Shown here: one piece after another, positions 1 through 53,571 of the stretch
Numbering within the stretch: position 1 is the first letter of the stretch
How the letters are laid out: each line of letters starts with the position of its first letter
Assembly (NCBI GenBank): GCA_016219275.1
Contig: JACRBM010000044.1
Span: 1-53,571, forward strand
Direction: 5' to 3'
DNA from: Chloroflexota bacterium
Lineage (GTDB): Bacteria > Chloroflexota > Anaerolineae > UBA4142
DNA: 53,571 nucleotides
Position numbers and translations under genes: made by a program
Notes under the pieces: generated by a model
What the model was told of the DNA's origin: nothing
The model's database searches: none
Seen by the model: the letters and a program-made list of their open reading frames with translations, nothing else

Positions 1-1
1 A

Positions 2-169
2 CCGGATCATGGCTATCCATTGCGCTTGTTCGTGCCGCATTTATATTTTTGGAAATCGGCGAAATGGCTGCGCGGCATCGAGTTCATGGCTAACGACCGA
101 CCTGGGTTTTGGGAAGGGTACGGTTATCACATGCGCGGTGACCCGTGGACGGAGGAAAGATTCTCGTAA
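2..169 (+). CDS. Sulfite oxidase-like molybdopterin oxidoreductase, C-terminal fragment
   Basis: The reading frame that starts at base 2 is open to TAA at 167-169 and encodes the last 55 residues of a protein whose start lies outside the window. It contains [12 protein letters not shown] and then [18 protein letters not shown], which is the typical end of the small sulfite oxidase-like (YuiH/YedY-related) molybdopterin-dependent oxidoreductases. Members of that family bind a single molybdenum cofactor and reduce or oxidise small oxo-compounds; the true substrate cannot be read from this tail, and the cofactor-binding part is not in view. A strong terminator hairpin follows at 214-250, so the gene ends its own transcript. 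Identification rests on the conserved tail only. Confidence 0.75.
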
Positions 170-213
170 CCCGATAATATCCGTCTTGGGCGATCCGATT
201 TGGACCACTGATG

Positions 214-250
214 AATGCGGACGAAGCAATCCTTCGTCCGCATTGTTGTT
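214..250 (+). terminator. Rho-independent terminator
   Basis: A perfect 13-bp stem (AATGCGGACGAAG at 214-226 with its complement at 232-244) around a 5-base loop is followed by a T-rich stretch. It sits 45 bases after the stop of the oxidoreductase and about 140 bases before the next gene. Confidence 0.8.
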
Positions 251-388
251 TGCGCCAACCTAAACAGAATCCCAAACACTTCTTAACAGAATCTGAACAT
301 CCTCCTGCTATCCTGCAAACAATCAATCGTAGCGCAAGCCACGGCGTTGCCCAGGCAACGATGAGAAAACTACTCAAGGAGGTTTCCA

Positions 389-2095
389 ATGAAAAACAAT
401 TCACGGTTCATCAGTCGGCAAGTGGTAATCCTGCTCCTGACGCTGACGCTAATTGCCTGCTCGTCCACGACGACGAGCGCGCAAACTACTTCATCCGGCG
501 CGAATCCATCCGTCGCGCCGGCAACCACCACGCCGAGTTATCCCATTGCGGACACGGGGCAGACGCACTGCTACAACAACACCGGGCAAATCGTTTGCCC
601 GCAAACTGGCGCGGCGTTCTTCGGACAGGACGCGCAGTACAGCGGCAACGCGCCGCGTTACCAGGACAATGGCGATGGCACGATCACCGATCTCACTACC
701 GGGTTGATGTGGCAAAAAAGTCCGGGGAACAAGGTCTCGTTTGCGAATGCCATTGCTGGCGCGAAATCGCTCAACCTGGGTGGTTATACAGATTGGCGCG
801 TGCCGACTATCAAGGAACTTTACTCCCTCATTGATTTCAACGGCACGGATCCTAACGTGAGTAGCAGCGACACCCAAGGTCTGACGCCGTTCATCAACAC
901 CCGGTATTTCGATTTCCAGTACGGCAACACCAGCGCGGGCGAACGGATTATCGACGCGCAGTACTGGTCGAGCACCCAGTATGCGGCGCCGTCACGCGAT
1001 GGCAAAACCTTCGGCGTCAATTTTGCGGATGGTCGTATCAAAGGATATGCGGGATCGTTTATGAACCAGTTCGTGCGCTATGTGCGCGGCAATCCGAGTT
1101 ACGGTGTGAACAGTTTCGTCGCCAATGGCAACGGCACGATCACCGACCAAGCGACCGGGTTGATGTGGTCGCAAGCGGATAGCGGCAAGGGGATGAACTG
1201 GGAAGCGGCACTCGCGTGGGTTCAGCAAAAGAACGCCGAAGAATATCTGGGTCATAGCGATTGGCGCCTGCCGAATGCGAAGGAATTGCAAAGCATCGTC
1301 GATTACACGCGCTCACCCGATACCACCAACTCTGCCGCCATTGATCCGGTTTTCAGCGCGACCGCGATTACGAACGAACTTGGCAACACCGATTATCCCT
1401 TTTACTGGACAAGCACAACCCACGCCTCTTCGAATGGTTCGGGTGCGGCGGCGGTTTACCTCGCGTTTGGCAGAGCGATGGGTTATATGAACAATGCGTG
1501 GGTGGACATTCACGGTGCAGGCGCGCAACGTAGTGATCCCAAGAATGGTAATCCGGCGAACTATGCCACAGGGCGCGGTCCCCAGGGTGACGCGATCCAT
1601 ATCAACAACTATGTGCGCTTGGTGCGCGGCGGCAACGTTGCGTTTACGACGAACACGGCTGGCGTGACTGCGACGCCATCGGCACCCACCGGACAACAAC
1701 CTGGGCAAGGTCAACCGCCGATGCCCGGTCAAGGACAACAACCCGGACAAATTCAACCACCGATGCCCAACCAGGGACAGCAACCCAGGCAAGGTCAACC
1801 GCCCGCCAATCAAAACGCATCGGCGCGTAATCGCACCGGCGGCAAAGTGACGGCGGTGAACGGGAACATCATCTCGGTTGAAAATCTCGAAGGCAAAGCG
1901 ACGATCGTTACGAATGCCAGCACGCAATTCACCGCGAACGGACAGACGAGCAAATTGGCAGACGTGACCGCCGGAAAATTTATCGAGGTCGTTGGACAAA
2001 AGCAAGCCGATGGAACCTGGGTCGCCATACAAGTGGTGATTAGTGATCGTCCACCCATGCCGCCCGGACAAGGGCAACCATCAACCAATCGGTGA
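389..2095 (+). CDS. Secreted lipoprotein with two DUF1566 (Lcl-type) domains and a C-terminal DUF5666 domain
   Basis: The start is fixed by AAGGAGG nine bases upstream. The first 24 residues form a lipoprotein signal ending in the lipobox LIAC (Cys24), so the mature protein should be anchored on the outer face of the membrane. Two homologous halves follow (about 95-240 and 250-412), each with NGDGTITD or NGNGTITD, TGLMW, DWR(V/L)P and KEL motifs typical of DUF1566, a Lcl-like domain found in adhesins and surface proteins. A Pro/Gln/Gly-rich linker (about 425-480, repeated PGQGQ) leads to a small DUF5666-type beta domain (about 485-555). The next gene is a paralogue of the first two domains. 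The function is unknown; an adhesive or sugar-binding surface role is only a guess. Confidence 0.85.
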   Translation: MKNNSRFISRQVVILLLTLTLIACSSTTTSAQTTSSGANPSVAPATTTPSYPIADTGQTHCYNNTGQIVCPQTGAAFFGQDAQYSGNAPRYQDNGDGTITDLTTGLMWQKSPGNKVSFANAIAGAKSLNLGGYTDWRVPTIKELYSLIDFNGTDPNVSSSDTQGLTPFINTRYFDFQYGNTSAGERIIDAQYWSSTQYAAPSRDGKTFGVNFADGRIKGYAGSFMNQFVRYVRGNPSYGVNSFVANGNGTITDQATGLMWSQADSGKGMNWEAALAWVQQKNAEEYLGHSDWRLPNAKELQSIVDYTRSPDTTNSAAIDPVFSATAITNELGNTDYPFYWTSTTHASSNGSGAAAVYLAFGRAMGYMNNAWVDIHGAGAQRSDPKNGNPANYATGRGPQGDAIHINNYVRLVRGGNVAFTTNTAGVTATPSAPTGQQPGQGQPPMPGQGQQPGQIQPPMPNQGQQPRQGQPPANQNASARNRTGGKVTAVNGNIISVENLEGKATIVTNASTQFTANGQTSKLADVTAGKFIEVVGQKQADGTWVAIQVVISDRPPMPPGQGQPSTNR

Positions 2096-2133
2096 TTGTG
2101 GTGTTACCCTGTGATTCGACATTGGAGGAAAAC

Positions 2134-3495
2134 ATGAAACATCATCTGCGATACTGTTTTAACCAAGTGACGCCTCTGTTCCTGGGATTGATCTTTTGGG
2201 CAAGCATATTCTCGCCGACGCGCCCCCCAATCATTTCGGCAGAGCATCACACACACGCTGCGGCGACGAGTTATCCCATCGTAGATACCGGGCAAGACAA
2301 GTGTTACAACGCCTCAAGTGAAATCACCTGCCCTTCAGCAAGCGCGGCGTTTTACGGACAGGATGCGCAGTTCGCCGGGACACAACCGAGCTATACGCTC
2401 AGCGGCGACGGGTTGACGACGCTCGATAACCGCACGGGGCTGACTTGGCAGCGCAGCCCGGATACCGATGGCAATGGGTCGCTCACCTACGCGGACAAAC
2501 TGCTGTATTCCCAAGCCCTGACGCGGCCAGCCACGATGAACGCCGCCAACTACGGCGGCTACAACGACTGGCGTTTGCCCACGCTCAAAGAACTTTATTC
2601 GCTGATCTTGTTCAGCGGCGCCGAGGCATCGGAAAGCAGCAGTGTCGGCGCCATCCCGTTCATCAATACCAATTACTTTGGATTCGCCTACGGCTTTACG
2701 GGCTCCGGCGAGCGCGTCCTTGATGCCCAATGGGCAACTACCACACTGTATGTCGCCAACCCGAACCAGATGTTCGGAGTGAATTTTGCCGATGGTCGCA
2801 TCAAGGGGTATCCGGATACCGATGCCATCGGCAAAAAGTTCTTTGTGCTCTGTGTGCGCGGCAACACCAGTTACGGCGCCAATAATTTCGTCAACAACGG
2901 CGACGGCACCATCACAGATCAAGCCACCGGCCTGATGTGGGCGCAAGCCGACAGCGGCACCGGTCTGAACTGGTCCAACGCGCTCGCGTGGGTGCAAACG
3001 CAAAACGCCGCGAATTATCTCGGTCACAACGATTGGCGGCTGCCCAATCCCAAGGAACTGCACAGTATCGTGGACTATACGCGCTCGCCCAACACGACCG
3101 GTTCTGCCACGATTGATCCGCTTTTCACCGTCACGGCGATCACCAACGAAGCCGGCCAGACCGACTATCCCTACTACTGGGCAGGGACCACTCTTCTGAA
3201 CGCGAGAGGCACAGCCGAGAGAGGCGTTTATATCTCGTTCGGTCGAACGCTGGGCTACATCAACGGATCGTGGACTGACATTCACGGTGCCGGCGCCCAG
3301 CGCGCCGAATTCAAGGATGGCAACCCCGGCGATTATCCGTATGGCTTGGGTCCTCAAGGGGATGCGGTTCGCATCAATAACTATGTCCGCTTAGTTCGAG
3401 ATGGAAATCTGACGCCAACTCCGACTGTCACGCCAACCGCGACCGTAACCGCGACGGCGACCCACCGGCTTTATCTGCCGCTGGTCAGTCGGTGA
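2134..3495 (+). CDS. Secreted DUF1566 protein with Thr/Pro linker and YLPLV tail
   Basis: I choose the ATG at 2134 rather than the in-frame ATG at 2092 because GGAGG lies 5-9 bases before it and a signal peptide (hydrophobic FLGLIFWASIF) starts there; the product is 453 residues. It repeats the architecture of the upstream gene: two DUF1566 halves with TGLTW/TGLMW, DWRLP and KEL motifs. Instead of DUF5666 it ends in a Thr/Pro-rich linker and the tail LYLPLVSR. Such a linker plus YLPLV ending is common on exported proteins of Chloroflexota and is probably a sorting or anchoring signal (inference). It lies 38 bases after its neighbour, so the two are likely co-transcribed. Cysteines shared with the upstream protein (near YNAS..ITCP) could form a disulfide. 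Confidence 0.85.
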   Translation: MKHHLRYCFNQVTPLFLGLIFWASIFSPTRPPIISAEHHTHAAATSYPIVDTGQDKCYNASSEITCPSASAAFYGQDAQFAGTQPSYTLSGDGLTTLDNRTGLTWQRSPDTDGNGSLTYADKLLYSQALTRPATMNAANYGGYNDWRLPTLKELYSLILFSGAEASESSSVGAIPFINTNYFGFAYGFTGSGERVLDAQWATTTLYVANPNQMFGVNFADGRIKGYPDTDAIGKKFFVLCVRGNTSYGANNFVNNGDGTITDQATGLMWAQADSGTGLNWSNALAWVQTQNAANYLGHNDWRLPNPKELHSIVDYTRSPNTTGSATIDPLFTVTAITNEAGQTDYPYYWAGTTLLNARGTAERGVYISFGRTLGYINGSWTDIHGAGAQRAEFKDGNPGDYPYGLGPQGDAVRINNYVRLVRDGNLTPTPTVTPTATVTATATHRLYLPLVSR

Positions 3496-3507
3496 ATGGC
3501 AATATGT

Positions 3508-3518
3508 TGTGATATAAT
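3508..3518 (+). promoter_or_regulatory. Extended -10 promoter for the two-component pair
   Basis: TGATATAAT (TG two bases upstream of a perfect TATAAT at 3513-3518) lies 26 bases before the response regulator start. No convincing -35 box is seen, which is usual for extended -10 promoters. Confidence 0.5.
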
Positions 3519-3544
3519 CATGCCCATCAATCACGAAAGGCGCT

Positions 3545-4228
3545 ATGGCAAAAACGATTCTCGTCGTGGACGATAAGGCAAGCGCGCGCACGCTGGTGCG
3601 TGACTATCTCACTGCGGAAAATTTTCGCGTGGTGACCGCCAACAACGGGCGCGATGCGCTTTTTGTCGCGCGCGCGGAAAAGCCCGATCTCATTCTGCTC
3701 GACATCATGATGCCAGAGATGAGCGGATATGAATTTCTTCAGGCGTACCGCAAAGAGCGCAACACGCCGGTCATCCTGCTGACCGCGAAAGTCGAAGAGT
3801 CGGATAAGGTGCTGGGTCTGGAACTCGGCGCGGACGATTATGTGACCAAGCCGTTTAGCATGCGCGAACTTACCGCGCGCATTCGCGCGGTGTTGCGTCG
3901 CCTGAGCCAAGAGCCGCCGACTCAAGTTCTGCGTGTTGCCGGAATCGTACTGGACCCGAACGAACATACGGTGAAGGTGCACGAACGCTCCGTGCGTCTT
4001 ACGCCATCTGAGTTTGAATTGCTGGCGACATTAATGTCCGCGCCGGGGCAGGTCTTTTCGCGCGCGGCATTGCTCGAACGCTTGCAAGGCATCGCCTTCG
4101 AAAGTATCGAGCGCACGGTGGATGTGCACATTCGCAACTTGCGCACGAAGATCGAACCCCAGCCAAGCGAGCCGCGTTATATCGAAACAGTGTTCGGCGT
4201 CGGCTATCGTTTTCGGGCAGAGGAATAA
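3545..4228 (+). CDS. OmpR/PhoB-family response regulator
   Basis: A 227-residue, two-domain regulator. The receiver domain (1-120) has the acidic pair at DDK, the phospho-acceptor Asp53 in LILLDIMMP, the conserved Thr in LLTAK and Lys in TKPF. The C-terminal winged helix (about 130-225) has the usual LTPSEFELLATL, the recognition helix region ESIERTVDVHIRNLRTKIE and the closing VFGVGYRF. Its stop is two bases before the start of the adjoining kinase gene, so the two form one operon and a cognate pair. The targets are unknown; nothing in the window has an obvious PhoB-type operator. Confidence 0.93.
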   Translation: MAKTILVVDDKASARTLVRDYLTAENFRVVTANNGRDALFVARAEKPDLILLDIMMPEMSGYEFLQAYRKERNTPVILLTAKVEESDKVLGLELGADDYVTKPFSMRELTARIRAVLRRLSQEPPTQVLRVAGIVLDPNEHTVKVHERSVRLTPSEFELLATLMSAPGQVFSRAALLERLQGIAFESIERTVDVHIRNLRTKIEPQPSEPRYIETVFGVGYRFRAEE

Positions 4229-4230
4229 TA

Positions 4231-5664
4231 ATGCGCTCACTCGCGACGAAATTGTTGCTTGCGTTTCTCGCCGTCAGTTTGATCGGCGTAGCGTTGGCGT
4301 CGGTCTTGGCGCGCTGGACCACGGTGCAGGAATTTGATCGCTTGGTGCTGGAGCGAGCGCACAACAACTTTCTGGACGAGGTCACGACCTACTATCAAAC
4401 GCATGGATCGTGGAGCGGCGTGAGCGAATATTTTCGACAAAAATTCCAATCGTCCCAACCACTCCCTAGACCGGGCGACCCCGGCAATGTGCGACCGCCG
4501 CCGCAAATTCAAGCCGGCGCGCCGCGACTGCCGCCCGTTCCATTTATTCTGATCGATCGGAGCGGTTATGTGGTTCATGCGTTGCCGCCCTATCGTCTGG
4601 GCGATTACGTTCCAGCCGAGCAATTGGCTCAAGGCACGCCGGTCAAAATTGGCAGCCAGGTTGTCGGGACGATGCTGGCAACCGGCAGCGCGCCACCGAT
4701 GAGCGAACAAGAACAGCAGTATCTCGACCGGACAAATCAGGCATTGCTCGTGTCAGCACTCGGCGCGGCGACGCTAGCATTGCTCTTGAGCATCGTTCTC
4801 GCGCGCACGCTGACCCAGCCGATGCGCGAATTGACCGGCGCGATTCGAGCGATGGCACAGGGCAAACTGGGAATAGCAGTCGCCGTACACTCGCGTGACG
4901 AGATTGGCGAATTGACGACTGCGTTCAATCAGATGAGCGCAGACCTCGCGCGCGCCAATCAATTGCGCCGCCAAATGACCGCCGACATCGCACACGATTT
5001 GCGAACGCCGCTCAACGTCATCGGCGGATACATCGAATCGTTGAGCGATGGCGTGCTCGAACCCAACTCCGCGCGCTTTGCTGTGATGCACCAAGAAGTC
5101 CAGCAGCTTCAGCACCTGGTTGAAGATTTGCGGACCTTGTCGCTTGCCGACGCGGGCGAATTGAAATTGGATCGTCAGCGTATTGCCCCGCAGACCTTGT
5201 TGGAGCGAGCGGCATCCGCATTCAAACATCAAGCGGCACAAAAGCAAATCACGCTGCACGTGGAAACGGAACCTGGGTTGCCGGAAATCGCGGTGGACGA
5301 GACTCGGATGGCGCAAGTGCTGGGAAACTTGGTGAGCAATGCGTTGCGGTACACGCCGGAAGGTGGGCGCATCACTTTGTCGGCGAAACGTAAAGCCGCG
5401 CAAGTGATCTTGTCGGTTGATGACAATGGCGCCGGAATAGATGCTGCTGTGCTGCCGCATATCTTTGAACGATTCTATCGCGCGGATCCATCACGCCAAG
5501 GCAATGCGGAATCCGGGCTGGGCTTGGCGATTGCGAAATCATTTGTGGAAGCGCACGGCGGCGCACTCACAGCGACCAGCGAAGGGATTGGCAGAGGCAG
5601 TACAGTTTCATTCAGTTTGCCGGCAGAACCCGCAGCAAACCAAATCCGCGGCGGCATCACCTAA
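4231..5664 (+). CDS. Membrane sensor histidine kinase (HAMP-HisKA-HATPase)
   Basis: A 477-residue kinase with one membrane helix at about 6-26, an extracytoplasmic sensor loop of about 145 residues that is rich in Pro and Arg, a second helix at about 170-192, then HAMP (about 192-245), the dimerisation helix with phospho-acceptor His255 in AHDLRTPLN, and an ATPase domain with N box (NLVSNALRYTP), G1 (DDNGAGI) and G2 (GLGLAIAKS). All catalytic motifs are present. It is the partner of the regulator just upstream. The ligand is unknown; the sensor loop resembles those of BaeS-like envelope-stress kinases in size only. An inverted repeat terminator lies downstream at 5843. Confidence 0.92.
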   Translation: MRSLATKLLLAFLAVSLIGVALASVLARWTTVQEFDRLVLERAHNNFLDEVTTYYQTHGSWSGVSEYFRQKFQSSQPLPRPGDPGNVRPPPQIQAGAPRLPPVPFILIDRSGYVVHALPPYRLGDYVPAEQLAQGTPVKIGSQVVGTMLATGSAPPMSEQEQQYLDRTNQALLVSALGAATLALLLSIVLARTLTQPMRELTGAIRAMAQGKLGIAVAVHSRDEIGELTTAFNQMSADLARANQLRRQMTADIAHDLRTPLNVIGGYIESLSDGVLEPNSARFAVMHQEVQQLQHLVEDLRTLSLADAGELKLDRQRIAPQTLLERAASAFKHQAAQKQITLHVETEPGLPEIAVDETRMAQVLGNLVSNALRYTPEGGRITLSAKRKAAQVILSVDDNGAGIDAAVLPHIFERFYRADPSRQGNAESGLGLAIAKSFVEAHGGALTATSEGIGRGSTVSFSLPAEPAANQIRGGIT

Positions 5665-5689
5665 AGCGGAGAAACATTCCGAGCGTCGC

Positions 5690-5820
5690 GACGAATTCCA
5701 TCGGATCACAACCACTCCATACGCGGAGGCGCGGGGACCCCACGAAAGAAGAGCGTTTTTCATAGAAGAACCCGGACGATTTTTGATCGTTTTTCGCAAA
5801 CCCTGCAAGGAAGAACTGTT
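5690..5820. repeat. Dispersed intergenic repeat, copy A
   Basis: About 130 bases that recur, diverged, at 9756 and 14411. The shared core reads AACCACTCCATACGCG in copies A and B and nearly so in C. Copies A and B also share TTTTCATAG and CGGAYGATTT at conserved spacing. Copy A is followed by a terminator at 5843. Confidence 0.6.
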
Positions 5821-5842
5821 GGATACCAAATATATGATAGCT

Positions 5843-5879
5843 AAATGCGGTCGAGTTTTCAATCTCGACCGCATTTTTA
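5843..5879. terminator. Bidirectional terminator between convergent genes
   Basis: AAATGCGGTCGAG (5843-5855) pairs perfectly with 5864-5876 around an 8-base loop, with a T run after it on the plus strand and an A run before it. It can end both the kinase transcript (+) and the HEVTH gene transcript (-). Confidence 0.85.
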
Positions 5880-5921
5880 CTCTTTGAAATAGCGCTTGTC
5901 ACGTTATCTTGGACTGCAATC

Positions 5922-6632
5922 CTAATCATCCATAATGTTCTGATGGGCAAGGATGCAGTAAAGTTTCCAAAATCGTGTGTACGACTCGTTCGTATCTGCG
6001 GCGAGTTGTTGGTTTGCGGCTAGACGATATTTTTCACCCACTGCGTCGTTTTGAAATATCGTCAGCGCTACTGCACTTTTTAACTCAAACTCTTTTGCAT
6101 ATGCAACCGCTTCGGATGAGAGACACATTGCCATGTCTATTTTTGTCGGAATGCGCCCGGCTCGATAATCTCGCAAATGCGTTACTTCGTGGACCAGTGT
6201 GCTGAGAAACGCCACCTGTCTTGCTTGAGTCGTTTGAACTATCGGGTCACTGGATGTGGCTGACTGCTCAAAGTGATCGTCAAACGTAATAATGCCCTGA
6301 CCGTGTTCGTCACAGCATTTGGAATTGGCGACTTCCCAACCTTTTTCGTCGGTCTGACCGATGGAGATGATAAATGGTTTTGCGTCATCCACGTACACGT
6401 ACCATTCGGGTAAATGATCGTGCAGGAATTGCAGACTGTCGCGCAGGTAGCGTGTATCGGCATTCGAAGCCGAATTGGCAAAAGTGATTCCGCTGAGTAA
6501 ATCCGGTCGCGCGGGCGGAAATGCCAGAGCGGCAAATGCCGTTGCGTCAACATTGAGCGACGCAACAGTAACGAACAATATGAGGATGCTCACGCACAAT
6601 GTGATTGAGCGACGAGCTGGGATTGCTTTCAT
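5922..6632 (-). CDS. Secreted HEVTH protein, putative zinc metallopeptidase (paralogue 1)
   Basis: A 236-residue protein with a signal peptide (about 1-34, hydrophobic ITLCVSILILFVTVASL) and a good AAAAGGAG ribosome site. The hallmark is STLVHEVTHLRDYRAGR, an HExxH zinc site, followed 22 residues after its second His by SSE, which with the following A..KE is conserved in all four paralogues and is a candidate third ligand (gluzincin-like arrangement; inference). Other invariant features are LPEWYxYV, a CC pair, a later Cys before SSE, and a Cys near the end (WKLYCI), which suggests two disulfides. A SARP-like operator stands 83 bases upstream of the start. I know no named family; proteolysis is unproven. 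Confidence 0.8.
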   Translation of the reverse strand: MKAIPARRSITLCVSILILFVTVASLNVDATAFAALAFPPARPDLLSGITFANSASNADTRYLRDSLQFLHDHLPEWYVYVDDAKPFIISIGQTDEKGWEVANSKCCDEHGQGIITFDDHFEQSATSSDPIVQTTQARQVAFLSTLVHEVTHLRDYRAGRIPTKIDMAMCLSSEAVAYAKEFELKSAVALTIFQNDAVGEKYRLAANQQLAADTNESYTRFWKLYCILAHQNIMDD

Positions 6633-6715
6633 CAGATTCTCCTTTTGGCGAAATGAATTTTTAGCGAATCATTGCTGCCATTAAACCACATCTGGGGATG
6701 CAGAAACACGTGGAA

Positions 6716-6744
6716 AGCACGCAATCGCAATGAAACGAGTACGG
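6716..6744 (-). promoter_or_regulatory. SARP-type operator/promoter of HEVTH gene 1
   Basis: On the minus strand CCGTACT and GCGTGCT start exactly 22 bases apart; the second is followed by TTCCACGT and then the -10 region. There are 83 bases between this site and the start codon, the same as at three other genes in the window. The downstream leader also carries the shared TGGTTTAATGGC block. Confidence 0.7.
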
Positions 6745-6756
6745 GGATCTTGCAAT

Positions 6757-6784
6757 ACAAGCCCGCAGAATCCTACGGGCTTGT
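6757..6784 (-). terminator. Hairpin after the DUF4242 pseudogene
   Basis: ACAAGCCCG (6757-6765) pairs with 6776-6784. The T run on the minus strand is weak, so this is a probable rather than certain terminator separating the pseudogene from the operator of the next gene. Confidence 0.55.
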
Positions 6785-6823
6785 GTCTCTCCGGCTTGAG
6801 CAAGAATACGCGCGATGAACTAA

Positions 6824-7077
6824 ACTACCTTCTTTCACCTCAATGATTTCATCTGCGACAAGCCCGCGCGCTTCGCGATCTACGGCAATGGCAGTTTCTT
6901 TGCTCGGCGCTTGCACGATGCAGAATACTTTGCCCGTCCTTTCATCGAACCAATACTTGAGGTACTGGACGCAATATTTGTCTCGCGTTTCAAGATCGCG
7001 GGGGTGCCATTGACCGCATCGGCGGTTAGACCTTCAACGTGTACGGGGATTTTCGAGCAAGTATCAAACGCAAACAA
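6824..7077 (-). pseudogene. Frameshifted DUF4242 (SCO4226-like) gene
   Basis: The minus strand encodes HVEGLTADAVNG in one frame and then, after a one-base shift near 7010, RDLETRDKYCVQYLKYWFDE...GKVFCIVQAPSKE...VADEIIEVKEGS in another. This is a clear relative of the intact 83-residue DUF4242 protein at 44288-44539 (VQYLKYWFDETTGKVF, VADEIVQVEEGS). Besides the frameshift, the start region is degraded and the stop is lost: the codon after EGS is TTA instead of TAA. Two or more lesions argue for a decayed gene rather than a single read error. It lies between an NB-ARC-LuxR gene and a HEVTH gene; the intact copy also sits between genes of these two families, but in the opposite order. Confidence 0.85.
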
Positions 7078-7101
7078 AAAGCCCGGCTCAGTTAGCCGGG
7101 C
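7076..7101 (-). terminator. Terminator of NB-ARC-LuxR gene 1
   Basis: GCCCGGCT (7081-7088) pairs with 7094-7101 around a 5-base loop, and the minus strand continues into a run of five T. It begins 28 bases after the regulator's stop codon. Confidence 0.85.
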
Positions 7102-7128
7102 GCATTCTTATTCGATTGTCCGAAACAT

Positions 7129-9591
7129 TCAATCCGGTTTCTCATCACGGCGAAGCAGCCCCTTTTGCGCTGCCCACGCCGCAATTTGCGTGCGCGCACT
7201 GAATCCGAGTTTGTTGAGAATGTTGCCAACGTATCCCTCGATGGTTCGCTCACTCAATACGAACGTCTCCGCCATTTCGCGATTCGATTTGCCTTGCGCG
7301 ATCAGCGCGGCGACCTCGCGTTCGCGCACAGTCAGTCCGCCGAATTTTTCCTTCGCGGCTTGGCGTGGTGAAAGCGCGGAGGCAGGCGCATCAGGCGCAT
7401 CGGGGATTTTTATTTCGGTGAGCGCATACTCGATGGCTTGACCTAACGACAGGGCGCGTCCTTCTGACCAGGTTGAGGCGAGTATGGTGTTATCGAGTTG
7501 CTGTTGAATAATCGAAAGGGCGCGCTCATAGTTCGCGCGCCAGGTCTTCGGCAAGGGAACACCGATTCGTTCTCGCGCCACTTCGGCCGCCCCTAAAAGG
7601 ATTGCCGCGTTCACAAATTGGCTACTTGCTGCAGCGACGCCGGCGAGACCCTCCAGACATTTGATCGCATTCCGCTTGTCTCCCTGATCGCGAAAAATTG
7701 CTAGTCCTTCTGAATAGTGTGTGTGCGCGCGTACCAAGTCCCCTTGATTCAATGCAACTGCGCCGAGGTCGTGCAGACAACGCGGAATCCCGAATTGTTC
7801 ATCTAGTTCCTGGCGCATCTTGAGACTGGTCTCCAACATCGCTTCTGCACCTGGGTCTCCTTGTGCGAACGCTGTCGCGCCAATATCGTTGAGTGAAGTT
7901 GCAATGGCTCTTTTGTCTTCCAGTGCGCGACGCAATGCTAAGGACTCATCCATTGATGCCCGTGCCGACGCATAGTCACCTTGCTCGCGCAATACTATTC
8001 CCCGGATGTTAAGGGCTTGCGCTAGAGTGTGTTTTTCTCCTTGCGGCGTCAACAGTGCCAATGCCTTATCTATCAGTGAATTCGCCAAAGCGGAGTTCCC
8101 ATGATTGAGCGCCGCAAAGCTCAGGGGAACTAACGCCCGTGCGGCGCCGGTATCATCGCCTAACTCCTGACATAGCGCGATGCTTTCTTGCAAGAGTGAA
8201 TCGCCGGTGACGTAATCGTTTTGGAGCACAGCTAACCAGCCGACATGGAAAAGTACTTGCGCGCAAATCAATTTTGTGCTCGGATCCATTTCGGCGGATG
8301 AAGCGAGAAAAAGGGTGGCGAGTGCGCGTCCCTCGCTAAAATAACCGCGGGCTTCCCAGAACTGTCCCAACGCACAAACCAAACACAATCCTTTGTCGGT
8401 TGCCTTGAACTCCACCGCCGCACGCAGAGCCAATCGCAGATTGCCGTACTCACTGTCCAATCGTCGGAGCCATTTCAACGGATCAGGACCAACCAGATTG
8501 GGCTCTGCCTCTTCTGCCAAATGGAGAAAAAAATCAAGGTGGCGATTATAGGTTCCTTCGACTTTGCCGGTTTCATTCAATTTCTCCCACGCATACTGCC
8601 GAATCGTCTCCAACATCCGATAACGTGTTGCCCCGTCGCGTGTTTCGGCGATGACGAGCGACTTGTCCACCAAGCGCGATAACAAGTCCAGAACATCGGA
8701 CACGTCCGCGCAAATTGCTTCCGCCGCTTCGGGCGTCCACCCACCGGCAAACACAGACAGGCGATTCAATGTGATTCGTTCTTCGTCCGACAACAACGCA
8801 TAACTCCAATCCATCGTTGCGCGCAACGTCTGTTGACGCGTCGGCGCGGTGCGATTGCCGGTCGTCAGCAAACGAAAACGGTCATCGAGCCGCGCAGCAA
8901 TCTGTTCGACGGAAAGCGTCTTGACACGTGTGGCGGCGAGTTCAATTGCCAATGGCATTCCATCGAGCCGAAAACAAATTTGCGCGATGGCATTCGCATT
9001 GTCGGAAGTGGCGGCAAAGGTTTGCTCGATTGAACTTGCGCGATCCACAAACAGACAGGCAGAATCGGAGGTTAGTAATGTTTCCGGCGTTGTCGTTGTC
9101 ATGGGGTCAGGGATTTGCAGTGGTGGAATACGCCAAGTCGTTTCGCCAGCGACATTCAACGCTTCGCGACTGGTCGCGAGAATGGACAGGCGCGGACATG
9201 CTTGCAAAAGTTCTTCGACGAGGTGCGCGGACTCCATGATCAGATGCTCGCAATTATCAAGGACGAGCAGGAATTGCTGAGGACGCAGAAAGTTCGCGAG
9301 AGATTGGCTGAGGGATTGGTTTGCCGATTCGCGCACATCAAGGACATGCGCCACGGCTTGCGGCACGAGCGCAGGATCATTCAGCGGAGCAAATTCAACC
9401 AATGCTACGCCGTGTTCAAATGAATCGGCAAGACGCGTTGCCACTTCTAGGGCGAGCCGTGTCTTGCCGCATCCGCCCGAACCGGTGAGCGTGAGCAGGC
9501 GCGTTTGTTCGCTCAACCGAATTACTTCGGCGATTTCTTTTTCGCGCCCGATAAACCGAGTTAAAGGGATGGGTAAGTTATCAAGGGACAT
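7129..9591 (-). CDS. NB-ARC/TPR regulator with C-terminal LuxR helix-turn-helix (copy 1)
   Basis: An 820-residue STAND-class regulator. It begins LPIPLTRFIGREKEIAEV, has the P-loop GSGGCGKTR at about 36-44, Walker B LLVLDNCEHLI, the ATSREAL sensor motif, the GMPLAIELAATRVK segment and a winged-helix part (LSVFAGGWTPEAAEAIC). A long helical TPR region follows (about 430-740), and the last 65 residues are a LuxR-type HTH (LTVREREVAALIAQGKSNRE, then SERTIEGYVGNILNKLGF). In known relatives ATP-dependent oligomerisation, gated by ligand binding to the repeats, turns on transcription. A consensus promoter stands at 9638-9666. It is not paired with an adjoining BTAD gene as copies 3 and 4 are. Its targets are unknown. 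Confidence 0.9.
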   Translation of the reverse strand: MSLDNLPIPLTRFIGREKEIAEVIRLSEQTRLLTLTGSGGCGKTRLALEVATRLADSFEHGVALVEFAPLNDPALVPQAVAHVLDVRESANQSLSQSLANFLRPQQFLLVLDNCEHLIMESAHLVEELLQACPRLSILATSREALNVAGETTWRIPPLQIPDPMTTTTPETLLTSDSACLFVDRASSIEQTFAATSDNANAIAQICFRLDGMPLAIELAATRVKTLSVEQIAARLDDRFRLLTTGNRTAPTRQQTLRATMDWSYALLSDEERITLNRLSVFAGGWTPEAAEAICADVSDVLDLLSRLVDKSLVIAETRDGATRYRMLETIRQYAWEKLNETGKVEGTYNRHLDFFLHLAEEAEPNLVGPDPLKWLRRLDSEYGNLRLALRAAVEFKATDKGLCLVCALGQFWEARGYFSEGRALATLFLASSAEMDPSTKLICAQVLFHVGWLAVLQNDYVTGDSLLQESIALCQELGDDTGAARALVPLSFAALNHGNSALANSLIDKALALLTPQGEKHTLAQALNIRGIVLREQGDYASARASMDESLALRRALEDKRAIATSLNDIGATAFAQGDPGAEAMLETSLKMRQELDEQFGIPRCLHDLGAVALNQGDLVRAHTHYSEGLAIFRDQGDKRNAIKCLEGLAGVAAASSQFVNAAILLGAAEVARERIGVPLPKTWRANYERALSIIQQQLDNTILASTWSEGRALSLGQAIEYALTEIKIPDAPDAPASALSPRQAAKEKFGGLTVREREVAALIAQGKSNREMAETFVLSERTIEGYVGNILNKLGFSARTQIAAWAAQKGLLRRDEKPD

Positions 9592-9637
9592 GCATCGCCC
9601 TCCCTGAGTTTACGAATCACAGTCCAGGTTGCAGCGA

Positions 9638-9666
9638 ATCTTACATGCCACCGCTCGACTTGTCAA
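9638..9666 (-). promoter_or_regulatory. Sigma-70-type promoter of NB-ARC-LuxR gene 1
   Basis: On the minus strand: TTGACA (9661-9666), 17-base spacer ending in TG, TAAGAT (9638-9643). The same -35, spacing and -10 precede NB-ARC-LuxR gene 2 at 44182. Confidence 0.8.
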
Positions 9667-9755
9667 CCAGTGTTTTAACAGACTTGTTCTAGTTCATCGA
9701 AACGACGATACTCTCAGGGTGATACAAATGGAGAAAGATACAATCCGAGAAATGT

Positions 9756-9893
9756 GATGAATTTAAGTGGATCAAAACCACTCCATACGCGAAAGCAGGG
9801 TAATCCATTTTTGGAGGAGTGATTTTCATAGGAAAACGCGGATGATTTGAGATGGCTTTTTCCCAATCCATGCACACAAGAACCGTCACGATA
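9756..9893. repeat. Dispersed intergenic repeat, copy B
   Basis: Matches copy A at 5690 over about 130 bases, including AACCACTCCATACGCG, TTTTCATAG and CGGATGATTT in the same order. It fills the 400-base gap between the cupin and NB-ARC genes and is followed by a plus-strand terminator at 9916. Confidence 0.6.
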
Positions 9894-9915
9894 AAATCCA
9901 ATCACGTAATGAAAG

Positions 9916-9948
9916 ACGGACGAGGGATGGTGACCTCGTCCGTTTTTG
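9916..9948 (+). terminator. Orphan plus-strand terminator after repeat copy B
   Basis: ACGGACGAGG (9916-9925) pairs with 9934-9943, followed by TTTTTGTG. No plus-strand gene ends here: the neighbours on both sides are on the minus strand. It may end a transcript from repeat copy B. Confidence 0.65.
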
Positions 9949-9992
9949 TGTTTCATCATTCGTTGCGAACTGGATGCTCAGAGCAAAGGCGG

Positions 9993-10550
9993 TTATTGCT
10001 TCCGTGGATCATCCGCCGAGTTGACGTAGGTGATGCCCCACGGTCCCGTCCCGTTGAGTTGTACGATGGTTTCCTCTTTGGTCCACACAAAGTGATTCGT
10101 CTTGGGCTGCATGATGATGATGCTTCCAGCACCCAAGGCATTCGTCTTTTGAGCGTCGAGCATATCCCCCATGCCAATGTTAAAAGTGCCGGACAGCACA
10201 GTCACGCGTTCGACGGCTGGATGCCAATGCGCGGGAAGCTTATAGTCCGCCGGGAGTTTGATGCGAACGGTAAACGGCACCGCTTCGGTCAAGGGTCCTT
10301 CGATGACGGCAATTTGTGCGCCCTTGGGCAACGACGGTACATCCGCCCACTTTAAATCATTCGGCATGACCATGAGGTGCGCAGGCAAGTTCGATGCCGC
10401 TGGCGCGCTCGGTGGCAGAACTGCCGCCGGCGGTGGACTAGTCGGCGGGGGTGGGACCGGCGTTGGCGTTGGCGCGGGCGCGCACGCTGCGAGTAGTGCG
10501 CTCGCCATAATGAGCAAGGCACACACGATTGAGAAACGTTTCGTAAGCAT
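9993..10550 (-). CDS. Cupin-domain lipoprotein
   Basis: The ATG at 10550 is preferred over one at 10613: it has GAAGGAGGGA just before it and opens a lipoprotein signal ending ALLAAC. The 185-residue product continues with a Pro/Thr-rich spacer and then a single cupin barrel. The metal-binding motif is HWHPAVERVTVLSG (H-x-H-x4-E) and the second cupin motif is seen in the NHFVWTKEE region, so a bound metal is likely. Small secreted cupins of this kind resemble ChrR/DUF4437-like proteins; they may be sensors, dioxygenases or isomerases and the sequence does not decide. It lies in a minus-strand run between a small secreted protein gene and NB-ARC-LuxR gene 1. Confidence 0.85.
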   Translation of the reverse strand: MLTKRFSIVCALLIMASALLAACAPAPTPTPVPPPPTSPPPAAVLPPSAPAASNLPAHLMVMPNDLKWADVPSLPKGAQIAVIEGPLTEAVPFTVRIKLPADYKLPAHWHPAVERVTVLSGTFNIGMGDMLDAQKTNALGAGSIIIMQPKTNHFVWTKEETIVQLNGTGPWGITYVNSADDPRKQ

Positions 10551-10721
10551 GTCTCCCTCCTTCGGAGAATGTGACGACCAATCATCAGTCGTCCTGGGTA
10601 TTTGACGCGACAACTCGCATCGTTCGTTTGTATTTATTCACACGGTTTGGATGATATGTGATTGGCAGGTTCCCCCTTTCGGTCATGACGATGATCGTTC
10701 CCTCATGATCCGCCTACGCGC

Positions 10722-11204
10722 CTAATAGCAGGAAATCTGTGAGTTCCAATCTGCGAACAGTCCGTTGGGATTATCTCGCCACGCCCAAACACGCAGAGCA
10801 TAGTAATCACCACGGCTTTGGAATTCGCGTCCGAACAAGACCGGCGGCGTGAGTCGGTTTCCATTCCCCGCGCCAGCATACACCCGGTATTCCACGCCAA
10901 CGAGTCGCAGTGTCCCATTGTCCTGCGGTTCATAAAAGAGCGACTCTGGGTGACGCGCATCCACTACTCCATCGCTCACCAGGTTGATGTTCGAATACTG
11001 AATGCCTATCGCGCCTTCGCGCGGGTTGCTGATACATTCGGCGGTGGTCGCGTATCCTTCCGCGAGTGCGGTCTCAAGCCCGTTCAAGCTCGCCGTTGCC
11101 TGGTATATGTCCGCGAGACATTCGGCGCTGGCGATGGCAGCCGTCGCAATCAACAGGACGGACGCAATCACAAGACTTTTCGTGAGCAGATATTTAGTTT
11201 TCAT
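10722..11204 (-). CDS. Small secreted protein of unknown function (family S, copy 1)
   Basis: A 160-residue protein with a clear signal peptide (cleavage after IASA) and a GGAGGAAAA ribosome site. The mature part has EGAIGIQYSN, HPESLFYEPQDNG, LVGVEYRVYAG, PPVLFGREF and closes with WRDNPNGLFADWN..SC. Three or four Cys suggest disulfides. The same order of motifs occurs in 46078-46560 (almost identical) and more loosely in 33261-33797 (HFVNGN, RPEAVIYEPNENG, PPVLFGQTF, WKHNPRGLFYDWN..TC), so this is one family. Similar uncharacterised proteins occur in actinobacteria and Chloroflexota as far as I recall; no function is known. Sequence similarity to copy 2 extends about 25 bases beyond the stop and into the upstream region. 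Confidence 0.8.
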   Translation of the reverse strand: MKTKYLLTKSLVIASVLLIATAAIASAECLADIYQATASLNGLETALAEGYATTAECISNPREGAIGIQYSNINLVSDGVVDARHPESLFYEPQDNGTLRLVGVEYRVYAGAGNGNRLTPPVLFGREFQSRGDYYALRVWAWRDNPNGLFADWNSQISCY

Positions 11205-11248
11205 CGTGATTTTCCTCCTTCAGGATTTCTTGCATGGATATTACCAAG

Positions 11249-11270
11249 CCATCGTTAAATAATCGCCAAA
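11249..11270 (-). promoter_or_regulatory. Upstream element shared with 46714 and 45343
   Basis: On the minus strand TTTGGCGATTATTTAACG followed by ATGG lies 44-66 bases before the start of the small secreted gene. It is nearly identical upstream of the copy at 46560 and recognisable (TTTGGCGATGATTTGATGG) upstream of the HEVTH gene at 45296. These three genes lack the SARP-type operator. Confidence 0.45.
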
Positions 11271-11296
11271 TCCGCGCATGACTTTTTCGGCGAAAT

Positions 11297-11322
11297 AAAA
11301 AAGACCTGCACGACGCAGGTCT
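11297..11322 (-). terminator. Terminator of BTAD regulator 1
   Basis: AGACCTGC (11302-11309) pairs perfectly with 11315-11322 around a 5-base loop; the minus strand runs on into six T. It lies about 90 bases past the BTAD stop. Confidence 0.85.
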
Positions 11323-11324
11323 CA

Positions 11325-11402
11325 GTAGGGGCGAGGAATTTTTTCGCATCTAGATTCCACTTTACTCATGCGAAGCGTGCGAAAAAAATGCTTCGCCCCT
11401 AC
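11325..11402. repeat. Palindromic repeat with GTAGGGGCG ends
   Basis: A 78-base element whose two ends are near-perfect inverted copies: GTAGGGGCGAGGAATTTTTT at 11325 and the complement of GTAGGGGCGAAGCATTTTTT ending at 11402, about 24 bp each. It looks like a small non-autonomous insertion or REP-type element between the BTAD stop and its terminator. Confidence 0.7.
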
Positions 11403-11408
11403 CCAGGT

Positions 11409-14294
11409 TTATTCTATTTGCAGCGCGTATTCGATGGTTTGCTCAAAACTCATCGCGCGCCCTTCGTTCCACGCGGCGACGAAGGTTGCTTCATCGAGTT
11501 GTCCACGCACACTCGCCACTTGCGCGTCATACCCGAGACGGTGTTTGGATAAATGAGGCGTGGCAATAGATTCCCGCAATGCTTCCACTGCTCCGAATAA
11601 CCGCGCCGCGCGGATTGGGTTGCCTTGCAAAGTGGCGAGCGGCGCCCAACCTGCTTCCAGAGACCCACAGAGCGACCATTTATCGCGCATCTCGAACAAG
11701 AATGTGGTTGATTCGGTGAGAAAAGCAATGGCTGCCTCTACATCACCTTGCTTGCGTGCAATCATACCCAGATACGATAAAGTCCGCGCGACCCAATGCC
11801 CATCGCCAACTTCTCGAAACAACGCCAGTGCCTTTGCATACATTTCATTGGCATCTGCATAATCCTCTTCAGCTAGAGCATGAAAGGCAAGCTGGTGGTA
11901 CACGTGCGCCATGCCCCACTTGTCTCCAATCTCACGACGCAGTGCTAGACTTTCTTCTAACAACGATTTCGCCTTGTCCCACCGTTCGTTGAACGCTGGC
12001 GGTAGCGCACAGTAAAACAGTAGCTTGCCAATATTGGACTTGTCTCCCAATTCGCGATACAGCGCCAGACTTTTCTCTGACGCCAATTCTGCGCGCGAAT
12101 GGTCTCCTTGCATCCAAGCGAGTAAGCCGTATCCTTTCCATGCGACTGCCTGTGCTGGTTTCGATGCACTTGTGCCGCGCGCGAGGAGACGTTCGCACCA
12201 CCGCCTCCCCTCTGCCGCATAGCCGCGAAATGCGCAATACCAATGCCAACTCCCAGCGAGTGTCAGCCCGGTGTCAACATCGCTATTATCCATCGCCCAT
12301 TGGAGCGCGGCGCGGATGTTATCAAGTTCGGCATCCAAGCGGCGATACCAAAGCATTTGCTCGCGTCCCCGAAGTTTGGGTTCCGCTTCTTCGACATACT
12401 TGGCAAAAAATTCCAGATGCCGATTTCGCACGAGCACAGATTGATTAGACGCATCCAGCTTTTCACGCGTGTACTGTCGAATCGTTTCCAACATCCGATA
12501 ACGTGTTTCGCCGTTAACCTCCCCGGCGAGCACGAGCGATTTATTTACCAAATGCGACAACAAGTCCAGTATGCTAGTATTGGGTATCCAGTTTTCAGCA
12601 GGCGAATGTCTTTCACTGATCACTGCATACTGATCACTGCATACTGATTCCGCCGCTTCCAATGTCCATCCGCCCGCAAACACCGACAATCTTTGCAACA
12701 ATATTCGCTCCGCGTCCGAGAGCAAATCGTAACTCCAATCGATCGTCGCGCGCAGAGTTTGTTGACGCGCCAGCGCCGCCCGGCTTCCCATCGTCAATAA
12801 ATTGAAACGATCATCCAGCCGCGCGGCAATTTGTTCCACGGATAAAACTTTCACGCGCACCGCCGCGAGTTCGATGGCGAGCGGAATGCCGTCCAGCCGC
12901 GCACACATCCGCGCGACGGAGGGCGCGTTGCCATTCAACCTCCACTGGGGCACAACCGCCATCGCGCGTTGAACGAAAAGCTGAATCACATCATATTGCA
13001 TCAATTGCTCTAACGAAGGGAACTGCTCAACATCGGGAACAGCAAACGAGGGGACGCGCCACGCCACTTCGCCGGTGATGCCGAGTGATTCCCGGCTGGT
13101 CGCGAAAATTTTCAACTCGATACACGCGCTCAGTAATTTGTCGGCAAGTCCGGCGCACGCGGTAATGAGATGCTCGCAATTGTCGAGCACCAAAAGCAAA
13201 TGCTTGTCGCGTATTACATTAACAAGTGTTTCCTGGAGCGATTGATTCGCCGCTTCACGCACGCCAAGCGATTGTGCTATCGCCTGCGGGACATGCGATG
13301 CATCAGATAACGGCGCGAGGTCTACCCACCACACCCCTTGTCGAAATGACTCGACTAATTCGCCCGCGACCTCAATCGCGAGGCGCGTTTTGCCACACCC
13401 GCCCGAACCCGTGAGTGTCACCAGGCGATGTTGCGTGAGCAAATGCTTCACCTCGGAGATTTCTTTTTCGCGTCCGATGAAACTCGTCAGAGGATGCGGC
13501 AGATTAGTGAGCAGTGCTTCGCGCGACTTGCTCCCGAATAAATCTTGTTCGATCCGATTACGCAGCGCAATCGTCTCTTGCGACGGTTCGACGCCGAGTT
13601 CATCGCGCAACTTTTTCGCACACTCGTCGTACTGCTTGAGCGCGCCGATGCGGTCGCCGGTGGCGACGAGACAAAAGATAATATGCTGGTACGCTTTCTC
13701 GTTGGCGGAATCCGTCGCTAAAATTTTTTGCGCGAATTCAATTGCCCGCGTGTATTCACTCTTGGCACGACGATGTTGTGTGAGTTGTAACAGTGCGTCA
13801 ATGTAGATCGCGCGGAGTCTTTCTCGTTCGGGCAGAATCCAATCATCGTAGAACTCGGCGAGCAGGTCGCCGCGATACAAATCAATTTCAGATTGCAGAT
13901 TTTCGATTGTAGATTGTGACGATCCCAAATCTGCAATCTGAAATCTAAAATCTGAAATCTCTCGCGCGTCTACCCAAATCGAAAAATCCGGATTGAGTTG
14001 CACAGTCTCGCGATCGGCAAGCACAACATCATCGCCGAGTGATTGACGAACTGAAGAGAGCGCGGTGCGCAACGAACGCCGCGCGAGTTCGTCGGTGGAA
14101 TCGCCCCAGAGGAGCGCGGCGAGTTTTTCGCGCGCGTGTGGTTCGGGATGCAGGACGAGGTATGCGAGCAGGGACTCGACTTTGCGCGTGGGAAGGTGGA
14201 TCGTTTGCGTATCGCGTTCGACGCGAAACGAGCCGAAAAGATACAAGCGCAATGGAATCCGGTCCGATTGGGTCGCGGCAGATATAGGAGTCAT
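11409..14294 (-). CDS. BTAD (SARP-type) regulator with NB-ARC and TPR domains (copy 1)
   Basis: A 961-residue AfsR-like regulator. Residues about 10-105 are an OmpR-type winged helix (LPTRKVESLLAYLVLHPEPH, then ARRSLRTALSSVRQSL), followed by the helical BTAD domain (about 130-255: FYDDWILPERERLRAIYIDALL, RIGALKQYDECAKKLRDELGVEPS). The NB-ARC module has P-loop GSGGCGKTR at about 295-303, LLLVLDNCEHLI and GIPLAIELAAVRVK, and a C-terminal TPR region ends the protein. SARP proteins bind direct heptamer repeats through the N-terminal domain. The DNA-binding part is nearly the same in copies 2 and 3, so they should read the same operator. Two in-frame palindromic insertions (13885-13960 and 12571-12650) lengthen linkers. 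Confidence 0.9.
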   Translation of the reverse strand: MTPISAATQSDRIPLRLYLFGSFRVERDTQTIHLPTRKVESLLAYLVLHPEPHAREKLAALLWGDSTDELARRSLRTALSSVRQSLGDDVVLADRETVQLNPDFSIWVDAREISDFRFQIADLGSSQSTIENLQSEIDLYRGDLLAEFYDDWILPERERLRAIYIDALLQLTQHRRAKSEYTRAIEFAQKILATDSANEKAYQHIIFCLVATGDRIGALKQYDECAKKLRDELGVEPSQETIALRNRIEQDLFGSKSREALLTNLPHPLTSFIGREKEISEVKHLLTQHRLVTLTGSGGCGKTRLAIEVAGELVESFRQGVWWVDLAPLSDASHVPQAIAQSLGVREAANQSLQETLVNVIRDKHLLLVLDNCEHLITACAGLADKLLSACIELKIFATSRESLGITGEVAWRVPSFAVPDVEQFPSLEQLMQYDVIQLFVQRAMAVVPQWRLNGNAPSVARMCARLDGIPLAIELAAVRVKVLSVEQIAARLDDRFNLLTMGSRAALARQQTLRATIDWSYDLLSDAERILLQRLSVFAGGWTLEAAESVCSDQYAVISERHSPAENWIPNTSILDLLSHLVNKSLVLAGEVNGETRYRMLETIRQYTREKLDASNQSVLVRNRHLEFFAKYVEEAEPKLRGREQMLWYRRLDAELDNIRAALQWAMDNSDVDTGLTLAGSWHWYCAFRGYAAEGRRWCERLLARGTSASKPAQAVAWKGYGLLAWMQGDHSRAELASEKSLALYRELGDKSNIGKLLFYCALPPAFNERWDKAKSLLEESLALRREIGDKWGMAHVYHQLAFHALAEEDYADANEMYAKALALFREVGDGHWVARTLSYLGMIARKQGDVEAAIAFLTESTTFLFEMRDKWSLCGSLEAGWAPLATLQGNPIRAARLFGAVEALRESIATPHLSKHRLGYDAQVASVRGQLDEATFVAAWNEGRAMSFEQTIEYALQIE
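12571..12650 (-). repeat. In-frame repeat insertion, winged-helix hotspot, in BTAD 1
   Basis: Contains CACTGCATACTGAT twice and a run around CCAGTTTTCAGC, the kind of CAGTATGCAGTGATCAG repeat often seen between bacterial genes. It lengthens the loop between the AAESVC motif and LDLLSHLV compared with uninserted relatives (NB-ARC gene 1 has only four residues there). Confidence 0.65.
13885..13960 (-). repeat. In-frame AATCTGA-type repeat in BTAD 1 linker
   Basis: Multiple copies of AATCTGAAAT or GATTGCAGATT units encode FRFQIADL and ENLQSEI between the DNA-binding and BTAD domains. The same position carries similar repeats in copies 2 and 3. Confidence 0.65.
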
Positions 14295-14410
14295 AGCGCT
14301 CCACCTAGTTCACCAAAACATAGAGGCGACCACGCAGAGATGTCCCTAGTTTACGTCATTTTTCTTTGGATGTCCAACACTATTAGCATAAGAAATATCC
14401 CCGGTGTCCT

Positions 14411-14510
14411 GACGAATTCCATCGGAATACAACCATTCCATACGCGTATTCGAGGAGATCCGTGGCAGAGCAAGCGATTTTCGTGGAAACTTCAAGAACT
14501 GGCTGACAGG
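14411..14510. repeat. Dispersed intergenic repeat, copy C
   Basis: Shares GACGAATTCCATCGGA and then AACCATTCCATACGCG with copy A at 5690; similarity fades after about 100 bases. It lies in the 530-base gap between two divergent genes. Confidence 0.55.
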
Positions 14511-14668
14511 CGTTTCGTGAGTGGGCGACGCACTGCGAATGCCCCGGCGCTTGGATCTCCCTGGATGAAAACGACAAGATTCTTGCGCGCTTCCTGGGTT
14601 ACTTCATCGCGACACTCCAAAAGTTTGAACCATCAATTGGACACAATACCACCTGTATGGGCACTTGA
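14507..14668 (+). pseudogene. Possible gene remnant without a start codon
   Basis: An open stretch of 53 codons ends at TGA 14666-14668 and encodes WATHCECPGAW then SLDENDKILARFLGYFIATL, which looks like real protein rather than noise. There is no start codon or ribosome site, a stop lies immediately before it, and repeat copy C abuts its upstream end. A terminator follows 45 bases later, as expected for the end of a real gene. I read it tentatively as the tail of a gene whose front was lost; I do not recognise the family. Confidence 0.3.
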
Positions 14669-14713
14669 TTCGATCATCCCTGCATCCACCGTAACACATT
14701 CCGCATATTTCCA

Positions 14714-14742
14714 CAGACCCCGTGAGATTCTCACGGGGTCTG
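14714..14742 (+). terminator. Hairpin upstream of the sensor kinase promoter
   Basis: CAGACCCCGTGAG (14714-14726) pairs perfectly with 14730-14742 around a 3-base loop, followed by a moderately T-rich stretch. It would block transcription entering the kinase gene from the remnant upstream. Confidence 0.65.
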
Positions 14743-14749
14743 TCCATTC

Positions 14750-14778
14750 TTGAATGCTACACATCAAGATGATATAAT
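14750..14778 (+). promoter_or_regulatory. Sigma-70-type promoter of the PAS/GAF sensor kinase
   Basis: TTGAAT (14750-14755), 17 bases, TATAAT (14773-14778) with TG at the extended -10 position. The expected start of transcription is about 40 bases before the ATG at 14826. Confidence 0.8.
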
Positions 14779-14825
14779 TGAGTCAATTGGACTAATTCGT
14801 GAACGATTGCCGAGGAGTCAATTCA

Positions 14826-17800
14826 ATGATGCCTTTAATCAAACACTGGCTAATGCCGCCGGTATTTCCTGACAATGAAAACAAGACACTTGGCGCAAGT
14901 TTGCTCAACTATGCTTTGCTAACCACTGCCACACTCGCGTTGATCATTCTGGTCGGCAATGTGCTTGGCGGCAGAACACCGATCGCCATCATCGGAGCGG
15001 ATGTGGCTACCCTACTCGCGTGCCTGATCCTGCGGAGTTGGATGCATCGGGGTCAAGTCCGTTGGGCAAGCGCGGTGCTGATCGGAATGGACCTGATTGG
15101 CACAACCGTTTTCATCGCCATGCTGGGCACCATTCGGACACCCACGACGGCTTTTTTCCTGCTCATCGTCGTTGGGGGTGGTTTGCTGTTCGATGTCCGC
15201 GGCATTTTCATTACCGCGATCCTTAGTTCGTTGGCAGTCCTCGGCTTGATCGTGGCGCAAAATGCCGGAGTCTTGCCCCAACCCGATTATACGGTAACGA
15301 TCACACAGTGGTTCACGTACACGGCGCTGTTCGCTTTTTCAGGCGGCTTGACTTGGATGGCGCTTGGCGCGACGCGCCACGCTCTCCAACACGCCGATGG
15401 GGAACTGACGAAACGCGAGCACGCCGTGGAAGCATTGCGTAAAAGCGAAGAACGTTTTCGCGAGGCAATCGAATTCTTGCCGATTCCCATTGGGATCGCG
15501 GATCAACACGGTATTATCCTTCACTATAACCAACGATTTACCGAGCAGTATGGCTACGCTATTGAAGACATTCCCACCATCGCCGATTGGATGACACGCG
15601 CATATCCTGATCCGGATTACCGCGCCCAGGTGCTAACTCAATGGACGGAGATCGCCAATCTCGTGCGCGATGGCGCCACGACGCCGCCACGCGAGTTTAG
15701 AGTTACCTGTAAAGACGGCAGCCAGCGCGATGCCGAAATCATGGTGCGCCAGATTGGCGACGTGCTCGTAGCCGCGTTCCACGATGTGACTGAACGCAAA
15801 CGCGTGGAAGACCAACTCCGCTTTTCCATGCAATACGCGCGCGCGATCATTGACTCGTCGGTAGATATGATTGTCACCGTTGATAAAGAGCGCCGGATTG
15901 TCGAGTTTAACCGCGCCGCCCAGGAAACTTTCGGATATGCGCGCGAGCAAGTCCTGGGTCAACACATCAGTATGCTCTATGCGGATTCCCAGGAAGGACA
16001 GACGGTTCATCAGACTGCCTTTGCGGAAGGACGCTTGACCCGAGAAATTCGGAATAAACGCAAAAACGGCGACGTGTTCCCTAGTCTCTTGTCCGCCGCC
16101 GTGATGCGCAACGACCTGGGCGAAATGATCGGCGTGGTCGGCGTCTCGCGTGATATCACCGAAAGCAAGCGCGCGGATGAAGAGATCAAACATTTGAACG
16201 CGGATCTGGAAAGACGCGTCATTGAACGAACGGCGCAATTACAGGAAACGGCTGGATTACTCCAAACGATTTTCGATGCCGCCACCGACGGCGTTTCGGT
16301 TACGGACATGAACGGAAAATTTATCGCCGTAAACAACTCGGTTGTTCGTTTGCACGGCTTTGAAAAAAAGCAAGACCTGCTTGGACGCCCGGCGACCGAA
16401 GCCATTGCCGCCGCGTATCGCAATCAGGTCGTCCGCGAGTTCGCGGAAATCTTCCAAACAGGTCAAGGCAAGATCACGGAACTGGAATTGGTTCGACGAG
16501 ACGGCAGTACCTTCGACGCAGAATTGAGCGTCGCGTTATTTCGAAACGCGCAGGGTAAACCGGCTGGGCTGGTCGGCATCACCCGAGATATCACACATCG
16601 CAAGGAAGCCGAGCAAGCGTTGCAACGCTTTGCGGATGAACAAACGACGCTGTATAACACTGCGCTGAAATTGAACGCGCATTTGGAACCGGAGGAATTG
16701 CTCAAGGTGATCACCGAGCAAGCCGTCACACTGTTGAATGCGTCGGGCGGCGCGATCTTCCTCTACGATGCAGATCACAACTACTTGCGTTGTGCGATGG
16801 GCACCGGCTCCGCCACCAAGTCCGTGGGCAGGACCCTGGAAGTTGGGGAAGGACTCGCCGGGCAGGTATTCGTCCTGGGCTTTCCTAAAGTGGCAGATGG
16901 TTTTACGCTCTGGGATCATCGCGCGCCAATTGCCGAGAACGATGCGCGGATCAAGTCCGCCTTGGCGGTTCCGCTAACGAGTTCGACGCGGACGCTGGGT
17001 GTTCTGACGGTCAATCGAGACGCGCGGGTTGACTCTTTCGACCGGCGCGACATGCGGCTGGCTGAACTGCTTGCGGCGCAGGTCTCTATCGCGATCGAGA
17101 ACGCGCGGCTTTACCAATCCGAGCGCGAACAGCGCGAAATGGCGCAAGCCCTGAGTGAGATCGGCGCAGTCTTGTCCGCCACACTCAATTCTGAAACCGT
17201 GCTCGATGGAATCTTGGATCAAATTGCTCGGGTGGTTCCCCATGACGCAACGAACATCATGCTGATCGAAGATGGCGCGGCGCGCATTGTGCGTATGCGC
17301 GGCTATGAACAATTTGGCGCGATCAAACCGTCGCAGTTGGAATTCGATTTAGATCAAGGTTCGTTCTTCAAAGAGATGCTGCAAACCGGGCATCCCGCGA
17401 TCGTGGCTGATACCCATACCTTGCCGAATTGGACTGGTCTATCCGAAATGCCGTGGGCGCGCGCCACGGCGAGCGCGCCGATCCGCGTGCGCGATGAAAC
17501 ACTGGGTTTTTTGAATGTGGATAGCGCGACCCTTGATTTTTTTACGCCGACGAAGGTCGAGCGTCTGCAAGCATTGGCGAACCAAGCCGCGATGGCGCTG
17601 GAGAATGCGCGCTTGTACGAACGGGAGCGTGTGACTGCGGAGCGGATGCGCGCACTGTCGCATCACTTGGTCGAGGCGCAAGAGACGGAACGCGCGCGGA
17701 TTGCACGCGAACTGCATGACGAGATCGGGCAATCTCTCACCGCGCAAATCGTAGACTTGCATTTCCTCGAACGCAACGCGCAGGATTCGCAAATTGTTGC

Positions 17801-18311
17801 CGCGCGTGTGGCTGACTTGAAAGAAACGACCAATCGAGTCTTGGAGGATTTGCATCGCCTGACGGTCAACCTACGCCCGGTGGCGCTGGATCATCTGGGT
17901 CTCGTCGCCGCCTTGCGCCAACTGACCCAGGTTTTTCAACGGCAACACGCCGAGGTCGAAATGCAATTCCATGTGACTGGCGCCGGATGGGAAAACCTGC
18001 CGGACGAGATTGAAATCGCTTTGTACCGCATTGTCCAAGAAGCCCTGAACAATGTAGCACAGCATGCCCACGCCAATCGCGCAGAGGTCTTTCTCGCGCG
18101 TCGGGGGGATGACATCGTTACGATTGTGTGGGATAATGGGGCTGGGTTTGACCCGCGCATTGCATTTCGCAGTGGACGACTTGGATTGACCGGGATGCGG
18201 GAGCGCGCAGAAATGCTAGGGGGGAAAATGTGGATCGAGAGCAATCCTGGCGAAGGCACGACCGTTCACATGGAGGTTCCCTATGTCCATTCGGATTTTG
18301 ATCGCGGATGA
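14826..18311 (+). CDS. Multi-sensor PAS/GAF histidine kinase (HisKA_3)
   Basis: I place the start at ATG 14826 because GAGGAG lies 8 bases upstream; a GTG at 14799 is possible. The 1161-residue protein has about six membrane helices (residues 15-190), then PAS domains at roughly 205-325, 330-450 and 478-590 (each closing with DVTERK, DITESK or DITHRK), GAF domains at about 608-758 and 778-931, and a NarL/DegS-type kinase core: phospho-acceptor His964 in RELHDEIGQSL and an ATPase domain with EALNNVAQHAHA and GLTGMRERAEMLGG. Such kinases sense redox state, light or small ligands through PAS and GAF; no haem or chromophore ligand can be assigned here. It overlaps the next gene by 29 bases, which fixes its partner. 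Confidence 0.92.
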   Translation: MMPLIKHWLMPPVFPDNENKTLGASLLNYALLTTATLALIILVGNVLGGRTPIAIIGADVATLLACLILRSWMHRGQVRWASAVLIGMDLIGTTVFIAMLGTIRTPTTAFFLLIVVGGGLLFDVRGIFITAILSSLAVLGLIVAQNAGVLPQPDYTVTITQWFTYTALFAFSGGLTWMALGATRHALQHADGELTKREHAVEALRKSEERFREAIEFLPIPIGIADQHGIILHYNQRFTEQYGYAIEDIPTIADWMTRAYPDPDYRAQVLTQWTEIANLVRDGATTPPREFRVTCKDGSQRDAEIMVRQIGDVLVAAFHDVTERKRVEDQLRFSMQYARAIIDSSVDMIVTVDKERRIVEFNRAAQETFGYAREQVLGQHISMLYADSQEGQTVHQTAFAEGRLTREIRNKRKNGDVFPSLLSAAVMRNDLGEMIGVVGVSRDITESKRADEEIKHLNADLERRVIERTAQLQETAGLLQTIFDAATDGVSVTDMNGKFIAVNNSVVRLHGFEKKQDLLGRPATEAIAAAYRNQVVREFAEIFQTGQGKITELELVRRDGSTFDAELSVALFRNAQGKPAGLVGITRDITHRKEAEQALQRFADEQTTLYNTALKLNAHLEPEELLKVITEQAVTLLNASGGAIFLYDADHNYLRCAMGTGSATKSVGRTLEVGEGLAGQVFVLGFPKVADGFTLWDHRAPIAENDARIKSALAVPLTSSTRTLGVLTVNRDARVDSFDRRDMRLAELLAAQVSIAIENARLYQSEREQREMAQALSEIGAVLSATLNSETVLDGILDQIARVVPHDATNIMLIEDGAARIVRMRGYEQFGAIKPSQLEFDLDQGSFFKEMLQTGHPAIVADTHTLPNWTGLSEMPWARATASAPIRVRDETLGFLNVDSATLDFFTPTKVERLQALANQAAMALENARLYERERVTAERMRALSHHLVEAQETERARIARELHDEIGQSLTAQIVDLHFLERNAQDSQIVAARVADLKETTNRVLEDLHRLTVNLRPVALDHLGLVAALRQLTQVFQRQHAEVEMQFHVTGAGWENLPDEIEIALYRIVQEALNNVAQHAHANRAEVFLARRGDDIVTIVWDNGAGFDPRIAFRSGRLGLTGMRERAEMLGGKMWIESNPGEGTTVHMEVPYVHSDFDRG

Positions 18312-18924
18312 TCATGCTGTTGTGCGTGCCGGTTTACGCGCTCTGCTTAGCGCAGAGCCAGAGTTTATCGTTGTCGGGGAGGCGGAAGACGGGAATGCCG
18401 CGCTGCAATTAGCGCAAGACCTACAACCCGACGTGCTGATTCTCGATATCAGTATGCCGCAGTTGAATGGGATCCAAGCAACCCAAGCCATCAAAACAAA
18501 ACGACCCCAGACGCATGTCTTGATCCTCACCTTACACGAGGATGAGATTCTTTTGCGCCAAGCTTTCGACAGCGGCGCATCCGGTTATATCGTCAAGCGG
18601 GCGGTCGAATCCGAACTGGTCAGTGCGATCCATGCCGTGATGGCTGGCAATATCTACGTGCATCCAACGATGACGCGCGTCTTGCTGGGGAGTGTCCCAT
18701 CGGTTGCCAAATCAGAACAAAAATCACTGGACCAACTCACCCCGCGTGAAATCGAGGTCTTGAAACTGATCGCGCAAGGATTCACCAATCGTCAGATAGC
18801 CAAACAGTTGTATCTCAGCGTCCGGACGGTAGAAGCACATCGGGCAAACTTGACCGACAAACTTGGGCTATCGAGTCCGATCCAAATTGTTCGCTTTGCA
18901 ATGGAACACGGTTTGATCGAATAA
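18283..18924 (+). CDS. NarL/FixJ-family response regulator
   Basis: A 213-residue regulator starting inside the kinase gene, with GGAGG before its ATG. The receiver domain has DDH, phospho-acceptor Asp55 in LILDISMP and the switch Thr/Lys in LILTLH and IVKRA. The C-terminal HTH (about 148-210) has LTPREIEVLKLIAQGFTNRQ then SVRTVEAHRANLTDKLG. It should be phosphorylated by the overlapping kinase. Its gene is the last one before the promoter at 19084, whose upstream site contains GTACGTAC; NarL-type proteins favour short inverted repeats of the TAC/GTA type, so it is a natural candidate activator of the subtilase/cyclic di-GMP operons (inference). Confidence 0.92.
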   Translation: MSIRILIADDHAVVRAGLRALLSAEPEFIVVGEAEDGNAALQLAQDLQPDVLILDISMPQLNGIQATQAIKTKRPQTHVLILTLHEDEILLRQAFDSGASGYIVKRAVESELVSAIHAVMAGNIYVHPTMTRVLLGSVPSVAKSEQKSLDQLTPREIEVLKLIAQGFTNRQIAKQLYLSVRTVEAHRANLTDKLGLSSPIQIVRFAMEHGLIE

Positions 18925-19008
18925 CGGTTCAAATCCCCGAATCCAATTGGGTTCCCTGTGTCCTCTATGGCAAGAAGGGAAATCTGACCTTGCCAAACTA
19001 TTGACCCG

Positions 19009-19050
19009 ACTTACCCACAGTTCAATCTTGAGTTTGCACTGTGGGTAAGT
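19009..19050. promoter_or_regulatory. 13-bp perfect inverted repeat next to the subtilase operon promoter
   Basis: ACTTACCCACAGT (19009-19021) is matched by its complement at 19038-19050 around a 16-base spacer. No T run follows, so it is not a standard terminator. Its right arm overlaps the first bases of the conserved upstream site, which suggests an additional operator or an RNA hairpin ending the regulator transcript. Confidence 0.5.
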
Positions 19051-19112
19051 ATTTGTACGTACCCGACATTGGGACAAATACGCTTGGCAAAAGACCTGTT
19101 TAATAGTACTGT
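19044..19112 (+). promoter_or_regulatory. Promoter and conserved activator site of operon A
   Basis: A site of 48 bases (GGTAAGTATTTGTACGTAC to GGCAAA) recurs at 24251 with few changes. It ends in the -35 box TTGGCA (19084-19089); 17 bases later comes TACTGT (19107-19112). The palindrome GTACGTAC (19055-19062) is centred about 60 bases before the expected start of transcription, the usual place of a class I activator site. Confidence 0.75.
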
Positions 19113-19188
19113 GATACTAAAACCCGGAACTGTAGTTTCGCGTAAATTCTCAACCGTTATGAAACAGTATCCGACTAAGGAGGATGCG

Positions 19189-19596
19189 ATGCTGAAATCA
19201 GGTCTATGCTCGATCAATCGGGGCAAAGGGTTCGCCGTCCTTATTTTGATGGCACTGCTTGCAGTGACGCTGATCTCGCTTTGGGCGATGTCGCATGGCA
19301 TTATGCCAAGTCAGGTTGGTGTGAATTGGGGAAGTATAAAATCCCCGGCGTGTCCACCTGGTCAAGTGAATTGCGGCGAAACGGCAGTTGAATGGGGAAG
19401 TAAGAAATCCCCGGCGTGCCAACGTTCTAATGTGAACTGTGACAATGAGGCAACCGATTGGGAAAGTATCGAAGCCCCAACGTGCCCGCTTGACAATCCG
19501 AATTGTAACAGCAAAAAAGTGGCAGAGGGACCATCGGTGTACCCTCTGGAGGACCGAATCGCCCCAATAAAACTAAGCGTGGATTGGGGCAGTTGA
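19189..19596 (+). CDS. Small secreted protein with Cys-rich NWGS repeats
   Basis: AAGGAGG five bases before ATG 19189 sets this start; upstream in-frame ATGs fall in the promoter or lack a ribosome site. The 135-residue product opens with MLKSGLCSINRGK, which matches the NWGK leader motif of the three subtilases, then a hydrophobic signal segment. The mature part is three tandem units of 22-23 residues: VNWGSIKSPACPPGQVNC, VEWGSKKSPACQRSNVNC and a looser TDWESIEAPTCPLDNPNC. It ends in VDWGS. Each unit has two Cys. Being the first gene of operon A and sharing the W-G/D-S motif with the subtilase tails, it may be a partner, substrate or inhibitor of them (inference). No known family is recognised. 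Confidence 0.75.
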   Translation: MLKSGLCSINRGKGFAVLILMALLAVTLISLWAMSHGIMPSQVGVNWGSIKSPACPPGQVNCGETAVEWGSKKSPACQRSNVNCDNEATDWESIEAPTCPLDNPNCNSKKVAEGPSVYPLEDRIAPIKLSVDWGS

Positions 19597-19683
19597 AGCC
19601 GATTGCGGTAATCCATCACCAAAACCCTAGTGTTTCGCTCGAAAATCTCGCGTAGGCGTTATTGCGAAGAGCGCGGTTTGCGA

Positions 19684-19718
19684 CGAAGCAATCCCCAAGC
19701 TGAGTGGGGATTGCTTCG
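19684..19718. repeat. Hairpin repeat between the NWGS gene and subtilase 1
   Basis: CGAAGCAATCCCCA (19684-19697) is complementary to 19705-19718 with a 7-base loop. It is part of a longer GCGAAG/GCGACGAAGCAATC type repeat common in bacterial intergenic DNA. Lying between two genes that may share a transcript, it could lower read-through or stabilise the upstream mRNA. Confidence 0.6.
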
Positions 19719-19780
19719 CTTCACCAGCAAAGACATAACTCGCAGTGGTTCAGAGCAAAATACCATAGGAGGGTTAAGCC

Positions 19781-21331
19781 ATGCAAAGGATAATCAAACG
19801 GTCATCATTGAACTGGGGCAAAGAATTGTGCCTGTTCGTTTTGTTGGCACTCGTTATAGTTCTCATGCCAGCGGTTCCATCGTTCGCTGCACCTGCCAGA
19901 ATGTCGCCCGTTCTAGCGCGATTCGCGACAGAGCGACCCGATGCGATGATTGGCGTCATCGTGCAAAAGTCCGCCAAGGATAACAGCATCGAAGAATTCG
20001 TCGCAAAATTGGGCGGGACGGTCATGAAAGACCTTTGGATCATCAACGCGTTTGCGGCAGAGGTACCGGCAAGCTCGGTACCAGAACTCGCCAAGGCGGC
20101 AGGGGTCAAGTGGATCTCGCTTGACGCGCCAACTGTTCAAACGGTTTGCACACCACCCTGTATTGACACGTCGAAACTGAAAAGTAATTACCCTCAAGCG
20201 GTAAATGCAACGAAGGTTTGGAATCTGAAGGGGCAATACCTGCAAGGGCAGGGCATCGCCGTAGCGGTTGTGGACAGCGGTATCAATGTATCCCATCCGG
20301 ACCTTTTGAATGTGCAGGGCACAAGTCGCGTCGTCGCGTCGGTAAAAGTCAATAGCAAGACTGCGAATACGGACGACTATTTTGGGCACGGCACTCACGT
20401 TGCCGGCATTATCGGCGGCAACGGCAAAGTATCTGGTGGAGCGTACATCGGTGTTGCGCCGCAAGTCAATCTAGTCAACGTCAAGATCAGCGACGATCAA
20501 GGAAATGCAAGCGAATCCGATTTAGTGGCGGGCTTGCAGTGGGTCTACCAGAATCACGATAAATACAATATCCGCGTGGTCAATCTTTCCATCAATAGCT
20601 CGGTCAACGAGTCCTATCACACTAACCCGATTGACGCCGCCTGCGAGGTTTTGTGGTTTAATAAGATCGTGGTTGTGGTCGCCTCGGGCAATGCGGGTTG
20701 GAACGCGCTCTACCCACCGGCAAACGATCCCTTTGTAATTACCGTGGGAGCAACGAATGACTGGGGCACAGTAAGCCGGGACGATGATACTTGGGCTTTG
20801 TATTCCACTTTTGGTAAAACTAACGACGGTTTTGCAAAGCCCGATTTAGTCGCGCCGGGAAATCAGGTCATCAGTCTCCTCCCTCGATCAAATGCCGTAT
20901 TGGCAACAGCACATCCCGATCATTTGGTCAGTGGGTTTACTGGTTCGGAGCGCTATTTCCGGATGTCAGGTACGTCAATGTCTGCGCCGATCGTGGCGGG
21001 AGGCGCCGCTCTACTGCTCCAGTCCAACCCGAATCTGACACCTGATCAGGTTAAGTACCGCTTGACAGCGACAGCGTTTGCTCTCCGCTCCACCATGCTT
21101 GCCGGAAGTGGCGAGCTTGATATCTACGCCGCGGTCACCAGCAAGAAAACCCAGAGTGCAAACACCGGCATGGCGATCAGCAAAATGCTAACGCCCGGCG
21201 CAAATTCGGCGCAATGGACCAGTCTTAACTGGGATTCGCTGAACTGGGATTCGCTGAACTGGGACTCACTCAATTGGGATAGTCTCAACTGGGACTCGTT
21301 GAACTGGGATAGTATTTACTGGGGCAACTAG
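19781..21331 (+). CDS. Secreted S8 subtilase with NWDS tail (subtilase 1)
   Basis: A 516-residue protease with a strong AGGAGGG ribosome site. It has the leader motif SSLNWGK, a signal peptide (about 15-36), an I9 propeptide-like domain (about 45-115, MIGVIVQKS to GVKWISLDAP) and a full S8 domain: Asp165 in VVDSGI, His203 in GHGTHVAG, the oxyanion Asn in SGNAG, Ser399 in GTSMSAP. After a short linker the protein ends in LNWDS six times and IYWGN once (21224-21328). Two Cys (CTPPC) lie just before the catalytic domain. The next gene encodes a GGDEF-HD-GYP protein. The catalytic set is complete, so an active exported protease is expected; the tail has no function that I know of. Confidence 0.92.
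   Translation: MQRIIKRSSLNWGKELCLFVLLALVIVLMPAVPSFAAPARMSPVLARFATERPDAMIGVIVQKSAKDNSIEEFVAKLGGTVMKDLWIINAFAAEVPASSVPELAKAAGVKWISLDAPTVQTVCTPPCIDTSKLKSNYPQAVNATKVWNLKGQYLQGQGIAVAVVDSGINVSHPDLLNVQGTSRVVASVKVNSKTANTDDYFGHGTHVAGIIGGNGKVSGGAYIGVAPQVNLVNVKISDDQGNASESDLVAGLQWVYQNHDKYNIRVVNLSINSSVNESYHTNPIDAACEVLWFNKIVVVVASGNAGWNALYPPANDPFVITVGATNDWGTVSRDDDTWALYSTFGKTNDGFAKPDLVAPGNQVISLLPRSNAVLATAHPDHLVSGFTGSERYFRMSGTSMSAPIVAGGAALLLQSNPNLTPDQVKYRLTATAFALRSTMLAGSGELDIYAAVTSKKTQSANTGMAISKMLTPGANSAQWTSLNWDSLNWDSLNWDSLNWDSLNWDSLNWDSIYWGN
21224..21328 (+). repeat. Seven Trp pentapeptide codon repeats in subtilase 1
   Basis: 35 codons: LNWDS six times then IYWGN, directly before the stop. Synonymous codons vary between units (GAT/GAC, TCG/AGT/TCA), which argues for selection on the peptide rather than recent DNA slippage. 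Confidence 0.9.
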
Positions 21332-21355
21332 GAACTTGCGCCGTTACATTGTAAA

Positions 21356-21390
21356 GTGGCAAGGTAGACACCCTGGGTCTGCCTTGCCAC
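21356..21390 (+). terminator. Intercistronic hairpin after subtilase 1
   Basis: GTGGCAAGGTAGAC (21356-21369) pairs with 21377-21390 with a single wobble and a 7-base loop. The following bases are not a strong T run, so it may only attenuate or protect the transcript between subtilase and GGDEF-HD-GYP genes. Confidence 0.6.
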
Positions 21391-21412
21391 GTATTTCACT
21401 CAGAGGCGAACA

Positions 21413-24193
21413 ATGACCAAGCGCGCTTGGGTATACGTAATTGGATGGATACTTGCAGGCGGGATTCTGAGTGTGTGGGCATTCCAAGCATCTGCCCAAT
21501 CCGCTCTGCCAGTACCCACATTTTTTGCGTTTCTGTTGCTTGCCACGCTAGCCCAGTTCCTCAAAGTGCCTGCCCCCAATCATCAGTTGTACTATCTCAA
21601 TACAATTTTTTTGTTTGCCAGCGCCCTGTTACTGTCCCCTATTGGATTTGTAAGTATTGTCGTTCTCTCCCTCTCAATCCAATGGTTAAAAGAACGACTC
21701 ACTGGCAGTCCGCACCTGCGCAAATGGTACCTCCAGCCCTTCAACATGTCCACTCATATTATTTGTGGCTTGGTATCCTCGCGCCTAGTCCTCGCGCTAA
21801 TTTCCATCGATGCACCCATCTTATCAAGTACGAGTGTGATCGCCGCATTGGTGGGCGCGCTGATCTATACCCTGATCAACCATTTAGCGATTGGATCCGC
21901 TCTCGTGTTGGCGCGCGGTGTAAGCTGGCGCGAGTCCGGGATTTTGGAAATTGAAAATCTCTTGATGGATTATGTCGGGTTGTGCATGGGCTATATGCTC
22001 TTCGTCATCTGGAAAATCGACGCGGGGCTAATGGCGCCCACCCTTGCGCCACTGATTCTAGTTTATCGTGCCCTGTCTATCCCAGGTTTGAAGAAAGAAG
22101 CCCAAACCGACGGCAAAACCGGTTTGTTGAATGCTCTTTATTTTAACAAGTTATTCATCGCCGAGATTGATCGCGCGGAGAATTTGGAGCATCCGCTTTC
22201 CGTCATTATGGCTGATCTTGATCTCTTGCGTAACATCAACAATTCTTACGGTCATCTGGCGGGCGATGCGGTCTTGGCAGGCGTTGCCAAAATCATCCGC
22301 GAGCAGAGTCGCAAATATGATCTCACGGGGCGATTCGGTGGCGAAGAGTTTTGCATTGCCTTGCCCGAGACATCTCTGGAAGAAGCCACCGCGATTGCCG
22401 AACGAATTCGAAAAACAATCGAATCCACTGCATTCAGACTCAATGAAAACGCTCCTCCGATCAACGTCACGATGAGTTTCGGCATTGCGTGTTTCCCTCA
22501 AGATGCCAACACAGCGAATGAGTTGATTCATCAGGCAGACGTAGCGGTCTATCAAGCCAAACTTCAGGGACGCAATTGCGTTGTACGTTCCGCCAATGTT
22601 CCACACTCCGTCAAGTTGGAAATGCCGGGGGTAGAGAATCGTCTTGAAACAGGTAACAACTCTATCTACATTCCAAAACCAACTCCAATCCAGGTTGCGC
22701 GGCGGATCACTGCTTCCAAGCCAGTGGGAAACGGGACCAAAACGGTTCCGGCAAAAGGACGATCGGTATCGTGGCTTGGATACCTCGTGGGAGGCGTAGT
22801 TGGGGTTGCGGTGCTCGTGAGTATCGGCGGCATGTATATCCAGCCACGACCAGACCCAATGATCGTTTTCCTTTTGATGATCATGGCTGGAATTACGCAA
22901 CTACCCCAGTTAAAAAATTTGACTGGTGATTCATCTATATCCGTTTCGGTAGGAATTAACTTTGCGGCGGCGGTCATACTTGGAATCCCCGGGGTCATCT
23001 TCACGAGTGCAACGATTGCCGTTGCTCATCGAGTCTTTCGGTGGAATGTGAAAAAGGGGTTATGGCCGGTCATCTACAAAACAGCATATAACTGGGCAAT
23101 TCATGTTCTTGCCGCGCTGGCTCCCGCAGTGGCTAGTACGCTGTTGCCTAGTCGCTTTGAGATCAGCGGTTTGATCATTTCGCTTGGGATGATGGTTCTC
23201 GCTGCGATTATCTACTTTGGTGTAGAGACCGGTCTACTTGTCGCCGCAATCAGTGTTGAGAAATCAACGCCAGCTCTGCCCATCTGGAAAGAAGAATGCG
23301 CTTGGTTGGCGCCACAATATGTCGTTTTATGCTTGATCGGTTTCTTTCTCGGGGTCGCGTACGATTTTCAAGGGAATGTTGGTATTCTCGTTTTTACGAT
23401 TCCGGTGCTGATGATGTACTATTCGCAGAAGGAATATATTGATCGAACAGAAAAGGGTGCTCTGGAACTAAGGCGCATGAATCAGGAACTTTCGGGCGCC
23501 AATTCCAGAGTCCTGCAAGCCAATGTCGCCATCCGTGAGATGAATGAAGAGTTGTTGGTCGCTTTTGCAAAAATGATCGATGCGCGTGATCCCTATGTTT
23601 CTGGTCATTCAGCCCAGGTGGCAGAATATGCAACAGCACTCGCTAATGAATTGGGATTTGACGAGGAACACATCGCGCGCGTCCGGCAAGCCGCGATTTT
23701 TCACGATATTGGAAAAATTGGTATCTCAGAAAAGATCCTTCACAAACCAGCTCGGCTGGATGGACCAGAGTATGAGTATATTAAGAAACATGTTGTCATC
23801 GGCGCGCAATTCTTGGAGACGTGCAAAGGGTTACGCTATTTAGTTCCCGTGATCAAGGCTCATCATGAATGGTGGGATGGCAATGGTTATCCCGATCACC
23901 TCGTCGGGGAACAGATTCCTCTGGATGGTCGGATTCTGGCGGTGTGTGATGCCGTGGAAGCGATGGCTTCGGATCGCCCGTATCATCGTGCCTTGCCACT
24001 TGAAACGATTATCGCTGAGATCGAGCGTTGTGCGGGTACCCAATTTGACCCTCAAGTCGTAGATGCATTTATTCGGGTTGCTAGACATGAAGGCGGAAAA
24101 CTGGTTGTGAATTCAGCGCGTACCGTCTCGGCAAGGGCGGATGTGCTAGCGGTGCCAGCCATTCTTGAAAACTATTGGCAAGTCGCTCCGTAG
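21413..24193 (+). CDS. Membrane GGDEF-HD-GYP protein, cyclic di-GMP turnover (1)
   Basis: A 926-residue protein: a first membrane domain of about six helices (1-225), a GGDEF domain with the active signature GGEEF at about 309 and an intact inhibitory RxxD (RKYD) five residues before it, a second membrane domain of about six helices (455-675), a short coiled segment, and an HD-GYP domain (HD at about 763, HHEWW, NGYPD at about 824, DRPYHRAL). Synthesis and breakdown of cyclic di-GMP are thus on one chain, and all key residues are present. The two membrane domains look related to each other. It follows subtilase 1 by 81 bases; the same pairing recurs with subtilase 3 and the protein at 29352, so a functional link is likely. 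Confidence 0.92.
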   Translation: MTKRAWVYVIGWILAGGILSVWAFQASAQSALPVPTFFAFLLLATLAQFLKVPAPNHQLYYLNTIFLFASALLLSPIGFVSIVVLSLSIQWLKERLTGSPHLRKWYLQPFNMSTHIICGLVSSRLVLALISIDAPILSSTSVIAALVGALIYTLINHLAIGSALVLARGVSWRESGILEIENLLMDYVGLCMGYMLFVIWKIDAGLMAPTLAPLILVYRALSIPGLKKEAQTDGKTGLLNALYFNKLFIAEIDRAENLEHPLSVIMADLDLLRNINNSYGHLAGDAVLAGVAKIIREQSRKYDLTGRFGGEEFCIALPETSLEEATAIAERIRKTIESTAFRLNENAPPINVTMSFGIACFPQDANTANELIHQADVAVYQAKLQGRNCVVRSANVPHSVKLEMPGVENRLETGNNSIYIPKPTPIQVARRITASKPVGNGTKTVPAKGRSVSWLGYLVGGVVGVAVLVSIGGMYIQPRPDPMIVFLLMIMAGITQLPQLKNLTGDSSISVSVGINFAAAVILGIPGVIFTSATIAVAHRVFRWNVKKGLWPVIYKTAYNWAIHVLAALAPAVASTLLPSRFEISGLIISLGMMVLAAIIYFGVETGLLVAAISVEKSTPALPIWKEECAWLAPQYVVLCLIGFFLGVAYDFQGNVGILVFTIPVLMMYYSQKEYIDRTEKGALELRRMNQELSGANSRVLQANVAIREMNEELLVAFAKMIDARDPYVSGHSAQVAEYATALANELGFDEEHIARVRQAAIFHDIGKIGISEKILHKPARLDGPEYEYIKKHVVIGAQFLETCKGLRYLVPVIKAHHEWWDGNGYPDHLVGEQIPLDGRILAVCDAVEAMASDRPYHRALPLETIIAEIERCAGTQFDPQVVDAFIRVARHEGGKLVVNSARTVSARADVLAVPAILENYWQVAP

Positions 24194-24250
24194 GCGTGAA
24201 CGGATATATCGCCGCTGACTCTCCTCTCGTTCACTCTTCGTCTTGCCGTT

Positions 24251-24320
24251 GGTAAGTACTTGTACGTACGCCGATTTTAGGACAATTACGCTTGGCAAAG
24301 GGCGTTTTTGGCAGTAATGT
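24251..24320 (+). promoter_or_regulatory. Promoter and conserved activator site of operon B
   Basis: Near-copy of the site at 19044: GGTAAGTACTTGTACGTAC, then CCGATTTTAGGACAATTACG, ending in TTGGCA (24292-24297), a 17-base spacer and TAATGT (24315-24320). GTACGTAC is at 24262-24269, at the same distance from the -35 box except for one base. An extra palindrome AAGTACTT precedes it here. Confidence 0.75.
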
Positions 24321-24360
24321 AATTCTCAAGATAGGAATGCTTTCTGGTTTGAATGACAAT

Positions 24361-24480
24361 ATCTTCGCCAATTTATTCTTTCATCCGCGAATCTCGCGAA
24401 TCTTCGCTAATTTTGTTTTTTATTCGCGTGATTCGCGTGATTCGCGGATCAATTTATGATTTTGGCGAAGGTGTTGAATG
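24361..24480. repeat. TTCGCG-rich inverted repeat, copy 1
   Basis: The region begins CTTCGCCAATTTATTC and ends with the opposite strand form (ATTTTGGCGAAGGTGTT), with several ATTCGCG units between. The complement of its right half matches 29176-29225 closely (AACACCKTCGCCAAAATC, then ATAAATTSATCCGCGAAT). It lies in the leader of operon B, between promoter and subtilase 2. Confidence 0.6.
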
Positions 24481-24511
24481 AGATCGCCAATTACATTGAG
24501 GAAAATGCAAC

Positions 24512-26089
24512 ATGAAACCCACTCTACGATTCACGATCAACTGGGGTAAACGACGCGGATTGGTGCGATCAGCATTGCTTCTCGTCGCGTTGCTTTGCCT
24601 TGCTACGACGGGAGCGACCGGCATTCCTCTGATCTCGGCGCCAACAAACGCGACGGCAGTCCCAGTCAATGTTCAACCCATTTTGACGAAATATGCATCC
24701 GAGAATCCTGATTCGCTTGTAAGTGTGATCGTACAGAAAACTGGTGCAGACACGCGTGCCGAGGAGCTAGTCACGCGCTTGGGCGGACGCGTGACGACGG
24801 ACCTATCCATCATCAACGGGTTTGCGGCAGAGTTGCAAGCCAAGGATGTGGCACGACTCGCGCATGTGGAGGGTGTTCGTCAAATAAGTCTGGATGCAGT
24901 GATGACCTCCACGACTTGCACCCAGTGCATTGACACAGCCACTCTGGCAAATGCGTACATTCGCGCCATTGGGGCTGATAAAGTTTGGAACAAATCCCCC
25001 TACCTGCAAGGACAAGGCATCGGTGTCGCGGTGGTGGATAGCGGCATCAACCCCAATGGCGATCTCTACACAGTCCTGGGTAAAAATCGGCAGATAGCGA
25101 ACGTGCGTTTCAACACTGACTATAACCAGAACACATCGGATGGCTATGGTCATGGGACGCATGTCTCCAGTATCGTGGGTGGCGATGGAAGCGAGTCGGG
25201 CGGCAAGTACATTGGCGTAGCACCGATGGTCAACATCATCAACGTCAAGGTCAGCAACGACAACGGCAGCGCAATGACGAAGAACGTTGTCCAAGGTCTG
25301 CAGTGGGTGCTCGCGAATAAAGCAAAATACAATATTCGCGTCGTCAACTTGTCGCTGAATAGTTCTGTTGCTGAGTCGTACCACACCAGCCCGCTTGCAG
25401 CGGCAGTCGAGATTCTGTGGTTCAACAAGATTGTCGTGGTGGCATCCGCCGGGAACCAGGGCAAGGGCGCGATTTATCCCCCGGCGAACGATCCGTTTGT
25501 CATCACGGTTGGGGCAACGGACGATAAAGGCACCAACAGTATCTCGGATGATGTTGTAACATCGTTTTCGGCTTATGGGACAACCGGCGATGGAGTTGTC
25601 AAACCTGACCTGGTTGCTCCCGGCGCAAATATCGTTGCGCGTCTGGTCAACAGCAACATGGGCTTGGCAAAAGCACACCCCGCGAACAAAGTCGCCAATG
25701 GGGTGTATTTCCGTATGTCAGGCACCTCGATGTCTGCGCCAATCGTCAGTGGCGCAATCGCGCTGTTGCTCCAAGACGAGCCAAATCTGACGCCTGATCA
25801 AGTCAAGTATCGCTTGAAGGCAACGGCGAACAACAAGTGGGCGGGCTATAACGCGACCAAAGCTGGCGCGGGCTATCTGGATATTGACGCGGCGGTCAAT
25901 GGCACGTCAACCCAATCCGCAAACAGCGGCATCACCATCAGTCGCTTTTTGTTCACCGGCACGAACAAGACCTGGGGCAGTGCGAACTGGGACAGCGCCA
26001 ACTGGGATTCGGCAAATTGGGACAGCGCGAATTGGGATAGCGCCAGCTGGGATTCCGCAAACTGGGATAGCGACTATTGGGGACCATAG
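24512..26089 (+). CDS. Secreted S8 subtilase with NWDS tail (subtilase 2)
   Basis: A 525-residue relative of subtilase 1 with the leader motif FTINWGK, a signal peptide (about 17-42), an I9-like propeptide (about 55-125) and an S8 domain with Asp176 (VVDSGI), His214 (GHGTHVSS), Asn in SAGNQG and Ser406 (GTSMSAP). It carries the same Cys pair region (CTQC) before the catalytic domain. The end is ANWDS four times, ASWDS, ANWDS and DYWGP (25982-26086), preceded by KTWGS. It is the first gene of operon B, with only 29 bases to the GGDEF gene. Substrate unknown. Confidence 0.92.
   Translation: MKPTLRFTINWGKRRGLVRSALLLVALLCLATTGATGIPLISAPTNATAVPVNVQPILTKYASENPDSLVSVIVQKTGADTRAEELVTRLGGRVTTDLSIINGFAAELQAKDVARLAHVEGVRQISLDAVMTSTTCTQCIDTATLANAYIRAIGADKVWNKSPYLQGQGIGVAVVDSGINPNGDLYTVLGKNRQIANVRFNTDYNQNTSDGYGHGTHVSSIVGGDGSESGGKYIGVAPMVNIINVKVSNDNGSAMTKNVVQGLQWVLANKAKYNIRVVNLSLNSSVAESYHTSPLAAAVEILWFNKIVVVASAGNQGKGAIYPPANDPFVITVGATDDKGTNSISDDVVTSFSAYGTTGDGVVKPDLVAPGANIVARLVNSNMGLAKAHPANKVANGVYFRMSGTSMSAPIVSGAIALLLQDEPNLTPDQVKYRLKATANNKWAGYNATKAGAGYLDIDAAVNGTSTQSANSGITISRFLFTGTNKTWGSANWDSANWDSANWDSANWDSASWDSANWDSDYWGP
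25982..26086 (+). repeat. Seven Trp pentapeptide codon repeats in subtilase 2
   Basis: Same unit length, copy number and closing WG unit as in subtilases 1 and 3; the fifth unit is ASWDS. Confidence 0.9.
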
Positions 26090-26118
26090 AGGGACTAACA
26101 CACTCTAAGTAGGAAACT

Positions 26119-26985
26119 ATGTTGAATGTACTCGCCGAAGGATTGGTGATCGCAGGCGCGTGCATCTTGCTCGGCGCGATGATCCCAGTTCGTCAATTGG
26201 TCGCGCAGCTTCCCTCGGGACAAGTACGACGCAGATGGTACACCTTGACGGCGTTGATTCTAGTCTTCATCGCCGGTTACGTTGGTTACATCGCAGTGTT
26301 CTGGGAACTTGCCACAACCTGGCTCGACCTCATTGTGCCGGGGGTATTCTTCCTGGGCGCGGGTTTTGTCTGGCTCGTGTCAACTCTTTCGCTCCAAACG
26401 GCGATGGATGTCCGTCGCGTCGCTTTACTCGAACATGAGAATATTACTGATCCGTTAACCGGAATTTACAACCGCCGCTATTTGGATCGTCGGCTCAACG
26501 AGGAATTTGCGCGAGCCAGGCGCTATGCGAGTCCGCTATCAGTGCTACTGCTAGATATCGATCGGTTCAAGCATGTCAACGATACCTATGGACATCCGGT
26601 GGGCGACCTGGTCTTGAACTACTTGGGCAAATTGCTCTTGCATGCGATTCGCGAGTCGGACATTCTGGCGCGTTACGGCGGCGAAGAGTTTCTGCTCATC
26701 GCTGCGAACACAACCGCTTCCACCGCCATTGCGTTAGCCGAGCGCCTCCGCCAGCATGTGGAGACTCACGCGCTTGTGTTGACTAGCGAACCCAGCCAAC
26801 GACAAGAGATTCGCATTTCCGTTAGCATTGGAGTAGCCAGTCTTAGCCACCAAGTTTTCGATAGTACAGAGTTATTAGTGAATGCCGATCAAGCTCTTTA
26901 TTGCGCCAAACAAGCAGGTCGTAATCGCGTCTCTCTTTACCATGCAGACGCGCTCGTTACCGTATCCTATGAATCAACCGCTTGA
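26119..26985 (+). CDS. Membrane diguanylate cyclase (GGDEF)
   Basis: A 288-residue protein with three membrane helices in the first 95 residues and a GGDEF domain (about 115-280). The active signature GGEEF is at about 187 and the inhibitory RxxD (RESD) precedes it, so it should make cyclic di-GMP and be product-inhibited. It lies between subtilases 2 and 3 with gaps of 29 and 64 bases, so all three are probably on one transcript. Unlike its neighbours it has no HD-GYP domain. Confidence 0.92.
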   Translation: MLNVLAEGLVIAGACILLGAMIPVRQLVAQLPSGQVRRRWYTLTALILVFIAGYVGYIAVFWELATTWLDLIVPGVFFLGAGFVWLVSTLSLQTAMDVRRVALLEHENITDPLTGIYNRRYLDRRLNEEFARARRYASPLSVLLLDIDRFKHVNDTYGHPVGDLVLNYLGKLLLHAIRESDILARYGGEEFLLIAANTTASTAIALAERLRQHVETHALVLTSEPSQRQEIRISVSIGVASLSHQVFDSTELLVNADQALYCAKQAGRNRVSLYHADALVTVSYESTA

Positions 26986-27049
26986 TCTTTGTACGGTGTG
27001 AATGGAACGCAACGGAAACAAGTGTTTCGTTGCAAGTGGAGGAAGCAAA

Positions 27050-29110
27050 ATGAGAACCACTCGCAGATTCACGATTAACTGGGGTAAGAGCACACGCATC
27101 CTTGTTTTGTTCATGCTGATGGCAGTCGCATCGTTCACGGTCAGTACTCCGCACACTGCCGCGCTATCGCGCCTCCAGCCGATTCTCGCGCGATATGCGG
27201 CGGAGAGTCCGGACATGCAAATCGGCATCATCGTTCAAAAGTCAACCCAGGATGCCAAGGTTGAACCCATCGTAACCCGGCTCGGCGGGACGGTGAGCCA
27301 AGACCTGTCGCTCATCAAAGGTTTTTCGGCGCAACTGAAAGCCAAGGATGTGCTCGAACTGGCAAAAGCCGATGGCATTCGCTGGATTTCGTTCGATGCG
27401 CCGATGCGCGCGTCCGGCGGACCGACCAAAACCAAGTTCACAACCTGGGCGACCAAAATCGGCGCGGCGGTCCGCAACGGCTTTACGAATTCCGCAAATA
27501 TCTTGTCGCCGGTTGGCATTAACAAGACCTACGGTTCGGGCGCAAACGTCAAGGGTTCGTTCGGCGGGTTCATGCCAGAATACACACCCGGCGTTGTCAT
27601 CACCAAGGTCGAGGTTGTTTTCCGCGTCTATGTGTCCGCCGCGTTGGCTTCCGCAGAGACCCCCAAGATCACTCCGTATGTGGCAGGTGTCGCTGGGAGT
27701 ACAGTCACTGTACCTGCCACCTTGTTCAGTCAACATATCGGAGTAAACGCGGTCGGCACCAAGTACGTTGACATTACGAGCACACGAGCATGGAAGTGGT
27801 CGGATTTCGCGGCGGCAAAGAATACCGAAATCCTGATTGATCAGAGTTCGGTTGCCAAAAGCCACACCATCTATTACGATGCCGTCGGACTACGCCTCAC
27901 AACCAATGCTGGCACGACCGATACGACCTCGCCGCTGACGATGACCGCGAGCGCGGATGGCGGAACGGTGGATACGGGTGTCTTGTCGAATGTCTATAAC
28001 CAAGCGGTGCGCGCAACAAATGTCTGGAATGAAGCGCCGTACTACAAAGGCGCAAACGTAACCGTTGCGGTGATTGACAGTGGAAATTTCAAAACGAACG
28101 CGATCGGCTCGCGTCTGATTGGCGAAATAAATTTCAACGCCACCGAGCACACCGCCAATGATCAATACGGTCACGGCACGTTCGTCACGGGCTTGGTCGC
28201 CGATGATGGCGTGGTGTCCGGCGGCAAGTACATGGGCATTGCGCCCAAAGTGAACATCATGGGTTTGCGCGTCAGCGATGACAATGGTATGGCGCTCGAA
28301 TCCGATGTAGTCAATGCCCTCCAATGGGTGTATAATAACAAGGCAACTTACAACATCAAAGTAGTAAACCTGTCCATGAATTCGAGTGTCTGGCAGTCGT
28401 ACAATACGAGCGCGCTGGATGCCGCATGTGAAATCCTCTGGTTCAACAAAATTGTCGTCGTTGTATCGGCGGGAAATAATGGCACGTCAACGCTGTATCC
28501 GCCGGCGAATGACCCATTCGTGATTACGGTTGGTTCGGTTGACGACAAGGCGACGGTTGTACTCACCGACGATGCGATTGCCACTTTCTCCGCCTACGGC
28601 ACGGATGAAGCCGGCAATGTCAAGCCCGACTTGGTTGCGCCTGGCAAGAACCTGATCGCTTATTTGCCCGACAACGGTTCATTGGCGATAGCGGCGCTAC
28701 ATCCGGAAAACCGGGTAGATAACTATTACTTTCGCATGTCCGGTACTTCGACCTCAACCCCATTGGTCAGCGGCGCCGTCGCGTTGATGCTCGAAGCAAA
28801 CCCAGGTTTGACGCCCGATCAAGTCAAGTACCGTCTGAAAGCAACGGCGAACAAGACGTGGGCAGGTTACATCGCCACAAAAGCCGGGGCAGGTTATCTG
28901 GATGTGTATGCGGCGGTCAAGGGCACGACAACTCAAGCCGCGAACACCAGCGTCAGTATCAGTCGTTTCTTGTTCACCGGTACGAATTCGACCTGGGGTA
29001 GTGCGAATTGGGATAGCGCGAACTGGGACTCGGCGAACTGGGACAGCGCGAATTGGGATAGCGCCGCGTGGGGCACGGCGAATTGGGATAGTGATCATTG
29101 GGGACCATGA
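27050..29110 (+). CDS. Secreted S8 subtilase with inserted domain and NWDS tail (subtilase 3)
   Basis: TGGAGGA upstream of ATG 27050 supports this start over the in-frame ATG at 27002; product 686 residues. The leader FTINWGK, signal peptide and I9-like domain match subtilase 2. A segment of about 190 residues (about 120-310, Thr/Val/Gly-rich with VVFRVYVSA and TKYVDITSTRAWKWSDF) is inserted between propeptide and catalytic domain and looks like a beta-sandwich carbohydrate- or surface-binding module. The S8 domain has Asp343 (VIDSGN), His375 in GHGTF (the second, non-catalytic His is replaced by Phe) and Ser567 in GTSTST. The tail is ANWDS four times, AAWGT, ANWDS, DHWGP (29003-29107). Probably active. 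Confidence 0.9.
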   Translation: MRTTRRFTINWGKSTRILVLFMLMAVASFTVSTPHTAALSRLQPILARYAAESPDMQIGIIVQKSTQDAKVEPIVTRLGGTVSQDLSLIKGFSAQLKAKDVLELAKADGIRWISFDAPMRASGGPTKTKFTTWATKIGAAVRNGFTNSANILSPVGINKTYGSGANVKGSFGGFMPEYTPGVVITKVEVVFRVYVSAALASAETPKITPYVAGVAGSTVTVPATLFSQHIGVNAVGTKYVDITSTRAWKWSDFAAAKNTEILIDQSSVAKSHTIYYDAVGLRLTTNAGTTDTTSPLTMTASADGGTVDTGVLSNVYNQAVRATNVWNEAPYYKGANVTVAVIDSGNFKTNAIGSRLIGEINFNATEHTANDQYGHGTFVTGLVADDGVVSGGKYMGIAPKVNIMGLRVSDDNGMALESDVVNALQWVYNNKATYNIKVVNLSMNSSVWQSYNTSALDAACEILWFNKIVVVVSAGNNGTSTLYPPANDPFVITVGSVDDKATVVLTDDAIATFSAYGTDEAGNVKPDLVAPGKNLIAYLPDNGSLAIAALHPENRVDNYYFRMSGTSTSTPLVSGAVALMLEANPGLTPDQVKYRLKATANKTWAGYIATKAGAGYLDVYAAVKGTTTQAANTSVSISRFLFTGTNSTWGSANWDSANWDSANWDSANWDSAAWGTANWDSDHWGP
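29003..29107 (+). repeat. Seven Trp pentapeptide codon repeats in subtilase 3
   Basis: 35 codons directly before the stop; fifth unit AAWGT, last unit DHWGP, preceded by STWGS. Confidence 0.9.
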
Positions 29111-29175
29111 GTTCAAAACACCCGTGATATGATGCTGCTCCGGTTGAACTAGTACTGGAGCAGCATTCCCTATTT

Positions 29176-29335
29176 TCAACACCGTCGCCAAAATCATAAA
29201 TTCATCCGCGAATAACGCGAACCCTGGCACTTGCGTTCCCGCCAGGGCAAGTGTAACGCGAATGAATTTAAAAATTGGCGGAGATTCGCGTTATGCGCGG
29301 ATAAAAAAACGGGCGAAAACAATTTGGCGAAGGTA
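29176..29335. repeat. TTCGCG-rich inverted repeat, copy 2
   Basis: Begins as the inverted form of copy 1 (CGCCAAAATCATAAATTCAT, CCGCGAATAACGCG) and ends ATTTGGCGAAGG. Inside lies a block CCTGGCACTTGCGTTCCCGC which recurs at 33188 (CCTGGCACTTGCGTTCCTGC). It fills the 240-base gap between subtilase 3 and the second GGDEF-HD-GYP gene. Confidence 0.6.
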
Positions 29336-29351
29336 ACGAGCAAGGAGTGAA

Positions 29352-32141
29352 ATGTCACGGCGCGCATGGATTTTTGTGTGCAGTGTAATACTTGTCGGTG
29401 GCGTCTTTGGAGGCAGCGCTCTTTTGAATCGCGCCGCTTCTCCTAAATCGTGGGATGCGTTTGCCTTTTTAGCGCTGTGCGCCACCTTGTCCCAGTTATA
29501 CAAATCCATTTTTAAGAGCACACCCAAGTCCGAAACAGAAGGCAACATTAGCTTCAGCCCCGTGTTGATTTTTCTATCGGCGGGCGCTTTCCTGCTTCCC
29601 ACCGCGGATTTTGTATTGCTGGTGTTCATCCCCCACATCATCGAATGGATCAAGGCGCGTGTACAGAATAGCACGAGTCTGCGCGCGTGGTACATCCAAC
29701 CTTTCAATATCGCGAATCATATTTGTTGCGGGCTAGTCGCTCAACAAATCTATCAATTCAGCCCCGCGCTTTTTTCAACCGACATAGCGCCAGCGAGACC
29801 CATTGCGGCTTTAGTGGCGCTGATCGTCTATGTGACCCTTAACCAGCTCTTGGTTGGTCTTGCCGTCGTCTTGGCGCGCGGTTCGACTTGGAAGAATACC
29901 GGCATGTTGCAGTGGAACACATTGATGCCGGATTTCATGTTGCTCTGCCTGGGTTATCCGCTTGCTTTGTTATGGGAACAAAATCCTTGGTACAGTCTTT
30001 TTGCCCTCTCGCCGCTACTGTTAATTCAGCGCGCGCTTAGCGTGCCCCAATTGCAAAAAGAGGCGCGGGTAGACGCCAAAACTGGGTTGTGGAATGCCGC
30101 GCATTTTTCCCGCTTGTTTACATTGGAGATGGAGCGGGCAATCCGATTTGCGCGCCCGCTTTCCGTCATTATGTCAGACCTCGATCTGCTGCGTAACGTC
30201 AACAACACGTATGGTCATCTCGCCGGGGATACCGTTTTGGCAAGCATTAGCCAGGTGATCCGCCAAATTGTGCGTGAATATGATATTGCCGGCAGATTCG
30301 GCGGCGAAGAATTTATAGTGGCGTTACCCGAAACGGAACACGCGGAGGCAATCGCGATTGCAGAACGCCTACGCGAGAATATTGCCAAGACCGCGATTCC
30401 GGTGAGCACGAGTCCTACTCCGATCTACGTCACAATGAGTTTTGGGATTGCTTCCTATCCTGCCGATGCCACCAACACAAAGGAGCTGATTCACCAAGCC
30501 GACATTGCCGTGTACCAAGCTAAACTCAAAGGACGCAATTGTGTCGTGTCCATCACCGATGTGCCGCGCTCGATCAGATTGGAAAACATGTCTTCCGAAA
30601 ACCGGTTAGCCGCAACGGATGCCCCGCCGTCATCTCCGACTGTCAATCCGTCAATCGTCGAACCGGAGAAACCAGCCATCAAAAAATATTCTGAATTCTT
30701 GATGCGTAAGCGCAGACCGATTCCACACCGCTTTGAATGGATCGCCCCTTTCGTCGGGACGATCATCCTGAGCGGAATACTGATCACCGTATTCGGACTA
30801 GTCCAGCATCAGACCTTTGACCTGACGCTCGTGGCGATTCTCGTTGGAGCCGGCGCGCTTGCCGAGTGGTTAGAAGTGGGCATGTACGGCGACAGCACAT
30901 TTTCAGTTTCGGTCACGATTGTCTTTGCGGCGATCTTCCTAAGCGGATTTGTCGGATTGGTGTGTGTGAGCGCCGCCATTGTGATCGCCCATTACATCAG
31001 GAATCGCGATATCGAAATCTACAAGCCCGTGTTCAATTGGGCAACCCATGTTCTCGCCGGACTGATTCCACTCTATGGAATCTCTTTATTTCAAATTCCA
31101 ATTGTCTGGGACAATTTTATCGGATTGACTTTTCTGACCCTCATCACCGCGCTGGGGTATTACATCGTCGAATCGGGTCTTGTCAGCTTCGCCATCGGCT
31201 TGTCCGAAAAGAGCAATATTTTCATCACATGGCGCGGGCAGTTCGGTTGGACCTCCTTGTTCTATGTTGCCATGTGCCTGATTGGGCTGTTTATGGCTAT
31301 CTTGTACAACGACCTCAAAGGAATCCTGGGCATCTTTGTATTTGCGCTGCCGATGGTGCTGATCCATTATGCGCAACGACAATACATCGAACGCACTCAG
31401 GCAGGTGCGCGTGAATTAGAGCGCATGAACAAAGAACTTACGCTTGCCAACCATAAACTGCTCCACGCCAGTCTGCATATCGAACAACTGAACGACGAGT
31501 TGTTTGTCACGCTCGCGAAAATCATTGATGCGCGCGATCCGCTCGTGTTGAATCATGCGATCAAGGTCGCCGAATACGCCACGGTCATCGCGCGGGAAAT
31601 GAAATTGCCGCCCGCGCGGATTGAAAGACTCCGGCAAGCGGCGTTGCTGCATGATATCGGCAAGATTGGTATTTCGGAGCAAATTCTAAAAAAACCCGCG
31701 CGACTCACTGGTTTGGAGTACGAATCGGTCAAGACCCATACGACCTTGGGCAGCGAATTACTTGCCGCCAGCCAAAGCTTGCGGCACTTGGCGCCGTTTG
31801 TGCGCCATCATCATGAATGGTGGAACGGCAAGGGCTACCCCGATCAACTGTTGGGGGGACAGACCCCGATCGAGGCGCGCATCATTGCCGTAGCCGATGC
31901 CATCGAATCCATGGCGTCAGACCGCACCTATCATCGCGCGCTAAAACTCGACGAAATCATTGACGAAATAAGTCGCCATGCCGGGACCCAATTCGATCCA
32001 TCCATTGCGGACCTGTTTATCCAAATCCTGAAGCGCGATGGAAGTATCCTGGTCGTAAATTCCACAACGCAAAACCGGCGCGCCAACGAAAAACCAAGTC
32101 CGAGCACTGGCTTGCCGTTTACAGATCCCGGTTTGGCTTAG
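29352..32141 (+). CDS. Membrane GGDEF-HD-GYP protein, cyclic di-GMP turnover (2)
   Basis: A 929-residue paralogue of the protein at 21413 with the same order: membrane domain (1-230), GGDEF with GGEEF at about 317 and RxxD (REYD) before it, second membrane domain (about 460-680), HD-GYP with HD at about 766, HHEWW, KGYPD at about 828 and DRTYHRAL. AAGGAG precedes the ATG. All catalytic and metal-binding motifs appear intact, so both synthesis and hydrolysis are possible and must be balanced by signals through the membrane parts. It follows subtilase 3 and precedes a CheW gene by 20 bases. Confidence 0.92.
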   Translation: MSRRAWIFVCSVILVGGVFGGSALLNRAASPKSWDAFAFLALCATLSQLYKSIFKSTPKSETEGNISFSPVLIFLSAGAFLLPTADFVLLVFIPHIIEWIKARVQNSTSLRAWYIQPFNIANHICCGLVAQQIYQFSPALFSTDIAPARPIAALVALIVYVTLNQLLVGLAVVLARGSTWKNTGMLQWNTLMPDFMLLCLGYPLALLWEQNPWYSLFALSPLLLIQRALSVPQLQKEARVDAKTGLWNAAHFSRLFTLEMERAIRFARPLSVIMSDLDLLRNVNNTYGHLAGDTVLASISQVIRQIVREYDIAGRFGGEEFIVALPETEHAEAIAIAERLRENIAKTAIPVSTSPTPIYVTMSFGIASYPADATNTKELIHQADIAVYQAKLKGRNCVVSITDVPRSIRLENMSSENRLAATDAPPSSPTVNPSIVEPEKPAIKKYSEFLMRKRRPIPHRFEWIAPFVGTIILSGILITVFGLVQHQTFDLTLVAILVGAGALAEWLEVGMYGDSTFSVSVTIVFAAIFLSGFVGLVCVSAAIVIAHYIRNRDIEIYKPVFNWATHVLAGLIPLYGISLFQIPIVWDNFIGLTFLTLITALGYYIVESGLVSFAIGLSEKSNIFITWRGQFGWTSLFYVAMCLIGLFMAILYNDLKGILGIFVFALPMVLIHYAQRQYIERTQAGARELERMNKELTLANHKLLHASLHIEQLNDELFVTLAKIIDARDPLVLNHAIKVAEYATVIAREMKLPPARIERLRQAALLHDIGKIGISEQILKKPARLTGLEYESVKTHTTLGSELLAASQSLRHLAPFVRHHHEWWNGKGYPDQLLGGQTPIEARIIAVADAIESMASDRTYHRALKLDEIIDEISRHAGTQFDPSIADLFIQILKRDGSILVVNSTTQNRRANEKPSPSTGLPFTDPGLA

Positions 32142-32161
32142 ACTTCGCCACATTGAAATGA

Positions 32162-32803
32162 ATGGATGCGAATATGGATAATCAATCCGCCTCATCTTGC
32201 TCCATCCGCGATATGGATGCTTCGGTTGGCGATAGAGTTGGAGCATCGAAGGAGAAAAGTCCGGCGGACCTTTTCATTTTTTCTCTCGGCGCTCAATCCT
32301 TTGCGTTCTCGATGAATCGCTTAATCAAGGTGGTCCCAGCGCGAACTCTCGTGCCGACGCTCGGAAGTACGGAATCGCTTGTCGGCGCGATTCGGGTTTT
32401 CGGCGAGTCCATCCCTGTGGTCAGCATGCGTCATTACTTGGGATTTCCTGAAAGTGGAATAGACCCCCTCGCCCAAATCCTCTTGATGAGCGCAAGGAAT
32501 AGTATCATCGGCTTGCTTGTGGATCGCATCTATTCAGTCGCGTATCAACCTGAGAAATCCAAATGCAATCACTATCCACCCGGCACCATCGTTTCCACTC
32601 CATCCGGACCCGCGCTCATCCTCGATTTTGAACATCTTTTTTCAGACGACCGGTTGCAAGAGATGATGCAAGGTGTACGGGATGTTACACCCATCCCCGG
32701 TGTCCAGCGCACATTCACAACCAAACTAACGGATGGAAATTCTGGGCGAGACGCAATGCCAGGTTCTTCCGCTGATGGAGTGACGGGAAAGAAAAGCCGA
32801 TGA
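32162..32803 (+). CDS. CheW-like scaffold protein
   Basis: A 213-residue protein with one CheW-like domain at about 33-165 (FIFSLGAQSFAFSMNRLIKVV, then GAIRVFGESIPVVSMRHYLG, GLLVDRIYSV). The first 30 and last 45 residues are low-complexity. There is no CheA kinase or chemoreceptor in the window, so it either joins a distant chemosensory complex or acts as an adaptor for the neighbouring GGDEF-HD-GYP protein. It lies 20 bases after that gene and a strong terminator closes the operon. ATG 32162 and ATG 32174 are both possible starts; neither has a good ribosome site. Confidence 0.82.
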   Translation: MDANMDNQSASSCSIRDMDASVGDRVGASKEKSPADLFIFSLGAQSFAFSMNRLIKVVPARTLVPTLGSTESLVGAIRVFGESIPVVSMRHYLGFPESGIDPLAQILLMSARNSIIGLLVDRIYSVAYQPEKSKCNHYPPGTIVSTPSGPALILDFEHLFSDDRLQEMMQGVRDVTPIPGVQRTFTTKLTDGNSGRDAMPGSSADGVTGKKSR

Positions 32804-32908
32804 CCCAAACTGAATGCGCGATGGTCCAACAAATTTCCAGGCGCACCACAGGTTGAGCCAGTCTTGAAAACGATGGAAAGACCGGCGAAATTCTAATCCG
32901 CTGAAAGT

Positions 32909-32943
32909 AAAAAAAGAACCGGACTCAGTCCGGTTCTTTTTTT
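32909..32943. terminator. Strong bidirectional terminator closing operon B
   Basis: AGAACCGGAC (32915-32924) pairs with 32928-32937 around a 3-base loop, flanked by seven A and seven T. It ends the plus-strand operon and could also act on minus-strand transcription. Confidence 0.92.
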
Positions 32944-33038
32944 CGTGAGTTTCACCATCCGCTTACAACAAACACAAACTGTCCACTCGGCGACTTTACT
33001 GCCAACGGGCACAAACTGCGGTTTTATATCCACCCAAT

Positions 33039-33112
33039 TTGTCATGCTGAGCGAAGCGAAGCATCTCGCGACTAGCGAATTGCGATACCCTTCGCTTCGC
33101 TCAGGGTGACAA
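33039..33112. repeat. Palindromic GAGCGAAGCGAAG repeat
   Basis: TTGTCATGCTGAGCGAAGCG at 33039 is matched in inverted form by the end at 33112 (complement of TTGTCACCCTGAGCGAAGCG); about 23 bp arms. This type of repeat is widespread between genes in many bacteria. The rest of the 456-base gap (32804-33260) holds the terminator and no gene that I can support. Confidence 0.75.
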
Positions 33113-33260
33113 CCAAAAAGCGCAATTAATGATCGTGCCCAGTATAGCTCTTCCATGTCTTACTGTGCGCGAAATTCTCAGTGATCTCCCCTGGCACTTG
33201 CGTTCCTGCCAGCGCATGTGTGTGCGCTGACTCTGTGGTTAATCTGACATTGCCAAACTA

Positions 33261-33797
33261 CTACGGGCAAGTAACCTTGGGATTCCAGTCGTAGAACAAG
33301 CCACGCGGATTGTGTTTCCACCCCCACAGATGCAGTTCGTAGAACGGCGGGACACCATAGCGATTCGGACTGCCGACAAGGTGGAACGTTTGCCCAAACA
33401 GCACCGGCGGTTGCGAATGTTCCGCGTCCCACGCCGCCGCGAACACAATGTATTCCATCGCGACGAAATGCAATTGTCCGTTTTCGTTCGGTTCGTAGAT
33501 CACCGCTTCGGGGCGAAGTGGATCGAGCACCGTGTCGCCAGCCAAGTTGCCGTTGACAAAGTGGATGCCCATTGCGCCCTGACCCGGTTCGCTGACACAA
33601 TCCAGGAACTGGGCATAGCCCGCCGCTTGCGCGGTAGCGACATTGTGAAAATGAACGGTCGCGGCGCGCACTTGAGCGATTTGCGCGCCCAGCGGATCAT
33701 CCGCCAAAACATTCGGCGTAACCGCGAGCACAATCGCTCCGATCAGCGCGGCAACGCCGAGAACAAAAGCCAAACGCATCCCGTATTTGTTTTTCAT
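33261..33797 (-). CDS. Small secreted protein (family S, distant copy)
   Basis: A 178-residue protein with a signal peptide (about 1-32, FVLGVAALIGAIVLAV) and AAGGAGGG before the ATG. The mature part carries the family S order of motifs: GYAQFLDCVSEPGQGAMGIHF, RPEAVIYEPNENGQLHFVAMEY, PPVLFGQTF, and the closing WKHNPRGLFYDWNPKVTC. It is only moderately similar to the copies at 10722 and 46078. Unlike them it has a SARP-type operator, with an 83-base leader, and it follows the HEVTH gene at 33924. Function unknown. Confidence 0.82.
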   Translation of the reverse strand: MKNKYGMRLAFVLGVAALIGAIVLAVTPNVLADDPLGAQIAQVRAATVHFHNVATAQAAGYAQFLDCVSEPGQGAMGIHFVNGNLAGDTVLDPLRPEAVIYEPNENGQLHFVAMEYIVFAAAWDAEHSQPPVLFGQTFHLVGSPNRYGVPPFYELHLWGWKHNPRGLFYDWNPKVTCP

Positions 33798-33880
33798 TTT
33801 TCCCTCCTTGTGGGTAAATGAGATTTGTTCGAACTACTGCCGCCATTAAACCAGAAACGCACGTCTGGAATAACGTGGAA

Positions 33881-33909
33881 AGTACGGGGTTTTTGCAAAA
33901 CCGGTACGG
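33881..33909 (-). promoter_or_regulatory. SARP-type operator/promoter of the small secreted gene
   Basis: On the minus strand CCGTACC and CCGTACT start 22 bases apart; 8 bases after the second lies TATTCC as a candidate -10 box. The leader to the ATG is 83 bases and contains TTCTGGTTTAATGGCGGC. Confidence 0.75.
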
Positions 33910-33923
33910 GTATTGCCGCCATT

Positions 33924-34610
33924 CTAATCGTCCATAATGTTCGGGTGAGCGAGAATGCAGTACAGTTTCCAAAAGTTGGTGTTGAATGGCTCCGCGTCGT
34001 CGGCGAGTTGTTTTTCTGCGGCGCGACGATACGGTTCGCTTGAACCGGCGTCAGCGAATCTCGCCAGCATCAGTTCACGCTTAAACTGGAATTCCTTAGC
34101 ATACGCCGACCTTTCAGTCGCGAGGCATGTCGCCGCGTTCATTTTCGATGAGATACGCCCGGCGTGATAGTCGCGCAGATGGGTCACTTCGTGGATAAGC
34201 AAACTGAGCAGCATCACTTGGCGCGCCGCGCGTGTTTGCTCCCGCGCTGTGTTTGACACCGTGAAGGAAGCAAAGTGATCGTCGAATGTGATCGTGCCAT
34301 TCCCTTGCTCATCACAACAATCCGATTTGGCGGCAAGCCACCCGTCGTTGTCGGTCTGACCAACGGAAACGCTAAAGGGTTTGGCATCCTTCACGTACGC
34401 GTACCATTCGGGCAAATGGTCGCGCAACCAACGCAAATTGGCTTGCAAGAAAACCAGGTCGGCATCGCTAATCGAATCATCGAATGTGATGCCAGTGAGC
34501 AGATCAGTTGTCTCTATGGGCGCGGCGGCAACCGGGAAACCCAGAATGCCAAAACACAAAAGCACAACGGCGATGAGCACGACGAAAAGCGCGGTTGGAA
34601 ATTTTGACAT
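33924..34610 (-). CDS. Secreted HEVTH protein, putative zinc metallopeptidase (paralogue 2)
   Basis: A 228-residue protein with AGGAGG before its ATG and a signal peptide (about 1-30). It keeps all the family marks: LLTGITFDDSISDADL, LPEWYAYVKDAKPF, a CC pair in SDCCDEQGNG, SLLIHEVTHLRDYHAGR, then CLATERSAYAKEF and WKLYCILAHPNIMDD. The last ten residues are nearly identical to those of paralogue 1 at 5922. It is preceded by a SARP-type operator and lies directly downstream of the BTAD 2 / NB-ARC-LuxR 3 pair, which makes it a likely target of that pair. Exported protease activity is inferred only from HExxH. Confidence 0.82.
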   Translation of the reverse strand: MSKFPTALFVVLIAVVLLCFGILGFPVAAAPIETTDLLTGITFDDSISDADLVFLQANLRWLRDHLPEWYAYVKDAKPFSVSVGQTDNDGWLAAKSDCCDEQGNGTITFDDHFASFTVSNTAREQTRAARQVMLLSLLIHEVTHLRDYHAGRISSKMNAATCLATERSAYAKEFQFKRELMLARFADAGSSEPYRRAAEKQLADDAEPFNTNFWKLYCILAHPNIMDD

Positions 34611-34693
34611 TTTATCCTCCTGTCGAGCGAACGCGATTTGGTTGAACTAGTGCCACCATTTAACTCGAAATGCGCGAATCGGATTACGTGGAC

Positions 34694-34722
34694 AGTACGG
34701 AAGGTTTGGAAAACGAGTACGG
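34694..34722 (-). promoter_or_regulatory. SARP-type operator/promoter of HEVTH gene 2
   Basis: On the minus strand a perfect direct repeat CCGTACT, 15 bases, CCGTACT. This is the cleanest copy of the element. There are 83 bases to the ATG. Confidence 0.78.
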
Positions 34723-34730
34723 TAATTTTC

Positions 34731-34765
34731 AAAAAGAACAAGCCCGCAGAATTCTGCGGGCTTGT
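34731..34765 (-). terminator. Terminator of NB-ARC-LuxR gene 3
   Basis: ACAAGCCCGCAGAA (34738-34751) is directly followed by its complement (34752-34765); the minus strand continues with TTCTTTTT. It separates the regulator operon from the HEVTH promoter. Confidence 0.85.
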
Positions 34766-34783
34766 TTCTTGGCTTGTCTTGCA

Positions 34784-37333
34784 TCAGGGCAATGTCTTGT
34801 CGGGCTGGACCAGTCCGCGCTGCACCGCCCACGCCGCAATTTGCGTGCGCGCGTTGAAACCGAGCTTGTTGAGAATATTGCCGACATACCCTTCAACCGT
34901 TCGCTCACTCAGTACAAGGACTTCTGCAATTGCGCGATTCGATTTGCCCACCGCGATGAGCGCGGCAACCTCACATTCACGCGCAGTCAATCCATCCAAT
35001 TTTGTTTTCGCGGCTTGCCGTGTTTCTGCCAATTCGACTTGATCGTACTCAATCGCCTCACCGAACGCATACTGAATTGCTTGCTCCAATGACATGGCGC
35101 GTCCTTCCGCCCAAACGATTGCCAACCGGTTTGATTCCAACCGGTCGTGCAGATTTCTAATCATTACCGTGTGGCGTGCGCGATACATCCCCAGCATCGG
35201 GACGCCGAGCGTTTCGCGCAGAACCTCTGCCGCGCCCAAAAGTCGTGTAGCGCGTTCGTGACGACCGTTCGCGCTTGCCGTCCCGGCGAGTCCCTCGATA
35301 CATTTGAGCGTGTTTCGTTTGTCGCCCTGTGCTTGGAAAATCGCAAGACTCTGCGAAAAAAGTTTTTGGGCATGCTCCGTGTCACCTCGACTCGCCGCAA
35401 CCAGTCCGAGATCGTGCAGACAACGAGGAATCTCGAACTGGTCGTTCAACTCCTGCGACATTTTCAAACTTGATTCCAGCCATGCTTCGGCAATGGGGTC
35501 GCCTTGCGCTTGCGCGGTTGATCCGAGGTCGCGCAGTGAACTGGCAATCGCATTCCGATCATTCAACGCACGCCGAATCGCTAATGCTTCCTCGAACAGT
35601 GTCCGCGCGCGCGCGTAATCGCCCTGATCGCGCACAACTAATCCCAGCGTGGTTAGAGAAATTGCGATGCTTGGCTGATCGTCCAATTGGCGTAAAATCG
35701 CCAACGATTTTTCTACGAGCGCGCGCGCCGCCGTGTTGTCGCCTTGGGTCAATGCCGCGAAACTACGATATTTGAGCGAGCGCGCCACACTTACATCGTC
35801 TTCGATTTCTTCCGCCAGCGCGGTGCTCTCTTCCAACAACTGGTGCGCTTCGGCGTAATCGCCTTGGAGGATTGCCCAATAACCAGCCAGGTTCAGCACG
35901 CGCACGCGGGCAACGCCTAGCTGCGAACGCGATTCGACAGAGAGGGAAAGCAAAGCGCGACAGGTTGCGCGTGCTTCGCTCAGATAACCCACTGTTTCCC
36001 AGAACTCGCCCAGCGCACTTGCCAAACGTAATCCTGGCTCGACCAGCCCCAATGCGTGCGCCGTTTTCAGCGCGACACGCAAATTGTCGTACTCTACGTG
36101 TAAATGATTCATCCGCTGATTCGCGCCAGAACCTTCGTGTTTCGGCTCGGTCTCCTCGGCGACCTGGAGAAAAAAATCGAGATGCCGCGCGCGCAAGGAA
36201 TATGCTTCACCTGCTTCAGTCATTTTTTCGCTCGCGTATTGGCGAATCGTTTCCAACATTCGATAGCGCGCGGCGGCGCCTTCCTCATACTTGAACACAC
36301 TGACGAGCGATTTGTCCACCAAGTCCGCAAGCACATCGAGCATGTCGTCGGCATGGAGTCCATCGCCCGCGCAGATCACTTCGGCTTGATCGAGCGTGAA
36401 GCCACCGGCAAACACCGCGAGACGCCGAAACAAAATTCGCTCCGGCTCGCTCAATAGATCGAAACTCCAATCCATCGTCGCGCGCAAAGTTTGTTGGCGC
36501 GGCATCGCGTTGATACTGCCGCGCGTCAATAATCGAAAAACATTGTCCAGCCGTGCGGCAATCTGCGCGACGGTCAGCATTTTGACGCGCGCGGCGGCAA
36601 GTTCGATGGCGAGTGGAATTCCATCCACGCGTTGGCAGATTTGCGCGATGAAAGGCGCATTGTCGCGCGTCAATTCAAAACGCGGCGCAATCGCGTCCGC
36701 GCGTTCGACGAACAAATGGATGGATTCGTATTGCGCGAGAATGTCCAGCGCGGGTAAATCCTGGGTTGGGGGTAGAGTGAGCGAGGGCACACGATACAAG
36801 GATTCTCCGGCGATGTTCAACGCTTCGCGGCTCGTCGCCAAAATTTTCAAATCGGGGCAACTCGTCAAAAGCGATTCGGCTAACTGCGCGCACGCGTGAA
36901 TCAAATGCTCGCAGTTGTCGAGAACAAGCAGAACATTTTTCGCGCGCAGAAAATTTTTGAGTAGATCAATCGGCGCGAGTTTGCCGGCTTGGCGCAAATC
37001 GAAAACGGATGCAACGGTTTGTGAAACGAGTGCGGAATCTGCGAGCGATCCCAACTCGATCAGCCAGACGCCATCGGGAAATTTATCGCGAAGACTATCG
37101 GCAACTTGAATTGCCAAGCGCGTTTTGCCGCAGCCGCCCGAACCGGTCAACGTGAGCAACCTCACTCCCACCCCCTTGCCCCCTCCCTCTCTCCTGTCGC
37201 TGAACTGTGCGACAGGAGAGAGGGAGGGGGTTGGGGAAGAGGGTGAGGTCAGTAATCGCTTGACCTCCGCGATTTCTTTTTCGCGCCCGATAAAACGCGT
37301 GAGTGCGATCGGCAGGTTGTTATGCTCCGTCAT
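34784..37333 (-). CDS. NB-ARC/TPR regulator with C-terminal LuxR helix-turn-helix (copy 3)
   Basis: I place the start at ATG 37333 (MTEHNNLPIALTRF), matching the paralogues; it then overlaps the end of the BTAD 2 gene by 14 bases, so translation is likely coupled. The 849-residue product has the P-loop GSGGCGKTR at about 61-69, LLVLDNCEHLI, ATSREAL, GIPLAIELAAARVK, a TPR region and a C-terminal LuxR HTH (LTARECEVAALIAVGKSNRA, SERTVEGYVGNILNKLGF). A palindromic insertion (37161-37248) adds about 28 residues rich in Ser, Pro and Gly just before the P-loop strand. With BTAD 2 it forms a two-regulator operon. Confidence 0.9.
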   Translation of the reverse strand: MTEHNNLPIALTRFIGREKEIAEVKRLLTSPSSPTPSLSPVAQFSDRREGGGKGVGVRLLTLTGSGGCGKTRLAIQVADSLRDKFPDGVWLIELGSLADSALVSQTVASVFDLRQAGKLAPIDLLKNFLRAKNVLLVLDNCEHLIHACAQLAESLLTSCPDLKILATSREALNIAGESLYRVPSLTLPPTQDLPALDILAQYESIHLFVERADAIAPRFELTRDNAPFIAQICQRVDGIPLAIELAAARVKMLTVAQIAARLDNVFRLLTRGSINAMPRQQTLRATMDWSFDLLSEPERILFRRLAVFAGGFTLDQAEVICAGDGLHADDMLDVLADLVDKSLVSVFKYEEGAAARYRMLETIRQYASEKMTEAGEAYSLRARHLDFFLQVAEETEPKHEGSGANQRMNHLHVEYDNLRVALKTAHALGLVEPGLRLASALGEFWETVGYLSEARATCRALLSLSVESRSQLGVARVRVLNLAGYWAILQGDYAEAHQLLEESTALAEEIEDDVSVARSLKYRSFAALTQGDNTAARALVEKSLAILRQLDDQPSIAISLTTLGLVVRDQGDYARARTLFEEALAIRRALNDRNAIASSLRDLGSTAQAQGDPIAEAWLESSLKMSQELNDQFEIPRCLHDLGLVAASRGDTEHAQKLFSQSLAIFQAQGDKRNTLKCIEGLAGTASANGRHERATRLLGAAEVLRETLGVPMLGMYRARHTVMIRNLHDRLESNRLAIVWAEGRAMSLEQAIQYAFGEAIEYDQVELAETRQAAKTKLDGLTARECEVAALIAVGKSNRAIAEVLVLSERTVEGYVGNILNKLGFNARTQIAAWAVQRGLVQPDKTLP
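37161..37248 (-). repeat. In-frame palindromic insertion before the P-loop, NB-ARC gene 3
   Basis: An imperfect inverted repeat of about 88 bases; the inner arm CCCCCTCCCTCTCTCCTGTC is perfect. It is read through in frame as a Ser/Pro then Arg/Gly-rich loop. Uninserted paralogues go directly from the GREKEIAEV helix to the RLLTLTGSGG strand. Confidence 0.8.
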
Positions 37334-40187
37334 TGAGCACATCCTCAACGATGTTTTCTAGTTTCATCGCGCGTCCTTCTTCGAACGCGCGCGCAAAACC
37401 ATCATCACCCAGTTGCGCGCGAATCGGTTGAATGATCTGCTCCAACTCGGCACGTCGCTCCTCGGATAAAATCACTCCCAACTCTGCGCGCCCCGACTCA
37501 ATTGCACCGAGAATTTGCGCGGCGCGGCGCGGTTGCCCTTGTGCCACCAACACCAGCGCAAACGTCTCGAGCGCTTGATGCAGTGAGAACATTTCCTTCA
37601 TTCGCCATAGCGTAGATATGGCGCGTTTGAGTAGCGCGTCGGCTTGCTTCAAATCGCCCTGAGCACAAGCAATCCGACCCAAGTCAACGAACCGCCGCGT
37701 GATCATCCGTTCGTCGCCGAGTTCTTCAGATAACCTGAGACCTTCCTCGTTAATGGCTTTGGCGCGCGCAAAATCTCCGGCGCGTTCGGCAAACGCGTCA
37801 AAGTTTTGGAGCGCATGGGTAATGCCCCATTTGTCACCCATCGCGCGGCAGAGTGTCAATGCTTCTTGAAAATACAGTTCCGCTTGATCCAATTTGCCGA
37901 GACGGTTGGAAACTACGCCAAGCAAGTTGAGAACCCGACCAATCCGCATTCGGTTTTCTAAATCGCGATAGAGCGACAGTGCTTGTCGCCATATTTCTTC
38001 CGCCCGCGCGTTCTCACCCACATCCGCGACCGCCATGCCCAACGCAAAGAGCGCCTCGGCGCGGATTACCGCGGGCGCGTCGCGCGTCAACGCTTCCGCT
38101 GTTTCGCTCCAACTTTTCGCTTCGCGATAATGATTCCGCACGAAAAAGTAATACACGAGCGCGGCGTTGAGTTGCGCGCCCGCCGCGCCTTGTCCGTTTT
38201 CAAATGCCCACGCGAGCGCGGTGCGGCAATTGTCAATCTCGGCATCCAATTGTTTAAACCAGCGCTTCATTTCCGGCGTGCGTAATTTCGCGTCCGCCTC
38301 AATCGCGAATTGGACAAACCAATCCAGATGACGACGATAAAGTTTTTCCGCTTCACCGGCTTGCGCCAATTTTTCGCGCGCGTACTCACGAATCGTTTCA
38401 AGGAAATGATAACGCGTTGCGCCGCTCTGCTCGGCGACGACGACGAGCGACTTGTCAATCAAGCGCAACAATAAATCAAGAACGTGTGACGTAGCCAGCG
38501 ATTCATCCGTGCAAATTTCTTCCACCGCATTGAGCGTCCACCCGCCGGCGAAAACCGCCAGCCGACGAAACAGCGCACGCTCGTTTTCGGACAACAAATC
38601 AAAACTCCAATCTATTGTCGCGCGCAAAGTTTGCTGGCGCGGCAACGCTGTACGCTGTCCACTCGCGAGCAATTGAAAACGATGGTCAAGCCGTTGCGCG
38701 ATTTCTTCGACGGATAACCCTTTCACGCGCGCCGCCGCGAGTTCAAGCGCGAGCGGCATTCCATCGAGCCGCGCACAAATCTGCGCGACCGCACGCGCAT
38801 TACCATTCAATTTCCAATTCGGCGCGACGGCTTGCGCGCGCTGAACGAAAAGTTGAAGCGCGTCGTATTGCGCCAGTTGATCGAGCGGCGGCAAATTCGC
38901 CGCGTCCGGCACGGCGAGCGACGGCACGCGCCACACGACTTCGCCCGCGAGATTCAACGCCTCGCGACTCGTCGCTAAAATTTTCAGTGTGGGACACGCG
39001 CTCAACAGTGTTTCGATCAAGTGCGCGCACGCCTCGATCAGATGCTCGCAATTGTCCACCACCAGCAACAACTCTTTTGCGCGCAAATAGTTGATGAGCA
39101 ATGGAATGATCGGAATATCGCTCGATTCACGCAAGCCGAATACAGCCGCAAGCGATTGCGGCACACGCGCGCCATCCGTTAGCGCGGATAGGTCAACCCA
39201 CCACACACCGTTTTTGAAACGATTCGCGTTCGCGAGTTCGGTCGCGAACTGAATCACTAAACGCGTCTTGCCGCAACCCCCCGACCCGGTCAGGGTGAGC
39301 AAGCGCGTCCCGCGCAGACCTTCCAGGTTTCCAAAACCTGGAAGGTCTAGGTCGAGCAGTCGCTTTATCTCCGCAAGTTCGTTAGCGCGTCCCACAAAAC
39401 TCGTCAACGGATGCGGCAGATTCGTAAACATCGCCTCGCGTGATCTTGCGCCGCTCAACGCCTGCTCGATCTGATCGCGCAATGCAATTGTTTCCGGCGA
39501 CGGTTCGACGCCGAGTTCCTCGCGCAACATTTTCGCGCACTCGTCGAACTGCTTGAGCGCGCCGATGCGGTCGCCGGTCGCGGCGTGACAAAAGATGATG
39601 TGTTGGTCCGCTTTTTCGTTCGCGGGATCGTGCGTCAAAACTTTTTGCGCGAGTTCGATTGCGCGCGCGTATTCACTCTTCGCGCGATGATGTTGCGCGA
39701 GGTGTAACAGCGCGTCGATGTAGATCGCGCGGAGTTGTTCGCGTTCGGGGAGAATCCAATCGTCGTAGAAATCCGGGAGCAGGTCGTGGTAATTTTCGAT
39801 TTTCAATTTCAGATTTTCGATTTCTGAATCTGCAATCTGCAATCTGCAATCTGCAATCTCGCGCGCGTCCACCCAAATCGGAAAATCCGGATTGAGTTGG
39901 ACCGTCTCGCGATCCGCCAATAAAAGATCATTGCCAAGCTCCTGACGAAGTGAAAAGAGCGCGGTGCGCAGCGAACGGCGCGCGAGTTCGTCGGTGGAAT
40001 CGCCCCAGCAAAGTGCGGCAAGTTTTTCGCGCGCGTGCGGTTCGGGATGCAAAGCCAGGTACGCCAAGAGCGATTCAACTTTGCGCGTGGGGAGATGGAT
40101 CGTTTGTGCGTCGCGTTCGACCTGAAACGCGCCCAGCAGAGTTACGCGGACCAATTTCGCGATTTGCGCTGGTGAGCTATTTGCCAT
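37320..40187 (-). CDS. BTAD (SARP-type) regulator with NB-ARC and TPR domains (copy 2)
   Basis: A 955-residue paralogue of BTAD 1, with GGAGGGC before the ATG. The N-terminal winged helix (LPTRKVESLLAYLALHPEPH, ARRSLRTALFSLRQEL) and BTAD domain (FYDDWILPEREQLRAIYIDALL) are followed by the NB-ARC module with P-loop GSGGCGKTR at about 299-307, LLLVVDNCEHLI and a TPR tail. It has two in-frame palindromic insertions, one between DNA-binding and BTAD domains and one before the P-loop. Its 3' end overlaps NB-ARC-LuxR 3, and it starts 19 bases after the solute-binding protein gene, so the three may share a transcript. Confidence 0.9.
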   Translation of the reverse strand: MANSSPAQIAKLVRVTLLGAFQVERDAQTIHLPTRKVESLLAYLALHPEPHAREKLAALCWGDSTDELARRSLRTALFSLRQELGNDLLLADRETVQLNPDFPIWVDAREIADCRLQIADSEIENLKLKIENYHDLLPDFYDDWILPEREQLRAIYIDALLHLAQHHRAKSEYARAIELAQKVLTHDPANEKADQHIIFCHAATGDRIGALKQFDECAKMLREELGVEPSPETIALRDQIEQALSGARSREAMFTNLPHPLTSFVGRANELAEIKRLLDLDLPGFGNLEGLRGTRLLTLTGSGGCGKTRLVIQFATELANANRFKNGVWWVDLSALTDGARVPQSLAAVFGLRESSDIPIIPLLINYLRAKELLLVVDNCEHLIEACAHLIETLLSACPTLKILATSREALNLAGEVVWRVPSLAVPDAANLPPLDQLAQYDALQLFVQRAQAVAPNWKLNGNARAVAQICARLDGMPLALELAAARVKGLSVEEIAQRLDHRFQLLASGQRTALPRQQTLRATIDWSFDLLSENERALFRRLAVFAGGWTLNAVEEICTDESLATSHVLDLLLRLIDKSLVVVAEQSGATRYHFLETIREYAREKLAQAGEAEKLYRRHLDWFVQFAIEADAKLRTPEMKRWFKQLDAEIDNCRTALAWAFENGQGAAGAQLNAALVYYFFVRNHYREAKSWSETAEALTRDAPAVIRAEALFALGMAVADVGENARAEEIWRQALSLYRDLENRMRIGRVLNLLGVVSNRLGKLDQAELYFQEALTLCRAMGDKWGITHALQNFDAFAERAGDFARAKAINEEGLRLSEELGDERMITRRFVDLGRIACAQGDLKQADALLKRAISTLWRMKEMFSLHQALETFALVLVAQGQPRRAAQILGAIESGRAELGVILSEERRAELEQIIQPIRAQLGDDGFARAFEEGRAMKLENIVEDVLNDGA
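39316..39348 (-). repeat. In-frame palindrome before the P-loop, BTAD 2
   Basis: AGACCTTCCAGGTTT (39316-39330) is exactly complementary to 39334-39348 around a 3-base loop. It is translated as LDLPGFGNLEGL immediately before RLLTLTGSGG, the same position as the insertions in NB-ARC genes 3 and 4, although the DNA is unrelated. Confidence 0.85.
39791..39859 (-). repeat. In-frame AATCTGC-type repeat in BTAD 2 linker
   Basis: AATCTGC is repeated four times with nearby TTTCGATTTTCAATTTCAGA; it encodes CRLQIADSEIENLKLKIEN between DNA-binding and BTAD domains. Confidence 0.7.
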
Positions 40188-40206
40188 CGGCTTGCCCTCC
40201 TTCGCT

Positions 40207-41592
40207 CTACCTGCTTGAGATCAAAAGATCAGCTTCCGGCGCGATACGTTGAATTGCCTCTGCGGGTTTGGCTTTGCCGAAAATAATGTTCTGGTATTCC
40301 GCATGGAACAAGCGCGTGAGTTTACCCCAATCCGCCATCAACGGCGTGATCCACAAGTCGGGCAACATCGGAATGAACTTATCGAGCGGGTCAACGACCT
40401 TGACCGACTTGCGTGCGCCTGGCGCGAAATAAAAGCCGGTGGGTAAGTTTGAACTGGGTGGGACATCCTCTTGCACTTGACTGCTCGTGAGATAACGCGC
40501 GAGGTCCATCGCCGCTTGGCGTTTGGCATCGTCCTTGATTTTGGCAACCGCGATCAATCCGACTGCGCCCACCGTGAGTTTGTTGCCATTGACCGTCGGA
40601 TGCGGATAGATTTCAAAATTCACTTTGCTTGCAACCAAGGTTGGAGCAAAGCCGGTCGCGTCCACAATCATCGCGTACTGCTTGCTTTGGAAACCGCGCT
40701 TGATGTCAGTATCGCGTTGCGCGCCAAAGTCGGGCGGCGTTACTTTGTGGACGAGCGCGAGATCGGCAAACCGTTGCAAACCGGCAAACGCTTTGGGATT
40801 GTTGAATCCGAACTTGCCATCTTTGCCAATCGCGCGCACGCTCGGATCTTCGTTCATCCACAAGCCCCAGGTCGTGTTGACTCCGGGATCGATGAATCCG
40901 GAAAAGCCATAAACTGGTTCGCCATTCGCGCGCTTGAACGTCGTCTTTTTTGCCGCGTCCACAAATTGATCCCAGGTCCAATCTTTGGGTGGGAGCGGAA
41001 CCTGGGCTTCGGCAAAGACATCCTTGTTCACATAGATGCCCATTGGCACAACCCAGAGGGGCCACGCCCATGCTTTGCCATCTTTGAGACGAGTCACGTC
41101 GAGCACATTCGGCAAAATGTCCGCTTTGTCTGAAATGGTGAGGTACGGATCAATCGGTTCGATGAGATCGTCGCGCACGTACAAAGGCAATCGGTCGGAT
41201 GCCAAGCGAAGAACTTCGATCCCTTGACCATTTTGAAGTGCGATCGTCAATTTGGTGATGCCTTCGTCGGTTGGTGGATAGCTATTCAGTTCGACTTGGA
41301 TCTCCGGATTATCCGCCATAAATTGCGCAACCGCGTTGCCGAAGGAACTCTCCCGCGCATTGCTCGGTGTCGCACCCAGGAGCCAGAAATTCAGTACGCC
41401 TTTGTATCCGCTCGCGCTTTTGCGGATTCCGCCTTTCGCGTTGCGCGCAGATGGCGCTGATTGCTTTGGCGCGATGGTTATCGCGGGCACGCGCGTTTCA
41501 CCGGGCGATTTGGTTTCGGAGGTTGGTGGTCCACACGCGACTAGAAATGTGATAGCGATGATCAACGCGCAAAAAAATGTTGCGGGTTTCAT
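40207..41592 (-). CDS. Extracellular solute-binding lipoprotein (ABC family 1)
   Basis: A 461-residue lipoprotein: signal ending LVACG (lipid Cys at about 20), a short Ser/Pro-rich spacer, then a two-lobed binding protein of the SBP family 1 (maltose/sugar) type, with FWLLGATPSN...FGNAVAQFMADNPEIQVEL near the start and GQGIEVLRLASDRLPLY, VVPMGIYVNKDVF and PKDWTWDQFVDAAKKTT. TGGAGGA precedes the ATG. Typical relatives deliver sugars to an ABC importer, but no permease or ATPase lies in the window and the adjoining genes are regulators. It may serve a distant permease, or sense a ligand for the regulators (inference). Confidence 0.87.
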   Translation of the reverse strand: MKPATFFCALIIAITFLVACGPPTSETKSPGETRVPAITIAPKQSAPSARNAKGGIRKSASGYKGVLNFWLLGATPSNARESSFGNAVAQFMADNPEIQVELNSYPPTDEGITKLTIALQNGQGIEVLRLASDRLPLYVRDDLIEPIDPYLTISDKADILPNVLDVTRLKDGKAWAWPLWVVPMGIYVNKDVFAEAQVPLPPKDWTWDQFVDAAKKTTFKRANGEPVYGFSGFIDPGVNTTWGLWMNEDPSVRAIGKDGKFGFNNPKAFAGLQRFADLALVHKVTPPDFGAQRDTDIKRGFQSKQYAMIVDATGFAPTLVASKVNFEIYPHPTVNGNKLTVGAVGLIAVAKIKDDAKRQAAMDLARYLTSSQVQEDVPPSSNLPTGFYFAPGARKSVKVVDPLDKFIPMLPDLWITPLMADWGKLTRLFHAEYQNIIFGKAKPAEAIQRIAPEADLLISSR

Positions 41593-41652
41593 GTGTCCTC
41601 CATCAGAACAGCGCCAAGGACTGTCATCACTTGGTCAGAATTGATCCGTCGC

Positions 41653-44136
41653 TTATTCACGCGGGCTTACTTTTTCAAGCAAGCCCTTTTGCACCGCCCA
41701 CGTCGCGATCTGCGTGCGCGCGCTGAAACCCAGTTTGTCGAGAATGTTGCCGACGTGTCCTTCAATCGTGCGCTCGCTCAACACGAGCGCGTCCGCGATC
41801 TCGCGATTCGATTTGCCCTGCGCGATGAGCGCGGCGACCTCGCGTTCGCGCGTGGTCAGCCCACCGAATTTTTCTTTCGCGGCTTGGCGCGGTGAGAGCG
41901 ATGACGCGCGCGGGTCCGGTAAATCGGAGGTCTTCATCTCATTCAACGCAAACGCGATGGCTTGCTCCAATTCCATCGCGCGCCCCACTTGCGCAAGCGA
42001 CACGAAAGTTTCTGCGCCCAACTCGGCGCGCACCTCGTTCGCAACGCGATCATGCAGTTTGCGGTACCCGGGATTCGAAATTCCACGCGCCAGAAAAGAT
42101 TCACTCAATGCATCCGCCGCGCCCAAGAGCCGCGCCGCCACGGTGGGCTTGCCGAATTCTCGAAGGATATTGGCTGTCCCAATCAACGAATACACGAACA
42201 TAATCGGTCTGCCGCGGCGTTTCATGATTTCAAGACCCTCGGTCAAAAGCTGTGCCGCGCGATGATAATCACCTTGTTGTTCAAAGATCAACCCCAAACT
42301 GATCAATTTGCGATCAAGGTGGACTCGGTCACCCACATGTTTATCAATTTCGATGCACTGGTCGTAAATCTCAATGGCGCGTTTAAGGTCTCCCTGTTCC
42401 CGCGCCATGGAGGCAAGAACAGACAGGGGCCACACGCTGTCACAAATGTCCCCAAGCGCCCGAAATTTCTCCAAGGATTCTTCAAGCAACAACTGACTGC
42501 GTTGGTGATCGCCCAGTTGATTCATCACCGCGCCTAATGAGTAAAGCGATTGCGCTTCGCCCCATCGCGCACCCATTTTTCGATAGAGCACCAAACTTTC
42601 TTCGATCCATGGACGCGCCGCCGCATAATCGTTCAAAAAGATAAACGCGCGTCCGATGCCATGCAGCGTAAACGCAATCTCACCTTCGTCTTCTAACATT
42701 TTGGCGATTGCTAAACCCTCCTCGAAATATGTTCGCACCGCCACCGAATCCTGGATGTAGATTTGCAAATAACCGATTGCTTTCAATGCTTGTAATCGCA
42801 AGTGAGATGCGCCTTGCGTCTCAGGTCGCGCCAAGAGTTGCATCAGTATATTGCGCCCTTCAATGAGATAGCCGCGCCGTACCCACAACATGACCAGCGC
42901 CCAAGCCAGGCGCACGGCGGGCGCGACATCGTTTGCCATCGCGTATTCAAAGACCGCGCGAATGTTGTCGTACTCGCTCTCCAAACGATCCATCCATTGT
43001 CTGGCTTCAGCTCCCTTGAGTTTCGGTTCGCCTGCTTCCGCAAGTCGAACAAAGAAATCGCAGTGCCGCGCTTGAAGCAATTGCAACTCATTTGCCTCAA
43101 TCAATTTTTCGCGCGCGTATTCGCGGATCGTTTCCAACATGTGATAGAGCGCCACATCGTTTTGCGCGATGACGAGCGACTTGTCCACGAGGCGCGCGAG
43201 CAAGTCGAGTACATCAGTCGGCGAATATTCTTCACTGATTTCTGAAAACTGAATACTGCACACTGATTCTGCCGCGTCGAGCGTCCATCCGCCGGCGAAT
43301 ACCGCGAGACGACGAAACAGAATTTTTTCGGTCGGCGACAATAACCCGTAACTCCAATCAATCACCGCGCGCAACGTTTGATGGCGCGGCGGCGCGGTGC
43401 GACTCCCCAGGTTCAGCAAGCGAAACCGATCATCGAGCCGCGCGGCGATTTGTTCGACCGGCAATAATTTCACGCGCGCCGCGGCAAGTTCAATCGCCAG
43501 CGGCATCCCATCGAGCCGAGAGCAAATCTGTGCGATGGCGTTCGCGTTGTGCGGGTTCGCAGCAAAGGTCTGGTCAACCAAACTCGCGCGATCGATGAAC
43601 AAGCGCGCGGACTCGGAAGCGAGCAACACTTCGGCTGTCGTAATTTGGGGATCGGGGATTTGCAACGGCGGCACGCGCCACGCGATTTCGCCCGGAACGT
43701 TGAGCGATTCGCGGCTCGTGGCGAGAATCGCAATTTGCGGACATGCGCGCAACAATTCTTCGGCGAGATGCGCGCACGCGGCGATGAGATGTTCGCAATT
43801 ATCAAAGACAAGCAGAATTTGCTGGGCGCGCAAAAAGTGGGTGAGCGATTGGGTGAGGGATTGGTCGGCGGATTCGCGCACATCGAGGATTTGCGCGACT
43901 GCACTGGGGACGAGCGCGGCATCACTCAGCGGCGCAAACTCGACCCACGCGATATTTTGCGCGAACGCATCGGCAAGCCGCGCGGCGACTTGCAACGCGA
44001 GCCGCGTTTTGCCGCACCCGCCCGAACCGGTGAGCGTAAGTAGACGCGTTTGTGCGCTCGCGCGGATCACGGCGCTGATCTCTTTTTCGCGCCCGATGAA
44101 ACGAGTGAGCGGAATCGGCAAGTGGTTGTTCGCCAT
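41653..44136 (-). CDS. NB-ARC/TPR regulator with C-terminal LuxR helix-turn-helix (copy 2)
   Basis: An 827-residue member of the family: FIGREKEISAV, P-loop GSGGCGKTR at about 34-42, LLVFDNCEHLI, ATSRESL, GMPLAIELAAARVK, the TPR region, and a C-terminal LuxR HTH (LTTREREVAALIAQGKSNRE, SERTIEGHVGNILDKLGF). Like copy 1 it has its own promoter (44182-44210) and no adjoining BTAD gene. A repeat insertion at 43213-43270 lengthens the loop after AAESVC. No clear Shine-Dalgarno is seen before the ATG. It follows the DUF4242 gene; the solute-binding protein gene is downstream by 60 bases. Confidence 0.9.
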   Translation of the reverse strand: MANNHLPIPLTRFIGREKEISAVIRASAQTRLLTLTGSGGCGKTRLALQVAARLADAFAQNIAWVEFAPLSDAALVPSAVAQILDVRESADQSLTQSLTHFLRAQQILLVFDNCEHLIAACAHLAEELLRACPQIAILATSRESLNVPGEIAWRVPPLQIPDPQITTAEVLLASESARLFIDRASLVDQTFAANPHNANAIAQICSRLDGMPLAIELAAARVKLLPVEQIAARLDDRFRLLNLGSRTAPPRHQTLRAVIDWSYGLLSPTEKILFRRLAVFAGGWTLDAAESVCSIQFSEISEEYSPTDVLDLLARLVDKSLVIAQNDVALYHMLETIREYAREKLIEANELQLLQARHCDFFVRLAEAGEPKLKGAEARQWMDRLESEYDNIRAVFEYAMANDVAPAVRLAWALVMLWVRRGYLIEGRNILMQLLARPETQGASHLRLQALKAIGYLQIYIQDSVAVRTYFEEGLAIAKMLEDEGEIAFTLHGIGRAFIFLNDYAAARPWIEESLVLYRKMGARWGEAQSLYSLGAVMNQLGDHQRSQLLLEESLEKFRALGDICDSVWPLSVLASMAREQGDLKRAIEIYDQCIEIDKHVGDRVHLDRKLISLGLIFEQQGDYHRAAQLLTEGLEIMKRRGRPIMFVYSLIGTANILREFGKPTVAARLLGAADALSESFLARGISNPGYRKLHDRVANEVRAELGAETFVSLAQVGRAMELEQAIAFALNEMKTSDLPDPRASSLSPRQAAKEKFGGLTTREREVAALIAQGKSNREIADALVLSERTIEGHVGNILDKLGFSARTQIATWAVQKGLLEKVSPRE
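43213..43270 (-). repeat. In-frame repeat insertion, winged-helix hotspot, in NB-ARC gene 2
   Basis: CACTGATTTCTGAAAACTGA and ACTGCACACTGATT units, of the same kind as in BTAD 1 at 12571. Encodes SIQFSEISEEYSP between AAESVC and the VLDLLARL helix. Confidence 0.65.
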
Positions 44137-44181
44137 GCCACGTTTCTAGGAGGAATCCATCCCCAGTAGATCGTGGGGCGA

Positions 44182-44210
44182 ATCTTACACGTGACGCTGG
44201 GTGTTGTCAA
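44182..44210 (-). promoter_or_regulatory. Sigma-70-type promoter of NB-ARC-LuxR gene 2
   Basis: On the minus strand TTGACA (44205-44210), 17-base spacer ending in TG, TAAGAT (44182-44187); identical boxes and spacing to the promoter at 9638, and followed by the same TCGC. Confidence 0.85.
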
Positions 44211-44237
44211 TCGGGTATTGATAAGTTCACCAAATCC

Positions 44238-44267
44238 AAAAAGCCGGAGAGATGTTCTCTCCGGCTT
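44238..44267 (-). terminator. Terminator of the HEVTH 3 - DUF4242 operon
   Basis: AAGCCGGAGAGA (44241-44252) pairs with 44256-44267 around a 3-base loop; the minus strand continues with T after the stem. Confidence 0.85.
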
Positions 44268-44287
44268 ACGAAACACGTGCGATGAGT

Positions 44288-44539
44288 TTAACTGCCTTCT
44301 TCCACTTGTACGATTTCATCCGCGACGAGTCCGTGCGCTTCGCGATGGACGGCGGCGGCGGCTTCCTTGTTCGGCGCTTGAACGAGACAAAATACTTTGC
44401 CGGTCGTTTCGTCGAACCAGTACTTGAGATACTGGACGCCGTGCTTGGTTTGCACTTCCAGGTCGCGCGCGTGCGCGCCTTTGACGGCATCCGCGGTCAG
44501 ACCTTCGACGTGTTGGTGAATGTCCAGATAGAGTGGCAT
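44288..44539 (-). CDS. DUF4242 (SCO4226-like) small protein
   Basis: An 83-residue protein without a signal peptide, with TAGGAGG before its ATG. It contains QHVEGLTADAV, VQYLKYWFDETTGKVFCLV and HREAHGLVADEIVQVEEG, the usual marks of DUF4242, a ferredoxin-like fold whose Streptomyces member SCO4226 binds nickel. The His in DIHQH and the HREAH region could be metal ligands. It is 25 bases after the HEVTH gene at 44565, and followed by a terminator, so the two form an operon. A broken paralogue lies at 6824-7077. Confidence 0.85.
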   Translation of the reverse strand: MPLYLDIHQHVEGLTADAVKGAHARDLEVQTKHGVQYLKYWFDETTGKVFCLVQAPNKEAAAAVHREAHGLVADEIVQVEEGS

Positions 44540-44564
44540 TGGAATCCTCCTATTTTCCTCTTAC

Positions 44565-45296
44565 TCACTGTCCGTTGTCATCCGTAAACGTGAGAATACA
44601 AAAGATTTTCCACGATACACCGTCAAGATCCTCTTGCGTGATTTCCAAATGCTGGTCAACGATGCGGTGATAATTCGCGCGCGTGTTCGCATCGCCGGGA
44701 ATTCGCACGGTCGTCAGCGCGCGCGCAAACTCCAGCTCTTTCATATTCGCGGACTGTTCCGCCGCGATGCACGTTTGCCAATTTACGGCTTCGGCGCGTC
44801 CATCGCGCCGTTCGCGGATGTGCGTAACTTCGTGAATCAGCACGCTGAGAAATTGAACTTGTTGCGCTTGCATCCCTGGAACACTCGCGACCTCGCTGAT
44901 GTTCCAGTGTCCCAAATGTTCGCCGAATGTGATCGCGCCTGCACCGCGCGAGTAACAACATTTCGCATACGAGATGATCCTGCGCGTTTGCAGTTCATCA
45001 TCCATCGCGAAAATGAATGGCTTGCCTTCGGCAACGTACGCGTACCATTCGGGCAGATGTTCGCGCAACCACCATAAACTAGTTTGCATGTAACGCGCAT
45101 CCGCTTCGGTGAACGATCCGGCGAGAGTCACGTTCTCAAACACATCCGGTTGCGCCAAAGGCGTAAACCTTACGCGATCGAACGCCTCAGCATTCGCGGC
45201 AAAGATCGCGATGAAGATGACGAGTCCGATGATCGCCAACAACCGTTTGCTTGGCGATGCGCTCAAACGCGCCGCTTGGAATTTTATCTTGACCAT
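44565..45296 (-). CDS. Secreted HEVTH protein, putative zinc metallopeptidase (paralogue 3)
   Basis: A 243-residue member of the family with AAGGAGGG before the ATG and a signal peptide after a basic start (LLAIIGLVIFIAIFAANAEA). It has LPEWYAYVAEGKPF, the CC pair in AKCCYSRGAG, SVLIHEVTHIRERRDGR and CIAAEQSANMKELEF, ending WKIFCILTFTDD. It is the most divergent copy: the RDxRAGR part after HEVTH is replaced by RERRDGR. It has no SARP-type operator; instead it shares the TTTGGCGAT element found before the small secreted genes. It is co-transcribed with DUF4242. Confidence 0.8.
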   Translation of the reverse strand: MVKIKFQAARLSASPSKRLLAIIGLVIFIAIFAANAEAFDRVRFTPLAQPDVFENVTLAGSFTEADARYMQTSLWWLREHLPEWYAYVAEGKPFIFAMDDELQTRRIISYAKCCYSRGAGAITFGEHLGHWNISEVASVPGMQAQQVQFLSVLIHEVTHIRERRDGRAEAVNWQTCIAAEQSANMKELEFARALTTVRIPGDANTRANYHRIVDQHLEITQEDLDGVSWKIFCILTFTDDNGQ

Positions 45297-45342
45297 TTTG
45301 GATTTCCCTCCTTGAATTGGTTATTCGCAGGATACAACGCGC

Positions 45343-45361
45343 CCATCAAATCATCGCCAAA
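45343..45361 (-). promoter_or_regulatory. TTTGGCGAT element upstream of HEVTH gene 3
   Basis: Minus strand TTTGGCGATGATTTGATGG, related to the elements at 11249 and 46714, 46 bases from the start codon. The rest of the 222-base gap (45297-45519) shows no gene. Confidence 0.4.
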
Positions 45362-45519
45362 TTTTCATGGGGTTAGCGTTAAATTGCGAATGAGACGGTA
45401 TGGCACGCTTTGAACGACGCAGTTGAGGTTTATTTCGAGAACGAGACCGGTCAGGATTTCGCACAAGCGACCTAGCAGGTCTCGTTCAGGGAGCCATGCC
45501 AAATTATTTGTGCGTTCAC

Positions 45520-45894
45520 TTATCGGTCGCAACTCACGCGTGGATCGAGACACGACATGGCTGCCGCGTCAAACGACTTGGCGTACCGTTGATCAAACTG
45601 CTCGCGCTCCAACTCTTGCATCACCATCCGCATATCTTGCTCGGCGGCGTTTCTGGCGCGTAGTTGTTCCGCAATTGAATGCGCGTTCAACTGATCGAGC
45701 CGTTCGCGTTCCAACTCTTGCATCACCATCCGCGTATCTTGTTCGGCGGCGGCGTTGGTCATGCGCGTCTGCGCTGGCGCTTGAACCGGGGTTTGCGCGA
45801 CGACCACGAACAACACTCCTGCGACGAGCGCGACCAAAAGCGCGAGCGCGAACGCGGTGAGTGAAAAACGGCGAAGCGTATTCGAGTTTTGCAT
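45520..45894 (-). CDS. Small membrane-anchored or secreted protein with two helical repeats
   Basis: A 124-residue protein with CAGGAGG before the ATG and a long N-terminal hydrophobic segment (about 13-34). The remainder has two tandem copies of a charged helical unit: AAEQDTRMVMQELERERLDQ and AAEQDMRMVMQELEREQFDQ, joined by a short linker, and ends with two Cys. The repeats predict a coiled coil. It has a SARP-type operator with an 83-base leader, so it belongs to the same regulon as the HEVTH genes although it is unrelated to them. No known family is recognised. Confidence 0.75.
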   Translation of the reverse strand: MQNSNTLRRFSLTAFALALLVALVAGVLFVVVAQTPVQAPAQTRMTNAAAEQDTRMVMQELERERLDQLNAHSIAEQLRARNAAEQDMRMVMQELEREQFDQRYAKSFDAAAMSCLDPRVSCDR

Positions 45895-45977
45895 TTTATC
45901 CTCCTGTTGGGTAAATCGGATTTGTTTAGATCACTGCCGTCAGTAAACCAGAAACTCTGACTTACAATAACGTGGAA

Positions 45978-46006
45978 AACACTTGGTTTTGCTGGAACGA
46001 GTACGG
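45978..46006 (-). promoter_or_regulatory. SARP-type operator/promoter of the helical-repeat gene
   Basis: On the minus strand CCGTACT and AAGTGTT start 22 bases apart; TTCCACGT and then TATTGT (candidate -10) follow. The second heptamer is degenerate. The leader is 83 bases and carries TTCTGGTTTACTGACGGC. Confidence 0.65.
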
Positions 46007-46077
46007 TATTTTTTTGCCGCCATTGTCAGCGATCACAACCACGCAGATCGTCATTCCCTCATGATCCGCTTACGCAC

Positions 46078-46560
46078 CTAATAGCAGGAGACTTGCGAGT
46101 TCCAATCTGCGAACAGTCCGTTGGGATTATCTCGCCACGCCCAAACACGCAGGGTATAATAATCACCACGGCTTTGGAATTCGCGTCCGAACAAGACTGG
46201 AGGCGTGAGTCGATTTCCATTCTCCGCGCCTGCATACACCCGGTATTCCACGCCGACGAGTCGCAGTGTCCCGTTGTCCTGCGGTTCATAAAATAGCGAT
46301 TCTGGGTGACGCGCATCCACCACGCCGTCGCTCAGCAGGTTGCTGTTGGAATACTGAATGCCTATCGCGCCTTCGCGCGGGTTGCTGATACATTCGGCGG
46401 TGGTCGCGTATCCTTCCGCAAGCGTCGTCTCAAGTCCGTTAAAACGCGCCGTTGCTTGGTATATGTTCGCGAGACATTCGGCGCTGGCGATGGCAACCGT
46501 CGCAAGCAACAGCACGGATGCAATCGCAAGACTTTTTGTGAACAAGTATTTGGTTTTCAT
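46078..46560 (-). CDS. Small secreted protein of unknown function (family S, copy 2)
   Basis: A 160-residue protein that differs from the copy at 10722 at only a few positions (for example LADIYQATASLNG against LANIYQATARFNG). Signal peptide, motifs, Cys and closing DWNSQVSC are all kept. The DNA is also alike from about 25 bases past the stop to at least 60 bases upstream, so one is a recent duplicate of the other. The upstream region of this copy alone has been split by a 103-base MITE. Function unknown. Confidence 0.82.
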   Translation of the reverse strand: MKTKYLFTKSLAIASVLLLATVAIASAECLANIYQATARFNGLETTLAEGYATTAECISNPREGAIGIQYSNSNLLSDGVVDARHPESLFYEPQDNGTLRLVGVEYRVYAGAENGNRLTPPVLFGREFQSRGDYYTLRVWAWRDNPNGLFADWNSQVSCY

Positions 46561-46603
46561 CGTGATTTTCCTCCTTCAGGATTTCTTGCATGGATATTAC
46601 CAA

Positions 46604-46706
46604 TTGGAGTTTAGACTAATCTTCGATTCTGGCTATATTTTGAGCGTACAAGAGCCGAAAAATAGCGGGAAATCGCCTGTTTTTTGCAGTTAGTCTAAAC
46701 TCCAAT
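46604..46706. mobile_element. 103-bp MITE with 16-bp perfect terminal inverted repeats
   Basis: TTGGAGTTTAGACTAA at 46604-46619 and its exact complement at 46691-46706 bound an AT-rich core with no coding potential. TACCAA flanks both ends (46598-46603 and 46707-46712) as a 6-bp target duplication. The duplicated gene region at 11239-11250 shows the empty site with a single TACCAA, which proves insertion. It lies 44-146 bases before the start of the small secreted gene. Confidence 0.9.
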
Positions 46707-46713
46707 ACCAAGC

Positions 46714-46735
46714 CATCGTTAAATAATCGTCAAAT
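46714..46735 (-). promoter_or_regulatory. TTTGACGAT element, displaced by the MITE
   Basis: Minus strand TTTGACGATTATTTAACG followed by ATGG, the counterpart of the element at 11249. The MITE has moved it 109 bases further from the gene it would serve. Confidence 0.4.
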
Positions 46736-46841
46736 CCGCGGAGTCGCATCACTCGATCGCCGATGAGTTTGTCTGAGAATGAAAAATGGTCGCGTGAAAT
46801 GTGCAGCAATGTCCAGACGCGCCCCAGGTAAAATAGACTGG

Positions 46842-47549
46842 TTACCACGGTACATAATCGGTCGGAGTCGCCATAGCGCAAAAGAGCGTCCACGACTCCC
46901 GGCTAACTCCGATCTCATCATGGCGAATTTGTCTCTCCAGGATGCGCCGATCCATCGCGCCCGACTGGGACTTGTCACCAATCATTATCGAGAGCAAGGC
47001 GCGTTTGAATTCTAATTCTTTGGAGTATGCCGCGCGCTCGAATGAGAGACAGTCGCTCAATTCAATTCTCTTGGGTACGCGCCCGGCGCGCTGATCGTAC
47101 ACGTGGGTGACCTCATGAATGAGTGTGCTGAGAAACGTAATCTGTCTGGACCACATAGTTTGATCTTCTGGATCATTGGTCGTTGTCCAATCTCCAAAAT
47201 GGTCGCCGAAGATCACTTCGCCAGATTTGCGTTCATCACAGCACTTGGCTCTTGCCGCCAAGCCGGACTTGCCCAGTTCCACATCTAACGACAATGTGAA
47301 GGGCTTGGCTTGGGCGACGTATGCGTACCATTCCGGCGCATAATCGTGTAACCACTGCATACTGGTCTGCAAGTACGCGGCGTCGGCGTCGCTAATCGAA
47401 TCGGCAAACGTGATCCCGGCAAGTAGATTGGGTTCGCGATGTTGTGTTGACTCGTTTGCGAAACTCAGGACGCTGAAATATATCAGCGCGATAACGCCAA
47501 TGATGAGAACAACGCTCGCGCCCAATTTTATTTTGTGATTGCTGATCAT
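46842..47549 (-). CDS. Secreted HEVTH protein, putative zinc metallopeptidase (paralogue 4)
   Basis: The start is set at ATG 47549 by GGAGG seven bases before it and by the signal segment (SVVLIIGVIALIYFSVLSF) that follows; the longer reading frame to 47708 runs through the promoter. The 235-residue product has NLLAGITFADSISDADAAYL, PEWYAYVAQAKPF, the CC pair in AKCCDERKSG, STLIHEVTHVYDQRAGR and CLSFERAAYSKELEF, with the last Cys in WTLFCAMA. The extreme C-terminus differs from the other copies. It carries a triple SARP-type operator and lies directly downstream of the BTAD 3 / NB-ARC-LuxR 4 pair. Confidence 0.82.
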   Translation of the reverse strand: MISNHKIKLGASVVLIIGVIALIYFSVLSFANESTQHREPNLLAGITFADSISDADAAYLQTSMQWLHDYAPEWYAYVAQAKPFTLSLDVELGKSGLAARAKCCDERKSGEVIFGDHFGDWTTTNDPEDQTMWSRQITFLSTLIHEVTHVYDQRAGRVPKRIELSDCLSFERAAYSKELEFKRALLSIMIGDKSQSGAMDRRILERQIRHDEIGVSRESWTLFCAMATPTDYVPW

Positions 47550-47606
47550 ATCGCCTCCGTTTCTTGAATCATAAAACCACAACCGCCGACGTGAAATAAG
47601 GTGGAA

Positions 47607-47657
47607 AATACGTGGTTGCGGAAGAATGAGTACGGGGATTTTGGACAAGCAGTACGG
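47607..47657 (-). promoter_or_regulatory. Triple SARP-type operator of HEVTH gene 4
   Basis: On the minus strand CCGTACT, CCGTACT and ACGTATT start at exact 22-base intervals, followed by TTCCACCT and TATTTC (candidate -10). This is the only site with three heptamers. The leader is shorter here (57 bases). Confidence 0.72.
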
Positions 47658-47663
47658 AGAAAT

Positions 47664-47693
47664 AAAAAGACCCGCAGAATTCTGCGGGTCTTT
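47664..47693 (-). terminator. Terminator of NB-ARC-LuxR gene 4
   Basis: AAGACCCGCAGAA is directly followed by its complement TTCTGCGGGTCTT, and the minus strand continues with TTTATTT. Same form as the terminator at 34731. Confidence 0.85.
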
Positions 47694-47707
47694 ATTGCCC
47701 TGCGCCA

Positions 47708-50380
47708 CTATGGTTTCTCATCGCGTTCATGCAAGCCCTTCTCCACTGCCCACGTCGCGATCTGCGTACGCGCGTTGAAACCGAGTTTGTTGAGAATGTT
47801 GCCGACGTGTCCTTCAATCGTGCGTTCGCTCAGCACGAGCGCGTCCGCGATTTCGCGATTCGATTTGCCTCGCGCGATCAGCGCGGCAACCTCGCGTTCG
47901 CGCGCGGTCAACCCGCCAAACTTTTCTTTCGCGGCTTGGCGTGGTGAAAGTGTCGGGGTTTCTATCGCATCGGGAATTTTTATTTCCGCGAGCGCGAACT
48001 CGATGGCTTGCTCAAGCAACATTGCGCGACCTTCGTTCCACGCTGCGTCGAAGGTGGCGTCATCGAGTTTGGCGCAGACGGCGGCAAGGTACGCTTCATA
48101 ATCCTTGCGATAGCCAGGTGAGAGCGGCGTACCGAATTTTTCGCGCAATGCTTGCGTTGCGCCAAAGAGTTGCGCCGCGCGTGGCGCATGGTTTGACTCC
48201 GCAGGCAGAAAAGCAAAACTGTCCAACGCGTGTGGAATAAAATAAAATGCGCTTTCCTCTTTGAACAAGCCAAGCGATTCGCGCAATTCCTGATATGCTT
48301 GGGCAGAATGTCCTTGCTTCAAGTGCAGACGACCCAAGTGCATCAACGCAAGCGCGACGTACGGTTTGTTTCCCAATTCCCTTTCCGCAGAAAGGGCTTG
48401 ATGGAGCAATGTTTCCGCTTGATCGTTCTGATCACGAACCTGGTAATTTATTCCGAGCCGCAGTAATGCTCCGGCAAGATGGTATTTATTTCCCATCTCC
48501 CGCGCCATCGTTATGGCTTGTTCCTCCATCTCTTTTGCCTTTTCCATGTTGCCCTGATTGAAATAGGTCCATCCCAAGTTGGTGAAGGTGGCGGTCACGC
48601 CGCGTTTATCTTTGATTTCTTGATATAATATCTTGCTCTCTTCAAAACACTGTAAGGCGGAAGCAAAGTCACATTTCTGCCTTGCCACGTTCCCCAAAAC
48701 GATCAGTGCTTGCGCCAGTCCTAGGATATTGCCCGATTCACGACTTAACCGGGCTGTTTCTTCGCCACAGCTACGTGCGATGGCAAGATCGTGAAAAATA
48801 AGCGAAAAGCCATAATCGCCAAGCGCGCTTTCCAGCGCGGGTCTGCCCACTGCTCCGAGTTCTCTGAGAATGGAGATACTCTCTTCGTAGAGACGCCGGG
48901 AAATCCCAGTCCCCTTCGTGTCGCGCGCCAAGTTCCCCGCCACTTGCAATGCCTTGCCGCGCGCGAGCGTTCGTTGCTCTGCGCCCTTAATTTTCAACAA
49001 GCTATCCAAGCGTTGATATCCTTCATTCCAATATCCTCGCGTCAACCAAAAGCGATACAACGCCCCGCCCAGTCGCAATCCTTTCTCAACGCGATCTTCG
49101 CTTGCTGACCATTCCAACGCATTCCGCAAATTGTCGTATTCGTTATCCAAGCGATTGAACCAGGTCATTTGCCCCGCGCCGTGCAGATTGGGTTCGGCTT
49201 CATCAGCCAATTTCACAAAATATTCCAAATGCCGATTCTGCACATTCTCGCGTTCGCCTGACTCGATTAGTTTTTCACGTGCGTACTGCCGAATTGTCTC
49301 CAACATACGATAGCGCGTTGCGCCGTCGCGTATTTCGACCATCACGAGCGACTTGTCCACCAAGCGCGACAACACATCAAGCAGAGGAGCAGGGGCGCGC
49401 GGGAGCAGAGGTGAATCTTTCTCCCCTGCCCCTCTGCCCCCTTGCTCCTCTGCACAAACGAACTCCGCCGCGTCCAGCGTCCACCCGCCCGCGAACACAG
49501 ACAGGCGATTCAATGCGATCTGCTCTTGCGCCGATAATAAATCGTAACTCCAATCCATCGCGCCGCGCAACGTTTGTTGACGCGTCGGCGCGGTGCGACT
49601 TCCAGTCGTGAGCAAACGAAAGCGATCGTCGAGCCGCGCGGCGATTTGTTCGACCGATAATGTTTTGACGCGCGCGGCGGCGAGTTCAAGCGCGAGCGGC
49701 ATCCCATCGAGCCGCGCGCAGATTTGCGCGATTGCCGGCGCGTTCGCGTGCGTCAATTCAAAATCGGATTGCGCGGCGCGCGCGCGATCGGTGAACAGCC
49801 GAATCGCTTCAACTTGCGCGAACGCGTCGAGCGGTGGTAACGCTTGCAAATTCGGCAACGCGAGCGACGGCACGCGAAAGGTGATCTCGCCCGCGATGTT
49901 CAATGCTTCGCGGCTCGTCGCCAAAATTTTCAAATCGGGGCAACTCGTCAAAAGCGATTCGGCTAACTGCGCGCACGCGTGAATCAAATGCTCGCAGTTG
50001 TCTAACACGAGAAGTAGATTTTTCGCGCGGAGAAAATTTTTGAGCAGATCAATCGGCGCGAGATTGCCGGGAGGGCGCAAATCGAAAATGGAGGCGACGG
50101 TTTGCGGTACGAGCGTGGGGTCCGCAAGCGATGCCAACTCGACGAGCCAAACGCCATCGGGAAACGCGTCGAGCAAATCGCGCGCGACCTGAATTGCCAA
50201 TCGCGTTTTGCCCGCGCCGCCCGCGCCGGTGAGCGTGAGCAAGCGCGTGGTATTGCCCCCTCCCCCGCGCACGGGGGAGGGTTGGGGTGGGGACGCGATC
50301 AATCGCTTGATCTCCGCGATTTCTTTTTCGCGTCCGATGAAGTGCGTGAGCGCGAGCGGGAGATTGTTATTTTCGGTCAT
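47708..50380 (-). CDS. NB-ARC/TPR regulator with C-terminal LuxR helix-turn-helix (copy 4)
   Basis: An 890-residue regulator whose ATG overlaps the stop of BTAD 3 (ATGA), so the two are translationally coupled. It starts MTENNNLPLALTHFIGREKE and has the P-loop variant GAGGAGKTR at about 49-57, LLLVLDNCEHLI, ATSREAL, GMPLALELAAARVK, the TPR region and a LuxR HTH (LTAREREVAALIARGKSNRE, SERTIEGHVGNILNKLGF). It holds two palindromic insertions, one just before the P-loop (50258-50281) and one after the AAEFVCAEE motif (49380-49452). Its operon neighbour and the HEVTH gene downstream mirror the set at 34-40 kb. Confidence 0.9.
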   Translation of the reverse strand: MTENNNLPLALTHFIGREKEIAEIKRLIASPPQPSPVRGGGGNTTRLLTLTGAGGAGKTRLAIQVARDLLDAFPDGVWLVELASLADPTLVPQTVASIFDLRPPGNLAPIDLLKNFLRAKNLLLVLDNCEHLIHACAQLAESLLTSCPDLKILATSREALNIAGEITFRVPSLALPNLQALPPLDAFAQVEAIRLFTDRARAAQSDFELTHANAPAIAQICARLDGMPLALELAAARVKTLSVEQIAARLDDRFRLLTTGSRTAPTRQQTLRGAMDWSYDLLSAQEQIALNRLSVFAGGWTLDAAEFVCAEEQGGRGAGEKDSPLLPRAPAPLLDVLSRLVDKSLVMVEIRDGATRYRMLETIRQYAREKLIESGERENVQNRHLEYFVKLADEAEPNLHGAGQMTWFNRLDNEYDNLRNALEWSASEDRVEKGLRLGGALYRFWLTRGYWNEGYQRLDSLLKIKGAEQRTLARGKALQVAGNLARDTKGTGISRRLYEESISILRELGAVGRPALESALGDYGFSLIFHDLAIARSCGEETARLSRESGNILGLAQALIVLGNVARQKCDFASALQCFEESKILYQEIKDKRGVTATFTNLGWTYFNQGNMEKAKEMEEQAITMAREMGNKYHLAGALLRLGINYQVRDQNDQAETLLHQALSAERELGNKPYVALALMHLGRLHLKQGHSAQAYQELRESLGLFKEESAFYFIPHALDSFAFLPAESNHAPRAAQLFGATQALREKFGTPLSPGYRKDYEAYLAAVCAKLDDATFDAAWNEGRAMLLEQAIEFALAEIKIPDAIETPTLSPRQAAKEKFGGLTAREREVAALIARGKSNREIADALVLSERTIEGHVGNILNKLGFNARTQIATWAVEKGLHERDEKP
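49380..49452 (-). repeat. In-frame palindromic insertion, winged-helix hotspot, in NB-ARC gene 4
   Basis: CAGAGGAGCAGGGGCG on one side and CCCCTTGCTCCTCTGC on the other form an imperfect inverted repeat of about 70 bases. It is read in frame as a Gly/Arg then Pro/Ala-rich loop between FVCAEE and LLDVLSRLV. Confidence 0.75.
50258..50281 (-). repeat. In-frame palindrome before the P-loop, NB-ARC gene 4
   Basis: CCCTCCCCCG (50258-50267) pairs exactly with 50272-50281 around a 4-base loop and encodes SPVRGGGG, just before RLLTLTGAGG. Confidence 0.8.
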
Positions 50381-53316
50381 TGTGATTGTTTGTCCAGGTC
50401 TTGTGTCACTCGAATCTCATTGAGCGCATATTCAACCGCTTGTTCCAGCGTCATCGTGCGACCCTCTAACCGCGCCTTCTCAAACGTCGCCTCATCCAAT
50501 TTTGCGCGCACGCTAGCCCAAATGTAATCATATTCAATGCGATCCGCGGGCTGAAGGATAATATTGGCATCATTAACAGTCGCTTCGACAAATCCTAATA
50601 AAAGCGCTGCTTGCTCAGGCTTGCCGGTCGCAGTCATCACACCTGCCAAGCCCATGAGATTCAAAAATATTTCTTCTGTGTGTCCCAACTGTTGTTCTAA
50701 AATAAGACTCTCTTCAAAACACGCCCGCGCTCTTGGATAGTCACTGGCGTGCAATGAAACCGTTCCCAAGTTTCCAATGGCTAGAACAAGAAAAGATTCC
50801 CGACCGTTCTCGCGTTCAAATTTGATACACTCTTCATACCATTTGGCGGCACGTGGATAATCTCCTTGAAGCTGAGCTAACACGCCGAGCGCGTTTAACA
50901 CGTGGGCAAGATGGCGATTGTCGCCTAACGCTTGAAATCTTGCAATGCTTGCTTCATACAATTGATGAGCTTGGTCGAATTCTCCCTGGTCTCTCATCAC
51001 GTTCGCCAAAAAAAACTGCGTCCGTGCGATATACAACGCATCATCCAATTCTCGCCACAAAACGAGACTAGTGTCTAACACATCGTGCGCCGTCTGAAAG
51101 TCACCCCGGATCCAGGTTGAGAAACCCAGCCATAGACACGCACAAGCGATCTCAAATTTGGACTCGGTCTTTTTGGCAATCGTCAGACCTTGCTCGATCA
51201 ATTCACGAGCAGCAGCACTGTTCCCCTGATAGAGAGCCACAGCTCCTGCAATGATCAACACACGCGCATGTTTTGCGCTGACGCCCCATCGTTCCGTGCG
51301 TGGAAGCAAACTTGCTAACCAATCGCGCGCTTCGGGCAAATGCACACCAGCCCCCCAGAATTCGAATAATGCCCACACCAATCGCAACGCTATTTCAGCA
51401 TCCGTCTCGATTGCCCGCTCCCAAGCTGCGCGTAGATTATCATAATCGTTTTCCAAACGAACTAGCCACACTTTTTGTTCGGCGCTCTGGAGTTTGGGCT
51501 CTGCTTCTTCTGCCAGCTTGAGAAAATAATCGAGATGACGAGTGCGAACACTTTCCAACTCACTGGATTCCGCTTGCGCGAATTTTTCGTGCGCGTACTG
51601 CCGAACCGTTTCCAGCATATGATAGCGCGGCTCTGCTTCATTTTGCTCGACGACGACGAGCGACTTGTCCACCAGCGACGCGAGCGTATCAAGCGTAGTG
51701 GACTGTCCATTGCACACCTCTTCTGCCGCTTCCAACGTCCATCCGCCGGCAAAGACCGACAATCTTTGCAACATTATTCGCTCCGCATCCGAAAGCAAAT
51801 CGTAACTCCAATCGATCGTCGCGCGCAGAGTTTGTTGACGCGCCAGTGCTGCCCGGCTTCCCGTCGTCAATAAATTGAAACGATCGTCGAGACGTGCCGC
51901 GATTTGTTCCACAGATAAAACTTTCACCCGCGCCGCCGCGAGTTCGATTGCCAGCGGTATGCCATCCAAACGCGCGCACACACGCGCGACGGAGGGCGCG
52001 TTGCCGTTCAACCGCCACTGGGGCGCAACCGTCATCGCGCGTTGAACGAAAAGCTGAATCACATCGTATTGCACCAATTTCTCTAATGAAGGGAGCTGCT
52101 CAACATCGGGAACCGCAAACGACGGAACGCGCCACGCCACTTCGCCGGTGATGCCGAGCGATTCACGACTGGTCGCCAAAATTTTCAATTCCACACACGC
52201 GCTCAACAATTTGTTGGCAAGTTCTGCGCACGCCACAATCAGATGCTCACAGTTATCGAGCACCAGGAGCAGACGCTTGCCGCGCAAAAAGTGGTTGAGC
52301 GTTTCGTCGAGCGATTGATTGGGCGTTTCACGTAACCCTAAAGCTTGTGCAACAGTTTGTGGAATGAGGGAGGCATCGGACAGCGGCGCAAGTTCGACCC
52401 ACCACACGCCATTCCGAAATGACTCGACTAACTGGCTCGCCACTTCAATCGCAAGGCGCGTCTTGCCGCAGCCGCCCGATCCCGTCAGCGTCACCAAGCG
52501 GTGCTGCGCGAGCAATTGTTTGACCTCGACGATTTCCTTCTCGCGTCCGATGAAACTCGTCAAGGGATGAGGCAGGTTGGTGAACAACGCTTCGCGCGCT
52601 TTGCCGCCGCTCAACGCTTGTTCGATTCGATCACGCAGGGCGATTGTCTCTGACGACGGTTCGACGCCAAGTTCGTCGCGCAAAATCTTTTTGCATTCGT
52701 CGTACTGTTTTAACGCGCCAATGCGGTCGCCGGTCGCGGCGAGGCAAAAGATAATGTGTTGGTACGCTTTCTCGTTCGCGGGATCCGCCACCAGAATCTT
52801 TTGCGCGAATTCGATAGCGCGTGTGTACTCACTCTCGGCGCGATGATGTTGGGCGAGTTGCAACAACGCGTCGATGTAGATAGCGCGCAATCGTTCGCGT
52901 TCGGGCAGAATCCAATCGTCGTAGAAATCGGGGAGCAAATCAATTTCAGATTTCAGATTTATGATTTCAGATTGGGCATTCAAATCTGCAATCTGCAATC
53001 TGCAATCTGCAATCTCGCGCGCATCGACCCAGATCGGAAAATCCGGATTGAGTTGCACCGTCTCGCGATCGGCAAGCACAATGTCGTCGCTGAGTTCTTT
53101 GCGGAGTGTGGAGAGCGCAGTGCGCAGCGAACGGCGCGCGAGTTCGTCGGTGGAATCACCCCAGCAAAGTGCGGCAAGTTTTTCGCGCGCATGGGGTTCG
53201 GGATGCAATGCGAGGTACGCCAAGAGTGATTCAACTTTGCGCGTGGGGAGATGGATCGTTTGCGTATCGCGTTCGAGACGAAAGGAGCCAAGAAGAAAAA
53301 CGTGGAGTGGTTTCAC
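50377..53316 (-). CDS. BTAD (SARP-type) regulator with NB-ARC and TPR domains (copy 3)
   Basis: A 979-residue paralogue starting at GTG 53316. The winged helix (LPTRKVESLLAYLALHPEPH, ARRSLRTALSTLRKEL) and BTAD domain (FYDDWILPERERLRAIYIDALL) match copies 1 and 2; the NB-ARC P-loop GSGGCGKTR is at about 276-284, with LLLVLDNCEHLI, ATSRESL and GIPLAIELAAARVK, and a TPR tail. There is no insertion before the P-loop, unlike copy 2. The start is embedded in the stop of a 9-codon leader ORF that has the only strong ribosome site, so its translation is probably coupled to the leader. A consensus promoter lies at 53368. Confidence 0.9.
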   Translation of the reverse strand: MKPLHVFLLGSFRLERDTQTIHLPTRKVESLLAYLALHPEPHAREKLAALCWGDSTDELARRSLRTALSTLRKELSDDIVLADRETVQLNPDFPIWVDAREIADCRLQIADLNAQSEIINLKSEIDLLPDFYDDWILPERERLRAIYIDALLQLAQHHRAESEYTRAIEFAQKILVADPANEKAYQHIIFCLAATGDRIGALKQYDECKKILRDELGVEPSSETIALRDRIEQALSGGKAREALFTNLPHPLTSFIGREKEIVEVKQLLAQHRLVTLTGSGGCGKTRLAIEVASQLVESFRNGVWWVELAPLSDASLIPQTVAQALGLRETPNQSLDETLNHFLRGKRLLLVLDNCEHLIVACAELANKLLSACVELKILATSRESLGITGEVAWRVPSFAVPDVEQLPSLEKLVQYDVIQLFVQRAMTVAPQWRLNGNAPSVARVCARLDGIPLAIELAAARVKVLSVEQIAARLDDRFNLLTTGSRAALARQQTLRATIDWSYDLLSDAERIMLQRLSVFAGGWTLEAAEEVCNGQSTTLDTLASLVDKSLVVVEQNEAEPRYHMLETVRQYAHEKFAQAESSELESVRTRHLDYFLKLAEEAEPKLQSAEQKVWLVRLENDYDNLRAAWERAIETDAEIALRLVWALFEFWGAGVHLPEARDWLASLLPRTERWGVSAKHARVLIIAGAVALYQGNSAAARELIEQGLTIAKKTESKFEIACACLWLGFSTWIRGDFQTAHDVLDTSLVLWRELDDALYIARTQFFLANVMRDQGEFDQAHQLYEASIARFQALGDNRHLAHVLNALGVLAQLQGDYPRAAKWYEECIKFERENGRESFLVLAIGNLGTVSLHASDYPRARACFEESLILEQQLGHTEEIFLNLMGLAGVMTATGKPEQAALLLGFVEATVNDANIILQPADRIEYDYIWASVRAKLDEATFEKARLEGRTMTLEQAVEYALNEIRVTQDLDKQSQ
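52940..53015 (-). repeat. In-frame AATCTGC-type repeat in BTAD 3 linker
   Basis: AATCTGC repeated four times plus TTTCAGATT units encode CRLQIADLNAQSEIINLKSE between DNA-binding and BTAD domains, as in copies 1 and 2. Confidence 0.7.
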
Positions 53317-53342
53317 ATCCTGCGCCTGGGGAGGCGTGTCAT
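53313..53342 (-). CDS. Leader peptide ORF of BTAD 3 (9 codons)
   Basis: ATG at 53342 with AAGGAGG eight bases upstream encodes MTRLPRRRM and stops at TGA 53313-53315, which overlaps the GTG start of the BTAD gene (ATGTGA). The leader has the good ribosome site and the regulator does not. Four of nine residues are Arg, three of them in a row. It may control regulator translation by coupling, or by ribosome stalling at the Arg run (inference). Confidence 0.5.
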   Translation of the reverse strand: MTRLPRRRM

Positions 53343-53367
53343 CACCTGTCCCTCCTTCGCTGGCGCA

Positions 53368-53396
53368 ATCATAAGCTCAATCTCAAAGCGTGTCAA
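53368..53396 (-). promoter_or_regulatory. Sigma-70-type promoter of the BTAD 3 operon
   Basis: On the minus strand TTGACA (53391-53396), 17 bases, TATGAT (53368-53373). Transcription should start about 19 bases before the leader ORF. Confidence 0.85.
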
Positions 53397-53443
53397 TGGG
53401 GCAAGACCTGGCAAGTTCGCTAAAGAACATACATAAAGAAAAC

Positions 53444-53571
53444 GTAACTGCTCAGGCATAACCAAACTTGGACGACTCTTGTATTGCAAAGCATACATGC
53501 ATCAGGCATACTGTAGACAATGACACCGTCCCCATTACCTACTGACGAACAAATCCGTGCGGCATACCAGC
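53444..53571 (+). mobile_element. Probable left end of an IS66-like element
   Basis: GTAACTGCTCAGG at 53444 is a plausible terminal repeat, and the reading frame from 53520 resembles the start of an IS66-family transposase. The right end is outside the window, so the call rests on the N-terminal fragment. Confidence 0.35.
53520..53571 (+). CDS. IS66-like transposase, N-terminal fragment
   Basis: From ATG 53520 the frame reads MTPSPLPTDEQIRAAYQ and runs off the window. Single-protein IS66-type transposases often start with a Leu-Pro-x-x-x-x-Ile-Arg-x-x-Tyr segment of this kind before a coiled region. Only 17 residues can be seen, so a different gene with a similar opening is possible. Confidence 0.4.
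   Translation, partial: MTPSPLPTDEQIRAAYQ

Follow-up and report, generated by a model that had tools for sequence, protein, structure and literature searches.

The window, by which we mean the whole 53,571-nucleotide stretch of Chloroflexota DNA that was analyzed, carries a gene for a small protein with tryptophan motifs (the small W-motif protein) between a two-component system and the first of three subtilase genes (Table 1). Each of the three subtilases is followed by a GGDEF or GGDEF-HD-GYP protein, and the histidine kinase-response regulator pair also lies 5′ of the small gene at two loci of genome G010 and in genome G005. The small gene starts with an ATG codon at 19189, preceded by a good Shine-Dalgarno sequence (AAGGAGG, at about 19177–19183). 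An inverted repeat (ACTTACCCACAG...CTGTGGGTAAGT) is present at 19009–19050, just 5′ of the gene, and a 21-nt segment after its stop codon (CACCAAAACCCTAGTGTTTCG in the window, 19597–19640) has a near-identical counterpart in locus L052 after position 8900, there too behind the stop codon of the small gene. Short, partly inverted repeats rich in TCGCGAATC are common to 24386–24480 (5′ of subtilase 2) and 29175–29322 (5′ of the second GGDEF-HD-GYP enzyme). The minus strand also encodes two nearly identical 160-residue secreted proteins (MKTKYL...), at 10722–11204 and 46078–46560, separated by about 35 kb.

Table 1. Features of the small W-motif protein locus in the window, with riboswitches at related loci in the last line.
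Feature	Coordinates	Strand	Basis or position
Sensor histidine kinase (PAS, GAF, HisKA_3)	14799..18311	+	Pfam
LuxR-type response regulator	18283..18924	+	Translation; BLAST-detected response regulator at related loci
Upstream segment common to small gene and subtilase 2	19020..19121	+	103 bp, 75% identity, E 5e-15
Small W-motif protein, 135 aa	19189..19596	+	ORF, coordinates and strand verified; homologues
Leader CSINRGK, variant of S-[IL]-N-W-G-K	19207..19227	+	Sequence
Predicted single transmembrane or signal helix, residues 11–35	19219..19293	+	AlphaFold2
Unit 1, VNWGS..C-x6-C, VNWGSIKSPACPPGQVNCGETA	19321..19386	+	Sequence, self-identity
Unit 2, VEWGS..C-x6-C, VEWGSKKSPACQRSNVNCDNEA	19387..19452	+	Sequence, self-identity
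Unit 3, TDWES..C-x6-C, TDWESIEAPTCPLDNPNCNSKK	19453..19518	+	Sequence, self-identity
C-terminal VDWGS and stop	19579..19596	+	Sequence; terminal WGS also in G314, G251, G005
Hairpin (inverted repeat) separating the small gene from subtilase 1; may be a terminator or attenuator	19684..19718	+	Self-complementary BLAST match
Subtilase 1, leader SLNWGK, tail (LNWDS)6	19781..21331	+	Peptidase_S8, E 4e-48
Tail of subtilase 1	21224..21328	+	Sequence; predicted disordered
GGDEF-HD-GYP enzyme	21413..24193	+	Pfam; co-occurrence
Partner copy of the upstream segment, 5′ of subtilase 2	24229..24329	+	Match to 19020–19121
Subtilase 2, leader TINWGK, (ANWDS)n tail	24512..26089	+	Sequence, Pfam
GGDEF protein	26119..26985	+	Sequence; matches GGDEF part of 29352 enzyme
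Subtilase 3, leader TINWGK, (ANWDS)n tail	27050..29110	+	Sequence, Pfam
Second GGDEF-HD-GYP enzyme	29352..32141	+	Pfam
c-di-GMP-I or c-di-GMP-I-GGC riboswitches	L144:6206–6289; L175:10224–10309; also L100, L104, L105, L110–L113, L118, L119, L176, L177		5′ of Trp-tail subtilases or small W-proteins; families f1, f3, f13, f33, f40

From its N terminus the small W-motif protein comprises a leader, a predicted transmembrane helix, three units spaced by exactly 22 residues, each with two cysteines arranged as C-x6-C, and a terminal VDWGS. A period of 22 gave 23 self-identical positions, the best value among periods of 10 to 39, and none of 100,000 shuffled sequences matched either this self-identity or the four [NDE]W[GE]S motifs. 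Translation and shuffling thus bear out the tandem W-G/E-S units, paired cysteines, and VDWGS end of the preliminary description. DNA identity between the units is 56 to 71%, so the repeat is old and diverged. The AlphaFold2 model shows one confident helix (residues 11–35) followed by disorder, and that of subtilase 1 is good over most of residues 40 to 460, with a tail (residues 465–516) at a pLDDT of about 25 to 33; low pLDDT values obtained with 7 or 17 sequences are weak evidence of real disorder. We sought a fold for the ectodomain and for the subtilase tail, and the models were disordered in both. The small protein had no match in Pfam, NCBIfam, or solved structures.

The Trp motif of the small protein is the building block of the (xNWxS)n tails of the subtilases. 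All of the subtilases carry it near the C terminus, in flavors that include VNWGS, VNWNS, VNWDS, VNWSS, LNWDS, ANWDS, VDWGS, and ASWGS. Three tandem [N/D]-W-x-S units, searched as a DNA pattern, occurred in 22 of 396 genomes of the class, with only two in the reverse-read control, and the NW-pattern tails were all on subtilases among the open reading frames examined. In the f3 genomes (L110–L112), one subtilase tail continues as SVNWG units spaced by basic and proline-containing linkers, a layout resembling that of the small protein. A pentapeptide-repeat (Rfr) fold, considered for the tails because of their [ND]-aromatic pattern, was unsupported by Pfam or the model. The proteases resemble peptidase family S8 subtilases (Pfam PF00082) in their catalytic domain and in an apparent propeptide-like N-terminal domain (a weak Inhibitor_I9 match, E = 0.024, and the model). 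Their best NCBIfam match was the T7SS mycosin TIGR03921 at 154.7 bits, below the cut-off of 278.75, and that model includes neither the NWxS tail nor the S-[IL]-N-W-G-K leader. Literature searches on the Trp motif and on subtilases combined with c-di-GMP riboswitches turned up nothing relevant.

When the window protein was the sole query in a whole-genome search, a homologue was found in G010 (E = 2.9e-5); a second, in G012, was found by a two-sequence profile that did not contain it (E = 5.5e-13). These proteins belong to two related genera and each is encoded directly 5′ of a Trp-tail subtilase. The G010 protein has four motifs (VDWRS and three VDWGS) with C-x6-C loops, next to a subtilase with a (VDWGS)5 tail, and the G012 protein has VDWSD four times in alternating long units. 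Weaker whole-genome matches (E above 0.005, many with internal stops) were taken as chance, and a scan of genome contigs with subtilase 1 returned only the G010 and G012 loci plus one distant subtilase. Because sequence homology by itself reached just three genomes at class scale, we sought equivalents by way of the subtilases, the leader motif, and the GGDEF enzyme, defining them, as for the window protein, by a signal or transmembrane segment and WGS-type motifs, with a Trp-tail subtilase or its GGDEF-HD-GYP enzyme encoded alongside. Divergent equivalents lay at four further loci: in G010 itself, at another locus (L175), an 85-residue protein with two ASWGN motifs and C-x8-C, 5′ of a subtilase whose tail is (ASWGS)n; a 77-residue protein ending in SWGS in G005, after the kinase-regulator pair; an 87-residue protein with two VNWGS motifs, the second terminal, in G314 of family f37, 0.4 kb 3′ of a VNWGS-tail subtilase; and its 90-residue relative in G251, also of f37, which ends in VNWGS and lies 0.5 kb 5′ of a GGDEF-HD-GYP enzyme. 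All seven loci (G000, two in G010, G012, G005, G314, and G251) encode a signal or transmembrane segment with at least one WGS-type motif. At six of them a Trp-tail subtilase, or what is left of one, is present; the remaining locus is cut off 5′ by the end of the contig and has the GGDEF-HD-GYP enzyme 3′. Homologues that adjoin tail subtilases, which the preliminary description had proposed as a check, do exist outside the locus, and neither of the refuting conditions named there was borne out. No small partner was detectable beside most Trp-tail subtilases (f3, f13, f33, f40, and the f1 genomes G003 and G011), so the small protein is not essential to them; since more divergent proteins would be missed, such cases in these mostly draft, multi-contig assemblies are to be read as not detected.

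What persists across the relatives is the transmembrane or signal segment and the WGS-type motif, as would be conserved in a docking tag, whereas unit number (1 to 4), spacing (about 20 to 36 residues), and cysteines vary or, for the cysteines, are lost. This variation bears on the earlier proposal of a precursor cut into repeats, taken here as cleavage by the subtilases between ectodomain units that would free Trp-bearing C-x6-C peptides, possibly with a signal or matrix role. Three regular 22-residue units, a modeled disordered ectodomain, adjoining co-regulated proteases, and a nearby two-component system would suit such a precursor. The conserved unit length and number expected of one were not found among the relatives, however (about one motif in G005, two without cysteines in G314, alternating long units in G012); neither a conserved sequence resembling a cleavage site nor a partner for processing and export was seen, and the sensor kinase is of a multi-PAS/GAF kind. 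Excision into unit-sized peptides is thus weakly supported, and we regard it as unlikely. The loops also invite comparison with small canonical protease inhibitors, as Pro-rich C-x6-C sequences (CPSTDPKC, CLPTDPKC) stand next to serine protease genes and might hold the subtilases inactive. That the small protein is such a cognate inhibitor seems quite improbable, given that the loops are variable and absent from both f37 proteins, that no inhibitor family in Pfam or NCBIfam was matched, and that the subtilases appear to have a propeptide-like domain of their own.

The preliminary description had assigned the small protein the same leader and promoter type as the subtilases. The leader claim stands, with a W-to-R change in the window copy (CSINRGKG, versus SLNWGKE, TINWGKR, and TINWGKS in the subtilases); the homologues keep intact leaders (FSINWGKG and FSINWGKA). 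Within the family, all eight sense matches to S-[IL]-N-W-G-K were subtilases, small W-proteins, or the G005 remnant, and the other two matches (G001 and G007) were antisense or chance. YSIRK-type signal peptides are likewise marked by a conserved short n-region motif common to different exported proteins; the present leader only resembles that type, and apart from the remnant it was seen only on Trp-tail subtilases and small W-proteins. The promoter claim held for subtilase 2, which shares the upstream segment listed in Table 1; no match to it was found 5′ of subtilases 1 and 3. In G010, 127 bp of upstream DNA (93%, E = 1e-41) is common to the small gene and a subtilase further along, and these regions do not resemble their counterparts in the window. 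Such matching within each genome is as expected of co-regulated genes, or of recent duplication. The subtilase-like leader, upstream DNA, and tail motif could even mark the small gene as a functionless fusion of promoter, leader, and tail left by duplication of a subtilase gene. We consider this highly improbable: different genera retain the open frame along with good ribosome sites and the repeated motifs, another family has a similar protein, and in G005 the small ORF is intact where the subtilase has been lost, reduced to a leader (MSKKRCSVNWGKGFSILALR) and a stop.

The flavor of the small protein's motif tends to follow that of the neighboring tail, the observed pairing ranking second of 120 permutations over five pairs, with poor matches in G000 and G012. 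Two loci of different flavor (VDWGS and ASWGS/N) coexist in G010, and each small protein matches its own neighbor's tail. Flavor matching is no more than suggestive of interaction; it could also stem from descent, the motif having arisen by duplication of the tail. An alternative is that the motif on tails and small protein binds one cell-wall or surface component, the proteins themselves not touching. That both kinds of protein carry the motif, all the subtilases near their C terminus, is compatible with such a tag; a general sorting signal should mark many exported proteins, unlike the NW-pattern tandem tails, which are on subtilases only, and the two own-matched flavors in G010 argue against one common receptor. 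A shared third-party ligand is therefore, in our judgment, doubtful.

The link to c-di-GMP extends beyond the window. Close relatives of the enzyme at 21413–24193 occurred in 32 of 396 genomes of the class, including 18 of the 22 with tails (Fisher 5e-19, uncorrected for phylogenetic relatedness), and within the family all nine GGDEF-HD-GYP copies lay at these loci. In 439 kb of such loci, Rfam identified 15 riboswitches of the c-di-GMP-I or c-di-GMP-I-GGC type, compared with 0.4 expected from the family-wide density. Small W-proteins had one 5′ of them in two cases, in G005 and at G010 C160; most of the other riboswitches were directly 5′ of Trp-tail subtilases. These elements are not exclusive to the locus, serving other genes in these genomes as well. 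No riboswitch or other Rfam element was found in the window, where GGDEF enzymes are present, and the window's genome has seven such riboswitches elsewhere. At G010 C160 a terminator-like hairpin lies 3′ of the aptamer, and overlap of the aptamer P1 with a possible antiterminator suggests an OFF switch.

In Clostridioides difficile, the protease PPEP-1 and the surface adhesin that it cleaves, CD2831, are encoded by adjacent genes under c-di-GMP riboswitch control (PMC6447587). The present locus is similar in its adjacent genes for a secreted protease and a repeat-bearing surface protein, and in its tie to c-di-GMP through riboswitches (here in relatives, with a putative OFF switch at G010 C160). 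It differs in having a subtilase rather than a metalloprotease, a small protein without a sortase signal or collagen-binding domain, and no riboswitch in the window, and partner cleavage is established for CD2831 only. We draw a mechanistic analogy, that a protease and surface-partner arrangement can work, and claim no membership.

Taken together, the small membrane protein is part of a recurring c-di-GMP-linked protease locus in Chloroflexota. The earlier suggestion of a partner of the subtilases is upheld by gene order, by the leader, upstream DNA, and motif in common, and by independent recurrence next to Trp-tail subtilases or their accompanying GGDEF-HD-GYP enzyme. The partnership is well supported, its mechanism less so; the small protein probably docks with the neighboring proteases at the cell surface. 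As we envisage it, the secreted or single-pass protein would be exposed at the surface, where its disordered and putatively disulfide-looped ectodomain would display several copies of the Trp motif; like-with-like contacts with the tails would recruit the proteases to the membrane-anchored protein, and they may clip it as well. This full account, of a surface-exposed, membrane-anchored, multivalent docking partner and possibly also substrate of c-di-GMP-linked secreted subtilases, is our preferred one and is held tentatively, at somewhat under an even chance. A bolder and rather unlikely extension would make the NWxS pentapeptide a homotypic docking module of a kind not described before, by which disordered subtilase tails pair with the matching flavor on a membrane-anchored scaffold in c-di-GMP-controlled assembly of surface proteases. 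Under the preferred reading, these genes, the c-di-GMP enzymes, the two-component system, and, in relatives, the c-di-GMP riboswitch would form one module, and proteolysis at the surface would be coupled to the c-di-GMP state of the cell (attached or motile), in a direction of regulation that we infer.

Flavor matching and the two-flavor G010 genome make a direct test of binding specificity possible. For a poorly studied and mostly uncultured phylum, these results describe a recurring c-di-GMP-linked secreted-protease locus, and the small partner with its common motif offers a concrete handle on what the Trp tails do.
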